Shown piece after piece: positions 1-64,000 of a stretch of DNA of 64,000 nt. This DNA comes from Thiobacillus sp. 0-1251. GTDB lineage: Bacteria; Pseudomonadota; Gammaproteobacteria; Burkholderiales; Thiobacillaceae. The position numbers and the translations under genes are program-made. The stretch spans positions 205,879-269,878 of the forward strand of contig MKWL01000011.1 of the NCBI GenBank assembly GCA_001899305.1. The letters are read 5' to 3'. The notes below the pieces were generated by a model. It was not told the DNA's origin. It worked only from the letters and a program-made list of their open reading frames with translations, and made no database searches. Numbering within the stretch: position 1 is the stretch's first letter; every line of letters starts with the position of its first letter.

Positions 1-2
1 CC

Positions 3-638
3 AGCCTGTCCGGTGCGCCGGAAACCATTCACGACTTCTCCGGTTTTTCGCCGGCACTGCATGCCATGCAGTATCCCGCGCCAGGCGCGCCGGCGCTGGC
101 CGAGCGCGCCGTCGCCCTGCTGTCCGCTGCTGGCACGCCGGCGGAGCTGCACCCCAGCCGCGGACTGGACCACGGCGCCTGGGTGCCGCTGTCGGCAATG
201 TTTCCGCAGGCCGACGTCCCGGTCACGCAACTCTCGCTGGTGCGCAACGCCGGCCCGGCCGCCCATTTCGCGCTGGGGCAGGCGCTGGCGCCTCTGCGCG
301 AGGAAGGCGTGCTCATCGTCGCCACCGGTTCGATCACGCATAACTTCGGCTGGCTGGAGTGGCAGGCGACTGGCGACCCGACGCCGGTTCCGCAGGCGAA
401 GGACTTTGCCGACTGGGTCGCCGCACGCGTCGCGGCGCAGGATGTCGCGGCCCTGCTGGACTATCGTTCGGTCCCCCATGGTTCGGCGTCGCACCCGACC
501 GAAGAACACTTCCTGCCGTTTTTCGTCGCCCTGGGCGCCGCGGACGGCGATCGGCCCACGCGCCATCAACCTCCCTTCACCTATGGCGGCCTCGCCATGG
601 ACGCCTATGTGTGGCGTGACCCGACGGAAGCCAATTAG
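3..638 (+). CDS. DODA-type extradiol ring-cleavage dioxygenase, 5'-truncated by window edge
   Basis: The reading frame is open from base 3, so the start lies outside the window; about 211 residues are visible. The text resembles the YgiD/LigB-like 4,5-DOPA dioxygenase family: an IHDFSGFSP segment followed by a QYPAPGAP segment, then GLDHGAWVPLSAMFPQADVPV and a GSITHNF segment. The His residues in LDHG and THNF correspond to conserved family residues. Family members use a non-haem metal to open catechol-type rings, but the substrate here cannot be told. The stop is followed 30 bases later by a flavin reductase gene on the same strand, so the two may be co-transcribed. Confidence 0.85.
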   Translation, partial: SLSGAPETIHDFSGFSPALHAMQYPAPGAPALAERAVALLSAAGTPAELHPSRGLDHGAWVPLSAMFPQADVPVTQLSLVRNAGPAAHFALGQALAPLREEGVLIVATGSITHNFGWLEWQATGDPTPVPQAKDFADWVAARVAAQDVAALLDYRSVPHGSASHPTEEHFLPFFVALGAADGDRPTRHQPPFTYGGLAMDAYVWRDPTEAN

Positions 639-668
639 CCCATTGCCCCCTTAAAGGAACCCATCATC

Positions 669-1766
669 GTGAGCATCTTGTTTTCTCCCATCACACTCGG
701 CAGACAGGTTCTGGACAACCGCGTCGTCATCGCCCCCATGTGCCAGTACTCAGCCGACGAGGGTCGGGCGACCGACTGGCACCAGATCCACCTGGGACAC
801 CTGGCCCTGTCCGGCGCCGGCCTGATGTTCATCGAGGCCACGGCAGTTGCGCCGGAGGGCCGCATCTCGCCCGCCGACCTCGGACTCTGGTCGGACGAGA
901 CGGAGGCGGCGCTGGCACACGTCCTCCAGTCGATCCGCCGGCATTCCCCGATTCCTATCGCCATCCAGCTGGCGCATGCCGGCCGCAAGGCCTCCACCGA
1001 GGTGCCGTGGGCCGGTGGGCAGTCGATCGCGCCGGCCAGCGGCGGCTGGCAAACCGTCGCGCCGTCCGCCCTGCCCTATGCGGCAGACGACACCCGCCCG
1101 GCCGCCCTCGATGAAGCCGGACTCGCACGCATCTGCAACGATTTCGTGGCGGCGGCTCAGCGTGCGCAGCGGCTGGGCTTCAACGTAATCGAACTGCACG
1201 CGGCACATGGCTATCTGCTGCACCAGTTCCTGTCGCCCCTGTCGAATACCCGCGACGACCGCTACGGCGGCACGCTGGAAAATCGCATGCGATTTCCACT
1301 CGAGGTGTTCGACGCTCTCCGCGCCGCCGTGCCGGATGACACGCCGGTGGGCATCCGGATTTCCGCCACCGACTGGGTGGACGGCGGCTGGGATATCGAG
1401 CAGAGCGTCGCGTTCGCACAGGAACTGCAGCGCCGCGGTTGCGCGTTCATCGACGTGTCCAGCGGCGGACTCTCCCCCTTGCAGGAAATCCCGGTCGGAC
1501 CGGGCTACCAGGTTGCCTTCGCCGACAGAATCCGGCGCGAAACCGGACTGCCCACGATCGCCGTGGGCCTGATCACCGAGCCCGAGCAGGCGGAAACGAT
1601 CCTCGCCTCGGGCCAGGCCGACATGGTGGCGCTCGCTCGCGGTATGCTGTACGACCCGCGCTGGCCCTGGCACGCAGCGGCGAAACTCGGCGACCAGGTC
1701 GATGCGCCGAAACAGTACTGGCGTTCCCAGCCGCGGGCATACAAAGACCTGTTCAAGCCGGGATAA
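669..1766 (+). CDS. Old yellow enzyme, YqjM/XenA class NADH:flavin oxidoreductase
   Basis: A 365-residue TIM-barrel FMN reductase. APMCQYSADEG near residues 22-32 carries the Cys25 typical of the YqjM/XenA class, and ELHAAHGYLLHQFLSPLSN holds the paired His and substrate-binding region. RDDRYGG and the C-terminal ARGMLYDPRWPW are also class features. Members reduce activated C=C bonds of enones, or nitro compounds, with NAD(P)H in the cytosol. Translation starts at a GTG. The gene lies between the dioxygenase and an esterase, with 33 bases to the next start, suggesting a small catabolic or detoxification operon. Confidence 0.92.
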   Translation: MSILFSPITLGRQVLDNRVVIAPMCQYSADEGRATDWHQIHLGHLALSGAGLMFIEATAVAPEGRISPADLGLWSDETEAALAHVLQSIRRHSPIPIAIQLAHAGRKASTEVPWAGGQSIAPASGGWQTVAPSALPYAADDTRPAALDEAGLARICNDFVAAAQRAQRLGFNVIELHAAHGYLLHQFLSPLSNTRDDRYGGTLENRMRFPLEVFDALRAAVPDDTPVGIRISATDWVDGGWDIEQSVAFAQELQRRGCAFIDVSSGGLSPLQEIPVGPGYQVAFADRIRRETGLPTIAVGLITEPEQAETILASGQADMVALARGMLYDPRWPWHAAAKLGDQVDAPKQYWRSQPRAYKDLFKPG

Positions 1767-1799
1767 AACAGCCTGCCGGACCGGCAGCGGAGACAGCAC

Positions 1800-2477
1800 A
1801 TGAGCGAACACGACTTTCAAGGAATCGAATTGCTGCCCGCCACGCTGCCGGTCCGGCAGCTTTTCATTGTGCTGCATGGCGCGGGCAGGACGCCCGCGGA
1901 CATGCTGCCGCTGGCCGACACGCTCGGTGCCGCCTTTCCCCAGGCCGCGTTCCTGCTGCCCGAAGGCATTGCCGCGTTCGACGGACACGACAGCGGCAGG
2001 CAGTGGTTCTCCCTCGATGGCTTGAACGACGACAACCGGGCCGCCCGGGTAGCCGCGGCCATGCCGGCGCTGCACGCGCTGATTCGACAGGCCCAGGACC
2101 GTCTCAAGGTGATGCAGCCGGACACGGCGCTGGTCGGCTTCTCGCAGGGCGCGATCATGGCGCTGGAATACGGCATTGCGCATGATGGCGGCGTCGGCCG
2201 GGTCCTGGCGTTTTCCGGCCGCTTTGCGACGCTGCCCGACCGGGCGCCCGAATTCACGACCTTGCACGTGCTGCACGGAAAAGATGACCCGATCATCCCG
2301 GTCGAGCATGCCTATGCCGCCTATGAACGACTCATGCAATGCCAGGGAGACGCCACGCTGGACGTGGCCTCGCCGGTCGGGCACGAACTCCATGCCGCCC
2401 TGATCGACCGCGCCCTCCATCGCCTGCAGACGTGCATTCCGCTGCGCACCTGGAAAAATGCGCTGAACGGCGCCTGA
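1800..2477 (+). CDS. YpfH-like serine esterase (phospholipase/carboxylesterase family)
   Basis: A 225-residue alpha/beta hydrolase. It has an oxyanion-hole LHGAGR segment, the SGRQWFSL segment typical of the YpfH branch, the nucleophile elbow GFSQGAIMALE with Ser115, the acid in LHGKDDPIIP and the His in GHELHAA. No signal peptide is visible, so it should be cytosolic. Activity on short acyl esters is known for the family; the natural substrate is unknown. It follows the flavin reductase and precedes the MFS gene by 12 bases. Confidence 0.88.
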   Translation: MSEHDFQGIELLPATLPVRQLFIVLHGAGRTPADMLPLADTLGAAFPQAAFLLPEGIAAFDGHDSGRQWFSLDGLNDDNRAARVAAAMPALHALIRQAQDRLKVMQPDTALVGFSQGAIMALEYGIAHDGGVGRVLAFSGRFATLPDRAPEFTTLHVLHGKDDPIIPVEHAYAAYERLMQCQGDATLDVASPVGHELHAALIDRALHRLQTCIPLRTWKNALNGA

Positions 2478-2489
2478 CGCGAACGCATC

Positions 2490-4112
2490 GTGACAGCCGA
2501 GACGCCCAAGCCCACTTCGCCCTGGGCGCCCCTCCACAACCGCGTGTTCCGCACGTTATGGATTGCGTCGGTCGCGTCGAACATCGGTTCCTGGATGCAC
2601 GAGGTCGGCGCCGGCTGGCTGATGACCTCGCTCGCGCCCAACCCCCTGATGGTGGCGCTGGTACAGGCCGCCACCACGGCCCCGGTCTTCCTGCTGGCGC
2701 TGCCGGCCGGGGCCCTGGCCGACATCGTCGACCGCCGCCGCTACCTCATCACCGCCCAGGTGTGGATGCTGGCCATGGCGGCCACGCTGGGCGTCCTCAC
2801 CCTCGCGGGCCTGACCACCGCGCCCCTCCTGTTGCTGTTCACCTTCGCGCTCGGCATCGGCAACGCCATGATGATGCCGGCCTGGGGTGCGATCACGCCG
2901 GAACTCGTGCCACGCGCTCAACTCCAGGCAGCGATCGGGCTGAATTCCATGGGACTGAACGTCGCCCGAGCCGTCGGCCCCGCGCTGGCCGGGGTGATCG
3001 TGGCCGCCGCCGGGCCGGGCGCGGTCTTCGTGCTGAACGCCGTGTCGTTTATTGCCGTCATTGCCGCCTTGAGGCATTGGCAGCGCCCGCCCACGGCGAG
3101 TGGACTACCCGCCGAACGGCTTGCCGGCGCGGTACGTGCCGGTCTGCGCTATGCGCGCCATTCGCCCGAGTTGCGCGCAGTGCTCACTCGCGGCGTCGCC
3201 TTCTTCGTGTTCGCCAGCGCCTCCTGGGCCCTGCTGCCGCTCATCGTCAGGCAGGAACTGCACAGCGGCCCCGGGACGTACGGACTCTTCCTGGCCTGTC
3301 TGGGCCTGGGCGCCGTAGCCGGCGCCCTGCTGCTGCCCCATGCGCACGCCCGCCTCTCGCGCGACCGGATCGTGGCCGGCGCGACCGGGCTGTACGCCCT
3401 GGCCATGCTGGCGCTCGCCCACAGCGGGAACGTGGTTGCGGCCGGGACGGCCATGCTGCTGATCGGGGTTGCCTGGATCAGCGTGGTCTCGTCGCTGATG
3501 ACCGCCGCGCAGACAGCCCTGCCCGGGTGGGTGCGCGCGCGAGGCCTGGCCTTGTTCTGGGTCGTCTACATGGGTGGGATGGCGGCCGGCAGTGCATTGT
3601 GGGGCCAGGTCGCCTCCTGGACGGGCATCCCGCTCGCGCTGAGTGTCGCCGCCGTCGGCGCACTGGTCGGGATTGCCCTCACCCGCTCGTACCGGGTCGG
3701 GCGGCATGATGTCGTCGATCTTTCACCCTCACTGTTCTGGCCCACGCCCATGATGGCCGGGGAACGCGAAAGCGACCGCGGGCCGGTCATGGTCACGGTG
3801 GAATACCGGATCGATCCGGCCCAGACCGAGGCGTTCACCCGAACCATGCAGCAGATCAGCCGGATCCGCCGGCGCGATGGCGCCTTCATGTGGGAACTGT
3901 TCTGGGACGTCGAACATCCCGAACGCATGGTGGAATGCTTCATGGTCGAATCCTGGCACGAGCACTTGCGCCAGCACGAACGGGTCACGGTTGCGGATCG
4001 GGACGTCCTGGAACAGACACGTACATTTCATCTCGGCAGCGAGCCGCCCAAAGTCACCCATCTGGTCGCCGGCAAGGCCCGGCCGGCCATGACATCGCGA
4101 TTCCCCTTCTGA
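2490..4112 (+). CDS. MFS exporter (MFS_3/EntS-like) with C-terminal monooxygenase-like domain
   Basis: A 540-residue protein starting at GTG. Residues about 10-400 form a hydrophobic 12-helix transporter of the MFS_3 (enterobactin-exporter EntS-like) family, with the loop ADIVDRRRYL between helices 2 and 3. Residues about 430-525 are soluble and resemble the antibiotic-biosynthesis-monooxygenase (ABM) ferredoxin-like fold: a VTVEYRIDPAQTEAF strand-helix, then WELFWDVEHPERMVE and ESWHEHLRQHERV. The fusion occurs in several proteobacteria, but its function is not established. The substrate is unknown; export of a small molecule is inferred. Confidence 0.85.
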   Translation: MTAETPKPTSPWAPLHNRVFRTLWIASVASNIGSWMHEVGAGWLMTSLAPNPLMVALVQAATTAPVFLLALPAGALADIVDRRRYLITAQVWMLAMAATLGVLTLAGLTTAPLLLLFTFALGIGNAMMMPAWGAITPELVPRAQLQAAIGLNSMGLNVARAVGPALAGVIVAAAGPGAVFVLNAVSFIAVIAALRHWQRPPTASGLPAERLAGAVRAGLRYARHSPELRAVLTRGVAFFVFASASWALLPLIVRQELHSGPGTYGLFLACLGLGAVAGALLLPHAHARLSRDRIVAGATGLYALAMLALAHSGNVVAAGTAMLLIGVAWISVVSSLMTAAQTALPGWVRARGLALFWVVYMGGMAAGSALWGQVASWTGIPLALSVAAVGALVGIALTRSYRVGRHDVVDLSPSLFWPTPMMAGERESDRGPVMVTVEYRIDPAQTEAFTRTMQQISRIRRRDGAFMWELFWDVEHPERMVECFMVESWHEHLRQHERVTVADRDVLEQTRTFHLGSEPPKVTHLVAGKARPAMTSRFPF

Positions 4113-4201
4113 AATTTCGCAGGGCACCCCGTCTACGCGTCCAGGCAGCCTCCCGCTTTTGCTTGCGAGGCGACCTTCAGGAAGTTCTTGCACATATTAA
4201 C

Positions 4202-4220
4202 GAGAACGATTATCGTTATG
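4202..4220 (+). promoter_or_regulatory. Fur box upstream of iron-uptake operon
   Basis: The 19 bases match the palindromic Fur consensus at about 14 positions (GAGAACGAT-T-ATCGTTATG). The box lies 26 bases before the cupredoxin start codon, where bound Fur would block transcription. It predicts iron-repressed expression of the three genes that follow. Confidence 0.75.
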
Positions 4221-4245
4221 AAAACGTGAATGATTGTAGACACCC

Positions 4246-4563
4246 ATGAAAGCCCTTGCCCTTGCCTGTTTGATGTTCCCCCTTGCCAGCCTGGCAGCCG
4301 ATCTGGAAGCTACGCTGACGATCAAGGACCATCAATTCACGCCCAGCGAACTGAAAGTGCCCGCAGGCAAGAAGATCAAGCTGCTGGTCAGCAATCTGGA
4401 TAGCACGCCGGAAGAATTCGAAAGCCATGAACTCAACCGCGAAAAACTGGTGGCCGGCAATGGCAAGGTCACGATCTATGTCGGTCCGCTCGCGCCCGGC
4501 AAATATCCCTTCTACGGCGAATTCCACGACAAGACCGCGCGCGGCGTGATCGTGGCGGAGTAA
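4246..4563 (+). CDS. Periplasmic cupredoxin-domain protein (EfeO-type, iron uptake)
   Basis: 105 residues: a signal peptide ending near SLAA, then a single cupredoxin-like beta-sandwich (TLTIKDHQFTPSELKVPAGKKIKLLVSN, later YPFYGEFH). FESHELNREK resembles the cupredoxin domain found with Ftr1/EfeU permeases. It probably binds copper or iron in the periplasm and hands Fe to the permease encoded 4 bases downstream. A Fur box lies just upstream. The metal bound is inferred from family and context. Confidence 0.82.
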   Translation: MKALALACLMFPLASLAADLEATLTIKDHQFTPSELKVPAGKKIKLLVSNLDSTPEEFESHELNREKLVAGNGKVTIYVGPLAPGKYPFYGEFHDKTARGVIVAE

Positions 4564-4566
4564 AGC

Positions 4567-5385
4567 ATGTTCGGATCGGCCATCATCGTTTTCAGGGAAA
4601 GCCTCGAGGCCGCCCTGCTCATCGGCATCATCGCCGCCGCCACGCGCGGGTTGGCCGGCCGCAACCTCTGGCTCGCCATCGGTATCGGCGCCGGCCTGGG
4701 CGGCGCCCTGGTGGTGGCCGGATTAACCGAGACCATCGCCGATATGGCCGAAGGCGCCGGACAGGAACTGTTCAATGCCGCCATCCTGGGCATCGCGGTG
4801 CTGATGCTGGGCTGGCACAACATCTGGATGGCCACCCACGGGCGCGAGATGGCCGCACAAGCCAAATCGATGGGACATGCGGTCAAGTCGGGACAGCGGG
4901 AAATGTCGGCACTGGCCATCCTGATCGCTCTGGCCGTCCTGCGCGAAGGTTCGGAGACTGCCTTGTTCCTGTACGGACTGGCCGCGGGCGATGGCTCAAG
5001 CCGGGTTTCCATGCTGAGCGGCGGCCTGCTGGGCCTGGCGGCCGGCATCGGCGCGGGATGGGTACTGTATTCGGGGCTCGCCCGAATTCCGCTGCGCCAT
5101 TTCTTCACTGTCACCAGCGCCCTGATTCTTTTCCTCGCAGCCGGCATGGCCGGGCAGATGGCACGCCTGCTGATCCAGGGCGACCTCATTCGCCCGCTCG
5201 CCAGCCCGCTGTGGGATTCCTCGTCCCTGCTGCCCATGGACTCGTTTCTGGGCAACCTGCTGCACATCTTCGCCGGCTACGAGGCCCGCCCCAGCGGCAT
5301 GCAGGTGCTGTTCTACACGCTGACCTTCCTCGTCATCCTGTTCGGGATGCGCTGGAGTCGCCCCCGCATCCCCCAGGCAACCTGA
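4567..5385 (+). CDS. FTR1/EfeU-family high-affinity iron permease
   Basis: A 272-residue membrane protein with about seven helices and the two REXXE iron-path motifs of the family: RESLE at residues 10-14 and REGSE at 126-130. It imports iron across the inner membrane after periplasmic oxidation. It sits between the cupredoxin (4-base gap) and an outer-membrane protein (10-base gap), so the three should be one Fur-controlled operon. No EfeB-type peroxidase gene is nearby. Confidence 0.93.
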   Translation: MFGSAIIVFRESLEAALLIGIIAAATRGLAGRNLWLAIGIGAGLGGALVVAGLTETIADMAEGAGQELFNAAILGIAVLMLGWHNIWMATHGREMAAQAKSMGHAVKSGQREMSALAILIALAVLREGSETALFLYGLAAGDGSSRVSMLSGGLLGLAAGIGAGWVLYSGLARIPLRHFFTVTSALILFLAAGMAGQMARLLIQGDLIRPLASPLWDSSSLLPMDSFLGNLLHIFAGYEARPSGMQVLFYTLTFLVILFGMRWSRPRIPQAT

Positions 5386-5395
5386 AAGGAATCCC

Positions 5396-6124
5396 ATGAA
5401 ACGCAACGCAGTGTTGATTGCTGCGATGGGCATGCTGTATCTGCAATCCGCCCTCGCCGGTCCCACCGACTACGTCTACACGCCCACCGTGGAGAAAGGC
5501 GAGAAGGAGATCGACTTCAAGTTCGGCACCGTCGACAGCGCACCGCGCCAATCCATGGCCTCGCTGGGGTTGGGCTACGGCGCCAACGACTGGTGGTTCA
5601 CCGAGGTCTATCTGAAGTATGCGAAGACCGGCGGCGACGGCGTCAAGTACGATGCCGTCGAGTGGGAGAACAAGTTCCAGCTCACCGAGACCGGAAAATA
5701 TCCGGTAGACGTCGGCTTCATCACTGAGATCGAAGTGCCGAGCGACCACGACGAAGGCATCGAACTGAAAGTCGGCCCGCTCTTCCAGACCGAATTCGGC
5801 AAGCTGCAATTCAATGGCAACATCCTGTTCGAGAAGCGCTTCAACGCCGCCGTATCCAGCCCGACCGAAGCCGGCTACCAGTGGCAGGTGAAATACCGCT
5901 GGCAGCCCGCCTTCGAATACGGGCTCCAGGGCTTTGGCGGCACTGGCCCCTGGAACGACTGGGAAGCCTCCCGGGACCAGTCGCATAAGATAGGACCGGC
6001 CGTCTTCGGCAAACTGGCCACCGCCCACCACCATGCCATCAAGTACAACGCCGCCTGGCTGTTCGGCGTGTCGGATGCCACCCCGGACAATACGTTCAGG
6101 CTGCAGACCGAATACGAGTTCTAA
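5396..6124 (+). CDS. Putative outer-membrane beta-barrel protein of the iron operon
   Basis: 242 residues. The signal peptide ends after SALAG, followed by alternating amphipathic strands (DYVYTPTVEKGEKEIDFKFG and similar) and a C-terminal phenylalanine in QTEYEF, the usual outer-membrane barrel end signal. No TonB box or plug is visible, so it is not a classical siderophore receptor. Its position as the last gene of the Fur-box operon suggests a pore or sensor role in iron or metal uptake, but no function is proven. Confidence 0.7.
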   Translation: MKRNAVLIAAMGMLYLQSALAGPTDYVYTPTVEKGEKEIDFKFGTVDSAPRQSMASLGLGYGANDWWFTEVYLKYAKTGGDGVKYDAVEWENKFQLTETGKYPVDVGFITEIEVPSDHDEGIELKVGPLFQTEFGKLQFNGNILFEKRFNAAVSSPTEAGYQWQVKYRWQPAFEYGLQGFGGTGPWNDWEASRDQSHKIGPAVFGKLATAHHHAIKYNAAWLFGVSDATPDNTFRLQTEYEF

Positions 6125-6129
6125 CAGGA

Positions 6130-6163
6130 CAGTGTGCGCCACCTAGGAACGATGCGCACACTG
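6130..6163 (+). terminator. Inverted repeat after iron operon
   Basis: Two perfect 10-base arms (CAGTGTGCGC and GCGCACACTG) with a 14-base loop begin 6 bases after the stop of the outer-membrane protein. There is no clear T-run, so it may be a weak terminator or an mRNA-stabilising hairpin. It also lies at the boundary with the oppositely oriented accessory block. Confidence 0.5.
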
Positions 6164-6271
6164 CTCACATTTGCAGCCCCGGTTGTTTCGAAAGCGCTTT
6201 TTTCCATAACCTCGCCACAGACAACGGGGGACGCCATATGCGCCATAGCAATCCGAGGCTGCGTTGACTGG

Positions 6272-6601
6272 CTAATGCTGACTGGTTAGCGGGGAATCGA
6301 GTTGCGCCATGCCGAGAGCCGCCTGCTCGTTGGCAACGGCAGCGTACTTCATCACAGCTGCATCATCTTGTTGCTTGGCGGCTTCCTGGGCCTGGACTAG
6401 CGCACTGGCCGCTGTGGTCCACAACGCCTTTTTGGCTGTCGCCAGATCCACGCTAGACTCCGCTCGCGCCAAGGCTTCCGTGGCCTCGGCTGACAACACC
6501 GGCTTGCGGTTGTTTTCGGCAGCGCATACGCCGTATCCAAGCCCACCTACCACAAACCCGCTCCACACCAGCCAACCGATTGCAATACGACGTGAATTCA
6601 T
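6272..6601 (-). CDS. soxK: SoxXA-binding protein SoxK (SAXB)-like small periplasmic protein
   Basis: 109 residues: a signal peptide ending near VCAAE, then an alanine-rich helical hairpin. The pattern ALARAESSVDLATAKKALW, then LVQAQEAAKQQDD and ANEQAALGMAQLD recalls SoxXA-binding proteins (SoxK/SAXB), which have an Ala-rich helix, a W.T core, A..AA..GD and QA.LG. Those proteins stabilise or activate SoxXA in thiosulfate oxidation. It is the last gene of the operon, directly after soxA, which fits the soxX-soxA-soxK order known elsewhere. An AGGAGG Shine-Dalgarno precedes the start. The name rests on pattern and context only. Confidence 0.62.
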   Translation of the reverse strand: MNSRRIAIGWLVWSGFVVGGLGYGVCAAENNRKPVLSAEATEALARAESSVDLATAKKALWTTAASALVQAQEAAKQQDDAAVMKYAAVANEQAALGMAQLDSPLTSQH

Positions 6602-6652
6602 TTTTTCCTCCTGACAATTGCCCGGACGGCAGCATTCTGCCGCCCATGCTCG

Positions 6653-7489
6653 TTATTTCCTGAAAACCGATGACTTGAGCGGTAGACCATTGCTGAGATA
6701 CGAATGGAAATACTCCAGATTGTTGTACTCTTCTCCACCGATCTCCATGGGCACCGCACGCACCAGCTGATTACATGCCGAGTAGCGCCGCTGCAGTGTG
6801 AACAAAGTGTAATCTCCACCTCGGAAGGCCGGCCAGTGCGTAGCCTGTCCCGGTAACATCGAGAGATATTCGGTACGCAGGATTTCACCGACATGATCTA
6901 CGTGGCAGCTGGCGCAGGAAAAATTGAGCTGGCCGCGACGCTGATAGAAGAAGCGGCGACCAGACTCGAAAGCCGCCAGGGCGCCACCGCCCTTCACCTT
7001 GATGTTCATGAGCATGCCATCCGATAAAGTCCGGGCATAAGCGGTAAGCAGGCCCATGGTATTCATGTCAGCTTGCTTGTAGGGCGCTTCGCCATTATTG
7101 GTACGACACTGGTTGAGCGCCATTTCGAAGGTGACCACTTTTTTCATGGTTTCATCGTAGTAAGGGTAATTGCCGACTACATTCTTGCCACCTCCGGGAA
7201 AGCAATCGGCATACCGCTTGCCGTTGTTGAACTGGGTCTCCCACAACTGGCGGCCCTTGTCGATCTCGGACTCGAACGGCGGGAACGCCATCATGTTTTC
7301 ATATTGCGCCTTGGCATCCGCGCTGAAGGCCAGCGCACCATGCACGTAGTCTTCGAATTTGATATCGGGGTATTTTTGCTGCACCGCCTGCACGCGGTTC
7401 AGCCGCTCCTGTTCCGGGGAGACGGACAGCGCTTCGGTACTGAAAGCCAGCATGCCCAGACAGGACAGCATCCATGTTGCTCGTTTCAT
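6653..7489 (-). CDS. soxA: Sulfur-oxidation c-type cytochrome SoxA
   Basis: 278 residues from the chosen ATG; a start 39 bases further upstream is open but would precede the signal peptide. The mature protein shows SoxA architecture: an N-terminal domain that has lost haem binding and keeps a Cys pair (C96 in DCFPGGG and C128 in NQC), then a haem domain with CASCH (C192, C195, H196), then C239 in RYSACNQLVRA. In SoxA this last Cys ligates haem iron and is the site of persulfide chemistry. SoxXA joins thiosulfate or sulfane sulfur to a carrier in the periplasm. No soxYZ or soxB is present in this window. Confidence 0.92.
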   Translation of the reverse strand: MKRATWMLSCLGMLAFSTEALSVSPEQERLNRVQAVQQKYPDIKFEDYVHGALAFSADAKAQYENMMAFPPFESEIDKGRQLWETQFNNGKRYADCFPGGGKNVVGNYPYYDETMKKVVTFEMALNQCRTNNGEAPYKQADMNTMGLLTAYARTLSDGMLMNIKVKGGGALAAFESGRRFFYQRRGQLNFSCASCHVDHVGEILRTEYLSMLPGQATHWPAFRGGDYTLFTLQRRYSACNQLVRAVPMEIGGEEYNNLEYFHSYLSNGLPLKSSVFRK

Positions 7490-7528
7490 GTTTCTTTTCT
7501 CTTTTAAAATCAGATGGCGGCCGGGCAT

Positions 7529-7903
7529 TCACAGCCCATAAACGTAATCCACGACTTTGTTGATCTCCGCGTCGGTCAAGATCCTGTTCTTGCCGAATGG
7601 CGGCATGGCCGTGTCGGGGTTGGCGCGCGTAGCGTCCCAGATCTGTGCGTACAGATCTTTCCGATTCGGGAAACGTGCAGCCATGCCTATCAGCGGCGGG
7701 GCGATGTTGGTGTTGGTCACCGCTTTAGGCTCTCCGGGCATGGCATGACATGCCAGACAATTTCCCTTGCGGTTATCGAAAGCCAGTTCCTGCCCGGTTG
7801 GTTCCGGCTTGGATGCCTCCGCGGCCTGCGCAGAGGGGATGAATGTGGCAGTGAGCAGAAGGCTCAGGCTAGCTGCCGTGACGATTGCAATTTGTTTCTC
7901 CAT
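7529..7903 (-). CDS. soxX: Sulfur-oxidation c-type cytochrome SoxX
   Basis: 124 residues from the ATG chosen (MEKQ). An in-frame ATG 33 bases upstream is also possible and has a purine-rich stretch before it. The signal peptide ends in SAQAAEA. One class I haem c site, CLACH (C49, C52, H53), has its axial Met at M100 in TAMPPFG. It partners SoxA, encoded 39 bases downstream. SoxX relays the electrons from SoxA chemistry to small cytochromes c. Confidence 0.92.
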   Translation of the reverse strand: MEKQIAIVTAASLSLLLTATFIPSAQAAEASKPEPTGQELAFDNRKGNCLACHAMPGEPKAVTNTNIAPPLIGMAARFPNRKDLYAQIWDATRANPDTAMPPFGKNRILTDAEINKVVDYVYGL

Positions 7904-8030
7904 CAGTCTTGCCCTGTCAGTTTTAATTAACGCCATAAAATTACGAACATTTTCTTCTCCCCCCGTACCGCGTGAGAAGAAACGGGAATAGATCCTGCCG
8001 GGGCGTAGCACCCTCGCCCGCGAAATGCGA

Positions 8031-8735
8031 CTACCGCATGGCGCCGGGCTTTTCTCCGCTTTCACTCAAGGTATGCATATCGCAGGGGCCGGGCTTCAAA
8101 TCAGGACAGGTCGTCGTGACATCGGTCGCCACCCCATTGACGTCGGCATGACTGAAATCGGCCTCATGCAAATTTGCGCCCATAAAATTCACATCGGTCA
8201 GATCGGCGAATAGGAAGCGGGACTCGTACAAATCTGTCCGGCTCAGATTCGCACCGGTCAGGATGGCCCCTTCCATATTGGAATATTCCAGCTTGGCCTC
8301 GGAGAAATCGGCACGAGCCAGATTGGCCATGTTTAGATTGGCGCGGCTCGATATCACTCGTTTCAGGTCGACGCCTTTCATATCCGCACCGCTCAGATTG
8401 GCCCCGCCGATGACCGCACCGCTCAGGTTGGCCTCAGTCAGTTTGGCTTGATAGAGCGTGGCGCCGATCAGATACGAACCGGCAAGATTGGCCCGGGACA
8501 GATCTGCGTGGGACAAATCAGCCCCCATGAGATTGAGACCAGCCAGATCAACCCCGGCCAGATCGCATTTCACGCAGGCATTGGTCGCAAGCAGTTGATC
8601 GCGGTTGCCCCTATGCTGCATGGGTGTTTGGGCAAAGGCCACGTGCACCATCCCCGCGCCTGCCACCAGGAATGCAATGCCTGTGATCAGGCCGGCCCGA
8701 CAGAAGCGGGAATACCCGGGATGTGTCATCCGCAT
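8031..8735 (-). CDS. Exported pentapeptide-repeat protein
   Basis: 234 residues from the ATG that follows a GAGGAG Shine-Dalgarno. An N-terminal hydrophobic signal ends near VAFAQ. After a CVKC pair come about 25 tandem A(D/N)LXX pentapeptides (ADLSHADLSRANLAGS and so on), predicted to form a right-handed quadrilateral beta-helix. The tail holds two further Cys in TTTCPDLKPGPCDMH. Exported pentapeptide proteins have no general function. Here it lies between the propeller-enzyme genes and soxX, suggesting a scaffold or maturation role; that is inference. Confidence 0.88.
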   Translation of the reverse strand: MRMTHPGYSRFCRAGLITGIAFLVAGAGMVHVAFAQTPMQHRGNRDQLLATNACVKCDLAGVDLAGLNLMGADLSHADLSRANLAGSYLIGATLYQAKLTEANLSGAVIGGANLSGADMKGVDLKRVISSRANLNMANLARADFSEAKLEYSNMEGAILTGANLSRTDLYESRFLFADLTDVNFMGANLHEADFSHADVNGVATDVTTTCPDLKPGPCDMHTLSESGEKPGAMR

Positions 8736-8835
8736 GTCTGCTCTCCTCTCCGGCACTAGCCGCCGATACCTGCCAGTGCCGGTAAGCACAGACCGTCATG
8801 CAGTTGCAGATACATCATGATTCCAGAACCGCGGC

Positions 8836-9303
8836 TCAATGCTTTCCCGCGTGATCCGCCTTCATGTCGCCCAGCAGATAACGAATTTGCAAAGGCTTCT
8901 GCCCCTTCATGGTCACGGTCAGGAGGATCCTGGTACCGGCAACAAGCCTGATCCGGGAATCTTTTCCAACCAGTTCGTTGGCGCCGGCCGGATTCAATTT
9001 CACCGTCATGGCTTGCGTGCCCGCGATGAAACGCAGGCTGGCGCTCGCGCCCTGGGTCGATTGGGGCGTATCGCCATGGTCGGTGACCCATACCTGGGCC
9101 TCGCCGTCCTTCACCACCAATTCGAAGTGGTACATCTCCGCCATGCGTAGCAAACCGCCGTGGTCGCCCTTGATGGTGGCCAGATATTCGTTACTGTGCG
9201 CCAGTGCCGCAGTCGGCAGGCCCAACGCAGATAACAGCCCCAGGCAGGCAATCCAGCGCCTTGCCGAGGCAAATGTATTCACGATTGTTCTTTGAATATT
9301 CAT
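8836..9303 (-). CDS. Unknown periplasmic protein in the thiocyanate/sox operon
   Basis: 155 residues with a clear signal peptide (cleavage near ALAHS). The mature part is beta-rich: EYLATIKGDHGGLLRMAEMYHFELVVKDG, then EAQVWVTDHGD, MTVKLNPAGANELVG and RILLTVTMKGQKPLQIRYLL. It has several His (HGG, YHF, DHGD, KADHAGKH) and no Cys in the mature region. I do not recognise the family; the fold could be an immunoglobulin-like or CopC-like metal-binding domain. It follows the propeller enzyme by 84 bases. Confidence 0.75.
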   Translation of the reverse strand: MNIQRTIVNTFASARRWIACLGLLSALGLPTAALAHSNEYLATIKGDHGGLLRMAEMYHFELVVKDGEAQVWVTDHGDTPQSTQGASASLRFIAGTQAMTVKLNPAGANELVGKDSRIRLVAGTRILLTVTMKGQKPLQIRYLLGDMKADHAGKH

Positions 9304-9387
9304 GCTCGTCTTTCAGTTCTTTGATAATCTTTTCATCGGATACCCCGTCGACGGCGATGCCGCCGACGGAGAGAACGAAACGTTCCG

Positions 9388-10854
9388 TTACACCGAAGTA
9401 CTGCGCGAGAACTTCATGCCTTCCCAGCTTTCCGGTACCACGACGTGGTCGTGCATGCCACCGGGAACGGCAATACGGGCTTCGATCTTGTCGGTCTCGA
9501 CGTTAAGAATCACCAAGCCGGACTGTCCGCCCTGGTTGCCGCTGTACACCGTAGTCATGTATTTGCCGTCAACCGAGCAGTCGCAGGTGTGGGGATCCGG
9601 GCCGGTATCCCACTTCGCGGTCACCTTCCAGGTTTTGGTATCCACCTTGCAGATGTAGCCATTGTTCGGCTTGCGCGCCCACATGGTGAAGTAGGCAAAA
9701 CGCGAATCCGGTACGTTGCCCATATGCAGCGGCAGATATTTGTCGCCGAACCCTTCGACGAAGGCTTCCTTCTTCCATTTGAGCGGATTCTCATCGGTCG
9801 AACGGTAGATCGCGATGTTGTTCTGCAGCACGTTGTTACATGCACAGAAGTATTCGCCGCTCGTAATGAAGCCAGCCTCGTGCAAAGGCGTAAGCACAGA
9901 CGGCACGGAGAAGGTCCAGGTGAAACCCTGTTGCCGGGTCAGCGGGAAATTGTCAGGCGCGCCCTTGGCGGTGGAAAGCAGCGCAACCACTTCCCAGGTG
10001 CGCGTATCGACGATCGCGCAGCAACCGAGGCGGCGAATCAGGATCGCCCCAAACGGCAGGGTCGGATGCCAGGTAAAGGCATCCACGAAGACCGCAGTCG
10101 GGTCGGCCGGCATCAACTCTTCGCCCAGCATCGCCTCGTGGGTCGTCTTCATGCCTTTGCGGCCCACGTAGTCGAACTTGCCGGTGGTGGCATCGGGGAA
10201 GATATGGCTGATGTGAAGCTGTCGCTTGACGGGATCGTAATCGGCACGGAAGGCCTTGACGATTTTCGGGTTGTCATCGATGGTGGTGATCAGCACCATG
10301 TCCTTCTGGCCATCCGCAAACGCGACATACTTGTTGGCGTTTTCGCCCACACCGATGGACACGTGCACCCCCAGCGACATACCCGTGGTCACGCCGATGT
10401 CGTTGACCACTTCGATGTGGTTTTGCTTGCCGCTACCGTCGTAGCGCATCTTGAACATCTTGAAATCGCCACGATCGCGCCATTCGGGGGAGTTCTCGTT
10501 GACATAAGGCGTCCCGGGCGGCTGCATGGTCTGGTAAAAGTCGAATCCCTTGTAAGGATCGGCCGAGGGCATGGCCGCGATGTGGTGCGGGATGGGCATG
10601 TTGACGCCCGCCAGGCCGTAGTTGTACCAAGCCAGGGTTTCCGGTACGGCGAGGTCAAGCGCCTGCACGTAGCCGCCGTACTTGCTCGGCAGCAGCACGA
10701 CGTTACGATCGAATTTCTTGAAAAAATCGGCCTGCGCTTCGTTGAGCGGATCGTGGCGAGCCGCCAAGGCGCTCCCCGAACCCAAAACACCTGCTGCCCC
10801 GGCCATGCCGGCAGCGAGCGAACCTTGTATGAACTGCCTTCTGGAAATACTCAT
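9388..10854 (-). CDS. Candidate copper-dependent thiocyanate dehydrogenase (Tat-exported seven-bladed propeller)
   Basis: 488 residues. A Tat signal (SRRQFIQG then a hydrophobic stretch to ALAAR) is followed by beta-propeller repeats. Candidate copper and catalytic residues are K58, H90, H164, D258, H325, H377, H422 and H468. As I recall it, the tri-copper enzyme of Thioalkalivibrio uses Lys103, His135, His206, Asp314, His381, His437, His482 and His528. The spacings K-32-H, D-67-H and H-45-H-46-H agree. That enzyme oxidises thiocyanate to cyanate plus sulfur in the periplasm. Alternatives are a nitrous-oxide-reductase-like or a methanethiol-oxidase/selenium-binding-type propeller. An AAGGAG Shine-Dalgarno supports the start. 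It is the second gene of a seven-gene operon. Confidence 0.8.
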   Translation of the reverse strand: MSISRRQFIQGSLAAGMAGAAGVLGSGSALAARHDPLNEAQADFFKKFDRNVVLLPSKYGGYVQALDLAVPETLAWYNYGLAGVNMPIPHHIAAMPSADPYKGFDFYQTMQPPGTPYVNENSPEWRDRGDFKMFKMRYDGSGKQNHIEVVNDIGVTTGMSLGVHVSIGVGENANKYVAFADGQKDMVLITTIDDNPKIVKAFRADYDPVKRQLHISHIFPDATTGKFDYVGRKGMKTTHEAMLGEELMPADPTAVFVDAFTWHPTLPFGAILIRRLGCCAIVDTRTWEVVALLSTAKGAPDNFPLTRQQGFTWTFSVPSVLTPLHEAGFITSGEYFCACNNVLQNNIAIYRSTDENPLKWKKEAFVEGFGDKYLPLHMGNVPDSRFAYFTMWARKPNNGYICKVDTKTWKVTAKWDTGPDPHTCDCSVDGKYMTTVYSGNQGGQSGLVILNVETDKIEARIAVPGGMHDHVVVPESWEGMKFSRSTSV

Positions 10855-10905
10855 TAATTTAACTCCTTGCGTTGTATTGCTTTATGCAGACGCCCTAGCG
10901 TCGAT

Positions 10906-11559
10906 TCAGATGTCGCCTTTCTTCCAGTCCTGCGGGCCGACGAAGACCTTTTCGATCGTGCCGTTGGCCGACAACAGGAAGCTGGTCGGCAAGCCGCGAA
11001 TCCCCAGACGCGTAGAAACGCCTTTAGGGCTCAACACATCGTTGGGCGCCACATACATATCCCGCTTCAAGTTATGCTCCTTCTTGATCAGGCGCATGGT
11101 TGCCGCCGTGGAAGGAATCGCCTGCGTCGGGCCGCCCATCAGGTGCGTGCCCATCGTGTCCGCATTGATAAAGACGACGTTCGCGCCGCGTCCATATTTG
11201 TCCACGAATACCTCGGTCTTTTTCAGCTGTTCAACCGAAACCGGCACCGCAGAGATGAAAAACACCACCAGCGTCCGTTTGCCTGCCACCAGACTGCCGA
11301 GATCGGCCTTTTTTGCATTGGAGTCATAAATCTCGATATCAGTCGGCATTTTTGTGCCGACCGCCATCGGTTTGATGAACACTTCACCCCCCACCTGCTC
11401 GGCAGATGGGAAGGTTCCATCCTTACCATCCGCCAACACCACGCTAACGGGTATTGCAAGCAGCCCCAACGCGAAAAGAGCTGGCCCCGCCGTGCAAAGT
11501 GCAGAAACGACGCGTCGCTTCCCCAGCCCACCTGATACCGTTGTTGCCTTAGATTTCAT
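10906..11559 (-). CDS. Thioredoxin-fold (SCO/peroxiredoxin-like) exported protein lacking the CxxC motif
   Basis: 217 residues. A long basic N-terminus and a hydrophobic segment to about residue 44 form a signal or anchor. The rest looks like an AhpC/TSA-SCO thioredoxin fold: a TLVVFFISAVPVSVEQL strand-loop-helix, VVFINAD, and the cis-Pro loop in LGIRGLPTSFLLSANGTIEKVFVG. The position of the usual CxxC reads SAVPVS, and the mature part has no Cys at all, so it cannot do thiol redox chemistry. It may be a structural chaperone for the propeller enzyme encoded 51 bases downstream. AGGAG precedes the ATG. Confidence 0.8.
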   Translation of the reverse strand: MKSKATTVSGGLGKRRVVSALCTAGPALFALGLLAIPVSVVLADGKDGTFPSAEQVGGEVFIKPMAVGTKMPTDIEIYDSNAKKADLGSLVAGKRTLVVFFISAVPVSVEQLKKTEVFVDKYGRGANVVFINADTMGTHLMGGPTQAIPSTAATMRLIKKEHNLKRDMYVAPNDVLSPKGVSTRLGIRGLPTSFLLSANGTIEKVFVGPQDWKKGDI

Positions 11560-11715
11560 CTGTAAATTCTCCTGTTGTTAAACCTTGTCGCACACCGACC
11601 TGAAATCAGAACCGGATGGCACACAACCGAACTGCCATCTAGAGATCTGGCGGCCAAACCACTCTCCAGAAAGCCCGCCCAACAAAGCTGCGACACCTTG
11701 TCGCGGTTGGTCTCT

Positions 11716-11731
11716 AGCACTTCCCATGCCA
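11716..11731 (-). promoter_or_regulatory. Sigma-54 (-24/-12) promoter of the thiocyanate/sox operon
   Basis: On the - strand it reads TGGCATG-GGAA-GTGCT. The GG and GC doublets are 12 bases apart, as required, and the match to TGGCACG-N4-TTGCW fails at two positions. Predicted transcription starts near 11705, about 145 bases before the first start codon. An A/T-rich stretch just upstream fits IHF-assisted looping. Confidence 0.65.
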
Positions 11732-11782
11732 ATTTAATTTATTATTTATTTTCAACAGGTTGAACACACGCCACCCCACTTT

Positions 11783-11808
11783 GTTTCAGTGAATGTTTCA
11801 CGTTGAAA
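11783..11808. promoter_or_regulatory. Inverted repeat, candidate activator (UAS) site
   Basis: GTGAA-TGT-TTCAC (11789-11801) is a perfect 5-base inverted repeat, flanked by an outer TTTCA/TGAAA pair. It is centred about 90 bases upstream of the predicted sigma-54 start, the usual distance for an NtrC-family dimer. It contains TGTTTCA, a word also found near the two other sigma-54 promoters. Confidence 0.45.
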
Positions 11809-11845
11809 AAACTCGTCCGACCTGCGCAATCCCACATCACCCACG

Positions 11846-11875
11846 CAAAAAAACCGGTAGCGCAGGGCTACCGGT
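11846..11875 (-). terminator. Rho-independent terminator downstream of sodC
   Basis: A perfect 9-base stem (ACCGGTAGC/GCTACCGGT, loop 5) is followed on the - strand by seven T. It is correctly oriented to stop transcripts coming from sodC before the sigma-54 control region. Confidence 0.8.
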
Positions 11876-12112
11876 AAAGGAGGAGGAAATTGAGCGATTA
11901 GATGAGGCCAGACTTTCATCCACGGCTTAAGCAGCCATTGAATGGAAATGCAGAAAGCCTGGAATCAGCGCATCGTCAGTCTCTCTCTGGCGATCGTTGC
12001 GGGCTGAGCGCCCTCAAATGAATTGCGCTATATAGGGAAGGAATCGCTTGGATCGATCACGGGCAACCCCACAGACCGGAACAGACGAAACACTCACGAA
12101 GTGGCCGGACGC

Positions 12113-12727
12113 TTACATGCGCATATCGTTGTCCTGCTCGATTACACCACAGGCCACACGCGCACCGGAATTGCCGGCCGGATCGGAAAAATCGTCTTCT
12201 TTGGCGTGAATGACGATCGCGCGATTGACAATGGAATTGAGGCCGATCAACGCCAGACTCACACCCGGCACGTCCACGCTCACGTTGGCGACGCCGTTCC
12301 GATCCGCTTCAATATTGCCGAGGTCGCCCAGATGATGTGCCTCGCCGGAGGGCGCGCCGTGGACCCCGCCAGAAGGCGCGAAATGACCGCCTGCACTCAT
12401 TCCATCCGGTGAATCACAATTGCCGTTCACATGAATATGGAAACCGTGTTTGCCCGGCGTCAGGCCCGCCACGCTTCCTTTGATCAGCACGTTACTGTTG
12501 TCATGTTGAACCAGATGCAGCGTGCCATTCACTTGACTGCCTGAAATGGCCACCAGTTCTGCCGTCGCATTCGAGCCTCCATGATTGTGATCCATGGGAG
12601 ACGCCACATGATGGCCATGGTGGGAATGCTCTGCCGCACCAGCCTGCCCTATCGCCCCAAGCAGCGCGGCAACGGCGATCCGACGCATATAACGGGTTTC
12701 AAGTCTCCCGTTCCATCTGTCCTTCAT
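12113..12727 (-). CDS. sodC: Periplasmic Cu/Zn superoxide dismutase
   Basis: 204 residues from the ATG placed 6 bases after AAGGAG. The signal peptide ends near GAGAAE, followed by a His-rich stretch (HSHHGHHVASPMDHNHGG) that may gather metal. The dismutase core shows HGFHIH copper ligands, a Cys in NGNCDSPDG and a second in ARVACGVI that would form the disulfide, GGHFAP with HHLGDLGNI zinc ligands, and AIVIHAKEDD. It removes superoxide in the periplasm. It lies 160 bases downstream of the DUF302 gene on the same strand, within a block rich in copper-linked genes. Confidence 0.95.
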   Translation of the reverse strand: MKDRWNGRLETRYMRRIAVAALLGAIGQAGAAEHSHHGHHVASPMDHNHGGSNATAELVAISGSQVNGTLHLVQHDNSNVLIKGSVAGLTPGKHGFHIHVNGNCDSPDGMSAGGHFAPSGGVHGAPSGEAHHLGDLGNIEADRNGVANVSVDVPGVSLALIGLNSIVNRAIVIHAKEDDFSDPAGNSGARVACGVIEQDNDMRM

Positions 12728-12852
12728 CAAATACTCCTTGTCATCGAATTGAGTGTATCCAGGGCACCTGTTCGTGCACTGCAGGAGGCGCAGGCCATTT
12801 CCGTTCCCGCCCTCAGCAGCTTGCTACGTATGGATTTGAACGATGCGCCGAG

Positions 12853-12881
12853 CGGGTTCGTTCCATTGTGAAACGAGCCCG
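12853..12881 (-). terminator. Hairpin between DUF302 gene and sodC
   Basis: Ten-base arms with one imperfect pair and a 9-base loop, starting 9 bases after the DUF302 stop. There is no T-run, so it may only attenuate read-through into sodC. Confidence 0.35.
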
Positions 12882-12889
12882 TCCGGCCA

Positions 12890-13411
12890 TCAGAACCCAC
12901 CACTGGCCAAGCTATCCAGAATGGCGCGCAAGTCATCATCAAACTGCTTGAGGGTTGCCCTGCCTTCGTCTGTCAGATTCTTGTCGTTGGCAAGCAAGCT
13001 CAAAATATGGGCCGGACGCTGCATCATGACCGTGGTCTTGCCGTCATGCTCGATGAGCGCCAACCGGCATGGCGCAAACATCTCGAAGTTGGGCACATGA
13101 TGGGTGACGGTGTAGGCCTTGGTCAGATTGCAGAACTCGATGAGCTGAAGCGGCGGCGCATCGATCCCGCGCCCCTGCAGGCCTTCCTGCACATTGAGCA
13201 CGTTGATGATGGCGTAATTCCTGGCTTCGAGTTGCGAGATCAGCATATCGCGCACGGCCGCAATTTTGTCTGCCACGGTCACTTCGAACTTGAGCTCGGT
13301 TGCCACTACATGGGGTTCATCGGCCATGGCCGATGTCGCTGGAAAGATCGTCAGCAAGCCCAGTAAAAATAGCGTGCGACTGTTGCGTTTAACGCGGGAA
13401 AAAAACTTCAT
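12890..13411 (-). CDS. Exported DUF302 protein
   Basis: 173 residues from the ATG preceded by AGGAGAG. The signal peptide ends near ATSAMADE. The DUF302 domain follows: IAAVRDMLISQLEARNYAIINVLN, then LIEFCNLTKAY, a PNFEMFAPCRLALIEHDGKTTVMM segment and the LASGGF end. DUF302 proteins bind or sense small ligands in several periplasmic settings, but no activity is established. Two Cys (in EFCN and APCR) could form a disulfide or bind metal. A near-consensus sigma-54 promoter lies immediately upstream, next to the gene for the sigma-54 activator, so it is a likely target. Confidence 0.85.
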   Translation of the reverse strand: MKFFSRVKRNSRTLFLLGLLTIFPATSAMADEPHVVATELKFEVTVADKIAAVRDMLISQLEARNYAIINVLNVQEGLQGRGIDAPPLQLIEFCNLTKAYTVTHHVPNFEMFAPCRLALIEHDGKTTVMMQRPAHILSLLANDKNLTDEGRATLKQFDDDLRAILDSLASGGF

Positions 13412-13421
13412 CACCTTCTCT

Positions 13422-13443
13422 CCTGTTTGTTTCAAACAACAGG
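13422..13443. promoter_or_regulatory. Palindromic element in DUF302 leader
   Basis: CCTGTT-TGTTTCAAACA-AACAGG contains the inverted repeat TGTTT-C-AAACA between the predicted transcript start and the start codon. It shares TGTTTCA with sequences near the other two sigma-54 promoters, so it could be a regulator site or an mRNA hairpin. Confidence 0.35.
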
Positions 13444-13468
13444 CCGTGAATCGGCCCTGCCGAACTTG

Positions 13469-13484
13469 AGCAAACAGCATGCCA
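13469..13484 (-). promoter_or_regulatory. Sigma-54 (-24/-12) promoter of DUF302 gene
   Basis: On the - strand it reads TGGCATG-CTGT-TTGCT, one mismatch from TGGCACG-N4-TTGCW and with exact spacing. Transcription should start near 13458, giving a leader of about 47 bases. It lies just beyond the stop codon of the sigma-54 activator gene. Confidence 0.75.
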
Positions 13485-13498
13485 GACGATGCGGGACA

Positions 13499-14890
13499 CT
13501 ATTCGCGCCGGCTTGGCGTGAACTGGAGATTGAATTCGCGCATCTTGCGCCACAGGGTGGTACGGCCGATACCCAATTCACGCGCAGCCTCGCCGATATG
13601 CCTGGCACGCCGCAAGGCAGCCTCGATCAACATGCGCTCGGTCTTGGCAAGGCTGCCCCCCTCTCCTTGCGGCAATGGGGCGGGGACATCGGCCTCTGAT
13701 ATGTTGCCCAGATGCTGCAACAGATCTTCTGGCAGGGCGTTGATATCGATCACCCCCTGCTCGTCAGCGAAAACCACCATTTGTTCCACGAAGTTTTCCA
13801 ACTGGCGGATATTCCCCGGGTACGGATAAGCCTGTACACAGGCCAGGGCGCGCGGCGTCAGACTGAGTCCGCTGCGCTTGTACTTGGCACTGTAGACTTC
13901 GAGAAAACGCGTCAGCAACCGCTTGAGGTCCTCGCCTCGCTCCCTGAGCGGCGGCAGATGCAGCCGGATACCATTGAGGCGGAAATACAGATCGGAACGG
14001 AAATGTCCACGTTCCATGAGGCTATCGAGCACCTGATTGGTGGCAGAAATCACCCGGATATCCACTTGTTTGCTCTTGTTCGATCCCACCCGGCGGATCT
14101 GCCGCTCCTGCAGTACGCTCAATAGCTTGGCCTGCATCGCGGGCGACAGGGTATCCACCTCGTCCAGGAAAATGGTGCCGCCATCCGCTTCCTCGAACAG
14201 ACCGGCACGAGAATCGGTCGCGCCGGTGAAGCTGCCGCGCACGTGGCCAAACAGTTCGCTCTCCAGAAGCTGCTCCGGTAGGCTGGCGCAATTGATGCTG
14301 ACAAAGGCATGCTCGCTGCGCGCGCTTTTCTCGTGGATGAGTCGGGCAACACGAGTCTTTCCGGTGCCGGTCTCGCCGGTAATGAGCACGCTGATGTCGG
14401 TGGCTGCCAGCCGTTCCGCCTTGATCAGGGTCGCGCGCATCTGCGGAGTATCGGCCACGATGTCGTCTGCCTCGCGCGACTCCGCCGTGGGAGGGCTCCG
14501 CATTGCGGTGGCGTAATTGCGCAATGCCTGGCTGGCATGGATTTTTTCCAGAATATCGTGTTCGCTGAACGGCTTGGTGAGGTAATCAAATGCGCCCAGG
14601 CGCATCGCATCGACTGCCGATTCGATGCTGCCATAGGCCGTGATCAGGATCACCGGCAGGTGGGGCTTGATCTGCTTGATCTCGCGCAGCAGATCAATTC
14701 CGGACATGTCATCCATACGCAAATCGGTAATCACCAGATCGTATTCAGCCTGGCTCAAGATCGCCAACGCCTGGCTGCCGCTTTCCGCCTCGCTGGTGTC
14801 GAAGCCGGCCCCCAGCAGCATGAGCGACAGGCTACGGCGCAGGCTTTTCTGGTCGTCCACCAACAGGATATGAAGAGGTTTGCTGCTCAT
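13499..14890 (-). CDS. Sigma-54-dependent response regulator (NtrC family)
   Basis: 463 residues in three domains. The receiver (about 1-120) has phospho-acceptor D56 and the K107 switch Lys. The AAA+ domain (about 145-385) has Walker A GETGTGKT (172-179), the sigma-54 contact loop as GSFTGA (219-224, a Ser variant of GAFTGA) and Walker B FLDEVD. The Fis-type helix-turn-helix (about 430-460) is AARELGIGRTTLWRKM. It activates sigma-54 promoters when phosphorylated. Its start overlaps the kinase stop by 4 bases, so the pair is translationally coupled. Likely targets are the three sigma-54 promoters in this block. Confidence 0.95.
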   Translation of the reverse strand: MSSKPLHILLVDDQKSLRRSLSLMLLGAGFDTSEAESGSQALAILSQAEYDLVITDLRMDDMSGIDLLREIKQIKPHLPVILITAYGSIESAVDAMRLGAFDYLTKPFSEHDILEKIHASQALRNYATAMRSPPTAESREADDIVADTPQMRATLIKAERLAATDISVLITGETGTGKTRVARLIHEKSARSEHAFVSINCASLPEQLLESELFGHVRGSFTGATDSRAGLFEEADGGTIFLDEVDTLSPAMQAKLLSVLQERQIRRVGSNKSKQVDIRVISATNQVLDSLMERGHFRSDLYFRLNGIRLHLPPLRERGEDLKRLLTRFLEVYSAKYKRSGLSLTPRALACVQAYPYPGNIRQLENFVEQMVVFADEQGVIDINALPEDLLQHLGNISEADVPAPLPQGEGGSLAKTERMLIEAALRRARHIGEAARELGIGRTTLWRKMREFNLQFTPSRRE

Positions 14891-17544
14891 GCCATCGCTA
14901 TCGTACGGTCAAGGGTTGCGTCGACCGGCTCGGGCAAGGGTACGCGCACATAAAACCGGGTACCATGCCCCATCTGGCTTGCAATGCGGATACGACCGCC
15001 CCACTCCTGCACGAAGCGCTGCACGATGGCGAGCCCAAGCCCGGCACCATGTGAGCGCTGGGTATAAAACGGCTCGAAAATCAGCTTGCGCTCCAAGGGG
15101 GGGATGCCCTTGCCAGTATCCGCCACGACCAGCAGAAACCAGCCGGGATAGACGCGTACCGTGGCATACACATGGCCCCGGCCATGAATGGCCTGCGACG
15201 CATTGAGCAGGAGGTTCCACAGAACGACTTCCAGACCATCCGCATCGAACAGATGGGACATGGCATTGCCCGAGATACCCGCTTCCACTTCGATCATTTG
15301 TCCCTGTTGCTGGACATGACGCTCCAGTGCTGCACACACCTTGTAAACCAGCGCTTCCAGTACCACCGGCTTGTTTGCCATCACACGCGGCTTGCCAAAC
15401 ATGAGGAAGTCGCGCGTCAGATTATCCAGCCGCGCCACCTCGTCCTGGATGATTTCCAAGGCATCGCGGCTTCGGCCCTCGTTACTGCGTTCCGCCTTCA
15501 ACACCGCCAGGCAATTGGTAATGGCCGACAGCGGATTGCGTACCTCATGCGCCACCGAGGCAGCCATCTGGCCCAGCGCTGCCAGGCGTTCCGCGCGGAT
15601 TTTGTTTGCCTCGGACAGTTTAAGTTGCTGGTTGATTTCGGACAATTGCTGGTAGCTATGGGCATTGTTGATTGCAATACGGACCTGGCCGGCAAGTAGT
15701 TCCCCCTTGGCCAGGGTAGCCTCGCTGAATTGCACCCGCTCCTTGCGTATCAACACCATGGCGCCGATCAGGCGTTCTTCGTCCAGTAGGGGAAACAGCG
15801 CCATCGCCCCCCAATGGCAACTCAATGGCTGTTCTGAAACCCATAACGCCTGACTGTCCGGCCACAGCATGGCACGTGGGCGGAAGTGGCCGTCGATATT
15901 ATTCAGGAGCCGTGCGCATGAATGGCCGTCACGGCACCAGGCCTCCAGTTCAGCGGTACAAGCCTTGTCGCTGTCGGCAAACCATCGGGCCGCCAGAGTG
16001 AAGCGCCCGGGTTCCTTATCGCTGGGAAGCCAGACCAGCGCCCCTTCACTGTCCAGCAGGTCGGCGATTTCGCTGCACACCGATTCAAGCACCCGCTTGA
16101 GGTTCAGGGTTGAGGTCATCATGGCCGATACTCGTAGCAAAGCGGCCCGGAATTCGTTGGCGTCAAGCCAACGATGGTAAAGCAGTGCATTGTTGACGAT
16201 CGTGCCAATCTCCGCCGCCAACGCCTGCAACTGGCCCATGCGCTGGCGCAAGTGCTCACGATCTTCCATGAGCAAGCGAAGGTGACCGATCTCCTGGCCG
16301 CTCGCGGTGAGCGACAGGCAAACCGACTGATCGACCGTGCCGGAAGAGCATTCGTAATAGCTTCCCCCCGACTCCCTCACCAACTGACAGCTTTGCCCAA
16401 AACAGGTGGCGTTCGACGCCTTGGCCCGGATGGGCCAGTGCGATCCCAGTTGGGGCATATGTCGCTCGAACTCGTCGATTTCATCCGCCGGGATGCTCAG
16501 GATCAACTCGCCACAGGGGATACCCAGCAGTTGGTTGACCGCACTGGACACCACATCGAGCGCATTGTTGAGATCGGGCGAGGTCATCGCCTCGCGCGCC
16601 ATGCGATTGCGTATCCTGAGTTCCTGATTGACGTTTCTGATCCTGCGTTGGGTGCGATGCAGCCGCCGGTTGGCGCGCATCAGAACATGGCGCGAGCGCT
16701 CAATGGTATTGAGTGCCAGCAGGAAACCGACCGACACCGTGACCATGACGCCCAGATAGAACATCATTTTGACCCCGTGCCACCCCCACCAGATGATGTC
16801 CCATAGTTTGGAGAAGTTGAACAAATAGGCACTCTGCGCAAACACCAACAGCAGACTGGCGATCACCAGTGCAAGGCTTTTCCGATACTTCCGGTAATAG
16901 CCGTAAAAAGCAACGGCATCGAGCGCATAAAGAAAGCTGGCCAGGTAATGCACGCTATGCGTGGTCGGCAGAAAACTCAGAGAATTGGGGTAGGTGCCTG
17001 ACATCAGGTTCGGAATGAATATCTGATACAAGACTGCCACCATCAATACGACCAGCCCGCCCACTCCCACTGTGAGCATATCGCTGTGAGTAGGCCAGCG
17101 TTTCCGATCTGAGAAAATATGGGCCACGATGCCGGCCAGGATCAGCCCGCTTCCAGACAGGGAAGAGACGGTATGGTAGGCGACGAAATGGTGCAGTTCC
17201 GGGCCCGGATTGGACCAGGCATGCAGGATGTCCATGACCCCCATGGACAGGAAAGCCATTCCGAAAAATGCCCCACCATAGCTCTTTTGTCTCGCGCTCA
17301 CGGCCAGAATCATGCCGGCGATCATCAGTGCCACAAAACCGCAGAATGACTCGATCAGCATGTGGCTCTTGATCTCGACAAACTGCTGCGCAAGCAGATG
17401 AGGAGAAAGATTTCCAAACAGCAGGATCGGGAGTAAAAGCAGGAACACCACCCACAGCATCACGCCGGTCTCGAGCAGGTTGCCCGCCCGCTCCGATTCA
17501 GGCAGCCCGATTCCACGTTCCATTCGAAAAAATTTCACCTGCAT
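14887..17544 (-). CDS. MASE3-GAF sensor histidine kinase, partner of the sigma-54 regulator
   Basis: 885 residues. Residues about 28-285 hold some seven to eight helices of MASE3 type (VMDILHAWSNPG with the HHFVAYHT motif). A coiled coil and two GAF-like regions (about 320-455 and 465-630) follow, then HisKA with H666 in VAHEVRNPLSAI, and HATPase with DTGKGIP and GAGLGLAIV. The first GAF-like region has a Cys cluster (C381, C386, C399, C409) and the second has C529, C537 and C543, which could sense metal or redox state. It phosphorylates the regulator encoded by the overlapping gene. The 82-base gap after the RND pump gene allows co-transcription from that pump's promoter. Confidence 0.92.
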   Translation of the reverse strand: MQVKFFRMERGIGLPESERAGNLLETGVMLWVVFLLLLPILLFGNLSPHLLAQQFVEIKSHMLIESFCGFVALMIAGMILAVSARQKSYGGAFFGMAFLSMGVMDILHAWSNPGPELHHFVAYHTVSSLSGSGLILAGIVAHIFSDRKRWPTHSDMLTVGVGGLVVLMVAVLYQIFIPNLMSGTYPNSLSFLPTTHSVHYLASFLYALDAVAFYGYYRKYRKSLALVIASLLLVFAQSAYLFNFSKLWDIIWWGWHGVKMMFYLGVMVTVSVGFLLALNTIERSRHVLMRANRRLHRTQRRIRNVNQELRIRNRMAREAMTSPDLNNALDVVSSAVNQLLGIPCGELILSIPADEIDEFERHMPQLGSHWPIRAKASNATCFGQSCQLVRESGGSYYECSSGTVDQSVCLSLTASGQEIGHLRLLMEDREHLRQRMGQLQALAAEIGTIVNNALLYHRWLDANEFRAALLRVSAMMTSTLNLKRVLESVCSEIADLLDSEGALVWLPSDKEPGRFTLAARWFADSDKACTAELEAWCRDGHSCARLLNNIDGHFRPRAMLWPDSQALWVSEQPLSCHWGAMALFPLLDEERLIGAMVLIRKERVQFSEATLAKGELLAGQVRIAINNAHSYQQLSEINQQLKLSEANKIRAERLAALGQMAASVAHEVRNPLSAITNCLAVLKAERSNEGRSRDALEIIQDEVARLDNLTRDFLMFGKPRVMANKPVVLEALVYKVCAALERHVQQQGQMIEVEAGISGNAMSHLFDADGLEVVLWNLLLNASQAIHGRGHVYATVRVYPGWFLLVVADTGKGIPPLERKLIFEPFYTQRSHGAGLGLAIVQRFVQEWGGRIRIASQMGHGTRFYVRVPLPEPVDATLDRTIAMA

Positions 17545-17626
17545 TGCGTTTGCTCCAGCCTTGGCGGCCGTGGATAAACCATCTACTTCATGTTAGGTCA
17601 GCGCAGTCCGGACGAGGATTATCGGC

Positions 17627-20600
17627 TCACAATCCGCTCGGCACCAGCCAGCCCTTGCGGCGGCTGGCCATCCAATGGAAGAGCGTCGGGATCACCAGCA
17701 GATTGAGCAGGGTCGAGCTCAACATGCCACCCAGCAAAACAATGGCCAGCGGCCGTTGCAATTCCTTTCCAGTGGGGTCGCCCAGAATCAGTGGGATCAC
17801 AGCCAGTGCGGCTGTAAATGCCGTCATCAAAATAGGGACCAGGCGGTCCACCGACCCTTTCAAGGCGATTTCTCCGGCATTGAGATCTGGGCGCATGCGA
17901 AGCAGGGATTGATAGCGGGATATCAGTAGCAGGCTATTGCGGGTGGCCACACCGAAGAGGGCCACCATGCCGATCAGCGAGGATACGTTGAGGGTCTCTC
18001 CGGCCAGTGCGAGTGCGAATACACCGCCGATCAGGGCCAAAGGCAAATTGAGCATGACCAGCGATACCAACGACCAGCTCCGGAACGCCTGATACATGAC
18101 GACCGACATCAACAGTATTGCGGCGGCGGACGTCACCAGCAGAGTGCGGGATGCACGTTGCTGACCCTCGTAGTCGCCGCCAAACTCAATACTGTAGCCA
18201 GGCGGCAACGTAAGCTTGTCGCGAATGCGGTCCTGGGCTTCCCGTACCACCCCGTCAAGATCGCGTCCTTCGGTGTTCCATTGCACCACGGCGCGGCGTG
18301 CGGCCCCATCGCGGTTGATCATGTAAGGCTCCTGCACCGATTTCAGCTCGGCCACTTCACGCAATGGAATGACTGCACCGCCAGGTGACATCAGCGGCAT
18401 TTCGCCCAGAGTCTGGATATCGCTGCGGGCTGCTTCGTTCACACGCATGAAAATATCGAAGGTACGGTCCTGTTCCAGAACTTTGGATACCGCCACCCCA
18501 TTGAACGCGGCACTCACCTGGGTAACGACCGCACCCGGGGTGAATCCATAGGCGGCTGCGACGGCCCGATTGACCCGGATATCGACACCCGGTACCAAAA
18601 CCATCGGCTCCATCTGCAAATCCACGACGCCCGTCACGCCCTTCACCGCTTGATAGACTTCCTGTTGCTTCTGCTGCAGCACCTCGAAATCCTGGCCATA
18701 GATCTTCACTGCAACCTGGGCACGCACCCCGGACAGGATCTCCGACATACGGTGGGTGATGAACTGGGACACATTGACCGACATGCCTGGAATCTGCGCC
18801 AGCTTGTCACGGATGCGCTGCATCACCTCGGGCACGTTGCGGGTACCCGGCTTGAGCGCAATATCGAACTCGCTGAAATTCACTGGCTGGGCATCCTCGT
18901 CCAGACGCGAGCGTCCGGCACGCTGGGCAAGGCTGGCAATCTCCGGCATATCGCCGATCAATTGCTCGATCTTGCGGCCCACACGCAAATTTTCCTCCAG
19001 TGACGTACCCGGCATCAGCGTGGTCGCGATCACCAGGTTTCCCTCGTGGAAGGCGGGAATAAAGGATCGGCCAAGGGACGGAATCACCAGGATCGCCGCG
19101 ACCAGGATCAATGCGGACATCGCGGCCGTCGGCAAGGGCCGATCCAGACAGGGTTTCAATACCTTCTCATAACGGCTGAGCAGCATGTCGGAAATGGGGC
19201 TCAAGCCATAGCTCTGATATTGCGGCCGCCGCCCCATGAGGTAGTAACTCAACACCGGCACGAGCGTGATGGCAACCACAAGAGAGCTGGCGATGGCCGC
19301 CAAGTAGGAGATCGCCAGCGGTCGGAAGATACGGCCTTCGATGCCCTGGAGGAAAAAGATTGGGATGAAAGCCACGACAATCACGAAGGTGGCGAACACC
19401 ACCGAATTGCGGATCTCACGCGAACCTTCGTAAACAATCTCCAGTGCAGGCAACGGCTCCGCCGCCTGCTTGTTTTCACGCAGGCGGCGCAGAATATTCT
19501 CGACGTCGATGATGGCATCGTCCACGACTTCGCCAATGGCGAACACCAGCCCCCCCAGAGTCAGGGCGTTGATTCCGATGCCAAAGAGCCACAGCACCAG
19601 CACACCGGCCATCAGGGAAACGGGAATGGCAATCAGGCTGATCGCAGTGGGACGCCAACGGAACAGGAACAGCAGCAGCACCAACGCCACGATAAGGGAG
19701 GCGTCGAGCAATGCGCCTCGCAGATTGGCGATGGCGGTCTCGATGAAACTTGCCTGGCGGAATACATCGGGAATCAACTGAATATCCGCGGGCAGGCTGC
19801 GCGCCAGATTGGCCAGTGCCTTCTCGACGTTGTGTGTGGTTTCCAGCGTGTCCGCGCCCCACAGCTTGGAGACGGTTCCGATCACGGCCGGGCCACCGAA
19901 GATCTGGCCATCGCCTCGTTTGACCTCGCTCCCAAAGCGCACTTCCCCCACATCCTCGACCCGGATCGGCTGTCCTTCGCGCATGGCAATCAGTGTCTCC
20001 GCCACATCACGGAGGCTCTGCACCCGGCCATTGACACGAATGAAATATTCCTCCTCGCTGGTGGGATAGACAAACCCTCCGGGCGCCACCAGATTGGCGC
20101 GACGCAGGGCCTGCATCACGTCTTCGCTGGATACGTCGTACTTGCGCATGCGAATGGGATCAAGCATCACCTGGTACTGCTTCACCCCGCCACCCACGGC
20201 CACCACGGACGCAACCCCCGGTTGGGCCAGCACCCTGTTGCGAATATCCCAGTCCGCCAGCGTGCGCAACTCATGTTCGCGGTTCTCGCCAGACCAGTCG
20301 ACCAAGGCGAACTTGAGCAGCCAGCTCACTGCTGACGTGACCGGCATCAATTGGGGCGCTTGGGCCGACTCGGGCAGTTGGCCCTGCACCAGTTGCAAAC
20401 GTTCCTGAATGATCTGGCGGGCACGGTAAATATCGACACCCCATTTGAATGTGATCGTGATGCGCGACAGGCCAACCGACGAGTTGGATCGGATTTGATC
20501 GATATACGGGGCTCCCTGCAGGACGATCTCGATCGGCCGGGTGACCAGCCCTTCAACGTCTTTCGTCGAGTATCCCGGCACTTCGGTCTGGATCTGCACC

Positions 20601-20737
20601 TGCGGCGGCGCAAATTCCGGGAATACATCTACCGCCATGTGCAGTGCGGCAAAGATCGACGCGCCGGCCATCAGCACATAAAGCAACACCACGGCCAGCC
20701 GGTTCTTGAGGGACCACTTGATTGCCCAATCAAACAT
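17627..20737 (-). CDS. Heavy-metal RND efflux pump (CzcA/CusA family)
   Basis: 1036 residues, full length for the HME-RND family, with twelve helices and two large periplasmic loops. The helix 4 signature [18 protein letters not shown] has the double Asp of proton-relay pumps. It differs from the AMVDAAIV form that I recall for the Cu/Ag pump CusA, so the ion is uncertain. It should expel metal ions, or carry another substrate, across the envelope with the two adaptors encoded upstream. No outer-membrane TolC/CusC-type gene is present in the cluster. Confidence 0.92.
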
Positions 20738-20752
20738 CTTCGTTCATCCGTC

Positions 20753-21913
20753 TCAGTGATGGTGGTCGCTGTCTGCTACGCTGGCATGATTGCCGGACAT
20801 GCGGTACACCCCTTCCAGAATCATCTTGCCGTCGACCACCACCCGGTCGCGCGGGTCGACACCCGCCACCTGGAGCCAACTCTCCGTTTCACTCAATACC
20901 GCCACCGGCTTGCGCAGATAGCGTCCGGGTGCAGCTTGCACGTACACGACCGGATCCAGCTTCTGACCCAGAACCGATTGGCGCGGCACCCAAGTTCCCA
21001 CCTGTCCATCCAGGACAAGCACAAGCTCCACCGTCTGGCCGGTGGCCAGCCCAGGCACGCTGCGCCCCAGATCCAACAGGAAACGGGCACGCTGCGTCCG
21101 GGGATCGATACCCGGCACCACCTCGGCTATCGGACGCTGCATCTTCACGCCGCCAGGCAAGGCGACCTCGACCTTGATGCCAGGCCGAAGCAGGGTCTCC
21201 TGGCCGGCATAGACATAGCCTTCCACCCACAATGACTGCTTGCTGGATACCATGCGCGCCACCGACTTTCCTATCACCACGAACTGCTTCATGGTGCGGT
21301 CGCCTGCATTGACCAGCGATCCGGGCTGCACGAACAGGTCGGTAACGAATCCGTCAGTGGGCGCCTCCAGGATGAGGTGTTCCACCACCGTTCCCTTGTC
21401 GATCAACGCGGCGATCTGCGGATCGGTCATCCCCCACCAGCGCAGGTTTTCCTTGGCGTCCTTGAGGTAATTGGGCAGCCGCCCCTCCTCGCGAAGAACC
21501 TGAAGCCGCTCCTCGTTTTGCAGGAATTGCAGATACCCCTTCTGGGTCGTGATGAACTCGGGATTGAAAATGGACACCATCGGCTGCCCCTTTCTCACGC
21601 TGTCGCCGGGGCGCACGAAGACCTGAACAATCTGGCCGCTGACGACAGTATTGACATCCAGAACTGCCTCGGCATTGGGCACGACCTGGCCGTAAGTCTG
21701 CAGCCGCTTGGCAGGGGCATCGGCCCTGACCGCTGCGAGCGTGATAACGTCTCCAATGTCACGCACGCCCGAGGGCAGCCTGACCTCGCTGGCTTCACGG
21801 CTGCGTTCAATGATCTGTTCGAATACCCCAGAGTCGCCGTGCGCATGAACCAGGGCGGGCATACTCAGCGCAAGCAAAACAATGGGAAGCGCCAATACCA
21901 CCTTAATGAACAT
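20753..21913 (-). CDS. RND efflux periplasmic adaptor (CusB-like), second of two
   Basis: 386 residues from the ATG of MFIKVV. The signal peptide ends at VHAHG. Barrel-sandwich halves (AEAVLDVNTVVSGQIVQVFVRPGD and APTDGFVTDLFVQPGSLV) flank a helical hairpin, followed by beta-barrel and membrane-proximal domains. The C-terminus is His-rich (VADSDHHH). The start overlaps the end of the first adaptor gene by 11 bases, and the stop lies 15 bases before the pump gene, so the three are coupled. It links the pump to an outer-membrane channel encoded elsewhere. Confidence 0.9.
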   Translation of the reverse strand: MFIKVVLALPIVLLALSMPALVHAHGDSGVFEQIIERSREASEVRLPSGVRDIGDVITLAAVRADAPAKRLQTYGQVVPNAEAVLDVNTVVSGQIVQVFVRPGDSVRKGQPMVSIFNPEFITTQKGYLQFLQNEERLQVLREEGRLPNYLKDAKENLRWWGMTDPQIAALIDKGTVVEHLILEAPTDGFVTDLFVQPGSLVNAGDRTMKQFVVIGKSVARMVSSKQSLWVEGYVYAGQETLLRPGIKVEVALPGGVKMQRPIAEVVPGIDPRTQRARFLLDLGRSVPGLATGQTVELVLVLDGQVGTWVPRQSVLGQKLDPVVYVQAAPGRYLRKPVAVLSETESWLQVAGVDPRDRVVVDGKMILEGVYRMSGNHASVADSDHHH

Positions 21914-22772
21914 GCGCGTCCCCCGAAAAACTGACCGTAGCCACCCCCCCATTCAGCAGCCCCAGATGCTCAGGCTCTCTGAAAACCTGTAACCGCACCC
22001 ACTGCCTCTGATTGACCGGGTTCACAAAGGCATACACACGCTGCACCTTCGCGGCCACCGCTATCCGCCCCTTGGCTGGATCGTTCACGTAGACCGTCGC
22101 TGACTGTCCCGGCTTGACCGCCGAAGCCTCACTTACCGGCAAACTCGCTTCCACCACGATTGCGCCAGGCTGAGCGATCGTGGCGATCGTGGTGCCACTG
22201 GTCGCGTATTGGCCGCCCTGTGTTCCGGCATTGAGGATCTGGTTATTGACCACATTCAGGCTATACAGGTAGCCTGAGATCGGGGCCTTGATCTTGATCA
22301 GCTTGAGCGGCTGGCGCGTTGCTTCCAGACGTTTGATATCCTCCTCCGACATACCGCGCCAGAGCAGATTCATGCGCGCATCGACCATCTTCTCTTCGCT
22401 GGTCATGGAAAATGCCCGGACAGCATCCATGTTGGCAAACAAGCCCAGATAGGTAGCCTGCACTGTCTCCAGTTCGGCGCTTTCTATCTCGCCCAGCACC
22501 TCGCCCCGGCTCACTCTTTTCCCGACGTACACGTTGCGGAGATTGGCCATGCGAGCGTTGATCTTGATTACCACACTCACCATATGACGGGGATCGATCG
22601 ATACCTTGGCCGGATAAAGCTTCGCCGGCTCCGCCTCCGTCTCTTCATCGTCATGATGATGGGCTGCGGCAGGCGCGCTAAACATGGACGAATCGGAATG
22701 CGCCCATGCCTGCTGTTGCAGACCAGTCAATAGACAAAACAACGCAGTGCAACCAATGATGGCGGGCAGCAT
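21903..22772 (-). CDS. RND efflux periplasmic adaptor, first of two, His-rich
   Basis: 289 residues, shorter than typical adaptors. After the signal peptide comes an acidic His cluster (AAAHHHDDEETEAEP) of the metal-binding kind. A lipoyl-like strand pair (NLRNVYVGKRVSRGEVLGEIESAE) and a hairpin region follow, then IKAPISGYLYSLNVVNNQIL and a beta-barrel; the end reads SGDAHVH. It is the first gene of the pump operon, about 35 bases after a predicted sigma-54 start. Tandem adaptors may form a mixed hexamer, or this one may act as a metal chaperone. Confidence 0.85.
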   Translation of the reverse strand: MLPAIIGCTALFCLLTGLQQQAWAHSDSSMFSAPAAAHHHDDEETEAEPAKLYPAKVSIDPRHMVSVVIKINARMANLRNVYVGKRVSRGEVLGEIESAELETVQATYLGLFANMDAVRAFSMTSEEKMVDARMNLLWRGMSEEDIKRLEATRQPLKLIKIKAPISGYLYSLNVVNNQILNAGTQGGQYATSGTTIATIAQPGAIVVEASLPVSEASAVKPGQSATVYVNDPAKGRIAVAAKVQRVYAFVNPVNQRQWVRLQVFREPEHLGLLNGGVATVSFSGDAHVH

Positions 22773-22816
22773 GATCAGTATGGGCAGCCGTTCCAGAATG
22801 TACCTCCCAACCCGTC

Positions 22817-22832
22817 AGCAATGACTGTGCCA
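22817..22832 (-). promoter_or_regulatory. Sigma-54 (-24/-12) promoter of RND pump operon
   Basis: On the - strand it reads TGGCACA-GTCA-TTGCT, one mismatch from consensus and with exact 12-base GG-to-GC spacing. The start of transcription should be near 22806. It could also drive the kinase and regulator genes further downstream, giving positive autoregulation. Confidence 0.75.
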
Positions 22833-22885
22833 CTATCCTCACCCCCGCATACGCGCCGTAGTGAGCCCTCATTCCCCCAATCGGC

Positions 22886-22902
22886 GTTTCATGATGTTTC
22901 AA
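22886..22902. promoter_or_regulatory. Candidate activator site upstream of RND promoter
   Basis: Two TTTCA words 10 bases apart (22887-22891 and 22897-22901), about one helical turn, lie 80-95 bases upstream of the predicted sigma-54 start. The second is preceded by TG, giving the same TGTTTCA seen near the other two promoters. Confidence 0.35.
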
Positions 22903-23063
22903 TACGGAACACCAATGGCTTGACCCGCGTTCTCTGGAACAGTCCCGGCACGCAGGCAAGGAAATGTTCCGGCTTCCCGCCCATACATAAAATGGCCCAT
23001 GGCATCGCGTGCTCGTCGTTATTGCAACTAAGATAAAGACATTAAATCGAATAGGGATTAGCC

Positions 23064-23690
23064 ATGGTTTTCGCCAACCGCCATCAGGCAGCCGAGCGTC
23101 TCGCGACAGCCTTGGCCTCGTACAAAGGCCAGCACCCCCTGATTCTTGCCATCCCGCGCGGCGCCGTACCGATGGGGCAGCAACTCGCGCGGGCCCTCGA
23201 AGGCGAGCTCGATGTAGTACTGGTGCGCAAGCTGCGCGCCCCCTTCAATCCTGAATTCGCCATTGGCTCGATCGACGAATCGGGCTGGACGTATGTGGCC
23301 GACTACGCGGAGTCGGTCGGCGGCACGCCTGCCTATCTCGCGCAAGAAAGACAAGCCCAGCTCGACGTCATCAGGAAACGACGCGTGCAGTACACGCCGT
23401 TGCGCCCACCGATCGACCCCGCCGGACGCATCGTCATCGTGGTCGATGACGGGCTGGCGACGGGTGCAACGATGATTTCCGCGCTGCATGCGCTGCGCGA
23501 CAAGAAACCGGCACGCCTGATCTGCGCGGTACCGGTGGCACCGGCCGACACGGTGGAGAAGATCCGCCCCTATGCGGACGAGGTGGTGTGCCTGTCGACG
23601 CCAATGTCTTTCCAGGCAGTGGGGCAGTTCTATACGGACTTTCCGCAGGTGGACGACGCCGAAGTCGAGGCCATCCTCAAGCAGGCTTGA
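23064..23690 (+). CDS. Phosphoribosyltransferase-family protein
   Basis: 208 residues. A PRPP-binding loop, VIVVDDGLATGATM, is found at about residues 117-130, and an early IPRGAVPMGQQLA segment is typical of the ComF/Rv0571c-like group. No specific base-recognition hood is apparent, so the substrate is unknown. Such genes are often next to a dienelactone-hydrolase-like gene; here that gene lies 9 kb away. The end is convergent with the adaptor gene, 3 bases apart. Confidence 0.85.
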   Translation: MVFANRHQAAERLATALASYKGQHPLILAIPRGAVPMGQQLARALEGELDVVLVRKLRAPFNPEFAIGSIDESGWTYVADYAESVGGTPAYLAQERQAQLDVIRKRRVQYTPLRPPIDPAGRIVIVVDDGLATGATMISALHALRDKKPARLICAVPVAPADTVEKIRPYADEVVCLSTPMSFQAVGQFYTDFPQVDDAEVEAILKQA

Positions 23691-23693
23691 GCG

Positions 23694-24887
23694 TCAGCGC
23701 GGCTTCACGCGCACACCCTCACGGATCGTTTCGTCCGGATGGGCCACCACCCGGTCGCCGGCCTTGAGTCCTGACAGCACCTGGGTCGCCAGCCCGGCGC
23801 GCTGGCCGATTTCGACCGGCGTCAGGCGGGCGCGACTGCCCTCCAGCCGAAACGCCGCCCAGCCCTCGCCGTTGCGGAACAGCGCGCTGCTCGGCAGCTG
23901 CAGCACGTCCTTGCCTTGCCACAGCACGAAGCGCGCTTCCACGCGATAGCCGTCGCCGAGCCGCGCCCACGCCTCACGCGGCGAGGTGAAATCGACGATG
24001 ACGCGCACCCGCTGCTCCTCGACGCCGAGCGCGGAGATCTTGGTGAAGCCGCCCGGTTCGACGACGCGCACCCTGCCCTCGATCGGCGGGTTGCCGCCCC
24101 AGCGGTCCAGAACCACCTTCGAGCCGGTTGCGATCTTCACCGCATCGGTGGACAGCACCTCCACCTCGGCTTCCAGGCTTTCGGGATTACCGATCTCGAG
24201 CAAGGACTGGCCGGCCGCCACCGGGCCTTCGCTTTCATGCTGCACCCTGAGCACGCGCGCGGCCACCGGTGCCTGCACCTGCAGTGCCTCGGCCGTGCCG
24301 CCGCGCTGCAGCTGCGCAGCGCTGGCGGCCGCCGCGCGCGCCGTCTCCAGATCGAAACGCGCCACCCTGACCGCGTACTGCGCAGCCTGTTCCGCGGCGC
24401 GGGCGCGGGTTTCTGCGGTGCGGGCCGCATCGAGCGCCTGGGCGGACACGAAATTCGACTGCCGCAGCGACTCGGCACGCACGCGTTCCTGCTGTGCCAG
24501 TTGCGCCGCGGCCGCGGCGGCACGCGCATTTTCCTGCGCGGCCGCCAGCGCGGCCTGCGCGGCGCTCACCTGCGCCTGGGCCTGCACGCGGGTGCGCGGA
24601 TCAAGCGCCACCGGACGCGCCGGCTCGATCACCGCGAGCACCTGGCCGGCCGCCACCGCATCGCCGGCCTTGAGGTCGATGCGCCGCGCGTAGCCGGCCA
24701 CGGGCGCCGACACCAGGTAGCGCTCGCGCACACGGGTCTTGCCCTCCTCCTCCACCGTCACCGTGAGCGGCGCCCGTTTCACCTCGGCGACGTCGACCGG
24801 CACCGCACGCGGCATGAAGCCGATCGCGAGGCCAACCACCACCAGTGCGGCCGTGGCGAGCATTCCGATTTTTGCGCGTAGACGCAT
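23694..24887 (-). CDS. HlyD/MacA-type periplasmic adaptor of ABC exporter
   Basis: 397 residues from the ATG chosen, 14 bases after the permease stop. One N-terminal helix anchors it. Lipoyl halves (APVAGYARRIDLKAGDAV and QAPVAARVLRVQHESEG) flank a long Ala/Gln-rich coiled coil (about residues 95-195), and beta-barrel and membrane-proximal domains follow. It should couple the FtsX-type permease to an outer-membrane channel. It is the last gene of a four-gene operon. Confidence 0.9.
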   Translation of the reverse strand: MRLRAKIGMLATAALVVVGLAIGFMPRAVPVDVAEVKRAPLTVTVEEEGKTRVRERYLVSAPVAGYARRIDLKAGDAVAAGQVLAVIEPARPVALDPRTRVQAQAQVSAAQAALAAAQENARAAAAAAQLAQQERVRAESLRQSNFVSAQALDAARTAETRARAAEQAAQYAVRVARFDLETARAAAASAAQLQRGGTAEALQVQAPVAARVLRVQHESEGPVAAGQSLLEIGNPESLEAEVEVLSTDAVKIATGSKVVLDRWGGNPPIEGRVRVVEPGGFTKISALGVEEQRVRVIVDFTSPREAWARLGDGYRVEARFVLWQGKDVLQLPSSALFRNGEGWAAFRLEGSRARLTPVEIGQRAGLATQVLSGLKAGDRVVAHPDETIREGVRVKPR

Positions 24888-24901
24888 GTTCCGTTGTTGT
24901 C

Positions 24902-27271
24902 CTATTCGCGTGTTTTCAACACCGCCACCAGATCCAACCGGCCCAGGCGTCGCCATAGCAGCAGCCCGGACAGCAGCGCCGAGACGATGACGACGCTTGC
25001 CCCCATGGCGTAGTTTTCCGGCGTCAGGATCAGCGGCAGCCGGTAGAGCTCGCTCTGGAACGCCACCACCAGGATGCTGACCAGACCGATACCGACCAGG
25101 AAACCGACCGGAATCGCCGCCAGTGTCAAGAGCGCCAGTTCTCCCAGCAGAATATAGGCGATCTCGCCGCGGGTGAAGCCCAGCACGCGCAGGCTGGCGA
25201 GCTCACGCCCGCGCTCCGACAAGGCGATGCGCGCACTGTTGTAGACCACGCCGAAGCCGATGGCGCCGGCGAGCACGGTGGCCACCAGGTTGTAGAACAG
25301 GATGAACTCGCCGATGGTGGCGTAGAAGCTCTGCACCGCCGTCTTGTTGGCGACCATGCCGAGCACGCGCGGACGGTCGTGCAGCCTGGCGTACAGTTCC
25401 GCCTCGCTGCCCGGTTCCACCGCCAGATAGGCGCCGGTCACCGTATTGCCCTCGCGCATCAGGGCATTCACCGAGTCCTTCTGCATGTAGGCCGACACGC
25501 CCAGATACTGCTGGGTGATGCCGAGCACCGGCACCTGCCGCACCGGCCGGCTGCCTTCCAGCACCTCCACGGTCAGCATGTCGCCCGGCTTCACGTGCAG
25601 GATGTCGTTCGCCAGGTAATCGGTGAGTACCACGCCGCCCGGCGGTACCGCCACCGGCTTCAGCCGGCTGTCGAGCGAGCGGTGCAGTTGGCCTTCCGGC
25701 TGGATGCCGAACAGCGCGGCGCGATGGCGGTACTGGCCGAAGCGCAGGATCGCCGGCACGTCGCGATAGCCCTCGACGTATTCGACGCCGGGCAGCGCGG
25801 CAAGCTCGTGCAGGGCACGGCCGGAAGTCGGATCGATGAAGGCGAGCGCCAGATCCTCGCGCGAGGCCTGGCGGAACTGCACGTCGACCATGAAATCGAT
25901 CGCCCCCTTCTGGTAGTTGCCCACCATCATCAGCCCGCAGGCGCAGGCGATGCCGAGCACGGTCAGCAGCGACTTCAGCGGGCGCCGCCCGATGTGGCGC
26001 AGGATCATCCGCGACGGCGCGGCGAGCCAGCGCTGCAGGCCGAGGCGCTCGACCAGGCTGGTACGGTAACGTGTCGGCATCTCGGGGCGCATGCCCTCGG
26101 CCGGCGGCAGCCGCACGGCGCGCATGACCGAAACCAGCGTGCCGCTGACCGCCGCGAAGCTGCTGATTCCCAGTGCGATCAGGATCACCCCGGGGCGAAG
26201 CCGGTAATCCAGATAGGGAAAGCGGAAGGTCGTTTCGCTGTAGACGTGCGACAGCCCCTGGCCGAACCAGGTGCCGAGCGCCACCCCGGCCGCCACGCCG
26301 AGCAGCGCCATCAGCAGCACCATCTTGACGTAGTGCATGCCGATCACCGCATAGCTGTAGCCGAAGGCCTTGAGGATGGCGATCTGCTCGCGCTGCAGGG
26401 CAATCAGCCGGCTCAGCACCACGTTGAGCAGGAAGGCGGCGACGCCGAGGAAGATGGCCGGGAAAATGGTGGCCATGGTCCGCAGCTGCTTCAGTTCCTC
26501 GCTCAGGAAACGGTTGGAGAACTGGTCGCGGCGTCCGTAGGCGCCGGTGCCGCCGTAGTCGGCCAGGATCGCGTCGACGCGGTCGATCACGTCCTGCTCG
26601 TTGGCATCGCGCGCCAGCGTCAGGCTGACCTGGTTGAAGGCCCCCTTCATGTCGTAGGCGGTGGCGAGCGCGTTGCGCCCCATCCACAGCACGCCGTAGC
26701 GCTTGAAGTCGGGAAACATGGAGCCGGGCGCGATCTGGTAGACATACTCGGGCGACACCGCGACGCCGACCACGGTAAGCGTCTTGCGCTTGCCGTGGAT
26801 GATGGCGGCGAGCGTGTCGCCCGGCTGCAGATGGTGGGCATCGGCGAAGGTGTCGGACAATACCACCTCGTCGCTGCTCCACGGCTGCACACTGCGGCCG
26901 CGCTTGAAGTAGAGCCGGTTGAGCTGCGCCTCGCCGACATCCGGCAGGGACAGGATCTGGCCGGTGATGGGGTCGGAGAAGCCCGCCACTTCCAGCTTGA
27001 CCCCGGCCTTCACCCGCGTTTCGAGTCGCTCGACCCCAGGGATCGCGGCGAGCCGTTCGGCGACCGGTTCGGGGGCACGCTTGAGGCTGGCGAAGACGTC
27101 GGCCAGGCGGTATTCGCTGTAGAAACGGTCGCGCGTGGTGACCAGCGAATCGTAGGTGGAGAGCGACATCACCAGGGTAGCGACGCCGCCCATGATCACC
27201 GCGGCGATCGCCAGCACCTGGCCGCGCAGGTGCCAGAGGTCGCGGAACAGCTTGCGGTCGAGCGCCTTCAT
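24902..27271 (-). CDS. ABC exporter permease, duplicated FtsX/MacB type
   Basis: 789 residues. An N-terminal helix is followed by a periplasmic MacB_PCD-like domain, a first FtsX block of three helices (about 270-400), a second periplasmic domain (about 450-650) and a second FtsX block (about 665-780). The nucleotide-binding subunit is encoded separately upstream. Start ATG overlaps the P-type ATPase stop by 4 bases and follows a GGGAGG site. The substrate is unknown; export or mechanotransmission is inferred from the family. Confidence 0.9.
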   Translation of the reverse strand: MKALDRKLFRDLWHLRGQVLAIAAVIMGGVATLVMSLSTYDSLVTTRDRFYSEYRLADVFASLKRAPEPVAERLAAIPGVERLETRVKAGVKLEVAGFSDPITGQILSLPDVGEAQLNRLYFKRGRSVQPWSSDEVVLSDTFADAHHLQPGDTLAAIIHGKRKTLTVVGVAVSPEYVYQIAPGSMFPDFKRYGVLWMGRNALATAYDMKGAFNQVSLTLARDANEQDVIDRVDAILADYGGTGAYGRRDQFSNRFLSEELKQLRTMATIFPAIFLGVAAFLLNVVLSRLIALQREQIAILKAFGYSYAVIGMHYVKMVLLMALLGVAAGVALGTWFGQGLSHVYSETTFRFPYLDYRLRPGVILIALGISSFAAVSGTLVSVMRAVRLPPAEGMRPEMPTRYRTSLVERLGLQRWLAAPSRMILRHIGRRPLKSLLTVLGIACACGLMMVGNYQKGAIDFMVDVQFRQASREDLALAFIDPTSGRALHELAALPGVEYVEGYRDVPAILRFGQYRHRAALFGIQPEGQLHRSLDSRLKPVAVPPGGVVLTDYLANDILHVKPGDMLTVEVLEGSRPVRQVPVLGITQQYLGVSAYMQKDSVNALMREGNTVTGAYLAVEPGSEAELYARLHDRPRVLGMVANKTAVQSFYATIGEFILFYNLVATVLAGAIGFGVVYNSARIALSERGRELASLRVLGFTRGEIAYILLGELALLTLAAIPVGFLVGIGLVSILVVAFQSELYRLPLILTPENYAMGASVVIVSALLSGLLLWRRLGRLDLVAVLKTRE

Positions 27272-29820
27272 CGCGCCCTCCCGCTGCGCCGTTCCCAGCG
27301 CCGGTAGAACATCCGCTTGGCCCAGAACATGACCGCGAGATAGGCGGCGACGATGCCGGCCAGCGCCGCATACAAGGCGGGCGGCGGCGCGACGAAGCCC
27401 AACTCGCCGGCGAACGGCAGCCAGGGCAGCAGCGCGGCCACCGCCACCACCGCGAGCGACAGCGCCACCAGCCAGACATTCGGTCGGCTGGCGAACGGAC
27501 TGCCGCGGGTGCGGATGATGAAGATGACCAGCACCTGGGTGGCGATGGACTCGATGAACCAGCCGGTGTGGAACAGCGCCTCATTCGCCTGGAACACCTT
27601 CAGCATCACGAAGAAGGTCAGGAAGTCGAACACCGAACTCACCGGGCCGAGCGCCAGCATGAAATTGCGGATGAAGTGCATGTCCCACACCCGCGGGCGG
27701 GCCAGCGTGTCCTCGTCGACGCGGTCGAGCGGGATGGCGATCTCCGACAGGTCGTAGAGGAAGTTGTTGAGCAGGATCTGGATCGGCAACATCGGCAGGA
27801 AAGGCAGGAACAGCGTGCCGCCGGCCATGCTGAACATGTTGCCGAAGTTGGAGCTGGTGCCCATCATGATGTACTTGGTGACGTTGCCGAAGGTGCGCCG
27901 GCCTTCGCGCACGCCCTCCTGCAGCACGTTCAGGTCGTGTTCCAGCAGTACCAGGTCCGCCGCCTCCTTGGCGACGTCGACCGCGCTGTCGACCGAGATG
28001 CCGACGTTCGCCGCATGCAGCGCCGGCGCATCGTTGATGCCGTCGCCGAGAAAGCCCACCACGTGGCCGCGCGCCCGCAAGGCGTTGAGGATGCGCGTCT
28101 TCTGCGCGGGCGTGACGCGGCAGAACAGGGTCACCCGCTCCACCTGCGCGTGCAGGGCGGGGTCGCTCATGGCCTGGATGTCGCTGCCGTTGAGCACGCC
28201 GGTGATCGGCACGCCCAGCTTGTCGCAGATGTAGCGCGCGACCAGTTCGTTGTCGCCGCTGACGATCTTCACCGCCACGCCGCCGGCCGCCAGCGCGGCG
28301 AGCGCCGGCGCCGCGCTGGCTTTCGGCGGGTCGAGAAAGGCCGCGAAACCGCAGAACACCAGTTCGCTCTCGTCGGTGACCACGGCGTGAGCCTGATGCG
28401 GCGGGGCCTGGCGCCAGGCGATGCCGAGCACCCGGAAGCCGTCGCGGCTCAGTTCCTCGAAGAGGGCCAGGATGCGTTCGCGCGCGGCGTCGTCGAGGGA
28501 CGGCTGTGCCTCGGCGTCTTCGTACCGGGTGCACAGCCGCAGCACGTCCTCGGGCGAGCCTTTGACGAACAGGCTGCGCGCCCCGCCCCGCTCGAGCAGC
28601 ACCGAGACCCGCCGCCGCTCGAAGTCGAACGGCACCTCGTCGACCTTGCGCCAGGCGCCGACGTCGATGTGGGTGTGCGCCAGGATCGCCTCGTCGAGCG
28701 GGCTCCTGATACCGGTCTCGAACTGGCTGTTGAGGTAGGCGAGTTCCAGCACGCGCTCGCTGTCGCGGCCGAGGGCGTCGACATGGCGCTCCAGCCGGAT
28801 ATGACCCTCGGTCAGCGTGCCGGTCTTGTCGGTGCACAGCACGTCGATGCCACCCAGCTCCTGCACCGCCGACAGCCGCTTGACGATGACGCGGCGCCGC
28901 GCCAGCCGCATCGCGCCCTGCGACAGCGTGACCGACAGCACCATCGGCAGCAGTTCCGGCGTCAGGCCCACCGCCAGCGCCACCGCGAACAGGAAGGACT
29001 CGAACAGCGGGCGGTGGAACGCGGCGTTGATCAGCAGCACCGCCAGCACCAGGATCACGGTAAGGCGCAGGATGAGCGCGCCGAAGGCCTGCGTGCCACG
29101 CTCGAAGGCGGTGGCCTGCGGGCGTTGCACCAGGGTGTCGGCGATCTGCCCCAGGGCCGTCGCGGAACCGGTGCGGACGATGAGCAGGCGTCCGGCCCCG
29201 CTGATGACGGAGGTGCCGAGGAACAGGGCATTCGTCGCGCTGGCCATGTCGGCGTCGGGAAGCGCATCCTGTGCATGCTTTTCCACCGGGTAGGATTCTC
29301 CGGTCAGCAGGGCCTGGTTGACGAACAGGTCGCGCGCATCGAGCACGCGCCCGTCCGCCGGCGCCAGGTCGCCTGCCGCGAGCAGGACCACGTCGCCAGG
29401 CACCAGTTCGGCGACCGGGATCTCGCGCGTCTGGCCGCCACGGACCACCCTGGCACGCAAGGCCACCGAATGCCGCAGCTTCTCGACGGCACGGCTGGCG
29501 CGAAACTCCTGGAAGAAATCCAGGGTCACGCTCATCAGCACGATGACGCTGATGACGATGAAGCTATTCATGTCGCCGAGCATCCCGGCAATCGCGCTGG
29601 CGGCCAGCAGCACCAGCACCAGCGGATTCTTGAAGTGGGCCAGAAACTGCTGCACCCATGCCCGTTCGGCATGCGGGCGCAGCTGGTTGGAGCCGAAAAT
29701 ACGGCGCCGCGCTTCGGCTTCCGCCTCGCTCAGGCCCTCAGGCGAACTGCCCAGCTGCGCCTGTAGGTCCGCCAGTGCCGGCTGCCAGAAACTTGCAGGA
29801 AGCGGCTCGGGCGAGGACAT
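27268..29820 (-). CDS. mgtA: MgtA-type Mg2+-translocating P-type ATPase
   Basis: 850 residues. An N-terminal cation-ATPase domain ([18 protein letters not shown]) comes first, then the actuator TGES loop ([11 protein letters not shown]), the phosphorylation site [11 protein letters not shown] and the hinge [10 protein letters not shown]. The C-terminal helices are arranged as in P3B enzymes, with [10 protein letters not shown] and [16 protein letters not shown] as in MgtA. The family imports Mg2+. It is placed between the ABC ATPase gene (3-base gap) and the permease gene (4-base overlap), an unusual position that suggests co-regulated envelope or ion homeostasis. No leader resembling the E. 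coli mgtA riboswitch could be expected at this internal position. Confidence 0.9.
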
Positions 29821-29823
29821 GTT

Positions 29824-30552
29824 TCACCAGGCCAGTTCGCACGCCGGCTTCTTGGTGGCGTTTTCGTGGATATCGGCGATGCGGCCGTCGGACAGCCGGA
29901 TCACGCGGTCGGCCATGTCGGCAATGCCGGCGTTGTGGGTGATCAGCACGGTCAGCGTGCCGAGCTCGCGGTTGACCTTCTCCAGCACCTCGAGCACCAC
30001 CACGCCGGTGGCCGAATCGAGCGCGCCGGTCGGCTCGTCGCACAGCAGCACCGCCGGGTTCTTGGCGACGGCGCGCGCGATCGCGACGCGCTGCTGCTCG
30101 CCGCCGGAGAGCTGCGCCGGAAAATGGTCGAGGCGGTTGCCCAGCCCCACCAGACCGAGCGCATCCTCCGGCCGCATCGGGGACTCGGAAATCTCGGTCA
30201 CCGCGGCGACGTTCTCGCGCGCGGTGAGGCTGGGAATCAGGTTGTAGAACTGGAACACGAAGCCGACATGCTCGCGGCGGAAGCGCGTGAGCTCCGCCTC
30301 GGTCGCGCCGGTCAGCTTGTGGTCGAGGTAATAAACCTCGCCACTGCTCGGCGCGTCGAGCCCGCCGAGGATGTTGAGCAGCGTGGACTTGCCGCTGCCC
30401 GACGGGCCGAGCAGCACCACCAGCTCGCCGCGATAGAGCGTGAGGTCGATGCCGCGCAAGGCCTGAACCTCGACCTCGCCCATGCGGTAGACCTTGGCGA
30501 GGTTGCGGGCAACGAAGACGGGCGAGGTTTCGGCAATGCTTTCCATGTTCAT
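29824..30552 (-). CDS. ABC exporter ATP-binding protein (MacB/LolD-like)
   Basis: 242 residues from the ATG preceded by GAGGGA; further in-frame ATGs exist upstream and one just inside. Walker A is GPSGSGKST, the signature [14 protein letters not shown], and Walker [13 protein letters not shown] followed by the ITHN switch His. It powers the FtsX-type permease two genes downstream. As the first gene, it sets the operon promoter in the 125 bases shared with the divergent SLC13 gene. Confidence 0.93.
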
Positions 30553-30635
30553 CCGCGGGTTCCCTCGGATCATGCCATGTCCCCGGCATGGCCGAAAGCC
30601 GGGCAAGGCCCGAACCGGCTCGCACAGACGCACGT

Positions 30636-30641
30636 TATACT
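30636..30641 (+). promoter_or_regulatory. Possible -10 element for SLC13 gene
   Basis: TATACT lies 37 bases before the SLC13 start codon. No good -35 box is visible at the right distance, so this is only a weak sigma-70 call. Confidence 0.3.
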
Positions 30642-30677
30642 GGCCTGAGGTAGTTTGAATACAAAAAGAGAGCGGAC

Positions 30678-32468
30678 ATGACCCCTGAAATCGCCCTGGT
30701 ACTCGCCGTGCTGGCCGTCACCGTTTTCCTCTTCGTAACCGAGGCGCTGCGCGTCGATGTCATTGCGATCCTCATCATGCTGGCTTTGGGCTGGCTGCAA
30801 CTGGTGACGCCGCAGCAGGCCTTCTCCGGCCTGGCCAGCAACGCCGTCGTATCGATCATCGCGGTCATGATTCTCGGCTATGGGGTCGATCGTTCCGGCC
30901 TCATGAACCGCGTGATCAAGCCGATCATGCGCTTTGCGGGCAGAAGCGAACCCCGCCTGATCGGCACCGTTTCCGGGGTCGTCGGCGGCATATCCGCCTT
31001 CATGCAAAACGTCGGCGCGGCAGCGCTGTTCCTTCCGGCGATGCTGCGGATCGCCAAGCGGACCCATATCCCGGTTTCACGCCTGCTGATGCCGATGGGC
31101 TTCGCGGCAATTCTCGGCGGTACGCTGAGCATGGTCGGCTCGAGCCCGCTGATCATCCTCAACGACCTGATGCAGGCTGGAGGACAGGAAAAATTTGGCC
31201 TGTTCAGCGTGACCCCGTTGGGTCTGGTCCTGCTTGGCGCAGGGATTGTCTATTTCATGCTCGCCGGAAAATACGTGCTGCCTGCGAAAACCGGGGAGGA
31301 CACCAGCGGGAAGCAACAGCGCGAGCTGATCGAATCATGGCAGCTCCCTACCCACCTCCACGAACTACGCGTTCCCGCGGCCAGCCCGCTCATCGGCAAG
31401 ACCCGCGAGGACGCTCACATGGAGACGGCTTATCAGCTGCACCTGATCGCGCTGGCGGACGGGGATGAAATCCTCTATGCGCCCTGGCGGCATGCCCACT
31501 TTGCCGCCGGGCAGGTGCTGGCCTTGATCGGCGAGCGGCACGAGGCGGAGCGTTTCGCCGCTGAATGGGCGCTTGATCTGAGCGAAACCGTGGAGCGGTT
31601 CGAGGCGCTGCAGAATCCCACTGCGGCAGGGTATGCGGAACTCATCCTGGCGCCGCGTTCCTCGCTTGCGGGCAAGAGCATCCGCGACATCAGCTTTCGC
31701 CGGTCTTACCGGGTCGAGCCCCTGTTGCTGCTGAGCGAGGGGCAGGCCGAGCGCGGCGATTTCTCCGACCGTCCTCTGCGACCCGGCGACGCCATCGTCG
31801 TCCACGGCCGCTGGAGCGAACTGAAGACGCTGGCCCATGATCGGGACTTCGTGGTCGCCGCCCCGGTCGAGGCGGAAGACATCGACGAATCCAAGGCCTG
31901 GGTCGCCGGCCTGTGCTTTGCCGGCGCCATCGGTCTGGCCTTGAGCGGGACGACCTTGTCGATTGCATTGATGAGCGGCGCGCTGGCCATGATCCTGCTG
32001 CGTGTGATCAGCATCGACGACGCCTATCGCTCGGTCGATTGGCGCACGGTTTTCCTGCTTGCCGGACTGATCCCCCTTGGCGTGGCGATGGAGTCGACGG
32101 GCGCCGCCAGCTATGTCGCGCATCAGATGATGCGGGTGCTGACCGACGGCCATACGCTCCTCATCCTGCTGGCCATCGCCACCCTGACCACCCTGTTCTC
32201 CCTGTTCATGTCCAACGTCGCGGCCACCGTCCTGCTGGTACCGCTGGTCATCGAATTGTCGGAACTCGCCGGGATCGACCCCCGCGGGGCAGCACTGCTG
32301 GTGGGGGTGTCGGCGTCGAACTCGTTCATCCTGCCCACGCACCAGGTGAATGCGCTCCTGATGGGCCCGGGCGGATACCGGAATGCGGATTACCTGCGGG
32401 CGGGCGGCGGCATGACCCTCCTGTTCCTGGGCATTGCCGTGGGCTACATCTACCTGTTCCACGTGTGA
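30678..32468 (+). CDS. SLC13/DASS-family transporter with two RCK-C domains
   Basis: 596 residues. Helices at about 1-200 and 410-596 are separated by a soluble region (about 215-395) with two TrkA-C/RCK-C-like repeats ([23 protein letters not shown] and [22 protein letters not shown]). Hairpin motifs such as [28 protein letters not shown] and [16 protein letters not shown] fit the divalent-anion:Na+ symporter clan. Relatives carry sulfate, dicarboxylates or similar anions; sulfate or thiosulfate is possible in this organism but unproven. AGAGAG precedes the ATG. It is divergent from the ABC operon. Confidence 0.9.
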
Positions 32469-32506
32469 CCTGCCACGCCGGCCGGCCCGGGTTTGTGCGG
32501 CAAGCC

Positions 32507-33154
32507 CTAGGCTGCGGGGTGCAGGTGACGGACAAACCAGGCTGCGGCCTGCCTGGCCACGGCTTCCAGCGTGCCGGGTTCCTCGAACAGGTGGGTGGCG
32601 CCAGGAACGATCACCATGTCCTTCTCGCAATTCAGCTGATCGTAGGCCAGCTGGTTGAGGTCGATCACGCCGTCGTCATGGCCGCCAACCAATAAAAGCG
32701 TGGGCGCGCTCACCCGCAGCAGTGCCTGCTCGCTGGCGAGGTCGGGGCGACCGCCGCGCGAGACCACCGCGCGGACTTCGCCGCCCAGTTCGGCCGCGGC
32801 CTCGAGTGCAGCCGCGGCGCCGGTACTGGCGCCAAACAATCCAAGCGGGAGGTTCCGGGTGGCGGCCTGTACGCGGACCCAGCGCACTGCATCCAGCAGA
32901 CGCTGCGTCAACAGCCCGATGTCGAAGCGCCGGGCGTAATCGCGATCCTCCTCCGGCGTCAGCAGGTCCATCAGCAACGTGCCTACGCCGGCTGCGCGCA
33001 GCTCGCCGGCAACGTAGTTGTTGCGGGGAGAATGACGCGACGAGCCGCTGCCATGGGCGAACAGCACCAACCCGATGGCGCCGTCGGGAATCTCCAGCAT
33101 GCCCTCGACGGTGACGTTGCCGGCAGGGATGTGGACCAGGGTGGACGTGTTCAT
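32507..33154 (-). CDS. Dienelactone-hydrolase-like alpha/beta hydrolase
   Basis: 215 residues from an ATG that overlaps the radical SAM gene stop by 4 bases. The N-terminus VTVEGMLEIPDGAIGLVLFAHGSGSS provides the oxyanion region, the nucleophile Ser is in LFGASTGAAAALEAAA, the acid in VGGHDDGVIDL and the His in GATHLFEEPG. Proteins of this type often occur with or fused to a phosphoribosyltransferase and near AmmeMemoRadiSam genes. No substrate is known. Confidence 0.9.
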   Translation of the reverse strand: MNTSTLVHIPAGNVTVEGMLEIPDGAIGLVLFAHGSGSSRHSPRNNYVAGELRAAGVGTLLMDLLTPEEDRDYARRFDIGLLTQRLLDAVRWVRVQAATRNLPLGLFGASTGAAAALEAAAELGGEVRAVVSRGGRPDLASEQALLRVSAPTLLLVGGHDDGVIDLNQLAYDQLNCEKDMVIVPGATHLFEEPGTLEAVARQAAAWFVRHLHPAA

Positions 33155-34245
33155 GCGCGGTCCTCCCGGTGCATGGAAATCGGAATGCGGCGATTGCCGA
33201 AGGGGTGGCTGAACGTGCCGAAGCGGCCTGCGATGGCATGACCGCAATGCGGGCAATGGCCGTCGGGCGTGACACTGTAATGCTCGATGCGATACCAGTC
33301 GCGCACGATCAGGGCTTCATGGCAGGCTGGGCAGGCGGTGGTACCGCCGGTGGTGTCGTGCACGTTGCCGGTGTAGACGTAATGCAGTCCGGCCTTCAAC
33401 GCGATGTCGCGCGCACGGCTCAGCGTCGAGGCAGGCGTGGGAGGCACGTCCTGCATTTTCCAGTCGGGGTGGAAGGCCGAGAAATGGAGCGGTACCTCGG
33501 GGCCGAGTTCGCGCAGGATCCACTGGCTCATCGCCTCAAGCTCGGCGTCGGAATCGTTGTGGCCGGGAATCAGCAGCGTGGTGATCTCGAACCAGACGTC
33601 GGTCTCGCGCTTGAGATACACCAGCGTGTCGAGCACCGGCTGCAGATGCGCACCGGTCAGCTTGACGTAGAAGTCGTCGGTGAAGGCCTTGAGGTCGACG
33701 TTGGCCGCGTCCATCTTCGCGTAGAACGCGCGGCGCGGTTCATCGTGGATGTAGCCGGCGGTCACCGCCACCGTCTTGAGGCCGCGCGCATGGCAGGCGT
33801 CGGCGACGTCCATCGCATATTCGGCAAAGATCACCGGGTCGTTGTAGGTGAAGGCCACGCTCCTGCAGCCGGCGCGTTCCGCCGCGATGGCGATCTCGTC
33901 CGGCGCGGCCTGGTCCATCAGCGTATCGGTCTCGCGCGACTTGGAGATGTCCCAGTTCTGGCAGAACTTGCACGCCAGGTTGCAGCCGGCCGTGCCGAAG
34001 GAGAACACCGACGATCCGGGGTAGAAGTGGTTGAGCGGCTTCTTCTCGATGGGGTCGACGCAGAAGCCGGATGAGCGGCCATAGGTCGTGAGCACCATCC
34101 GGCCACCTTCCATCTTGCGCACGAAGCACAAGCCGCGCTGGCCCTCGTGCAGCTTGCAGTCGCGGGGACAGAGATCGCACTGGATGCGACCGTCGGGCAG
34201 CGTATGCCACCAGCGCGCGGGGGTGTGCGATTCGGGGATGCTCAT
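33151..34245 (-). CDS. AmmeMemoRadiSam system radical SAM enzyme
   Basis: 364 residues. The radical SAM cluster motif is CNLACKFC (C88, C92, C95) within GTAGCNLACKFCQNWDIS. Extra cysteines are present: CDLCPRDC and C40 at the N-terminus, C62, and a C-terminal CPAC plus CPHCGH pair, the latter zinc-ribbon-like. It is homologous to PflA-type activases. It is one of three proteins that co-occur across bacteria and archaea as the AmmeMemoRadiSam system, whose reaction is not firmly established. A GAGGTGG site precedes the start. The Memo-AMMECR1 fusion gene is 85 bases upstream. Confidence 0.93.
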   Translation of the reverse strand: MSIPESHTPARWWHTLPDGRIQCDLCPRDCKLHEGQRGLCFVRKMEGGRMVLTTYGRSSGFCVDPIEKKPLNHFYPGSSVFSFGTAGCNLACKFCQNWDISKSRETDTLMDQAAPDEIAIAAERAGCRSVAFTYNDPVIFAEYAMDVADACHARGLKTVAVTAGYIHDEPRRAFYAKMDAANVDLKAFTDDFYVKLTGAHLQPVLDTLVYLKRETDVWFEITTLLIPGHNDSDAELEAMSQWILRELGPEVPLHFSAFHPDWKMQDVPPTPASTLSRARDIALKAGLHYVYTGNVHDTTGGTTACPACHEALIVRDWYRIEHYSVTPDGHCPHCGHAIAGRFGTFSHPFGNRRIPISMHREDRA

Positions 34246-34330
34246 GCGGCCACCTCTTCAAAAGGACGTAGGGGCATTGGATAGCGCGTCGGTGGCGGCC
34301 ACATTCGCGGTCGTTCGCACGTGCCGAGGC

Positions 34331-35698
34331 TCACTGCTCATGCGGCCCCTCCTCTTTCCACTTGCTCACCGTGTAGCGCGACAGCTTCACCTGCTCCGCC
34401 CAGAAATCCGCGGGCAGTCCGGCCTTGCGTTTCAGGTGGGCCAGAAACTCAGCCGGCTCCGGCAGTTGTTCCCATACCTGCGGCAGGAAAGTGCTGCGGT
34501 AGTGGCCATACTCGAACACCACGCCGTCGATGTGCGGGCGCAACACAGCGAGCGCCGCCGCTTCATCAGCCGCCGTCAGCGGCTCGGTCGACGACAGCAG
34601 CGACACCTCGACCCGGATCTCGTCGAACTCGGTCTGGGACAGCGGCATGAAGCGCGGGTCGCGGAACGCCGCCGCCACTGCGTTCTCGCGCACGTCGACA
34701 CTGAGCGGGCGATGCGCCTCCAGCGTGCCGATGCAGCCGCGCAGCTTGCCCTGCCGGGTCAGGGTGACGAAGGTCGCACCCGGTTCGGCCAGCCAATCGG
34801 ACTGCGCGGATGCCGCGCCCGGGTGGCCCAGCTTCGAGGCGATTTCCGTGCGCGCCAGCTTCAGCAGGGTCTCGCCCTTCTCCGCATCCGGCCGGTCGCT
34901 GTCGGCCGCCGGCTGGAAAGCGAAGGCGGCGTAGCCGACCACCCGCTCGGGGTCACCTGCGGTGTCGCTGGAGTTGCGCACGTCCAGCGCGACCGGGTGC
35001 AAGCCGTGCCGTTTAGCGGCCAACAGCAGACCGTTGACCGGCGTCGCGCCGCAGGCCTGCTCGTGGTTGAGATGCGGATTCAGCGCCAGGATGGCCTTGA
35101 CGGTCTCGCCGTCCACCTGGCGGGCGAGCGCGTCGGGCAGGAAATGCGACAGATCGGAACTGATCACGATCAGCGTCTCGTCGCCGCCCCACACCTGCTC
35201 CAGCACCTCGGCCACCTCGGCGGCGCTGGCGTCGCCCACTGCCAGCGGCAGCAACTGGAAGTCGCCCAGCACCTGCTGCAGGAAGGGCAACTGCACTTCC
35301 AGCGAATGCTCCATCTGGTGGGCCGCCGCGCTGAGCACCACCTGCGGCAGTCCGGCGAGCGCCTGCATGCCCGCGCAGTCCAGCGGGACGTCGCCAAGCG
35401 GCGTGGCAAAACGCTCCGCCTCGGGCAGCGCCAGCCCGCGGACCGGGACACGGTGGGTGGGACCGAGCAGCACCACCCGGCGGATGCGGCCGCGCAGATC
35501 GGCCAATGCCGAATAGGCGCTGGCGGCAATGGCACCGGAATAGATATAGCCGGCATGCGGTACGATCAGGGCCTTCGGGGCAGGCCGGGCAGCGCCTGCC
35601 CCGGCGTGGGCCAGCAGGTCGGCGACGGTGCGCTTGAGCTCAATCGGGTTGTCCGGGTAGAACAATCCCGCAACGGCAGCGGGGCGGATGGTGGACAT
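34331..35698 (-). CDS. Memo-AMMECR1 fusion protein (AmmeMemoRadiSam B+A)
   Basis: 455 residues. Residues about 1-265 are the Memo domain: RPAAVAGLFYPDNP, VPHAGYIYSG, LLGPTHRVPV, a SSDLSHFLP segment and the Cys/His in HEQACGATPVNGLL. Residues about 275-455 are AMMECR1: FVTLTRQGKLRGCIGTLEAHRPL and DEIRVEVSLLSSTEPL. Memo resembles extradiol dioxygenases and may bind copper or iron. Start ATG follows GAGGAAT; an upstream in-frame ATG has no such site. Fusion of two partners supports a shared reaction with the radical SAM enzyme. Confidence 0.93.
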   Translation of the reverse strand: MSTIRPAAVAGLFYPDNPIELKRTVADLLAHAGAGAARPAPKALIVPHAGYIYSGAIAASAYSALADLRGRIRRVVLLGPTHRVPVRGLALPEAERFATPLGDVPLDCAGMQALAGLPQVVLSAAAHQMEHSLEVQLPFLQQVLGDFQLLPLAVGDASAAEVAEVLEQVWGGDETLIVISSDLSHFLPDALARQVDGETVKAILALNPHLNHEQACGATPVNGLLLAAKRHGLHPVALDVRNSSDTAGDPERVVGYAAFAFQPAADSDRPDAEKGETLLKLARTEIASKLGHPGAASAQSDWLAEPGATFVTLTRQGKLRGCIGTLEAHRPLSVDVRENAVAAAFRDPRFMPLSQTEFDEIRVEVSLLSSTEPLTAADEAAALAVLRPHIDGVVFEYGHYRSTFLPQVWEQLPEPAEFLAHLKRKAGLPADFWAEQVKLSRYTVSKWKEEGPHEQ

Positions 35699-35838
35699 AC
35701 GGCATTCCTCATTAATCAGCCTAGTAAATCTGGGGGATTTGTCCGCTTTCAAGTGATGCCTGGCCGGATCCGCGTTTGCGCCGATAATAATGTGCCCGAG
35801 GCGACCGGATCGCCCTCATTCCAATATCGAGGAGATTT

Positions 35839-37305
35839 ATGGCTTCATCCAGAGCGGCCGACGAAGGCACCCTGCTCAAGGCCATCCTGCAGGAATCGGC
35901 AACCGAGGTGATGGTGTTCGACGCCGACACCCTGCGGATCGTCCAGGCCAATCCGGCGGCGGCCAAGAATCTGCAATACCAGCCCCGAGCCCTGCAGAAA
36001 CTGACACCGCTGGATTTTCTGCCTCCCGAGGACAGGCAGGCCTTCCATACCCTGCTCACCCTGCTCAGACACGGGAAAAAGCGCCGCACCGCGCTCAGCG
36101 TGCACTGCCGCCGCCGGGATGGGACCCTGTATCCCGTCGAGGTCCGGATGCTGTACTCGGCCGACCACGAAAAACCGGTTTTCATCTGGATCGCCAATGA
36201 CGTCAGCCAGCGCGAGGCCACACGGCAGGCCCTGGCGCATTCGGTATCGGACATGCACGCGATCGTGGCGCATATCCCGGGCATGGCGTTCCAGATCCAG
36301 CGCCGGCACGATGCCCCGCCCACGCTGCGCTACGTGAGCGAACAATCCGCCCAGCTGCTCGGCATCAAGGCGTCCGCCTTGCATGGCAAGCCCGAGCGCT
36401 TCTACAAGCTGATCCTGGAGGAGGACCGGCCCGACTATCTGGCCCAGCTGGCGCAAGCCGACGGCGGCCACATGACCTTCAACTGGGAGGGCCGCATCTG
36501 GATGAAAGCCTGGAAGGACGTGAAATGGGTCGCGATACGCGTCAGCCAGCGCAAGGACGAGGACAGCACGATCTGGGACGGCATCATGCTGAACATGACG
36601 CACAGCAAGCAGGCCGAGGCCGAACTCCTGCGGTCGCGGGCCCAGTTGAGCGCACTGGCCGCACACGTCGAAGCGGTCAAGGAACAGGAGCGCCTGCACC
36701 TGGCCCGCGAGGTGCACGACGACCTGGGCGGCAACCTCACCACCATCAAGATCGGGCTATCCTGGCTGATGCGGCACCTCCCGTCCGACCAGCCGCTGCT
36801 GATCCAGCGCACGGCCTACCTGGACAACGTGGTCGACCAGACCTTCGAGGCCGCGCACCGGATCGCCTCCAACCTGCGGCCGGCAGCGCTCGATTTCGGC
36901 ATCGTTCCCGCCATCGCCTGGCAGCTGCAGCGTTTTACCCGCAACACCGATATTCCCCATGAATTCAGTGCGCCCGAGGATGCCATCCCGCTCGGCCCCG
37001 ATGCGGAGATCGCCGCGTTCCGCATCGTGCAGGAAGCGCTGACCAACGTCGCCAAGCACGCCCGCGCCACGCGGGTGAAACTCAGGCTGGTGCGGGAACC
37101 GGACAGCCTGCGGATCACGCTGACCGACAATGGCCGCGGCCTCCAGCCCGCGCCGGGAAACGGGCATGGCTTCGGCATACTCGGCATGATCGAGCGCGCA
37201 GCCGCACTGGGCGGCGAACTCACTGTACAGCCCGCCAAACGGAAGGGCACCCAGGTCAGCCTGCGCATTCCCCTGGCCGTCGCTGTGCCCGATCCGGCGG
37301 AATGA
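35839..37305 (+). CDS. PAS sensor histidine kinase, NarX/HisKA_3 type
   Basis: 488 residues, no membrane helices. PAS 1 spans about 10-125 (AILQESATEVMVFDADTLRI) and PAS 2 about 135-255. The HisKA_3 dimerisation segment has H293 in LAREVHDDLGGNL, and the HATPase carries DNGRGLQP and GHGFGILGMIERAAALGG. It is cytosolic, so it should sense an internal signal. It acts with the LuxR-type regulator 36 bases downstream. GAGGAG precedes the start. Confidence 0.92.
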   Translation: MASSRAADEGTLLKAILQESATEVMVFDADTLRIVQANPAAAKNLQYQPRALQKLTPLDFLPPEDRQAFHTLLTLLRHGKKRRTALSVHCRRRDGTLYPVEVRMLYSADHEKPVFIWIANDVSQREATRQALAHSVSDMHAIVAHIPGMAFQIQRRHDAPPTLRYVSEQSAQLLGIKASALHGKPERFYKLILEEDRPDYLAQLAQADGGHMTFNWEGRIWMKAWKDVKWVAIRVSQRKDEDSTIWDGIMLNMTHSKQAEAELLRSRAQLSALAAHVEAVKEQERLHLAREVHDDLGGNLTTIKIGLSWLMRHLPSDQPLLIQRTAYLDNVVDQTFEAAHRIASNLRPAALDFGIVPAIAWQLQRFTRNTDIPHEFSAPEDAIPLGPDAEIAAFRIVQEALTNVAKHARATRVKLRLVREPDSLRITLTDNGRGLQPAPGNGHGFGILGMIERAAALGGELTVQPAKRKGTQVSLRIPLAVAVPDPAE

Positions 37306-37341
37306 CGGCATAATCGTCCCCATACCAAGCAGAGAACGCTC

Positions 37342-37989
37342 GTGGCAGCCGCAAAACCCTATCGCATCCTCATCGTCGACGACCACGCCATCGTTCGCGA
37401 GGGACTCAAGCTGATCCTGGCCGACGTCGAAGACATCGTAGTGGCCGGCGAGGCCGACTGTTCCAGCCGCGCCCTGCAGATGGCACGGCTGGAACCGTGG
37501 GACATGGTACTGATGGACATCTCCATGCCCGACCGCAATGGTCTGGAAACGCTGGAACTCATGAAAAAGGAGCATCCCGGCATCAAGGTGCTGATGCTCT
37601 CCATGTACCGGGAGACCCAATATGCGGTGCGGGCGCTGAAATCCGGCGCGGCGGGCTATCTCAACAAGCAGAGCGCGCCCGACCAGCTGGTCGATGCCAT
37701 CCGCCTGGTCGCCTCGGGCAAGAAATACATCAGCGCCGAAGTCGCCCAGGAACTCGCCAGCCAGGTCAGCGGCGAACGCGCCGGCCTGCCGCACGAGGCC
37801 CTGTCCAACCGCGAATACCAGACCCTGTGCATGATCGCCTCGGGGCTGACCGTCTCCGCCATCGCCGACAAGCTCGCCCTGTCGGTCAAGACCATCAGCA
37901 TGTACCGGGCCCGCCTGCTGCAGAAAATGCAGTTGAAAAACAACGCCGAACTGACGCATTACGCCATCAAGCACGGGCTGCTGGACTGA
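37342..37989 (+). CDS. LuxR/NarL-family response regulator
   Basis: 215 residues starting at GTG. The receiver has phospho-acceptor Asp in DMVLMDISMPDRNG and the switch Lys in YLNKQSAPDQL. The LuxR helix-turn-helix near 150-210 reads LSNREYQTLCMIASGLTVSAIADKLALSVKTISMYRARLL. It forms a two-component pair with the preceding kinase. Targets are unknown; a diguanylate cyclase gene follows after 147 bases. Confidence 0.93.
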   Translation: MAAAKPYRILIVDDHAIVREGLKLILADVEDIVVAGEADCSSRALQMARLEPWDMVLMDISMPDRNGLETLELMKKEHPGIKVLMLSMYRETQYAVRALKSGAAGYLNKQSAPDQLVDAIRLVASGKKYISAEVAQELASQVSGERAGLPHEALSNREYQTLCMIASGLTVSAIADKLALSVKTISMYRARLLQKMQLKNNAELTHYAIKHGLLD

Positions 37990-38006
37990 GTTGCAAGTCA
38001 CACGCA

Positions 38007-38050
38007 GCACGTTTCAAGTTTTTCCTTGTAATTTGTAACTTGAAACGTGC
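38007..38050 (+). terminator. 14-base perfect hairpin after response regulator
   Basis: Arms GCACGTTTCAAGTT and AACTTGAAACGTGC are separated by 16 bases. Located 18 bases after the stop, it could end the kinase-regulator transcript, although no T-run follows. The TTGTAACTTGAA core is also similar to a stretch near 46553-46574. Confidence 0.5.
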
Positions 38051-38136
38051 AGCTGTCTTCAGAAATACCGGGGTTTTCCCGCCTTAATCCGGACTTCATC
38101 CTGCCGGGGCCAGCCCTACCATGCGAGGCATAGTCA

Positions 38137-39747
38137 ATGCCCTTCCCGGGCCTGAGTGCCGACATGGCTGAGCCGAACGACAAAATCAATCTTGCCAATC
38201 CGACCGAAGTCGCGCGCGAAACCCTGCGCCGCCTGGCCCTGCGGCGGATCGCGCCGACCCCGGACAATTACCAGACGCTGTACGAGGAAATCGTGGGCGG
38301 GCCGAGCGCCCAGTCCGCTATTCCCTCGAATGCAGCCACGGCCGCCAGCGCCCTGTCCGGCCTGGTGATGGACCTCAACCTGCATCATCCCGAACTGGCT
38401 GCGCCCGTGGAAACGCTGAACCAGGCCATCCGCAAGAACGACTGGACGCAATGCCGCAAGCAACTGGGCCAGATCACCCTGCAGCTCAAGCAACAGGGCG
38501 AAAGCAGCGGAGGCGGCGGGGAAAACCTGGCCTTGCTGCGCGACCTGCTGGCCAAAACCCTGGAATTCGGCGTCGTCACCCAGCTGTCGCACAGTCCGCG
38601 CCTGGCCGAGAAAGCCCAGCATCTCGCCGCCGCGGTGCGCGACGCCAACAGCGCATCGGCCTTGCGCAGCGTCACGTCCGGACTGAAATCCCTGTGGGTC
38701 GGCATCGAGATGCAGGCCCCGGATCTCCAGCAGCAGCAGGAGATGCTCAAGCGCATCCTGCTGCTGCTGGTCGAAAACATCGGCGAACTGCTGGACGATG
38801 ACACCTGGCTGCGCGGCCAGCTCGACATGGTCGAGGAAGTCATCGCAGGCCCGCTCCAGATCCAGTCTCTGCAGGAAGCGGAGAAGCGGCTCAAGGAAGT
38901 CATCTACAAGCAGAGCATGGTCAAGCACGGCCTGCGCGAGGCCACCGCCACGCTGAAAGCCACCATGACCACCTTCGTCAGCCGCATGCGGGACGCCGTG
39001 GCGGCCAACGACGAATACCAGGGCAAGATCGCCACCCACATCGAGCGCATCCGCAATACCGAGGACGTACTGGAACTGAACCGCATTCTCGAGAACCTGC
39101 TGGACGAAACGCGCAGCGCGCAGGCCGACACCCGGCGCGCCCACGAGCAACTGATCGGGGAGCGCGATGCCGCCGTGCAGGCGGAGAGCCGCATCAAGCA
39201 ACTGGAAACCGAACTCGCCCAGATGAGCGCCCTGGTGCGCGAAGATCCGATGACCCGCAGTCTCAACCGGCGCGGGCTGGACGACGAATTTGCGCGCGAG
39301 GCATCGCGTGCCGACCGTTACGACACGCCCTTCAGCATCGCCGTGCTCGACGTCGACAATTTCAAGGCGCTGAACGACAAGCGCGGCCACCAGACCGGCG
39401 ACGAGGCGCTGATCCACCTGGTCAAGGTGGCAAAGGAAGAACTGCGCATCACCGACCATATCGCGCGGATGGGCGGCGAGGAATTCCTGATCATTCTGCC
39501 CAACACTCCGCTCGATGAGGCCGCGCGCATCATCACCCGCCTGCAGCGCAGCCTCACCAAGAAATATTTCCTCGACAACAACGAAAAAGTATTGATCACC
39601 TTCAGCGCCGGCGTCGCCCAGCGCGTGCCTGGCGAATCGCAGGAAGCCTCCATCGCCCGGGCCGACAGCGCCATGTACCTAGCCAAGCACAGCGGCAAGA
39701 ACCGCGTCTGTCTGGCTTCGGACGCGCCTGTCAAGGCCGGGGAATGA
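38137..39747 (+). CDS. Diguanylate cyclase (GGDEF) with N-terminal helical sensor region
   Basis: 536 residues. The N-terminal 340 residues are soluble and helical, ending in a coiled coil (about 320-365) that should drive dimerisation. The catalytic domain has DPMTRSLNRRGLDDEF, the active loop GGEEF (446-450) and an inhibitory I-site RITD exactly 5 residues before it. It makes cyclic di-GMP from two GTP. Its place before the flagellar locus, which includes a PilZ brake gene, fits motility control. An alternative start is an in-frame ATG 27 bases later. Confidence 0.92.
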   Translation: MPFPGLSADMAEPNDKINLANPTEVARETLRRLALRRIAPTPDNYQTLYEEIVGGPSAQSAIPSNAATAASALSGLVMDLNLHHPELAAPVETLNQAIRKNDWTQCRKQLGQITLQLKQQGESSGGGGENLALLRDLLAKTLEFGVVTQLSHSPRLAEKAQHLAAAVRDANSASALRSVTSGLKSLWVGIEMQAPDLQQQQEMLKRILLLLVENIGELLDDDTWLRGQLDMVEEVIAGPLQIQSLQEAEKRLKEVIYKQSMVKHGLREATATLKATMTTFVSRMRDAVAANDEYQGKIATHIERIRNTEDVLELNRILENLLDETRSAQADTRRAHEQLIGERDAAVQAESRIKQLETELAQMSALVREDPMTRSLNRRGLDDEFAREASRADRYDTPFSIAVLDVDNFKALNDKRGHQTGDEALIHLVKVAKEELRITDHIARMGGEEFLIILPNTPLDEAARIITRLQRSLTKKYFLDNNEKVLITFSAGVAQRVPGESQEASIARADSAMYLAKHSGKNRVCLASDAPVKAGE

Positions 39748-39776
39748 AGATCATGCAGATTTTTGAAACAGCGGCC

Positions 39777-39803
39777 TTAACTTTCTCCAACCCCCGACGA
39801 TTC
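39777..39803 (+). promoter_or_regulatory. Sigma-28 (FliA) promoter of flagellin gene
   Basis: TTAACTTT, 11 bases, then GACGATTC: 6/8 and 5/8 matches to TAAAGTTT-N11-GCCGATAA with exact spacing. It predicts a leader of about 105 bases before fliC, usual for late flagellar genes. Confidence 0.6.
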
Positions 39804-39914
39804 CTCACACAACGGCGGTTCATGTAGCCCCAACGGGCAGACCAACGTTGACGGCACCAGAGCACCCTTTGGGGCATAGAAGCCGGAACCATCGACCCAC
39901 TTAAGGAGAAACAA

Positions 39915-40631
39915 ATGGCACAAGTAATCAACACCAACGTAGGCGCTCTCTTCGCTGGCGCTGCACTGAACAAATCGGCGATCGCTTTGCAAACCGCCCA
40001 GCAACGCCTGTCCTCCGGCCTGCGCATCAACAGCGCCGCGGATGACGCGACCGGCCTGGGCATCGCCACCACCTACGATTCGAAGATCCGCGGCGCGAAC
40101 ATGCAGATCCGCAATGCCAACGACGGCATTTCCAAGGCCCAGATCTCCGACGGCTACCTGGCCCAGATCACGGAAAACACCCAGCGCCTGCGCGAAATCT
40201 ATGTGCAGACCGGTGCGGTCTCCAACCAGGAGGCAACCGCCCTCCTCGCTGAAAACGCGCGTATCGACGGCCTGGTTACCGCCAGCACTGCGGTGACGGT
40301 GGACGAAAGCGGCGGCACGGCCGGCGGCACGGGCGGCACCTTCACCGCTGCGACGTCCTACTCCAACCTGGCTGCATTCGACACCGAGTTGACCGCCATC
40401 GGCACCGCCCGTGCCAAGTTCGGCGCCGACATGTCGTCGCTGGCTTCCGCCGTGGCCACGCTGCAGACCGCTTCGGTGAACTACTCGGCTTCCTACAGCC
40501 GCGTCATGGATACCGACTACGCTGCCGAAACCGCGGCCCAGGCCAAGAACAACATCCTGCAACAGGCCGGTACCGCGGTCCTGGCGCAGGCCAACCAGAC
40601 GCCGCAAACCGTGCTGACCCTGCTGCGTTAA
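39915..40631 (+). CDS. fliC: Flagellin, short form
   Basis: 238 residues. N-terminal D0/D1 helices (AQVINTNVGALFAGAALNKS, then QRLSSGLRINSAADDATGLGIA) and C-terminal D1/D0 helices (SRVMDTDYAAETAAQAKNNIL to TVLTLLR) are intact, but only about 60 residues separate them, so the surface D2/D3 domains are nearly absent. It forms the filament outside the cell. GGAG precedes the ATG. FliS, encoded downstream, should be its chaperone. Confidence 0.96.
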   Translation: MAQVINTNVGALFAGAALNKSAIALQTAQQRLSSGLRINSAADDATGLGIATTYDSKIRGANMQIRNANDGISKAQISDGYLAQITENTQRLREIYVQTGAVSNQEATALLAENARIDGLVTASTAVTVDESGGTAGGTGGTFTAATSYSNLAAFDTELTAIGTARAKFGADMSSLASAVATLQTASVNYSASYSRVMDTDYAAETAAQAKNNILQQAGTAVLAQANQTPQTVLTLLR

Positions 40632-40652
40632 GCGGTTTTTGATAGGAGACAC

Positions 40653-40677
40653 CCCCAACCGGAGCAGTCGGTTGGGG
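40653..40677 (+). terminator. Hairpin between fliC and flaG
   Basis: A perfect 9-base stem (CCCCAACCG/CGGTTGGGG, loop 7) starts 21 bases after fliC. There is no long T-run; it probably reduces read-through so that flagellin mRNA exceeds the downstream genes, or protects the fliC 3' end. Confidence 0.55.
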
Positions 40678-40684
40678 ATTTGAC

Positions 40685-41053
40685 ATGAAGGATATCGCGA
40701 TGATTATCCAGAACACCCCCCTCATGAATCAGGCCGCGCTCCCGGCCGCGCGCGCCCATGGCGCCGCCCATACCGAATCCAAGGTCGTCGCCAACACCCC
40801 GGCCCATAATGTTCCCCAACAGCCTTCCGCGGCAGAACTGAAAAACGCCGTGGAAATGCTCAACAAAGCCATGCAGCAATCGAACCAGAACCTCGAGTTC
40901 AGCGTGGACACCGACACGAAAAAAGTCGTGGTCAAGATGGTGGACACCAGTACGGGTCAACTGATTCGCCAATTTCCGTCCGAAGAAACCCTTGCGATTT
41001 CGCGAGGTATCGAACAATTCCAGCAAGGTCTGCTGCTGAAACAAAAGGCTTGA
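40685..41053 (+). CDS. flaG: Flagellar protein FlaG
   Basis: 122 residues. The C-terminal half is the FlaG domain: LEFSVDTDTKKVVVKMVDTSTGQLIRQFPSEETLAISRGIEQ. FlaG affects filament length in other bacteria. A second ATG at 40700 also has a good AAGGA site and may be the true start. It lies between fliC and fliD, the usual order. Confidence 0.92.
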   Translation: MKDIAMIIQNTPLMNQAALPAARAHGAAHTESKVVANTPAHNVPQQPSAAELKNAVEMLNKAMQQSNQNLEFSVDTDTKKVVVKMVDTSTGQLIRQFPSEETLAISRGIEQFQQGLLLKQKA

Positions 41054-41068
41054 GTCAGGAGGTCCATC

Positions 41069-42490
41069 ATGGCCATTACTTCGTCGACCACGACCGCACT
41101 CGATGTTCCCACTCTCGTCTCGCAGCTGATGGCCGTCGAGCGACGTCCGATCGACACGCTCAACACCCAGATCACCAGCTACCAGACCAAGATTTCTTCC
41201 TTCGGCACGCTGAGCGGCCTGGTCTCGAGTTTCCAGACCGCAGCCCAGAATCTGGGCACCACCCTGCAGAAACTCGCCGCCACGCCCTCCGATCCCAGCG
41301 TCTTTTCCGCCACCGCGGGCAGCACCGCCGTGCCCGGCAACTACACGGTCGAGGTGAGCAAGCTGGCGCAGTCGCAGAGCCTGGTTGCCGCAGGACAGGC
41401 CAGCAGCACGGCCGCCATCGGCAACGGCACCGCCACCACGGTCACGTTCGACTTCGGCACCATCGGCGGCGGCACCCTGACCAACGGGGTATACAGCGGC
41501 GCGGCCTTCACGTCGAACGGCAACGGCACCGCCAGCATCACCATCGACAGCACCAACAACACCCTGGAAGGCATACGTGACGCGATCAACTCCGCCGCCA
41601 TGGGCGTGACCGCGACCATCGTCAACGACGGGTCGGGCACGCCCTACCGCCTGGCGCTGACCTCAGGCAGTTCCGGTGCCAGCAACAGCATGAAAATCAC
41701 CACCAGCGGCGGCGACGGCTCCATCGACAGCCTGCTGGCTTACGATCCGGCCGGCACGCAGAATCTGACCCAGACCATCGCCGCCCAGAATGCCGATCTC
41801 ACGGTGAACGGGATCGCGATCACCAGCGCTTCCAACACGGTGAGCGAGGCCATCCAGGGTGTCACGCTGACGCTCACGAACACCACCGCCGCGCCAGCCA
41901 GCCTGACGGTCGCGCGCGACACCACGGCAATCAACACCGCGGCATCCGGGTTTGTCGACGCCTACAACGCCCTGGCCGGCCAGATCAAATCCCGTTCCGC
42001 CTACGCCACCAACGGCTCGGCAGGGGGCGCCCTGGCGGGGGACGGCACCTTGCGCGTCATGCAGGACCAGCTGCGCAGCATTTTCAATACGCCCGCCAGT
42101 GGCGGCACCCTGACTTCGCTTGCCGAGGTCGGCATCGCCTTCCAGAAGGACGGTTCGCTGAGCCTGGACAGCAGCAAGCTCAACAGCGCCATCTCGGCCA
42201 ATTTCAGCGATGTGACCAATTTGTTCTCGTCGTCGACGGGCTTCGCTACCCGGCTGGCCGACTGGGCCCAGTCCACGCTCGATCCCGGCGGCCTGATCGA
42301 TACGCGCACCCAGAGTCTCAACAAATACGTCCAGGACCGCAACGACGAAATCGACCGGCTGGAGAACCAGATGACGGCCCTGCAGAAGAAATACACGGCC
42401 GAATATACCAACCTGAACCTTCTGCTGAGCCGCATGAATTCCACCAGCACGTATCTGACCCAGCAGCTGAGCAGCACCTCGTCCAAATGA
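41069..42490 (+). CDS. fliD: Flagellar filament cap protein FliD
   Basis: 473 residues. The N-terminal FliD_N region (LDVPTLVSQLMAVERRPIDTLNTQI) and a C-terminal helical region (QDRNDEIDRLENQMTALQKKYTAEYTNLNLLLSRMNSTSTYLTQQL) enclose beta-rich head domains. It caps the filament tip and helps flagellin fold. An AGGAGG site is ideally placed. FliS and FliT, encoded next, are export chaperones for flagellin and FliD. Confidence 0.96.
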   Translation: MAITSSTTTALDVPTLVSQLMAVERRPIDTLNTQITSYQTKISSFGTLSGLVSSFQTAAQNLGTTLQKLAATPSDPSVFSATAGSTAVPGNYTVEVSKLAQSQSLVAAGQASSTAAIGNGTATTVTFDFGTIGGGTLTNGVYSGAAFTSNGNGTASITIDSTNNTLEGIRDAINSAAMGVTATIVNDGSGTPYRLALTSGSSGASNSMKITTSGGDGSIDSLLAYDPAGTQNLTQTIAAQNADLTVNGIAITSASNTVSEAIQGVTLTLTNTTAAPASLTVARDTTAINTAASGFVDAYNALAGQIKSRSAYATNGSAGGALAGDGTLRVMQDQLRSIFNTPASGGTLTSLAEVGIAFQKDGSLSLDSSKLNSAISANFSDVTNLFSSSTGFATRLADWAQSTLDPGGLIDTRTQSLNKYVQDRNDEIDRLENQMTALQKKYTAEYTNLNLLLSRMNSTSTYLTQQLSSTSSK

Positions 42491-42566
42491 GCGCCGTCTG
42501 CATCGTTCCGAACGCGCCACGTGACTGCCCCGCCGGCCGTCCGCATCAATAAACCAGGAGGAAGAC

Positions 42567-43001
42567 GTGTACACACAATCCAGAGTTGCCGCCAACGCCT
42601 ACGCCAACGTCGGTCTCGAAACCGGCGTGGTGGCCGCCAATCCGCACCAGCTCATCATCATGCTGTATGAGGGGGCCGAACTTTCGGTGCGGATGGCAAT
42701 CCGGCACATGAATGAAGGCGATCTGGTCAAGAAATCGGCCGCCATCACCAAGGCCAGCACCATCATTCTGGAAGGCCTGCGCACTGCACTCGATACCCGC
42801 CAGGGGGGCAAACTCGCGATGCAGCTCGACGCCCTGTACGACTACATGGGCAAGCGCCTGATGCTCGCTCATCTCAACAACCAGACCGAGCCCCTGGAAG
42901 AAGTGCTGGGGTTGTTGCGTGAACTGCATGACGCCTGGAAACAGATCGGCGTCACCGGCCAATCCCACGCCGTCCCCCTCCAACATCCCATCGCCGCTTG
43001 A
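42567..43001 (+). CDS. fliS: Flagellin export chaperone FliS
   Basis: 144 residues starting at GTG after AGGAGG. The helical-bundle core is typical: VGLETGVVAANPHQLIIMLYEGAELSVRMAI and GGKLAMQLDALYDYMGKRLMLAHL. It binds the flagellin C-terminus in the cytosol and prevents early assembly. It is followed by fliT after 13 bases. Confidence 0.95.
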   Translation: MYTQSRVAANAYANVGLETGVVAANPHQLIIMLYEGAELSVRMAIRHMNEGDLVKKSAAITKASTIILEGLRTALDTRQGGKLAMQLDALYDYMGKRLMLAHLNNQTEPLEEVLGLLRELHDAWKQIGVTGQSHAVPLQHPIAA

Positions 43002-43014
43002 ACCGGAGACTTTC

Positions 43015-43344
43015 ATGACCAGCCACGAAATCCTCACCACCTATGAATCGCTCTCCGAACTGACCGGCAGCATGCTGAATGCCGCCCGCCAGGGCGAATG
43101 GGATGATCTGGCCGTGCTGGAGCAACGCTGCCAGGCCTATGTCGGCAGCCTGATGCAAACCGATCGGGTTCGCCTGAACGAAAGCGAACAACGCACCAAG
43201 GTCGCGATCATCCGTACCATCCTGCAGAATGATGCCCAGATCCGTGCACTGGCCGAACCGCGCCTGCACGAATTGCAGCAGCGCCTGAGCCTGTCGCGCG
43301 CGAGCCAGCGCAGCGTCAAGGCCTACAACGCGCAGCGAACCTGA
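43015..43344 (+). CDS. fliT: Flagellar protein FliT
   Basis: 109 residues from the ATG 13 bases after fliS. An all-helical small protein: YESLSELTGSMLNAARQGEWDDLAVLEQRCQAYVGSL and later ILQNDAQIRALAEPRLHELQQRLS. FliT chaperones FliD and in enterobacteria inhibits FlhDC. Position and size support the call more than sequence does. Confidence 0.85.
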   Translation: MTSHEILTTYESLSELTGSMLNAARQGEWDDLAVLEQRCQAYVGSLMQTDRVRLNESEQRTKVAIIRTILQNDAQIRALAEPRLHELQQRLSLSRASQRSVKAYNAQRT

Positions 43345-43354
43345 CGCCTCTCCC

Positions 43355-44431
43355 ATGTTCCCGGTTCAGTTCATGGCTCGCATGATGGATGCCCCGCTCT
43401 CGCGGGACACCACGCCGCGGCCCGTGTCCGGACTGGTGCCTGTACAGGCGGTTCTGAACGCCACCGAACGCGACCAGACCACCCCGCGTCCCACCTTCGA
43501 ACACCTGGCTCTGGGGCAGACGCTGACCGGCCTGGTCAAGAGCCTGAGCAAGGGCCTGGCGCTGGTCGAGATCGACGGACAAACCGTTGCGATGCGGCTG
43601 CCGCCCGAAACGGCGCCGGGCGATACGCTACGTCTGCGCTTCGCCGGCCACATGCCGCAACCCGTATTTCTGCTCGCCACCCCGCAAGCTGCCGCCAGCG
43701 ACACCCCGCAGTTGAGCCAGACGGCACGCATGCTGAGCGACTTGATGCAGCACCTGCCGGGACACAATGCCTTGCCCACGGTCACCCCGAACGGTCCTCT
43801 GCTCGACCAGCCGAACGCAAACCCGGCGGTGATGGCGCTTGCGCTGCGTACCGCGCTGGTCCGCAGCGGCCTGTTTTATGAATCCCACCTCGCCAACTGG
43901 GCGGTTGGCCAGGACAGTCTGGACGGCCTGATGCAGGAGCCGCAGAATCGACTCGTCGCGACGGAAACCGCGCGCGCTGCTGCCAACCCCGCCGGTACGC
44001 TCGCCCTGCCCAATACCGCCGAAGCGGCCGGCGACAAGCCGCTCAATCCCATGCACGCCCTGCTGTCGCAGCAATTGCAGGTGCTGGAGTCCCCGCAATT
44101 CGTCTGGCGCGGGGAAGTATGGCCGGGCCAGCCACTGGAATGGCATCTGCGCCAGGAAACCGATACCGAGCAGGGGCAGGCGCACGCCGATGCTGCCAAC
44201 GACGCCGGAACAGGCTGGGAATCGCATCTCAAACTGAGCCTGCCACAACTCGGCAACCTGACCGTGCACATCAAGCTCGATGCTCACCAGGCATTCAGCA
44301 TCCGGATGGTGCCGGAACAGCCCGAATCCGAGACCCTGCTGCAGCAAAACCGGGGACAGCTGGCGAAGCGGCTGGCCGACGCCGGCTGCGCGCTCCACAG
44401 CCTGACGGTGCAACACGATGACGGCACCTGA
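43355..44431 (+). CDS. FliK-like flagellar hook-length control family protein
   Basis: 358 residues. The C-terminal about 90 residues (LPQLGNLTVHIKLDAHQAFSIRMVPEQPESETLLQQNRGQLAKRLADAGC) match the Flg_hook domain of FliK. The N-terminal part has an OB-like KGLALVEIDGQTVAMRLPPE and a low-complexity linker. A second, more classical fliK occurs at 52.3 kb, so this one may have another role, perhaps with the FlhB-like protein whose gene overlaps its end by 14 bases. Confidence 0.78.
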   Translation: MFPVQFMARMMDAPLSRDTTPRPVSGLVPVQAVLNATERDQTTPRPTFEHLALGQTLTGLVKSLSKGLALVEIDGQTVAMRLPPETAPGDTLRLRFAGHMPQPVFLLATPQAAASDTPQLSQTARMLSDLMQHLPGHNALPTVTPNGPLLDQPNANPAVMALALRTALVRSGLFYESHLANWAVGQDSLDGLMQEPQNRLVATETARAAANPAGTLALPNTAEAAGDKPLNPMHALLSQQLQVLESPQFVWRGEVWPGQPLEWHLRQETDTEQGQAHADAANDAGTGWESHLKLSLPQLGNLTVHIKLDAHQAFSIRMVPEQPESETLLQQNRGQLAKRLADAGCALHSLTVQHDDGT

Positions 44432-44711
44432 CAAACAGCGGGCCGCGGCGGCGCTCGCCTACCGGACCGGCGATGCGGCGCCGCGTGTGGTCGCTAAGGG
44501 TCGGGGCATTCTTGCCGATACTATTATCGAGAGAGCACGCGCGTCAGGCGTATACGTCCACGAATCGCGCGAGTTGCTGGCGCTGCTGATGCAGATCGAC
44601 CTCGACAGCCACATTCCGCCGCAACTCTATATTGCGGTGGCCGAGTTGCTGGCCTGGCTTTACCACATGGAAGAATCCGATAAACAGGCATTGCCACATA
44701 ACAACACTTGA
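44418..44711 (+). CDS. FlhB C-terminal-domain-like protein (FlhX type)
   Basis: 97 residues matching only the cytosolic C-terminal part of FlhB/EscU proteins: AAALAYRTGDAAPRVVAKGRGILADTIIERARASGVYVHES, then LLALLMQIDLDSHIPPQLYIAVAELLAWLYHM. It starts where FlhB is normally cleaved after NPTH, and there are no membrane helices. Similar free-standing proteins can substitute for the cleaved FlhB fragment in export-substrate switching. It overlaps the FliK-like gene, a matching functional partner. Confidence 0.88.
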   Translation: MTAPDKQRAAAALAYRTGDAAPRVVAKGRGILADTIIERARASGVYVHESRELLALLMQIDLDSHIPPQLYIAVAELLAWLYHMEESDKQALPHNNT

Positions 44712-44716
44712 TCAGA

Positions 44717-45484
44717 ATGGCTTCTTCACCCGAGCAACACGACCCCCATTCCTCCGAACACGAAGGCCAGCTGGCACGCTTTACCCTGCATTCGCGCACA
44801 GAGATACTCTTCCTGCTGCGTGCGATCCAGAAACGCAAGCTGCTGGTCAATCTCGATCTGCCGGGCAGCCGGCAGATCATCGTCACCTCGGTGCTCAAGG
44901 TGAACGAATCCAGCAACACCCTGATCCTCGACAGTGCCCGTGGCGACGCGCTCAACCACGAATTGCTGTCCGGCAAGGGGGCGGAGTTCGTCACCCAGCT
45001 CGACGGGGTGTCGATCACCTTTGCGACCGGCCCGGTGACCTTGTGCGAATACGAGAAGCTGCCGGCGCTGCGCATCGCCCTGCCACGCGCGATCATCCGC
45101 CTGCAACGGCGCGAGCATTTCAGGGTGCCGATGCCCATCGCCAACCCGGTCAGGTGCATTGTTCCCGCCCTCTCGACGGAGGATAACGAACCGATCTCCG
45201 CGCACATCGTGGATATCGGCTGCGGCGGCGTGGCGCTGGCCGACACCAGCGGACGCCTCGGCAATGCAGCCGGCCGCATCATGCCCGATTGCAAGCTGCT
45301 GCTGCCCGAGACGGAAGCGATCGTGACCACCCTCGAGGTCCGCAATTCGGCCCAGATACGCTTGCAGAACGGTGCGTTCCAGACGCGTCTGGGCTGCAAG
45401 TTCATCGATCTACCCAATGACATGGCGGCCAAGCTGCAGCGCTTTGTCATGGATATCGAGCGTGCGCGGCGAAACAGCCTTTAG
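44717..45484 (+). CDS. ycgR: YcgR-like flagellar brake protein with PilZ domain
   Basis: 255 residues from the first ATG; a TTG 9 bases upstream is an alternative. The N-terminal YcgR domain (FTLHSRTEILFLLRAIQKRKLLVNLDLPGSRQII) is followed by PilZ with the c-di-GMP motif RLQRREHFRVPMP (RxxxR) and DIGCGGVAL. The second motif lacks the usual Ser of (D/N)xSxxG. On binding cyclic di-GMP such proteins slow the flagellar motor. A diguanylate cyclase is encoded 5 kb upstream. Confidence 0.88.
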   Translation: MASSPEQHDPHSSEHEGQLARFTLHSRTEILFLLRAIQKRKLLVNLDLPGSRQIIVTSVLKVNESSNTLILDSARGDALNHELLSGKGAEFVTQLDGVSITFATGPVTLCEYEKLPALRIALPRAIIRLQRREHFRVPMPIANPVRCIVPALSTEDNEPISAHIVDIGCGGVALADTSGRLGNAAGRIMPDCKLLLPETEAIVTTLEVRNSAQIRLQNGAFQTRLGCKFIDLPNDMAAKLQRFVMDIERARRNSL

Positions 45485-45528
45485 AACGTACGCCCACCCC
45501 TACATGAATGCTTCAAGGAGATCTCGCC

Positions 45529-46488
45529 ATGCAAACGATCCAGCAGGAAATTGACGAACGGACCAATCTGACCAGTTCCAACAAACTGGAACTGCTGTTG
45601 TTTCGTCTGGGCGATGACCCCGGTCTCGACCGCAACGAGCTGTTCGGCATCAACGTGTTCAAGATTCGCGAAATCATCCCCATGCCGACCATCACGGCCG
45701 TCGCCGGATCGCCGCCCCACATGATGGGCGTGGTCGATCTGCGCGGCCAGATCCTGCCGGTCATCGACCTGCCGGCCGTGGCGGGCTGCACCCCGAAAAC
45801 GGGGCTGAACATCCTGCTGATCACCGAATACGCCCGTAGTACGCAAGCTTTTGCCGTCGAATCGGTCGAGGACATCGTGCGGCTCGACTGGCGCCAGGTG
45901 CTGTCTGCCGAAGGCAATGGCGCGAGCGGCATGGTCACCAGCATCGCCCGCCTGGACGGCGAGAACAGCGATCGGCTGGCCCAGGTGCTCGACGTGGAAA
46001 CGATCCTGCGCCAGGTCATGCCGTCGACCGAACTGGAAATCGATCCCGAGAATATCGGCCCGCATGTCGATCTCAAACCTGGCACCGTCATCCTGGCGGC
46101 CGACGACTCACTGATCGCGCGCACCATGATCGAGCAGGGGCTCGAGGCCATGGGCCTACCCTACATCATGTGCAAGACCGGGAAGGAGGCCTGGGACCAG
46201 TTGCAGGCCTTCTCCGCCAAGGCGCAGGAAGAAGGCAAAACCGTCCACGACCGGGTCGCCCTGGTGCTGACCGATCTGGAGATGCCCGAGATGGATGGCT
46301 TCACGCTGACCCGCAACATCAAGCAGGACCCGCGATTCAGCGCCATTCCCGTGGTGATCCACTCCTCGCTGACCGGATCGACCAACGAGGCGCACGTCAG
46401 GAAGGTCGGCGCAGATGCCTATGTCGCGAAATTCGTCGCTGAGGACCTGGCAAATGCCTTACGCCAAGCACTGAGCACCGTGCACTGA
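45529..46488 (+). CDS. cheV: Chemotaxis coupling protein CheV (CheW-REC)
   Basis: 319 residues from the ATG after AAGGAG. The CheW-like domain (about 20-170) contains LFGINVFKIREIIPMP and MMGVVDLRGQILPVIDLP. The receiver (about 185-315) contains ILAADDSLIARTMI, phospho-site Asp in ALVLTDLEMPEMDGF and Lys in YVAKFVAEDL. It couples chemoreceptors to CheA and can be tuned by phosphorylation. cheA and cheW are not in the window. Confidence 0.95.
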   Translation: MQTIQQEIDERTNLTSSNKLELLLFRLGDDPGLDRNELFGINVFKIREIIPMPTITAVAGSPPHMMGVVDLRGQILPVIDLPAVAGCTPKTGLNILLITEYARSTQAFAVESVEDIVRLDWRQVLSAEGNGASGMVTSIARLDGENSDRLAQVLDVETILRQVMPSTELEIDPENIGPHVDLKPGTVILAADDSLIARTMIEQGLEAMGLPYIMCKTGKEAWDQLQAFSAKAQEEGKTVHDRVALVLTDLEMPEMDGFTLTRNIKQDPRFSAIPVVIHSSLTGSTNEAHVRKVGADAYVAKFVAEDLANALRQALSTVH

Positions 46489-46573
46489 GATGATGCGCGT
46501 TGCATGAAGTCCATGCCCAGAACTGAAAGCTGGGCGCCGCGTGAATCCTGTATCTTGAATCTTGCAACTTGAA

Positions 46574-46604
46574 GCCTCCCGCTGCGCGGGGGGCGCTCTG
46601 TTTT
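46574..46604 (+). terminator. Terminator between convergent cheV and fliE
   Basis: Nine-base G/C stem (46574-46582 with 46586-46594, one G-U pair, loop 3) is followed by GCTCTG and four T. It lies 85 bases after cheV and overlaps the fliE stop region, so it can act for cheV. Confidence 0.6.
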
Positions 46605-46962
46605 AGATGCCCATGTTCATGATTTCTTGATAGGCGGATACCAGCTTGTTGCGGACCTGCACGGTCTGCTGGAAGGCAATACTGGATTTCTGCAATGAAA
46701 TCATCGCGTCGGAGAGGCTGACACTGGGATCCCCCATCTCGAAACGGTCGGCCAGCTTCTTCGATTGCAACTGGACCTCGTTGACCTGGTCGAGCGAGGA
46801 TTTCAGAGCCGACTGGAAATCGACCGCGCCGGTAGCCGGCTTGGCTTGAAGGGCGCCCTCGCCTATCGGATTGGCCCCTCCGGGCGTGGCGCGGGCCGCA
46901 GCAGCCTTCAGCTGCGCCACCATCGCCTCGATCCTGCTGGTATCGATCATGCCTACGCTCAT
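46603..46962 (-). CDS. fliE: Flagellar hook-basal body protein FliE
   Basis: 119 residues. The typical end is GDPSVSLSDAMISLQKSSIAFQQTVQVRNKLVSAYQEIMNMGI, preceded by FQSALKSSLDQVNEVQLQSKKLADRFE. FliE joins the MS ring to the rod in the periplasm. AAGGAGG precedes the start. It is divergent from fliF rather than being the first gene of the fliF operon as in many bacteria. Confidence 0.96.
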   Translation of the reverse strand: MSVGMIDTSRIEAMVAQLKAAAARATPGGANPIGEGALQAKPATGAVDFQSALKSSLDQVNEVQLQSKKLADRFEMGDPSVSLSDAMISLQKSSIAFQQTVQVRNKLVSAYQEIMNMGI

Positions 46963-47085
46963 TGTGCCCTCCTTGCCTGCTCAGGCGGTTTTCCACGTGC
47001 TCACCTTACCAGCCCGGTCACAAGCCATAAGCGCGATAAGCGCCTGAAACCGGCTTCTATTCTCCCGATTGAAAACCGTTGCACT

Positions 47086-47093
47086 GCCGATAA
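47086..47093 (+). promoter_or_regulatory. Possible sigma-28 -10 box upstream of fliF
   Basis: GCCGATAA is an exact match to the FliA -10 element, about 95 bases before fliF. The -35 position reads GATTGAAA, a poor match, so the promoter may need an activator or the match may be chance. Confidence 0.4.
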
Positions 47094-47187
47094 TTCGTTC
47101 ACATAGCGACATCCTCATGGGATCACACGGCATGAACACGGCAATCGAAAACAAGGCGCACCATGACGCCAGAACGATAGGGGCAGA

Positions 47188-48828
47188 ATGATGGCGGGTG
47201 CAGGTGAAATGGTGGTTCCGGCCAACGTCATGGATTTCACACGGACGGCCGGCGGACGAAAAATCATGCTGATGCTGGGCGCAGCTGCGGTCATCGCGAT
47301 CATGGCAGCCGTCTGGCTATGGGGGCAGCAGCCTTCTTATCGCGTCCTGTTCGCGAACTTCAGCGACCGTGACGGCGGAGCGATCGTCGCCGAGCTCGAG
47401 AAAATGAACATCCCCTACAAGTACGCCGAAGGCGGCGGCGCCCTGCTGGTGCCGGCCGACCGCGTCCACGATGCACGCCTGAAACTGGCTGCGCAAGGCT
47501 TGCCCAAGGGCGGCAATGTCGGCTTCGAACTGATGGAGAACCAGAAGCTGGGCGCCTCGCAGTTCCTCGAGCAGGTCAATTTCCAGCGCGCCATGGAAGG
47601 CGAACTGGCCCGTTCGATCGAATCCCTCTCGGCGGTGCAGGCCGCGCGCGTGCACCTGGCCATGCCCAAGGACTCGGTCTTCGTCTCCGAACAAAAACAG
47701 CCCACCGCCTCGGTGCTGCTCAACCTGCACCCCGGCCGCGTGCTGGACGCCCAGCAGGTCAGCGCCATCGTGCACCTGGTCGCCAGCAGCGTTCCCGAAC
47801 TCTCGCCGAAGAACGTGACCATCGTCGACCAGAACGGCAACCTGCTGTCCGACACCAGCAAGGCAGCCAGCGCCAACGGCATGGACCCGAGCCAGATCAA
47901 GTACGTACAGGACTACCAGCAGAACGTCGCCAAACGGATCGAATCCATCATCTCCCCCATCGTCGGCGCGGAAAACGTGCGGGCCGAAGCGACGGCCGAC
48001 ATGGACTTCTCGCGCAGCGAACAAGCAGTCGAGTCCTACAAGCCGAACCAGACGCCCGATGCCATGGCCATCCGCAGCCAGCAGACCAGCGAATCGCAGA
48101 ATGGCAGCACCAGTCCCGCCGGCGTACCGGGCGCGCTGACCAACCAGCCGCCGGCCCCGGCCACCGCCCCGATCACGGTGCCCGGCCAGAAGGCGCCTGC
48201 CGCAGCCGTGCCGGCCGCCCCGGCCACCAACACGCACAAGGACTCCACCGTCAACTATGAAGTCGACAAGACCATCCAGTACGTGCAGAAGGCGGGCGGC
48301 GGACTGAAGCGTCTGTCGGTCGCCGTGGTCGTCAACTACCGGAAAACCGTCGACAAGAACGGCAAGGTCGCCATGAAGCCGCTGAGCCCGGCCGAGATCA
48401 CCCAGATCACCAATCTGGTCAAGGAAGCCATGGGCTACAACCAGGAACGCGGCGACACCCTCAACGTGGTGAACAGTTCCTTTGCAAGCCAGCCGCCGGA
48501 AATCATCCCCGAAGTACCGCTGTGGAAGCAGCCCCAGACCATCGACCTGGCCCTGCAGACGGGAAAATACCTGCTGATGGCCGTGGCGCTGCTGCTGCTG
48601 TATCTGCGCATGCTCAAGCCGATGCTGAAAAAGATCGCCGAGGCCCCCGCCCTGCCTGCACCCGGCCACGATGCCCATCTGCATCACGGTGGCGGCAGCG
48701 GCGACATGATGGCGCTGCCCGGTCAGCGCAATTACCAGGAAAACCTTGCGCGCGCGCAGAAACTGGCCAGCGAAGACCCGCGCGTCGTCGCCAACATCGT
48801 CAAAACCTGGGTAGGCAGCCATGAGTGA
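47188..48828 (+). CDS. fliF: Flagellar MS-ring protein FliF
   Basis: 546 residues. An N-terminal helix (IMLMLGAAAVIAIMAAVWLW), ring-building motifs in the periplasmic part (YRVLFANFSDRDGGAIVAELEKMNIPY; RAMEGELARSIESLSAVQAARVHLAMP), a Pro/Ala-rich insert (about 305-345), a second helix near 455-475 and a C-terminal tail that binds FliG. GTG/ATG choice: ATG at 47188 is followed by a second ATG-coded Met at codon 8. It opens the twelve-gene fliF-fliR run. Confidence 0.96.
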   Translation: MMAGAGEMVVPANVMDFTRTAGGRKIMLMLGAAAVIAIMAAVWLWGQQPSYRVLFANFSDRDGGAIVAELEKMNIPYKYAEGGGALLVPADRVHDARLKLAAQGLPKGGNVGFELMENQKLGASQFLEQVNFQRAMEGELARSIESLSAVQAARVHLAMPKDSVFVSEQKQPTASVLLNLHPGRVLDAQQVSAIVHLVASSVPELSPKNVTIVDQNGNLLSDTSKAASANGMDPSQIKYVQDYQQNVAKRIESIISPIVGAENVRAEATADMDFSRSEQAVESYKPNQTPDAMAIRSQQTSESQNGSTSPAGVPGALTNQPPAPATAPITVPGQKAPAAAVPAAPATNTHKDSTVNYEVDKTIQYVQKAGGGLKRLSVAVVVNYRKTVDKNGKVAMKPLSPAEITQITNLVKEAMGYNQERGDTLNVVNSSFASQPPEIIPEVPLWKQPQTIDLALQTGKYLLMAVALLLLYLRMLKPMLKKIAEAPALPAPGHDAHLHHGGGSGDMMALPGQRNYQENLARAQKLASEDPRVVANIVKTWVGSHE

Positions 48829-49819
48829 CAACGGCATTACAAAGGGCGCAATCCTGATGCTCGCACTGGGCGAGGAAGGCGCGTCGGAAGTCATGAAATA
48901 CCTCGGCCCGCGCGAAGTGCAGAAGCTGGGCGAGGCAATGACCAGCATGAAGGCCATTCCGCAGGAAGAGGTCGAGACCGTGCTGCACGACTTCAACAAC
49001 GTGGCGGACCAGAATTCCTCGCTGGGCCTGGACTCGGACGACTATATCCGCAGCGTACTGAAGAAGGCACTGGGCGACGACAAGGCGAACTCGCTGCTCA
49101 ACCGCATCCTCGGCGGCGGCGGCGATGCCAGCGGCATCGAAAGCCTGAAGTGGATGGACGCCGAATCGGTGGCCGATCTCATCCACAGCGAACACCCGCA
49201 GACCATCGCGACCATCCTCGTTCACCTGGAACGCGACCAGGCCTGCGAAGTGCTGGGCTGCTTCACCGAGCGCCTGCGCAACGACGTGCTGCTGCGCATT
49301 GCCACGCTTTCCGGCGTGCAGCCTGCCGCCCTGCGCGAACTGAACGACGTCCTGACCAAGCTGCTGTCCGGCAGCGACGTGTTGAAGAAACAGCCGATGG
49401 GCGGCACGCGCGCGGCGGCCGACATCCTCAACTTCATGAGCGGCGACAACGAGCAGTCCGCCATGGAGTACCTGAAGAGCTACGACCCCGACATGGCGCA
49501 GAAGATCATGGACGAGATGTTCGTGTTCGAGAACATCATGGACATCGAGGATCGCGGCGTGCAGTTGCTGTTGCGCGAAGTTCAGTCCGACTCGCTCATC
49601 ATCGCGCTCAAGGGCGCGTCGGAAGAAATGCGCGAGAAAATCTTCAAGAACATGTCGCAACGTGCCGCTGAAATGATGCGGGAAGACCTGGAATCCAAGG
49701 GTCCGGTGCGCCTGTCCGAGGTCGAGGCGCAGCAGAAGGAAATCCTAATGATCGTCCGCCGCCTGGCCGACGAAGGCCAGATCTCGCTGGGCGCCAAGGG
49801 AGAGGAACAGTATGTCTAG
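48821..49819 (+). CDS. fliG: Flagellar motor switch protein FliG
   Basis: 332 residues. Middle-domain motif EHPQTIATILVHL and C-terminal torque helix region SLIIALKGASEEMREKIFKNMSQRAAEMMREDLESKGPVRLSEVEAQQKEI, with charged residues that face the stator. It forms the cytosolic rotor ring with FliM and FliN. It overlaps fliF by 8 bases and fliH by 8 bases. Confidence 0.97.
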   Translation: MSDNGITKGAILMLALGEEGASEVMKYLGPREVQKLGEAMTSMKAIPQEEVETVLHDFNNVADQNSSLGLDSDDYIRSVLKKALGDDKANSLLNRILGGGGDASGIESLKWMDAESVADLIHSEHPQTIATILVHLERDQACEVLGCFTERLRNDVLLRIATLSGVQPAALRELNDVLTKLLSGSDVLKKQPMGGTRAAADILNFMSGDNEQSAMEYLKSYDPDMAQKIMDEMFVFENIMDIEDRGVQLLLREVQSDSLIIALKGASEEMREKIFKNMSQRAAEMMREDLESKGPVRLSEVEAQQKEILMIVRRLADEGQISLGAKGEEQYV

Positions 49820-50450
49820 CGTGTTGTCCAGCGTCGATCAGGCCGCCTGCCAGCCCTGGGAGATGACCAGCTTCGATGCCCACCTGCATCCGGCCAAGCA
49901 GGCCGGCCACACCGCCGTCGTCCTGCCGACGATCGAACAGATCACCGCCATCCAGGAACAGGCGAGACAGGAAGGCTATCAGGCTGGCCATGCCGAAGGG
50001 CTCGCCGCCGGGCGCGAGGAGGCCGCCCGCGAAGCGGCCCGTTTGCACGATCTGGCCAACACCTTCTCGACCGAGGTCGCCCAGGCTGATGAAATCATCT
50101 CCCAGCAAATTCTCGACCTGTCGATCGATCTGGCCCGTGCATTGTTGAAATCGGCGCTGGCGATCCGCCCCGAGCTGGTCATTCCCATCGTCAAGGAAGC
50201 GGTACGCTACCTGCCGGTTCTGCACCAACCGGCCCTGCTGTTCCTGAATCCGGCCGATGCCTTGCTGGTCAAGGAGCGGATCGGCGACGAACTCGAAAAA
50301 ATGGGCTGGCAACTTGCCGACGACGGGCAGCTCGAACCTGGCGGCTGCCGCGTGGAAACGGCCAGCAACCAGATCGATGCCTCGCTGCCCACCCGCTGGC
50401 AGCGTCTGACCGCAGCGCTCAGCAAGAATTCGGACTGGCTTGCCGCCTGA
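49812..50450 (+). CDS. fliH: Flagellar export ATPase regulator FliH
   Basis: 212 residues. A helical, Gly-spaced region ([30 protein letters not shown]) with repeated A/GxxxG spacing is typical of FliH, followed by a C-terminal domain ([22 protein letters not shown] and [23 protein letters not shown]). It holds FliI at the export gate. Its last base is shared with the fliI start. Confidence 0.93.
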
Positions 50451-51856
50451 TGGATAGGGACATGCATGCCCACAGCACCCGCTGGAAGGCCTACCTGCAG
50501 GACTGCGGGGAACTGCTGGCGATCGCTGAACCCATGCAGATATCCGGCCGCGTCACCCGGGTGGCCGGGCTGGTGATGGAAGCCGTCGGACTGAAACTGC
50601 CGGTCGGCAGCGCCTGCACCGTGCCGCTGCCCAATGGTTCGCAACTCGAGGCCGAGGTGGTGGGATTCGCGGGAGATCATGTGTTCCTCATGCCGCAAAG
50701 CGACGTCGAGGGCATCGTGCCCGGCGCACGCGTGTTCCCGGTGGAGGTCATTCCCACACTGCCCCGTGCCGGCCAGGTCAATCATCCGCGCCGGCGGCCC
50801 AGCGACCGTACCCGCCATCTGCCGGTCGGCGAGGGGTTGCTGGGACGCGTGCTCGACAGCGGCGGCCGTCCGCTCGACGGTCTCGGCCCCGTCCACGCCT
50901 CGGCTACCGCGCCGCTCAACAATCGCGCCGCCAACCCGCTGGCGCGCGCCCCCATCACCGACATCCTCGATGTCGGCGTACGCGCCATCAACAGCATGCT
51001 GACCGTCGGCCGTGGCCAGCGCATGGGCCTCTTCGCCGGCTCCGGCGTCGGCAAGAGCGTCCTGCTCGGCATGATGGCGCGCTACACCAGCGCGGACGTG
51101 ATTGTGGTCGGCCTGATCGGCGAACGCGGCCGCGAGGTCAAGGAATTCATCGAGCAGATTCTCGGCGAGGAAGGCCTGGCGCGCGCCGTGGTCGTGGCCG
51201 CGCCGGCCGACACGCCGCCGCTCATGAGATTACAGGGCGCAGCGTACGCCACCTCGATCGCCGAGCATTTCCGTGACCAGGGCAAGAACGTGCTGCTGAT
51301 CATGGATTCGCTCACCCGCTATGCCATGGCGCAGCGCGAGATCGCTTTGGCGATCGGCGAGCCGCCCGCGACCAAGGGCTATCCGCCATCGGTATTCGCC
51401 AAGCTGCCGGCGCTGGTCGAGCGTGCCGGCAACGGCAAGCCGGGCGGCGGCTCGATCACGGCCTTCTATACCGTGCTCACCGAAGGCGACGACCAGCAGG
51501 ATCCGATCGCCGACGCCGCACGCGCCATTCTCGACGGCCACATCGTGCTGGATCGCTCGCTGGCCGAGAGCGGGCACTACCCGGCCATCAACATCGAGCA
51601 GTCGATCAGCCGCGCCATGCACAGCATCACGACGCTGGAACAGCAGCAGCTCGCACGCCGCCTGAAGAAGCTCTATTCGCGCTACGAGCGCAGCCGCGAC
51701 CTGATCAACGTCGGCGCCTACGCGGCCGGCACCGACCCGCTGCTGGACGAGGCCATCCGGCTGCAAACCGGCATGGAGGCCTTTCTGCAGCAGGCCATCC
51801 ACGAACGCGCCGACGTCCAGGAAAGCCTGGCCGATCTCGCCGCCCTGTTCCAATAA
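50450..51856 (+). CDS. fliI: Flagellum-specific ATPase FliI
   Basis: 468 residues. Walker A GSGVGKS (197-203) in [17 protein letters not shown], Walker [23 protein letters not shown], and the [11 protein letters not shown] segment of F1-like export ATPases. It energises unfolding and export of flagellar subunits in the cytosol. Start ATG overlaps fliH by one base. Confidence 0.97.
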
Positions 51857-51882
51857 CCCTTCCGACGAATCGAGCACACTGA

Positions 51883-52332
51883 ATGGCGTCTCCTTCCGCT
51901 CTCAACACCCTGATCGACCTGGCACACAAGGAAACCGACGAGGCCGCCAAGCAGCTGGGCCTCGCCCTGCGCGTCGGCGACGAAGCGGTGCAAAAGCTCG
52001 ATCTGCTGCTGCAGTACCGCAACGACTATGCGGAGCGTTGTCAGAGCAACCTGACGAGCGGGATCAGTACGACGCATTTCAACAACTTCCAGATGTTCAT
52101 GCAGAAGCTCGACCATGCCATCTCGGGCCAGCAGAAGGTCGTCAACGACACCCAACTGCGGATTGCCCAGGCGCGTGCCGCCTGGCAGGCCTGCGAGCAG
52201 AAGAAAATGTCCTTCGTCACGCTGGCCGAACGCGCGAACAAGGAACAGTCACGCCGCGAGCTGTGGCGCGACCAGAAGCAGAACGACGAGCATGCCGCCC
52301 GGCGCTCGCAACACAAAAGAACCCCTTCCTGA
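51883..52332 (+). CDS. fliJ: Flagellar export chaperone FliJ
   Basis: 149 residues, almost entirely coiled coil (LNTLIDLAHKETDEAAKQLG to FVTLAERANKEQSRRELWRDQKQNDEHAARRS). FliJ forms the stalk of the FliI ring and escorts chaperones. The call rests on length, coiled-coil character and position between fliI and fliK. Confidence 0.93.
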   Translation: MASPSALNTLIDLAHKETDEAAKQLGLALRVGDEAVQKLDLLLQYRNDYAERCQSNLTSGISTTHFNNFQMFMQKLDHAISGQQKVVNDTQLRIAQARAAWQACEQKKMSFVTLAERANKEQSRRELWRDQKQNDEHAARRSQHKRTPS

Positions 52333-52347
52333 GGCAGGACCGACACC

Positions 52348-53592
52348 ATGAATGCGACCCCCATGAATCCCACGTCCGGCAATGCCGTTCAGCCCGCGCC
52401 ACAGGCCGGAAAATCGGCAGACGCCAGTACGCCGGACGTTCCATTCAGCCAGGTGCTGTCCAGCGAGATCGCCCAGACCCGCAAAAGCGACGCGCCCCAG
52501 GAAAGCAGCCATGCCGACGCGAAGCCGGATCCGGCCGCTTCCCGCCCTGCCGGAGCGGCCGAAGGCAAGACCGATTCCACGCAGACGGCCAAGGCGGACG
52601 GGAAAACCGAACGTGACCATGACAAGAAAGGTGAGACGGACGCTGCCGAGGCGGCCACGGTCGCACCGGAAACCCTGCTTGGTCTGCCGATCAGCCCGGA
52701 CGTATTCAAGCCGACGGTGGTCCCCGTCGGGACAAAGGCCGCCGCCGCGGAAGGCGCCGTTCCGGAAACGGCATCCGACCGCGGTGCGTCGGCCGTCCCT
52801 GCCCTGGGCGCACCGGGCATATCCGCCCAGGATGCCCGCAAGGGCCGCGCCATTCCGCTCACGCAGACCGTGCAACAAGCCGCGCAACACGATGCCCGCC
52901 AGGCCGGCAGCGAACGCGGCACGCAGAAACTCGACCCGCGTCTTGTCGGCCAGGAAGACACACATGCTGCAGCCGGGGCCGCACGGACGGCCACTCCGAC
53001 TGATGCAGCCGCCGCGTTCCAGGGACAGCTGGCGGCAGCCCGGCACGCCGACGCCGTGAAGACGGGCGACCTACTGCCGGATATCGTCAGCAATCCTGCA
53101 CTGCGGACGACTCCGCACGCATCGATCGACACCCAGCTCGCACCAGCCGACGCGTCCTCCCGCCTGGCCCCCTCCGTCGGAACGACGGCCTGGGGCCAGG
53201 CGCTGGGCGAAAAACTGGTGTGGATGGCATCGGGCGCCCAGCAAACCGCCTCGCTCACGCTCAACCCGCCCAACCTCGGGCCGCTGCAGATTGTGGTGCA
53301 CGTCACCAACGACCAGGCCACGGCCAGCTTTTTCTCGGCCCAGCCCGAAGTACGCCAGGCGCTGGAATCCGCCTTCCCGCGGCTGCGCGAAATGATGAAC
53401 GACGCCGGCATCCAGCTTGGGCAGGCGACGGTCAGCGCGGATACGCCGCAGCAAAACAGTACGCCCGACCGTCAGCCGCAACGCATCGCGCTTCCGTTCT
53501 CCGGCGCCGACCATGCCGCATCGGCCGGCCTCCAGGCCGTTCAGACGCCGATCCGTCAATCCGGGCGCGGTCTGGTCGATACCTTCGCCTGA
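52348..53592 (+). CDS. fliK: Flagellar hook-length control protein FliK
   Basis: 414 residues. The first about 270 residues are low-complexity, Ala/Pro/Thr-rich and probably unfolded, serving as the ruler. The C-terminal Flg_hook domain (LTLNPPNLGPLQIVVHVTNDQATASFFSAQPEVRQALESAFPRLREMMNDAGIQLGQATVS) switches FlhB specificity. It is exported through the flagellar apparatus. A FliK-like paralogue exists at 43.4 kb. Confidence 0.94.
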   Translation: MNATPMNPTSGNAVQPAPQAGKSADASTPDVPFSQVLSSEIAQTRKSDAPQESSHADAKPDPAASRPAGAAEGKTDSTQTAKADGKTERDHDKKGETDAAEAATVAPETLLGLPISPDVFKPTVVPVGTKAAAAEGAVPETASDRGASAVPALGAPGISAQDARKGRAIPLTQTVQQAAQHDARQAGSERGTQKLDPRLVGQEDTHAAAGAARTATPTDAAAAFQGQLAAARHADAVKTGDLLPDIVSNPALRTTPHASIDTQLAPADASSRLAPSVGTTAWGQALGEKLVWMASGAQQTASLTLNPPNLGPLQIVVHVTNDQATASFFSAQPEVRQALESAFPRLREMMNDAGIQLGQATVSADTPQQNSTPDRQPQRIALPFSGADHAASAGLQAVQTPIRQSGRGLVDTFA

Positions 53593-53718
53593 CCGGACAG
53601 GCGCGACATCACACGATATGCGTCCCTTTTCCCCCTCTTTTTACCGAATCGAAGACGCATGTTCCTTTTCATAATGACAAACATCTGCCCCCCATTGCAC
53701 ATGTAGAGGAAAGCAACA

Positions 53719-54216
53719 ATGGCCGCACCTGCCGTACCTGTCGAATCATCCGAAGCCGAGGAAGCCGTTCCGGTCAGGAAATCGAAGAAAAAGCTGTTCA
53801 TCATCGCAGGCGCCCTCGTGGTCCTGCTGGGCGGCGGCGGCGCTGGCGCGTGGTTCTTCATGCATGGTGCGCATGACACCAAGGAAAAGGCTGCCGAGCC
53901 GGCCAAACCCCCGGTGTATCTGCCGCTCGAAACCTTCACCGTCAATCTCCAGGGAGGCGAACAGTATCTGCAGACAGACATCACGCTGCAGGTGGCCGAT
54001 CCGGCCCAGGTCGATGACATCAAGCTGCATATGCCGCGCGTCCGCAGCCGTCTGCTGACGCTGCTCTCCAGCAAGCAGGCCGACGAGCTGGTCACGCCGG
54101 ACGACAAGAAAAAGCTGGCGCAGGAAATCCTGGCGCAGATCAAGCTGCCGTTCGACCCCAACGGCAAACCGCAACAGGTGGACGATGTCCTGTTCACCAC
54201 GTTCGTGATCCAGTAA
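53719..54216 (+). CDS. fliL: Flagellar basal body-associated protein FliL
   Basis: 165 residues. One N-terminal helix (KLFIIAGALVVLLGGGGAGAWFFM) anchors a periplasmic domain (YLPLETFTVNLQGGEQYLQTDITLQVAD, RSRLLTLLSSKQADELVTPDDKKKLAQEIL). It encircles and supports stators. AGAGGAAAG precedes the ATG; 126 bases after fliK leave room for a secondary promoter, though none is obvious. Confidence 0.95.
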   Translation: MAAPAVPVESSEAEEAVPVRKSKKKLFIIAGALVVLLGGGGAGAWFFMHGAHDTKEKAAEPAKPPVYLPLETFTVNLQGGEQYLQTDITLQVADPAQVDDIKLHMPRVRSRLLTLLSSKQADELVTPDDKKKLAQEILAQIKLPFDPNGKPQQVDDVLFTTFVIQ

Positions 54217-54229
54217 GAAGACCTCATCC

Positions 54230-55234
54230 ATGGCCGACAACTTTCTTTCGCAGGACGAAGTCGACGCGCTGCTGAAAGGCGTGACCGGCGAAGTCGACGA
54301 GGCGCCGGCCGAATCGGACGATTTTTCGGGCGCCCGTCCCTACAATCTCGCCACGCAGGAACGCATCGTGCGCGGCCGGATGCCGACGCTCGAGATCATC
54401 AACGAACGGTTTGCACGCCAGTTGCGGATCGGCCTCTACAATTTCCTGCGGCGCGGCGTGGAGATCTCGGTCGGTCCGGTGCGGGTATCCAAGTACAGCG
54501 AATTCATCCGCAACCTGGTCGTGCCCACCAACCTGAACCTGGTGCAATTCAAGCCGCTGCGCGGTACGGCCCTGATGATCTTCAACCCCGACCTGGTCTT
54601 CCTCATGGTCGACAACCTGTTCGGCGGTGACGGGCGTTTCCACACCCGCGTCGAAGGACGCGACTTCACCCAGACCGAACACCGCATCATCCAGCGCATC
54701 CTGAACATCGTGTTCGAGGCCTATTCGAAATCCTGGGAGCCGGTCTACCCGGTCGAGTTCGAATTCATTCGCTCGGAAATGAACACCCAGTTCGCCAACA
54801 TCGCCACCCCGAACGAAGTGGTGGTGGCGGTCACCTTCGCCATCGAGCTCGGACAGATCAGCGGCGAAATGCATATCTGCATGCCCTATTCGATGATCGA
54901 ACCGATCAAGGATCTGCTCACCAGCAGCCTGCAGGCCGAAAACCTGGAAGTCGACAAGCGCTGGATCCGCCTCATGCGACAGCAGATCCAGATGGCGGAA
55001 GTCGAGATCGTCGCCGACCTGGGCACGGCCGCTATCAGCCTGCGCGACATCGTCGACATGAAAGTGGGCGACATCATCCCGCTCAACATCCCCGAAACGA
55101 TCGAAGCCAAGGTGGACGGCGTCCCGGTCATGGAATGCGCATACGGAAAGTTCAACGGTCAATACACCCTGCGGGTCGAGAAACTGCTGTCGACCAGCAC
55201 GAACGACCCGCAAACAGGAGATCAACATGTCTGA
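54230..55234 (+). CDS. fliM: Flagellar motor switch protein FliM
   Basis: 334 residues. The N-terminal LSQDEVDALLKG is the CheY-P binding peptide. The middle domain includes FARQLRIGLYNFLRRGVEISVGPV and FGGDGRFHTRVEGRDFTQTEHRIIQRIL, and the C-terminal SpoA domain is like FliN. It transmits CheY binding to rotor reversal. It overlaps fliN by 8 bases. Confidence 0.97.
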   Translation: MADNFLSQDEVDALLKGVTGEVDEAPAESDDFSGARPYNLATQERIVRGRMPTLEIINERFARQLRIGLYNFLRRGVEISVGPVRVSKYSEFIRNLVVPTNLNLVQFKPLRGTALMIFNPDLVFLMVDNLFGGDGRFHTRVEGRDFTQTEHRIIQRILNIVFEAYSKSWEPVYPVEFEFIRSEMNTQFANIATPNEVVVAVTFAIELGQISGEMHICMPYSMIEPIKDLLTSSLQAENLEVDKRWIRLMRQQIQMAEVEIVADLGTAAISLRDIVDMKVGDIIPLNIPETIEAKVDGVPVMECAYGKFNGQYTLRVEKLLSTSTNDPQTGDQHV

Positions 55235-55628
55235 AGACATCACCCAAACCATCGCGGAAGACGACTGGGCGGCCGCCATGGCCGAACAGGCCACGCCTGC
55301 GGCCGTCCAGTCGAGTCCTGAAATCTTTCCGGAACTGTCGGGCAACACCGCCGCGGGCGGACTGGCCAAGGATATCGATTTCATCCTGGACATCCCGGTC
55401 CTGCTGACCGTGGAACTGGGGCGGACCAAGATCGCGATCAAGAACCTGCTCCAGCTGGCCCAGGGATCGGTGGTCGAACTCGACGGACTGGCCGGCGAAC
55501 CGATGGACGTGCTCGTCAACGGCTGCCTGATCGCGCAGGGCGAAGTGGTGGTGGTCAACGACAAGTTCGGCGTGCGTCTCACCGACATCATCACACCGGC
55601 CGAGCGGATCCGGAAACTCAACAAATGA
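55227..55628 (+). CDS. fliN: Flagellar motor switch protein FliN
   Basis: 133 residues. The C-terminal SpoA domain reads DIPVLLTVELGRTKIAIKNLLQLAQGSVVELDGLAGEPMDVLVNGCLIAQGEVVVVNDKFGVRLTDI (segmented strands), after an acidic, flexible N-terminus. It completes the C ring and docks FliH. It overlaps fliO by 4 bases. Confidence 0.97.
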   Translation: MSEDITQTIAEDDWAAAMAEQATPAAVQSSPEIFPELSGNTAAGGLAKDIDFILDIPVLLTVELGRTKIAIKNLLQLAQGSVVELDGLAGEPMDVLVNGCLIAQGEVVVVNDKFGVRLTDIITPAERIRKLNK

Positions 55629-56044
55629 AGCGTTTCGCCGCAAGCGTCGTGTCGAGCCTGCCGATCCTGGCGCATGCCGCCGATGCCGTCGCGCCGGCTC
55701 CTGCGGTCTCGGCCGCCGGCAGCCTGCTCCAGGTATTCATCGGCCTCGTCGCCGTATTACTCCTGATTGCCGCCACGGCCTGGGTCGCCAAGCGTTTCGG
55801 CGTCACCCGTGGCGGGGCATCCAACGTACTGAACGTCATCAGCAGCGCCTCCGTCGGTGCGCGTGAACGGGTCGTGGTGGTCGAAGTCGGCGAATCGTGG
55901 CTCGTGGTCGGTGTGGCGCCGGGCAGCGTCAATGCCCTGATGACCCTGCCCCGCGGCGAAATCCAACCCACGTCCGCCCCTTCCCTCAACACCAGCTTTG
56001 CGGCAGGCCTGCAGCATCTGATCGAGAAACGTCGTGGAAAATAA
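55625..56044 (+). CDS. fliO: Flagellar biosynthesis protein FliO
   Basis: 139 residues. A signal-like N-terminus, one strong membrane helix ([25 protein letters not shown]) and a cytosolic domain with [31 protein letters not shown], typical of FliO. It assists FliP ring assembly in the inner membrane. Overlaps on both sides show tight coupling. Confidence 0.94.
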
Positions 56045-56792
56045 GTTGCATCGCCGCACGATGCGTGCACTGCTCATGCTGTTCGCCTTGTTGCTGCCCT
56101 CGCTGGCGCTGGCGCAGAGCGCAGGCCTGCCCGCCTTCACCAGCACCCCCAGCGGCGGCGGCCAGACCTACACGCTGAGCCTGCAGACCCTGCTGCTGCT
56201 CACCTCGCTGTCCTTCCTGCCGGCCGCGCTGCTGATGATGACCAGCTTCACCCGCATCATCATCGTGCTGTCGCTGCTGCGCCATGCGCTGGGCACCCAG
56301 TCGTCGCCGCCCAACCAGGTGATGATCGGCCTGGCGCTGTTCCTGACCCTGTTCGTGATGGGGCCGACCCTGGACAAGATTTACACCGAAGCCTATCAGC
56401 CGCTTTCCGAGAACCGTATCCAGATGGGCGAGGCGCTCGACAAGGGCGCCGTTCCGCTGCGCGCATTCATGATGAAGCAGACGCGCGAAACCGATCTCGC
56501 CCTGTTCGTGAAGATGTCGGGCACGGCGGCGCCGAAAACCGCTGCCGACGTGCCGATGCGCGTGCTGATTCCGGCCTACATCACCAGCGAACTCAAGACC
56601 GCCTTCCAGATCGGCTTCGCTGTGTTCATTCCCTTCCTCATCATCGACATGGTCGTCGCCAGCATCCTGATGGCGATGGGGATGATGATGGTGTCGCCCG
56701 CCATCGTTTCGCTGCCCTTCAAGATCATCCTGTTCGTCCTGGTGGACGGCTGGAATCTGTTGCTGGGCTCGCTGGCGCAAAGCTTCTATTAA
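56034..56792 (+). CDS. fliP: Flagellar export gate protein FliP
   Basis: 252 residues from a GTG that overlaps fliO; an ATG 27 bases later directly before the signal peptide ([18 protein letters not shown]) is equally possible. Signature segments are [28 protein letters not shown] and [31 protein letters not shown]. Five FliP subunits form the core of the export gate. Confidence 0.97.
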
Positions 56793-56815
56793 CCCGCCCC
56801 TGAAAGACACACGCC

Positions 56816-57085
56816 ATGACACCCGAAAGCGTAATGACCCTGGGCCGCACCGCGCTGGAAATGACCATCCTGGTGGCGTCCCCTGTCCTGCTGGTCACCC
56901 TGGTGGTCGGCCTGATCGTCAGCGTCTTCCAGGCCGCCACCCAGATCAATGACGCCAGCCTCTCGTTCATTCCCAAGGTCATCGCCGTGCTCGCGACGTT
57001 TGCCATTGCCGGCCCTTGGATGCTGACGGTCATGACCGACTACATGCGACGGGTATTGACCGACCTTCCCAGTCTCATCGGCTGA
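56816..57085 (+). CDS. fliQ: Flagellar export gate protein FliQ
   Basis: 89 residues with two membrane helices (MTILVASPVLLVTLVVGLIVSVFQAATQI and VIAVLATFAIAGPWMLTVM). It wraps around the FliP/FliR gate. Length and the QAATQINDASLSFIPK loop are typical. Confidence 0.97.
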   Translation: MTPESVMTLGRTALEMTILVASPVLLVTLVVGLIVSVFQAATQINDASLSFIPKVIAVLATFAIAGPWMLTVMTDYMRRVLTDLPSLIG

Positions 57086-57101
57086 CCTCCCGCAGAAATC
57101 C

Positions 57102-57887
57102 ATGATCAGCCTCACCGATGCCCAGCTCAACGCCTGGCTGATCAGCTTCATCTGGCCCCTCACCCGCATATTGGGCCTGATCATGGTGGCGCCGGTATTC
57201 GGCCACAGCTCGGTACCACGGCGCGTCAAGATCGGCCTGGGCGTATTCATCGCCCTGATCATCGCTCCCACCCTGCCGCCCATGCCCGATGTCGGACTCG
57301 GCTCCTGGCACGGCCTGTTCATTCTGATCCAGCAACTGCTCATCGGCATGGCGATCGGCTTCATCATGCGCATCGTGTTCGCCGCAGTCGAGGCGGCGGG
57401 CGAAATCGTCGGCCTGCAGATGGGCCTGGGGTTTGCGTCCTTCTTCGATCCGCAAAGCGCGGGCCAGACGATCGTGATTTCCCAGTTCTTCAATCTCCTG
57501 GCTTCGCTGCTGTTCCTCGCGGTCAATGCGCATCTGCTGCTGCTGGGCATTCTCGTCGAGAGCTTCAAGAGCCTGCCTATCAGTCCGCAGCCGCTCTCGA
57601 CAGCAGGTTTCTACAGCGTCGCCAACTATGGCTCCGTCGTGTTTTCCGTCGGCCTGCAACTGGCGCTGCCGCTGATCGCCATCCTGCTGATGACCAACCT
57701 GGCGCTCGGCATCCTCACGCGCTCGGCGCCCCAGCTCAATATCTTTGCGATCGGTTTTCCCATCACCCTGGGAGTGGGGTTGATTGCGCTGGACATCACC
57801 CTGCCCTACTTCACGCCCCAGTTCGAGCACATGTTCCGGAACGGCTTCGCGGCCACGACGGCAGTCATCCGGGCGCTTCATCCCTAG
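57102..57887 (+). CDS. fliR: Flagellar export gate protein FliR
   Basis: 261 residues with about six helices. Family segments include LTRILGLIMVAPVFGHSSVPRRVKIGLGVFIAL, EIVGLQMGLGFASFFDP and the PLIAILLMTNLALGILTRSAPQLNIFAIGFP stretch. It is the last gene of the fliF-fliR run; flhB and flhA are not in the window. Confidence 0.97.
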   Translation: MISLTDAQLNAWLISFIWPLTRILGLIMVAPVFGHSSVPRRVKIGLGVFIALIIAPTLPPMPDVGLGSWHGLFILIQQLLIGMAIGFIMRIVFAAVEAAGEIVGLQMGLGFASFFDPQSAGQTIVISQFFNLLASLLFLAVNAHLLLLGILVESFKSLPISPQPLSTAGFYSVANYGSVVFSVGLQLALPLIAILLMTNLALGILTRSAPQLNIFAIGFPITLGVGLIALDITLPYFTPQFEHMFRNGFAATTAVIRALHP

Positions 57888-57911
57888 CAGGCAGGGCGGG
57901 CGAAACGGAAA

Positions 57912-57944
57912 CGCCGGGCTGCAGGAAATCCCTGCAGCCCGGCG
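57912..57944. terminator. Strong bidirectional hairpin between fliR and cheZ
   Basis: Perfect 14-base G/C-rich arms (CGCCGGGCTGCAGG and its complement) with a 5-base loop separate two convergent operons, 25 bases after fliR and 27 bases after cheZ. T-runs are lacking on both sides, so Rho or pure stem strength must complete termination. Confidence 0.75.
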
Positions 57945-57970
57945 CTTGAATCCGGAAGCTCCGAAAGGTT

Positions 57971-58645
57971 TTAGAAACCGAGACTGTCGAGCAGATCGTC
58001 CACCTGGCTCTGGTCGGCTACTACATCGCTCTTGTTCGTGGGATCGATCTGCGGTCCGTTGAGCAGGCCGCTGCTGGATTCCCGTTTCACTTCGGCCGGC
58101 GCATAGTCGATCAGCAGTTGCACCAGCTGCCGTTCCAGGTTGTGCGCAAGATCGGTCACCTTGCGAATCACCTGACCCGTGAGATCCTGGAAATCCTGGG
58201 CCATCATGATGTCCAGCAACTGCTGCTTGGTGGCGCTGGTGTCGTTGCGCATGTCCGCCAGGCATTGCATGGTCATGGTCGCCATGTCGCGGTAATTGGC
58301 TTCGGAAAACGGCGCCTTGAAGGCGGCCTGCCAGCCGTTCAAGATTTCGTCGGCGCCCGCATCGATGCGTTCCTGCATGGGAATGGCCGCATCGGTGGCA
58401 TTGAGCACGCGCTGCGCCGCCTGTTCGGTCATGCGCGCCACATAGTTGAGACGTTCCCGTACATCGGGAATGTCCGTTGTCGCCTTTTCCAGTACCTTAT
58501 CCAGCCCCAGCTCGCGCAGACTGTCGTGCAGGGTGCGGGTAATCTGGCCGACCCGCGCCAGCATCTCCTCCGACTCGCAGCCCTGGGGGCTCGCGGCGTG
58601 CGACACGGTCACGGCTGTAGCAGAGCCGACGAATTGCGTCTCCAC
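57971..58645 (-). CDS. cheZ: CheY-P phosphatase CheZ
   Basis: 224 residues from a GTG preceded by GGGAG and one base after the cheY stop. The longer open frame upstream lies inside cheY and is rejected. The active-site segment MAQDFQDLTGQVIRKV holds the catalytic Gln, and the C-terminal CheY-binding helix ends DQSQVDDLLDSLGF. It dephosphorylates CheY in the cytosol. Confidence 0.95.
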   Translation of the reverse strand: METQFVGSATAVTVSHAASPQGCESEEMLARVGQITRTLHDSLRELGLDKVLEKATTDIPDVRERLNYVARMTEQAAQRVLNATDAAIPMQERIDAGADEILNGWQAAFKAPFSEANYRDMATMTMQCLADMRNDTSATKQQLLDIMMAQDFQDLTGQVIRKVTDLAHNLERQLVQLLIDYAPAEVKRESSSGLLNGPQIDPTNKSDVVADQSQVDDLLDSLGF

Positions 58646-58646
58646 G

Positions 58647-59045
58647 TCAGGCTCCCGCTTTGTCGAGTTTTTCGAATATCTTCGAGAGCTTCTCGTCGAG
58701 TGTGGCCGCGGTGAAAGGTTTGACGACGTAGCCACTGGCGCCGGCCTGCGCCGCAGCGATGATGTTTTCCTTCTTGGCCTCGGCGGTCACCATCAGGACC
58801 GGCAGCTTGGACAGGGCGGCATCGGCACGGATGTTCTGCAGCATGGTCAGGCCATCCATGTTCGGCATGTTCCAGTCGGACACGACGAAATCGAAATTCC
58901 CGGCACGCAGTTTGGCCAAGCCGTCGGCACCGTCTTCCGCTTCTTCAACGTTGGAGTATCCCAGTTCCTTGAGCAGATTGCGCACGATGCGGCGCATCGT
59001 GGAAAAATCGTCGACAACCAGGAATTTCGTGTTCGGATCGGCCAT
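58647..59045 (-). CDS. cheY: Chemotaxis response regulator CheY
   Basis: 132 residues from the ATG after GGAG; an ATG 12 bases upstream is less well placed. Single receiver domain with D12/D13 metal-binding pair, D57 phospho-site in [15 protein letters not shown]87-type switch in [11 protein letters not shown] and Lys in [11 protein letters not shown]. Phospho-CheY binds FliM. A sigma-28 promoter lies just upstream. Confidence 0.97.
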
Positions 59046-59081
59046 GCAGTACTCCATTGGTGCAGTTCATTGTTACTGGAT

Positions 59082-59108
59082 TAATCGGCATTGCGGCGTC
59101 AAACTTAA
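59082..59108 (-). promoter_or_regulatory. Sigma-28 (FliA) promoter of cheY-cheZ
   Basis: On the - strand: TTAAGTTT, 11 bases, GCCGATTA, 7/8 matches in each box of TAAAGTTT-N11-GCCGATAA and exact spacing. Transcription should start near 59075, about 30 bases before cheY. It separates cheYZ expression from cheRDB upstream. Confidence 0.8.
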
Positions 59109-59146
59109 GCGCGAAATCCGCCTGCGCAACGGGTATAAACGGACGT

Positions 59147-60220
59147 TTACACCCGCATCGCGCGGTTGCCATGCGCCGCAAAAAACTCCATCACCCGCCC
59201 CGGCAATTCGTGCAGCGGGGCCACCTCATGCGTGGCGCCGCTGGCAATGGCTTCCTTGGGCATGCCGAACACCACGCACGATGCCTCGTCCTGCGCCAGG
59301 TTGTAGGCCCCGGCCTTTTTCATTTCCAGCATGCCCGCCGCGCCGTCCTTGCCCATCCCGGTGAGGATGACGCCGACCGCATTCTGGCCCGCGCTGACAG
59401 CCGCCGAATGGAACAGGACGTCGACGGAGGGACGATGGCGGTTGACCGGCGGCCCCTGGTCGAGCTTGGTCATGTAGTTGGCGCCGCTGCGCACCAGCAT
59501 CAGATGGGAATGCCCCGGCGCAAGGTAGGCATGGCCGGGCAGCACCCGCTCCCCGCCCTCGGCTTCCTTGACGGATATCTTGCACAGCTTGTCGAGCCGG
59601 TTGGCGAACGAACGGGTAAAACCTTCCGGCATGTGCTGGGTGATCAGGATGCCCGGGCAATCGGAGGGCAACTGGATCAGGAAATCCTTGATGGCTTCGG
59701 TACCACCGGTGGAAGCGCCAATGATGATCAGTTTCTCGCTGCTGGTCAGCGGATTGCGCAACGGCGCCAGCGGTCCCGCGGCATGCGTCGGGGTGGAGCC
59801 TGGGGTGCGTTGCTTGATCCGGGCCCGCGACGTGATGCGGATCTTCTCCGCGATCAGGTCGGTGTATTCCAGCATGCCGCTCTGGATCGAGATCTTGGGC
59901 TTGGTGACGAAATCCACCGCCCCCAGTTCCAGCGCCCGCATGGTGATTTCGGAGCCGCGTTCGGTCAGCGTCGACACCATGAGCACGGGCATCGGGCGCA
60001 AGCGCATCAGCTTCTCGAGAAACTCCAGACCGTCCATCTTCGGCATTTCGACATCCAGCGTCAGGACGTCCGGGTTGGTCTGCTTGATCAGATCGCGCGC
60101 CGCCAGCGGATCGGGGGCCACGCCCACGACCTCCATGTCCGGCTGGCTGTTGATGATCTCCTTCATCACGCCGCGGATCAGCGCCGAGTCATCCACGATC
60201 AGAACCTTGATTTTCGTCAT
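59147..60220 (-). CDS. cheB: Chemotaxis methylesterase/glutamine deamidase CheB
   Basis: 357 residues. The receiver (1-120) has D56. The catalytic domain has S170 in [14 protein letters not shown]196 in [17 protein letters not shown] and D292 in [13 protein letters not shown]. It removes methyl groups from chemoreceptors when phosphorylated. It lies 31 bases after cheD. Confidence 0.97.
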
Positions 60221-60251
60221 GCTAAATTCCGGGTCTCATCCCTGCCGGCGG

Positions 60252-60860
60252 TCAGAACAAATCGATCTCGCCGACCACCTCATTGGTCTTAAGCCGGCTC
60301 GCGTAGTCCTGCTCGCGTTTCACCAGCGTGTAATTGTTGAGTTGCTTGAGTTTCTTCACGAGGACCTTGCCGGTCTGCGGAAAGAAATACACCTTGCGCG
60401 GGTGCACGTCATTCAGGTCCTCCGCCACCACACGGATGTTTTCCGCCTTCAGGAAATCGCGTACGAACCGGGCATTGCGTTCGCCCACGTTCATGCTGGT
60501 GAAGCCGCGCAGGACGTTGCCGCCGCCGAACACCTTGGCCTCGAGATTGTCGCGCCGGGCGCCTGCCTTGAGCAGCTGGTTGATCAGCACCTCCATGGCA
60601 TATGCGCCGTAGCGCATCGATGCCGACATCGGATTGCCGGCATCGCCGCCCCCGTCCGGCAGCATGAAGTGATTCATGCCGCCGATTCCCGACACCTTGT
60701 CCCGGATGCACGCCGCGACGCAGGAGCCGAGCACGGTAACGATCAGCATGGGACGATTGGTGAAGTAATACTCGCCAGGCAATATCTTGGCGGCTTCGCA
60801 GTCGAAGGTCCGGTCGTAATACAGATTGGTCGCAAGCTGCTCTTCGATGGCAGGATTCAT
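60252..60860 (-). CDS. cheD: Chemoreceptor glutamine deamidase CheD
   Basis: 202 residues. Catalytic Cys in [13 protein letters not shown] and His in [11 protein letters not shown], followed by [27 protein letters not shown]. It converts receptor Gln to Glu. The start overlaps the cheR stop by 4 bases. Confidence 0.96.
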
Positions 60861-61744
60861 GCGTGTTTCCTGGCGCCGGCATGGCGGGAATTCAGCTCAT
60901 ACACCGTCTTGCCGCGCAGTTTGAAGGCGTCGGACGCGTACATGAAGTTTTCGGAATGTCCCGCGAACAGCAGCCCCTCCGGCTTCATCAGCGGGACGAA
61001 GCGTTCCAGAATCCGGCTCTGTGTCGGCTTGTCGAAATAAATCATCACATTGCGGCAGAAAATCACATCGAACGGCCCGCTGACCGGCCAGCTGCTGGCC
61101 AGCAGATTGAGAGGTTTGAACGTGATCAGCTGACGAAGTTCGGGGCGCACCCGCACCAGACCCGAACGTTCGCCCTTGCCGCGCTGGAAGAAGCGTTTGA
61201 TCCGCTCCTGTGCCATCTTGTCGATGCGATCGATCGGATACACGCCGTTCGCCGCCGTCTCGAGCACATTGGTATCGATGTCGGTGGCCACGATGCTGAC
61301 CGGCGGCGTGAGCGTTCCGAATGCCTCGCATACCGTCATGGCGATCGAATACGGCTCTTCGCCGGTCGAACTGGCCGAACACCAGATCGAAAGCGGCGCT
61401 TTCATGCCGAGCATATGCTCTGCGAGAATCGGAAAGTGATGGGCCTCGCGGAAGAACGAGGTCAGGTTGGTCGTCAGCGCATTGGTGAACGCCTCCCATT
61501 CGTCACTGTCGCGCCCGTTTTCCAGTTCGTCGAGATATTCTTCGAAGGAATTCAGGCCCTTGGCCCGCAGGCGGCGCGCCAGGCGGCTATAGACCATCTC
61601 CTGCTTGCTGTCGGTCAGCGCAATCCCGGCCTGCCGGTAGATCAATGACCGTATCCGGGAGAAATCGCGCGGAGTAAATGAAAATACCTTGGCGCTGTCA
61701 GGCGGAGTCTTCAATACAGGCTTCATGTCGAAATGCGCGTCCAA
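60857..61744 (-). CDS. cheR: Chemoreceptor methyltransferase CheR
   Basis: 295 residues; an alternative ATG 18 bases downstream is possible. The N-terminal helical domain contains [35 protein letters not shown]. The SAM site is [16 protein letters not shown], and [17 protein letters not shown] is the family's catalytic segment. It methylates glutamates of the MCPs encoded upstream, at least one of which has a CheR-tether pentapeptide. Confidence 0.97.
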
Positions 61745-61824
61745 TCTATATTGCGTTCCAGGCTGAACGCACGAATCAAACCAAGCCCGATTTCCCTGTT
61801 CTGGACCATTCCGTCACACGCCAT

Positions 61825-61848
61825 GCCCGTCGGACGCATCCGACGGGC
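61825..61848 (-). terminator. Hairpin between MCP and cheR
   Basis: Perfect 10-base arms (GCCCGTCGGA/TCCGACGGGC, loop 4) lie 22 bases past the MCP stop. No T-run follows on the - strand. It may partly separate the receptor gene from cheR. Confidence 0.55.
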
Positions 61849-61869
61849 GTCATCCAACCATCTATCCGT

Positions 61870-63534
61870 CTACGCTGCCAGGCTTTCTGCTACAGCGGGC
61901 TGGGGGCGGGATTGCCTCATGGCTGCCGTGGTTTGACGGCCGCCATTCGACATGTGTCCCGTCCGGACCAGCTTGAAAGTCTTGACCAGTTCGGCCAGCT
62001 TGCCCGCCTGATCCTGCAAACTCTCGGCCGCAGCCGCAGCTTCTTCGACCAGTGCTGCGTTCTGCTGCGTCATCTCGTCCATCTGGCCGACAGCCTGGTT
62101 GATCTGCTCGATGCCGGCACTCTGTTCCTGGCTCGCCGTCGCGGTTCCGCCGATGATATCGGCCACCAACTGCACCGAGGTCACGATATCTTCCATCGCC
62201 TCGCCAGCCTCGTCCACCAGTTTCCTGCCGGTCTCGACCTTTTCAACCGAATCCTCGATCAGGGATTTGATCTCCTTGGCCGCGCCGGCGCTGCGCTGGG
62301 CGAGGTTCCTCACTTCGGCGGCGACGACGGCAAAGCCGCGGCCCTGTTCGCCCGCACGCGCAGCTTCGACCGCTGCGTTCAAGGCGAGGATGTTGGTCTG
62401 GAAGGCAATGCCGTCGATGACGCCGATGATGTCGGCAATCTTCCGCGAGCTGTCCTTGATCGACCCCATGGTGTGGATGACTTTGCCGACGACGTCCCCG
62501 CCGTTGACCGCAATCTCCGCCGTCGAGGAAACCAGCTTGCTCGCATGGTGCGCACTCTCGGCGTTCTGCTTGACGGTGCTGGTCAGCTCTTCCATCGACG
62601 AGGCCGTCTCTTCCAGGCTCGAGGCCTGCGATTCGGTCCGCGCAGACAAATCTGCATTGCCCGATGCAATTTCACTTGCGCCCGAATTCACCAGATCGGT
62701 GCTTTCCCTGATCTGCCCGACCAGCCACTTGGTGTTGATCTGCAGGATGCGCAGCGACTGCATCAACCTGGCCAGCTCGACGATCCCCTTGGCCTCGATC
62801 TGTCCGGTCAGATCGCTCGAACTGATCCGGTCGATTTCCTCTCGAACATGCTCAAGCGGCACCACCACGCTGCGATAGGACAACACCCCGAACACCACGG
62901 CCAGCGGCACGCCCAATACCGAGACCGCCATCAACCAGTTCAGATAGGACATACCGTCGCCGGTCGTCGCCAGCCAGGCCAGAACACCGATCCCGGCAAA
63001 CAGGGCACCGACCGACCCGGCGGCGATGGCCAGCATGGTCTTCAGCGACAGATTCTTCAGCAGGCGGCAGCGCTGGACGAAGGAACGCTTGACTGCCTCG
63101 CCGTCGTGGATTTCGAGCGTCGAATCGCCAGCCTGGATCGCACGATAGGCGCTGTCCGCTGCCTGCACCTGATCACGACTGGGTTTGCTGCGAACGGAGG
63201 TATAGCCGACGACCGTGCCGTTCTCGACGATCGGTGCCACATTGGCTTCCACCCAATAATGATCGCCATTCTTGCACCGGTTCTTCACCAGCCCAGTCCA
63301 GGCCTTGCCGCTCCGCAGCGTGTTCCATAAATCGGCGAACGCCTCGACCGGCATATCGGGATGGCGCACGATGTTATGCGGTGCGCCGATCAGCTCGTCC
63401 TCGCTGAAGCCGCTGATGTTGACGAAATCCCGGTTGACAAAGGTGATTCTGCCGTGGGTATCCGTCTTCGAAGTCGGCGTCTCATGGTCCTTCAGGACGT
63501 ATTCGGTATTGGTGACAGGCAGGTTGGATCGCAT
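61870..63534 (-). CDS. Aer-like methyl-accepting chemotaxis protein with N-terminal PAS
   Basis: 554 residues. PAS (about 8-115) resembles Aer: TDTHGRITFVNRDFVNISGFSEDELIGAPHNIVRHPDMP and KNGDHYWVEANVAPI, so it may bind FAD and sense redox or oxygen. Two helices (about 168-218) anchor it without a large periplasmic domain. A HAMP-like linker and the MCP signalling hairpin (IIGVIDGIAFQTNILALNAAVEAARAGEQGRGFAVVAAEVRNLAQRS) follow. The tail has no CheR-binding pentapeptide. Its start lies 55 bases after the stop of another MCP gene. Confidence 0.93.
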   Translation of the reverse strand: MRSNLPVTNTEYVLKDHETPTSKTDTHGRITFVNRDFVNISGFSEDELIGAPHNIVRHPDMPVEAFADLWNTLRSGKAWTGLVKNRCKNGDHYWVEANVAPIVENGTVVGYTSVRSKPSRDQVQAADSAYRAIQAGDSTLEIHDGEAVKRSFVQRCRLLKNLSLKTMLAIAAGSVGALFAGIGVLAWLATTGDGMSYLNWLMAVSVLGVPLAVVFGVLSYRSVVVPLEHVREEIDRISSSDLTGQIEAKGIVELARLMQSLRILQINTKWLVGQIRESTDLVNSGASEIASGNADLSARTESQASSLEETASSMEELTSTVKQNAESAHHASKLVSSTAEIAVNGGDVVGKVIHTMGSIKDSSRKIADIIGVIDGIAFQTNILALNAAVEAARAGEQGRGFAVVAAEVRNLAQRSAGAAKEIKSLIEDSVEKVETGRKLVDEAGEAMEDIVTSVQLVADIIGGTATASQEQSAGIEQINQAVGQMDEMTQQNAALVEEAAAAAESLQDQAGKLAELVKTFKLVRTGHMSNGGRQTTAAMRQSRPQPAVAESLAA

Positions 63535-63589
63535 TGCTTTTTTCCTTTTTTAGGTTTGGTCGCGGCGCTTCGCTCTCCCGTTCCACCGC

Positions 63590-64000
63590 TCAGAATTCTT
63601 CCCATTCGTCATTGCCACCGCCGGCTGCAAGCTTCTTCGGACGCGCCAGCTGCACCGCCTTGGGCGACGTGCGTTTCTGGGCGGCCGGCAGCCTGGCCAC
63701 GTTGCCATTCGATATCGGCAATTCGGCCGGCCGACTGTAGGCCTGCGCAACGGATTCCAGCTTGAACACGCTCACCGCCTCGGCCAGCTTGCCCGCCTGG
63801 TCCTGCAGGCTCTCGGCCGCAGCCGCAGCCTCTTCGACCAGGGCAGCGTTCTGCTGCGTCATCTCGTCCATCTGGCCGACGGCCTGGTTGACCTGTTCGA
63901 TCCCGGCGCTCTGTTCCTGGCTCGCCGCCGCAATCTCGCTCATGATGTCGGTGACCCGTTTGACCGAGGTGACGATCTCGTCCATGGTCTTGCCGGCTTC
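63590..64000 (-). CDS. Methyl-accepting chemotaxis protein, C-terminal part (cut by window edge)
   Basis: The frame is open to the window end; only the last about 136 residues are visible. They include the second half of the signalling domain (AAASQEQSAGIEQVNQAVGQMDEMTQQNAALVEEAAAAAESLQDQAGKLAE), nearly identical to the neighbouring MCP, then a basic linker and the terminal EWEEF. That fits the xWxxF pentapeptide used to tether CheR and CheB. Confidence 0.93.
   Translation of the reverse strand, partial: EAGKTMDEIVTSVKRVTDIMSEIAAASQEQSAGIEQVNQAVGQMDEMTQQNAALVEEAAAAAESLQDQAGKLAEAVSVFKLESVAQAYSRPAELPISNGNVARLPAAQKRTSPKAVQLARPKKLAAGGGNDEWEEF

Follow-up and report, generated by a model that had tools for sequence, protein, structure and literature searches.

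The window (the whole stretch of DNA analysed, 64,000 nucleotides) carries the gene for a probable copper enzyme oxidising thiocyanate, a member of the thiocyanate dehydrogenase (TcDH) family encoded in the genome of a sulfur-oxidising Thiobacillus, and its operon ends with a soxX–soxA pair. This dedicated pair at the end of a TcDH operon is a new observation here, and the gene row shared by TcDH and Sox cytochromes suggests where sulfur and electrons go next. The best explanation would be a thiocyanate-oxidation cluster that runs from TcDH through SoxXA to SoxYZ without need of SoxB, a reading to which we assign a probability of roughly 0.55.

Enzymes of the TcDH kind (EC 1.8.2.7) bind three copper ions and turn thiocyanate into cyanate and sulfur. 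A first-pass annotation of this DNA had proposed a candidate TcDH, a Tat-exported propeller, and sequence, active-site register and fold search support it. The Tat signal matches Pfam PF10518 and TIGR01409, both above cut-off, and the folds nearest to the modelled propeller are those of TcDH. The residues that it had named (K58, H90, H164, D258, H325, H377, H422 and H468) are at those positions, and the Thioalkalivibrio numbering that it had given agrees with the Fig. 4 legend of PMC6504805, which lists the active site as K103/H135/H136/Q156/H206/E288/D314/H381/H437/H482/H528/D529/R544. A MAFFT alignment with the crystallised enzymes 5F75 and 8Q9X (35–37% identity) reveals 13/13 identical equivalents in the window protein (K58/H90/H91/Q111/H164/E240/D258/H325/H377/H422/H468/D469/R484), with the His, Lys and Asp residues on copper-site positions and the spacings of 32, 67, 45 and 46 preserved relative to the Thioalkalivibrio enzyme. 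All 13 are kept in 25/25 loci with an unbroken TcDH, a count from the same alignment that leaves L027 (aligned, TcDH split over frames) uncounted and the fragment L028 out. L021, whose row in the TcDH tree is cut short before R484, shows the R in this alignment. The likeness in sequence is not chance (phmmer E 5.9e-75 versus 8q9x, 2.2e-65 versus 5f75). Foldseek searches with the model (alignment of 17/27 loci; pLDDT 75.6, pTM 0.80; residues 233–248, E240 among them, below 50) return TcDH for all of the top 20 PDB matches (best E 5.8e-39), followed by NirN at rank 21 (1.1e-12). The protein has no match to the nitrile-hydratase-type subunits of thiocyanate hydrolase (ScnABC); it is 99% identical to a protein of T. 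thioparus DSM 505 and 79% identical to the published Thiohalobacter TcDH.

The TcDH operon has the order redoxin–tcdh–orf155–penta–soxX–soxA, and the surrounding features are, in the direction of transcription:

22897..22910, minus strand: activator palindrome ahead of cusB2, about 64–78 bp upstream of its sigma-54 box
22817..22832, minus strand: sigma-54 box ahead of cusB2-cusB1-cusA-kinase-regulator
21903..22772, minus strand: CusB-like adaptor CusB2 (CusB model below its cut-off)
20753..21952, minus strand: CusB-like adaptor CusB1 (CusB model below its cut-off)
17627..20737, minus strand: CusA/CzcA family metal RND transporter (TIGR00914 above cut-off)
14887..17544, minus strand: membrane histidine kinase with MASE3 and GAF domains
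13499..14890, minus strand: sigma-54 dependent response regulator (NtrC type)
13469..13484, minus strand: sigma-54 box ahead of DUF302-sodC, overlapping the DUF302 ORF at its first codon
12890..13480, minus strand: DUF302 protein, true start probably within the ORF (Pfam DUF302 E 2.1e-13)
12113..12730, minus strand: Cu,Zn superoxide dismutase, SodC (Pfam Sod_Cu E 1.3e-41)
11853..11875, minus strand: intrinsic-terminator-like hairpin and T tract after sodC (the region has 10 of these versus 6.7 expected)
11795..11808, minus strand: activator palindrome TTYC-N5-GRAAC, about 64–78 bp upstream of the TcDH-operon sigma-54 box
11716..11731, minus strand: sigma-54 -24/-12 box ahead of redoxin-tcdh-orf155-penta-soxX-soxA
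10906..11559, minus strand: redoxin-fold protein, first gene of the TcDH operon (Pfam Redoxin, alignment)
9388..10854, minus strand: TcDH family protein, 488 aa, Tat signal, seven-bladed propeller (sequence, alignment, model)
8836..9303, minus strand: exported 155-aa protein with a beta-sandwich fold and conserved His/Glu/Asp, showing a weak likeness to CopC/PcoC/CrdA (22/27 loci)
8031..8789, minus strand: pentapeptide-repeat protein, conserved next to TcDH
7529..8065, minus strand: SoxX-type cytochrome c, true start probably within the ORF (NCBIfam TIGR04485 E 2.3e-25, above cut-off)
6653..7528, minus strand: SoxA-type cytochrome c with CxxCH (NCBIfam TIGR04484 E 1.4e-60, above cut-off)

The soxXA genes did not figure in the first-pass annotation.

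All three sigma-54 boxes found in the 64 kb lie ahead of cluster units (0.31 expected, for a strict pattern defined after the first site had been seen), so that 3/3 transcription units have a box and 2/3 an activator palindrome. Because the box at DUF302 overlaps the first codon of the ORF, either the true start lies downstream or this box is spurious. Boxes also precede soxX in Afipia and in a Hyphomicrobiales MAG, and the pattern is absent from 15/28 related stretches. The palindrome occurs within 200 bp upstream of 14/20 sigma-54 boxes versus 53/3000 background stretches. A wider regulon was rejected: among the matches listed genome-wide (100 of 132 palindromes, reaching into contig C21, and 94 boxes, compared by eye), the two are paired about 64 bp apart on the same strand at two cluster sites only. 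A second inverted repeat, TTCAAC-N2-GTTGAA, is missing from the remaining promoters of the cluster.

In a PDB alignment, with the position counted by hand, C252 of the window SoxA falls on Cys222 of 1h31, which we take to be the catalytic cysteine of SoxA. Within the 64-kb window, tblastn found none of SoxB, SoxY and SoxZ; housekeeping soxXYZAB genes lie elsewhere in the genome (C20), and one Thiobacillus MAG has SoxY about 2.6 kb beyond SoxA. The window-type SoxA accounts for 14/87 SoxA matches above cut-off and occurs in 13/13 TcDH-positive versus 0/43 TcDH-negative Thiobacillus genomes (Fisher p 5e-13), a count that includes near-copies and incomplete MAGs, with 7/56 genomes showing no SoxA above cut-off. 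In 13 copies, 1.8–2.1 kb separate TcDH from the SoxA model match. Outside the genus, 6/9 genomes have soxA no more than 20 kb away from TcDH (7e-10 under uniform placement); their arrangements differ, 4/6 being without soxB in the stretch examined and Amaricoccus and WY3 having complete soxXYZAB nearby. Sulfur genes may also cluster for other reasons. No SoxXA was seen near TcDH in Thiohalobacter, a Nitrospira MAG, G291, G213, G227, G389, L015, L016 or L027, several of these stretches being short or limited by contig ends.

In a SoxA tree that omits eleven loci repeating genes already included, as well as the fragment L056, the TcDH-linked SoxA of Thiobacillus group together (100/97) as the sister clade of the SoxA proper to the genus, and the linked Paracoccus copy pairs with the other copy of its host (98/92). 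Linked SoxA from outside Thiobacillus, with L054 (Pseudaminobacter) entered as linked without a demonstrated join, fall into a single group opposite the Thiobacillus copies if unlinked rows are ignored. This topology points to at least two recruitments of SoxA to TcDH; more are likely, though not forced. On the TcDH tree, whose bootstrap is not fully settled, the linkage label changes 6 times versus a shuffle mean of 8.8 (22/500 shuffles as low), not far below the shuffles, so SoxXA–TcDH linkage appears to come and go.

We infer the SoxXA stage of the proposed chain from the way in which the genes are linked, co-occur and were recruited separately. The step that precedes it is very likely, and SoxXA is probably tied to TcDH in function. 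SoxX–SoxA of the same operon would accept sulfur and/or electrons, with sulfur coupled as a persulfide to the cysteine of SoxY; direct loading of thiocyanate sulfur onto SoxYZ is put forward tentatively. SoxB would be dispensable because no sulfonate is formed, and SoxYZ would need to be borrowed since the Thiobacillus cluster has neither SoxYZ nor SoxB. Reverse-type Dsr (rDsr) and/or SoxC may then finish the sulfur while cyanase hydrolyses cyanate (genes present, fluxes inferred). Motifs further suggest that copper is handled by the CusA/B pump, the CopC/CrdA-like 155-aa protein and SodC, and that all three transcription units are activated by the kinase and sigma-54 regulator. Cyanate accumulates as Thiohalobacter FOKN1 degrades thiocyanate, and the strain has abundant TcDH and, in the available text, no SCNase gene; SoxYZA is abundant in its thiocyanate proteome, in a role said to warrant further study (PMC6934394).

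An alternative reading, on balance unlikely, is that linked SoxXA is only the electron acceptor of an active TcDH, like CytC552 or FccAB in Thioalkalivibrio, and that sulfur leaves as S0. TcDH reduces a cytochrome c in vitro (PMC9456337), the acceptor of the FOKN1 enzyme is "as yet unknown" in the available text of PMC6934394, and the Thiobacillus and Paracoccus loci have soxXA without soxYZ; however, soxY and soxZ join the TcDH cluster at L013, L051, L052 and L058, where they would be superfluous to a pure acceptor, and the cysteine matching Cys222 is conserved in SoxA. We think it improbable that the extra SoxXA instead processes thiosulfate arising as a by-product from thiocyanate sulfur, with linkage reflecting co-regulation alone. 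The FOKN1 authors suggest thiosulfate formation from abundant SoxYZA, but by the same available account detected no free thiosulfate (PMC6934394), and no soxB was seen with the TcDH-linked sets in the stretches examined from Thiobacillus, Afipia, a Hyphomicrobiales MAG, Rhodoplanes and Paracoccus, four of which (the window genome and the last three) have a housekeeping soxB elsewhere.

There is a similarly small chance that the propeller acts on another substrate as a copper enzyme of the periplasm, thiocyanate being used solely via scnABC, which the genome also holds. Relative to the Thioalkalivibrio enzyme, Y164 is replaced by N119 and F436 by L376; the first position is N in 23/24 loci rows (D in L022) and the second L in 21/24 (M in L022, F in L045 and L046). 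Y164 is on the proposed electron path of that enzyme, and the source text, as far as available, does not term either residue defining for TcDH. Purified FOKN1 TcDH, a clade member, failed to oxidise thiocyanate in vitro (PMC6934394). Against this, the clade has members that use thiocyanate or come from reactors (among them Thiohalobacter, Afipia and P. thiocyanatus, in the accounts available), and 9/13 TcDH-positive Thiobacillus genomes, two of the nine less than 90% complete, have no nitrile-hydratase-alpha family match. The THI201 relative reportedly degrades thiocyanate, and the title of Hussain 2013 is said to announce an expressed thiocyanate-degrading enzyme from that strain; THI201 has a close relative of the Afipia TcDH (PMC8061750). 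That TcDH acts in detoxification or in supplying nitrogen and not in energy metabolism, as cynS might suggest, is very unlikely given its linkage to periplasmic cytochromes, the sigma-54 boxes that it has in common with the copper genes and the use of thiocyanate as energy source by DSM 505 (PMC5248467).

The redoxin was proposed as a sulfur carrier in PMC6504805, which describes the same gene and whose two proteins likewise have no cysteine at the CxxC position. The window protein reads V-P-V-S there, no row of our alignment covering the position has a cysteine and a PDB search gave chance-like matches only; we demoted the carrier role to a weak idea because that cysteine is missing. The 155-aa protein has no Pfam or NCBIfam match. 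Foldseek with its model (pLDDT 82; alignment of 16/22 loci, with L009, L011 and L027 absent, L012 and L017 removed for a stop at the coordinates and L019 omitted) gave E 2e-3 or worse, an archaellum chain ranking first. Since nothing reached E 0.001, CopC was rejected as an identity and kept as a hint.

The first-pass annotation's placement of the genome among betaproteobacteria holds, the genus being Thiobacillus, close to T. thioparus, and the cyanate route that it suggested looking for is represented by two cynS genes. Thiocyanate is a plausible electron donor for the host. The genome also carries scnABC, away from the TcDH locus, so growth on thiocyanate would not on its own demonstrate TcDH activity. 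Youatt reportedly proposed a cyanate pathway for Thiobacillus in 1954. An early claim of this kind, resting on cyanase activity, was judged not valid, and in 2017 no close TcDH outside Thioalkalivibrio was reported, in the available text of PMC5328954, which assigns DSM 505 to the COS pathway. That strain grows on thiocyanate (PMC5248467), and we find both TcDH and scnABC in its genome. TcDH is present in 13/56 Thiobacillus genomes; mutual exclusion with scnC is unsupported (4 genomes with both, Fisher p 0.47), and cynS is not enriched with TcDH among them (p 0.36).

The dedicated SoxXA is a concrete candidate acceptor of electrons and sulfur from neutrophilic TcDH, and a strain assigned to the COS pathway carries a TcDH gene as well. 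Thiocyanate is a pollutant of mining and coking. Reactor surveys scoring scnABC alone in Thiobacillus would miss candidate thiocyanate oxidisers, as most TcDH-positive genomes have no nitrile-hydratase-alpha match. The broadest version of our proposal remains somewhat doubtful: a thiocyanate-fed Sox variant, arisen more than once, in which TcDH sulfur would pass via dedicated SoxXA to a SoxYZ persulfide with no SoxB and no free S0, and T. thioparus, the textbook COS-pathway organism, would also own the cyanate pathway.

Compared with TcDH of Thioalkalivibrio paradoxus (5F75) and Pelomicrobium methylotrophicum (8Q9X), the window enzyme has the same active site and propeller fold but differs in most of its sequence and by Y164N and F436L; Tat export is shared with Thioalkalivibrio (PMC5328954), whose locus has copCD, an ABC transporter, fccAB and tatA (section 11 there) in place of soxXA. 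The neutrophilic locus of Thiohalobacter thiocyanaticus and Guyparkeria (PMC6504805) has redoxin, sigma-54 regulator, GAF kinase, CusA and the CusB pair in identical order, and this set is complete upstream of TcDH in the window. The window locus adds soxX–soxA after TcDH and SodC plus DUF302 between regulator and redoxin; the available text of PMC6504805 describes no Sox linkage, and none was seen in L014 or the Guyparkeria-like L152. The Afipia (PMC8061750) and THI201 enzymes probably belong to the same clade, judged by the Afipia sp. 64-13 copy (L020, 76%), in which soxX-Y-Z-A lies upstream of the Cus genes rather than downstream of TcDH. SoxA and SoxX resemble those of the thiosulfate-oxidising Sox system in passing NCBIfam cut-offs, in CxxCH and in the conserved Cys, yet form a separate TcDH-tied paralogue without adjacent soxB or soxYZ. 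ScnABC, the COS pathway assigned to T. thioparus in print (PMC5328954), is an unrelated protein family with different chemistry, and it is encoded with cynS in the same genome.

The 488-residue protein encoded at 9388–10854 (minus strand) is, judged from its sequence, a real and typical member of the neutrophilic thiocyanate dehydrogenase (TcDH) clade, an enzyme kind already known. Searches of Pfam and NCBIfam detected a Tat signal and, besides this, only a weak match to a formate-dehydrogenase Tat model. A PDB sequence search gave nine matches, all TcDH or Tat-signal-labelled entries titled thiocyanate dehydrogenase, including the crystallised enzymes of Pelomicrobium methylotrophicum (8Q9X, E-value 5.9e-75; 163/437 identical positions) and Thioalkalivibrio paradoxus (5F75, 2.2e-65; 153/437). 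The first-pass annotation had proposed a copper site from residues and spacings of the Thioalkalivibrio enzyme. The numbering it gave is right, and alignment to both structures bears out the site: the active-site residues listed in the Fig. 4 legend of PMC6504805 are identical and in register (13/13). Elsewhere, Tyr164 of the Thioalkalivibrio enzyme, which lies on a proposed electron path to cytochrome c552 (part of PMC9456337), is replaced by Asn119, and Phe436 by Leu376. An AlphaFold2 model built from 18 sequences (pLDDT 75.6, pTM 0.80; residues 233–248 below pLDDT 50) retrieves TcDH chains at ranks 1–20 of the PDB fold matches, followed by NirN (E 1.1e-12).

The TcDH gene lies within an operon that includes soxX and soxA:

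10906–11559, minus strand: redoxin, first gene of the operon
From redoxin to 6653, minus strand: redoxin, TcDH, a 155-residue protein, a pentapeptide protein, SoxX and SoxA, in that order
Upstream of the operon: sodC, DUF302, a sigma-54 regulator, a kinase, CusA and two CusB

Gaps between the operon genes are small, or the genes overlap. SoxA and SoxX both exceed NCBIfam cut-offs, and SoxA retains a CxxCH motif and a cysteine aligned to Cys222 of 1h31, which we take to be the catalytic residue. A tblastn search of the 64-kb window found no SoxB, SoxY or SoxZ; the genome's housekeeping soxXYZAB lies on another contig (C20), and the genome (G000) also encodes three DsrA (G000:C18, C1 and C21) and one SoxC over cut-off. 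Convergent with soxA are genes for a cupredoxin-like protein and an FTR1/EfeU-type permease (4246–5385, plus strand), possibly another metal-uptake unit. In Thiobacillus sp. 65-29 (L010:1155–6978), genes for a BNR-repeat protein, a TonB receptor, TonB, ExbB and ExbD stand between sodC and redoxin; Thioalkalivibrio clusters likewise encode a BNR protein, along with a receptor of the outer membrane (part of PMC5328954).

The window lies on contig C11 of a genome of 3.66 Mb, and the 99% identity of its TcDH to that of T. thioparus DSM 505 places the host as a Thiobacillus near this species. A contig database search found TcDH relatives at 27 loci, in Thiobacillus, Hydrogenophilales, Rhodoplanes, Afipia, Amaricoccus, Pseudaminobacter and others; identity to the window enzyme is 79% in Thiohalobacter thiocyanaticus, 78% in Paracoccus thiocyanatus, 74% in a Nitrospira MAG and 58–59% in two further MAGs. 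Counting the window's own genome, TcDH occurs in 13/56 Thiobacillus genomes and gives a match in 7/369 of a class-wide sample (six of the seven strong). In a 27-row TcDH tree, long branches part the window clade from 5F75 and 8Q9X. Within this clade, Thiohalobacter FOKN1 grown on thiocyanate has abundant TcDH and accumulates cyanate, is described as lacking an SCNase gene, and yielded TcDH that was inactive once purified (part of PMC6934394). Part of PMC8061750 identifies an Afipia protein as TcDH and states that the related strain THI201 degrades thiocyanate.

Several of these loci have features of their own. The Nitrospira defluvii MAG (L022:8001–9464, on a 151,760-bp contig) carries TcDH with a redoxin, reflecting either a binning error or a nitrite oxidiser that owns TcDH. 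One contig labelled as belonging to a Rhizobium MAG (L003; G030:C52) encodes a 99% identical TcDH and is probably misnamed. In Paracoccus sp. S-4012 (L027:8001–9453) the TcDH match is split over three frames, only part of the RND transporter is matched and soxXA was not found in the locus, so that the cluster has decayed or the assembly contains errors. A Guyparkeria-like stretch (L152:12736–12906) has a 58-residue TcDH C-terminal fragment downstream of the full gene, with a SodC gene in between; a 52-residue fragment upstream of TcDH is reported for Guyparkeria (part of PMC6504805).

Within Thiobacillus, we typed all 87 SoxA matches over cut-off, the window's own included. Copies with at least 72% identity to the window SoxA number 14/87 and are located in 13/13 TcDH-positive genomes and 0/43 others (Fisher p 5e-13, a value that counts near-copies and so overstates independence). 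TcDH and SoxA model matches lie 1.8–2.1 kb apart in 13 copies; in G030, which has the fourteenth, a contig end falls just past TcDH and another contig starts just ahead of the 155-residue gene. A 98-row SoxA tree unites the 14 copies in a single clade (100/97), next to the genus's own SoxA. One stretch (L004:14441–14881) has a SoxY, cut by the stretch end, about 2.6 kb past the TcDH-linked SoxA, with its own sigma-54 box directly upstream.

Outside Thiobacillus, SoxA lies within 20 kb of TcDH in 6/9 genomes (chance of at least this many under uniform placement 7e-10, from a crude model). TcDH has nearby soxXA in Paracoccus thiocyanatus, divergent soxXYZA in Rhodoplanes, soxXYZA in Afipia and a Hyphomicrobiales MAG, and full soxXYZAB in Amaricoccus and MAG WY3. 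In Thiohalobacter SoxA is unlinked, the distance to TcDH being about 640 kb provided that C1 carries TcDH, and no SoxA over cut-off was found in the Nitrospira genome. Pseudaminobacter was scored unlinked: its TcDH contig ends within a soxX-like gene, and soxY-Z-A without soxB is on a separate contig. Among further stretches, L013 has soxXYZ after TcDH and L150 (TcDH 57%) has soxXA upstream; no Sox link was seen in L014 (Thiohalobacter), L022, L015, L016, L027, L151, L152, L153 or L154, several of which are cut by contig ends. Same-strand ORFs with one CxxCH downstream of TcDH in two loci without SoxXA (L014:11703–12425, L022:15254–15658) could be cytochromes or chance occurrences.

The linked SoxA of Paracoccus has the other copy of its own host as sister in the tree, and the linked copies of Afipia, Hyphomicrobiales and Rhodoplanes unite in a clade (100/99) that stands well apart from Thiobacillus. 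Because these linked copies are placed apart from those of Thiobacillus, the tree indicates that SoxA was recruited to TcDH at least two times; more than two recruitments are likely but not required by a count that leaves unlinked rows aside. Linkage mapped on the TcDH tree needs six changes, four of them forced by well-supported branches (shuffles mean 8.8, 22/500 as low), so the linkage arose or was lost repeatedly.

The sigma-54 box pattern TGGCAY-N5-KTGCW, fixed once the first site had been seen, occurs three times in 64 kb against 0.31 expected, always on the minus strand and ahead of the redoxin–tcdh, DUF302–sodC and cusB2 units; the second box overlaps the first codon of the DUF302 ORF. 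With a looser score, a box stands 97–173 bp before redoxin in 14/23 loci with upstream sequence. The strict pattern is present in 13/28 related stretches (in L009 only inside TcDH) and absent from 15, some stretches overlapping. In the Afipia and Hyphomicrobiales clusters this pattern stands ahead of soxX; in L152, L153 and L154 it stands ahead of redoxin and/or cusB2. At 14/20 boxes a palindrome, KTTYC-N5-GRAAC, occurs no more than 200 bp upstream (versus 53/3000 background 200-mers), at −78 to −80 in nine of those 14; among the 20, its strict form was not found at the DUF302 box, in L002, L025 or L018, or at either Afipia-type sox box. Window palindrome forms fall at three places (11795, 12860 and 22897), all within the TcDH cluster, the one at 12860 without a sigma-54 box.

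The same genome encodes a thiocyanate hydrolase: the gamma subunit passes the TIGR03887 cut-off, and the nitrile-hydratase-beta model is matched below its cut-off by two ORFs, one for each half. The first-pass annotation had suggested looking for cynS, and the genome has two, one adjoining the hydrolase genes. A nitrile-hydratase-alpha family match occurs in 13/56 Thiobacillus genomes; four have both this and TcDH, and nine TcDH only. Part of PMC5328954 lists DSM 505 under the COS pathway, reports no close TcDH outside Thioalkalivibrio and rejects as invalid the cyanate pathway that Youatt (1954) deduced from cyanase; for the cusB pair of DSM 505, part of PMC6504805 cites contig NZ_KB891333.1.

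TcDH would convert thiocyanate to cyanate and S0, releasing two electrons. In the usual Sox reaction, SoxXA oxidatively joins thiosulfate to SoxY, and SoxB then removes sulfate (parts of PMC5328954 and PMC6934394). We infer that SoxXA may couple the TcDH sulfur to SoxY instead; this would give SoxY persulfide directly and leave SoxB idle, which would explain why the linked soxX(YZ)A sets of Thiobacillus, Afipia, the Hyphomicrobiales MAG, Rhodoplanes and Paracoccus come without soxB. Proteomics of FOKN1 on thiocyanate found abundant SoxYZA and no free thiosulfate, and the authors say that the mechanism deserves more study (part of PMC6934394). We found no report of TcDH–SoxXA linkage among the listings and passages of open-licence papers covered on thiocyanate dehydrogenase and Sox. 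Upstream of the operon, the gene order is that published for the Thiohalobacter locus, apart from sodC and DUF302 in the window (part of PMC6504805); what appears to be new here is a dedicated SoxXA recruited more than once, together with the sigma-54 box and palindrome layout, both directly testable.
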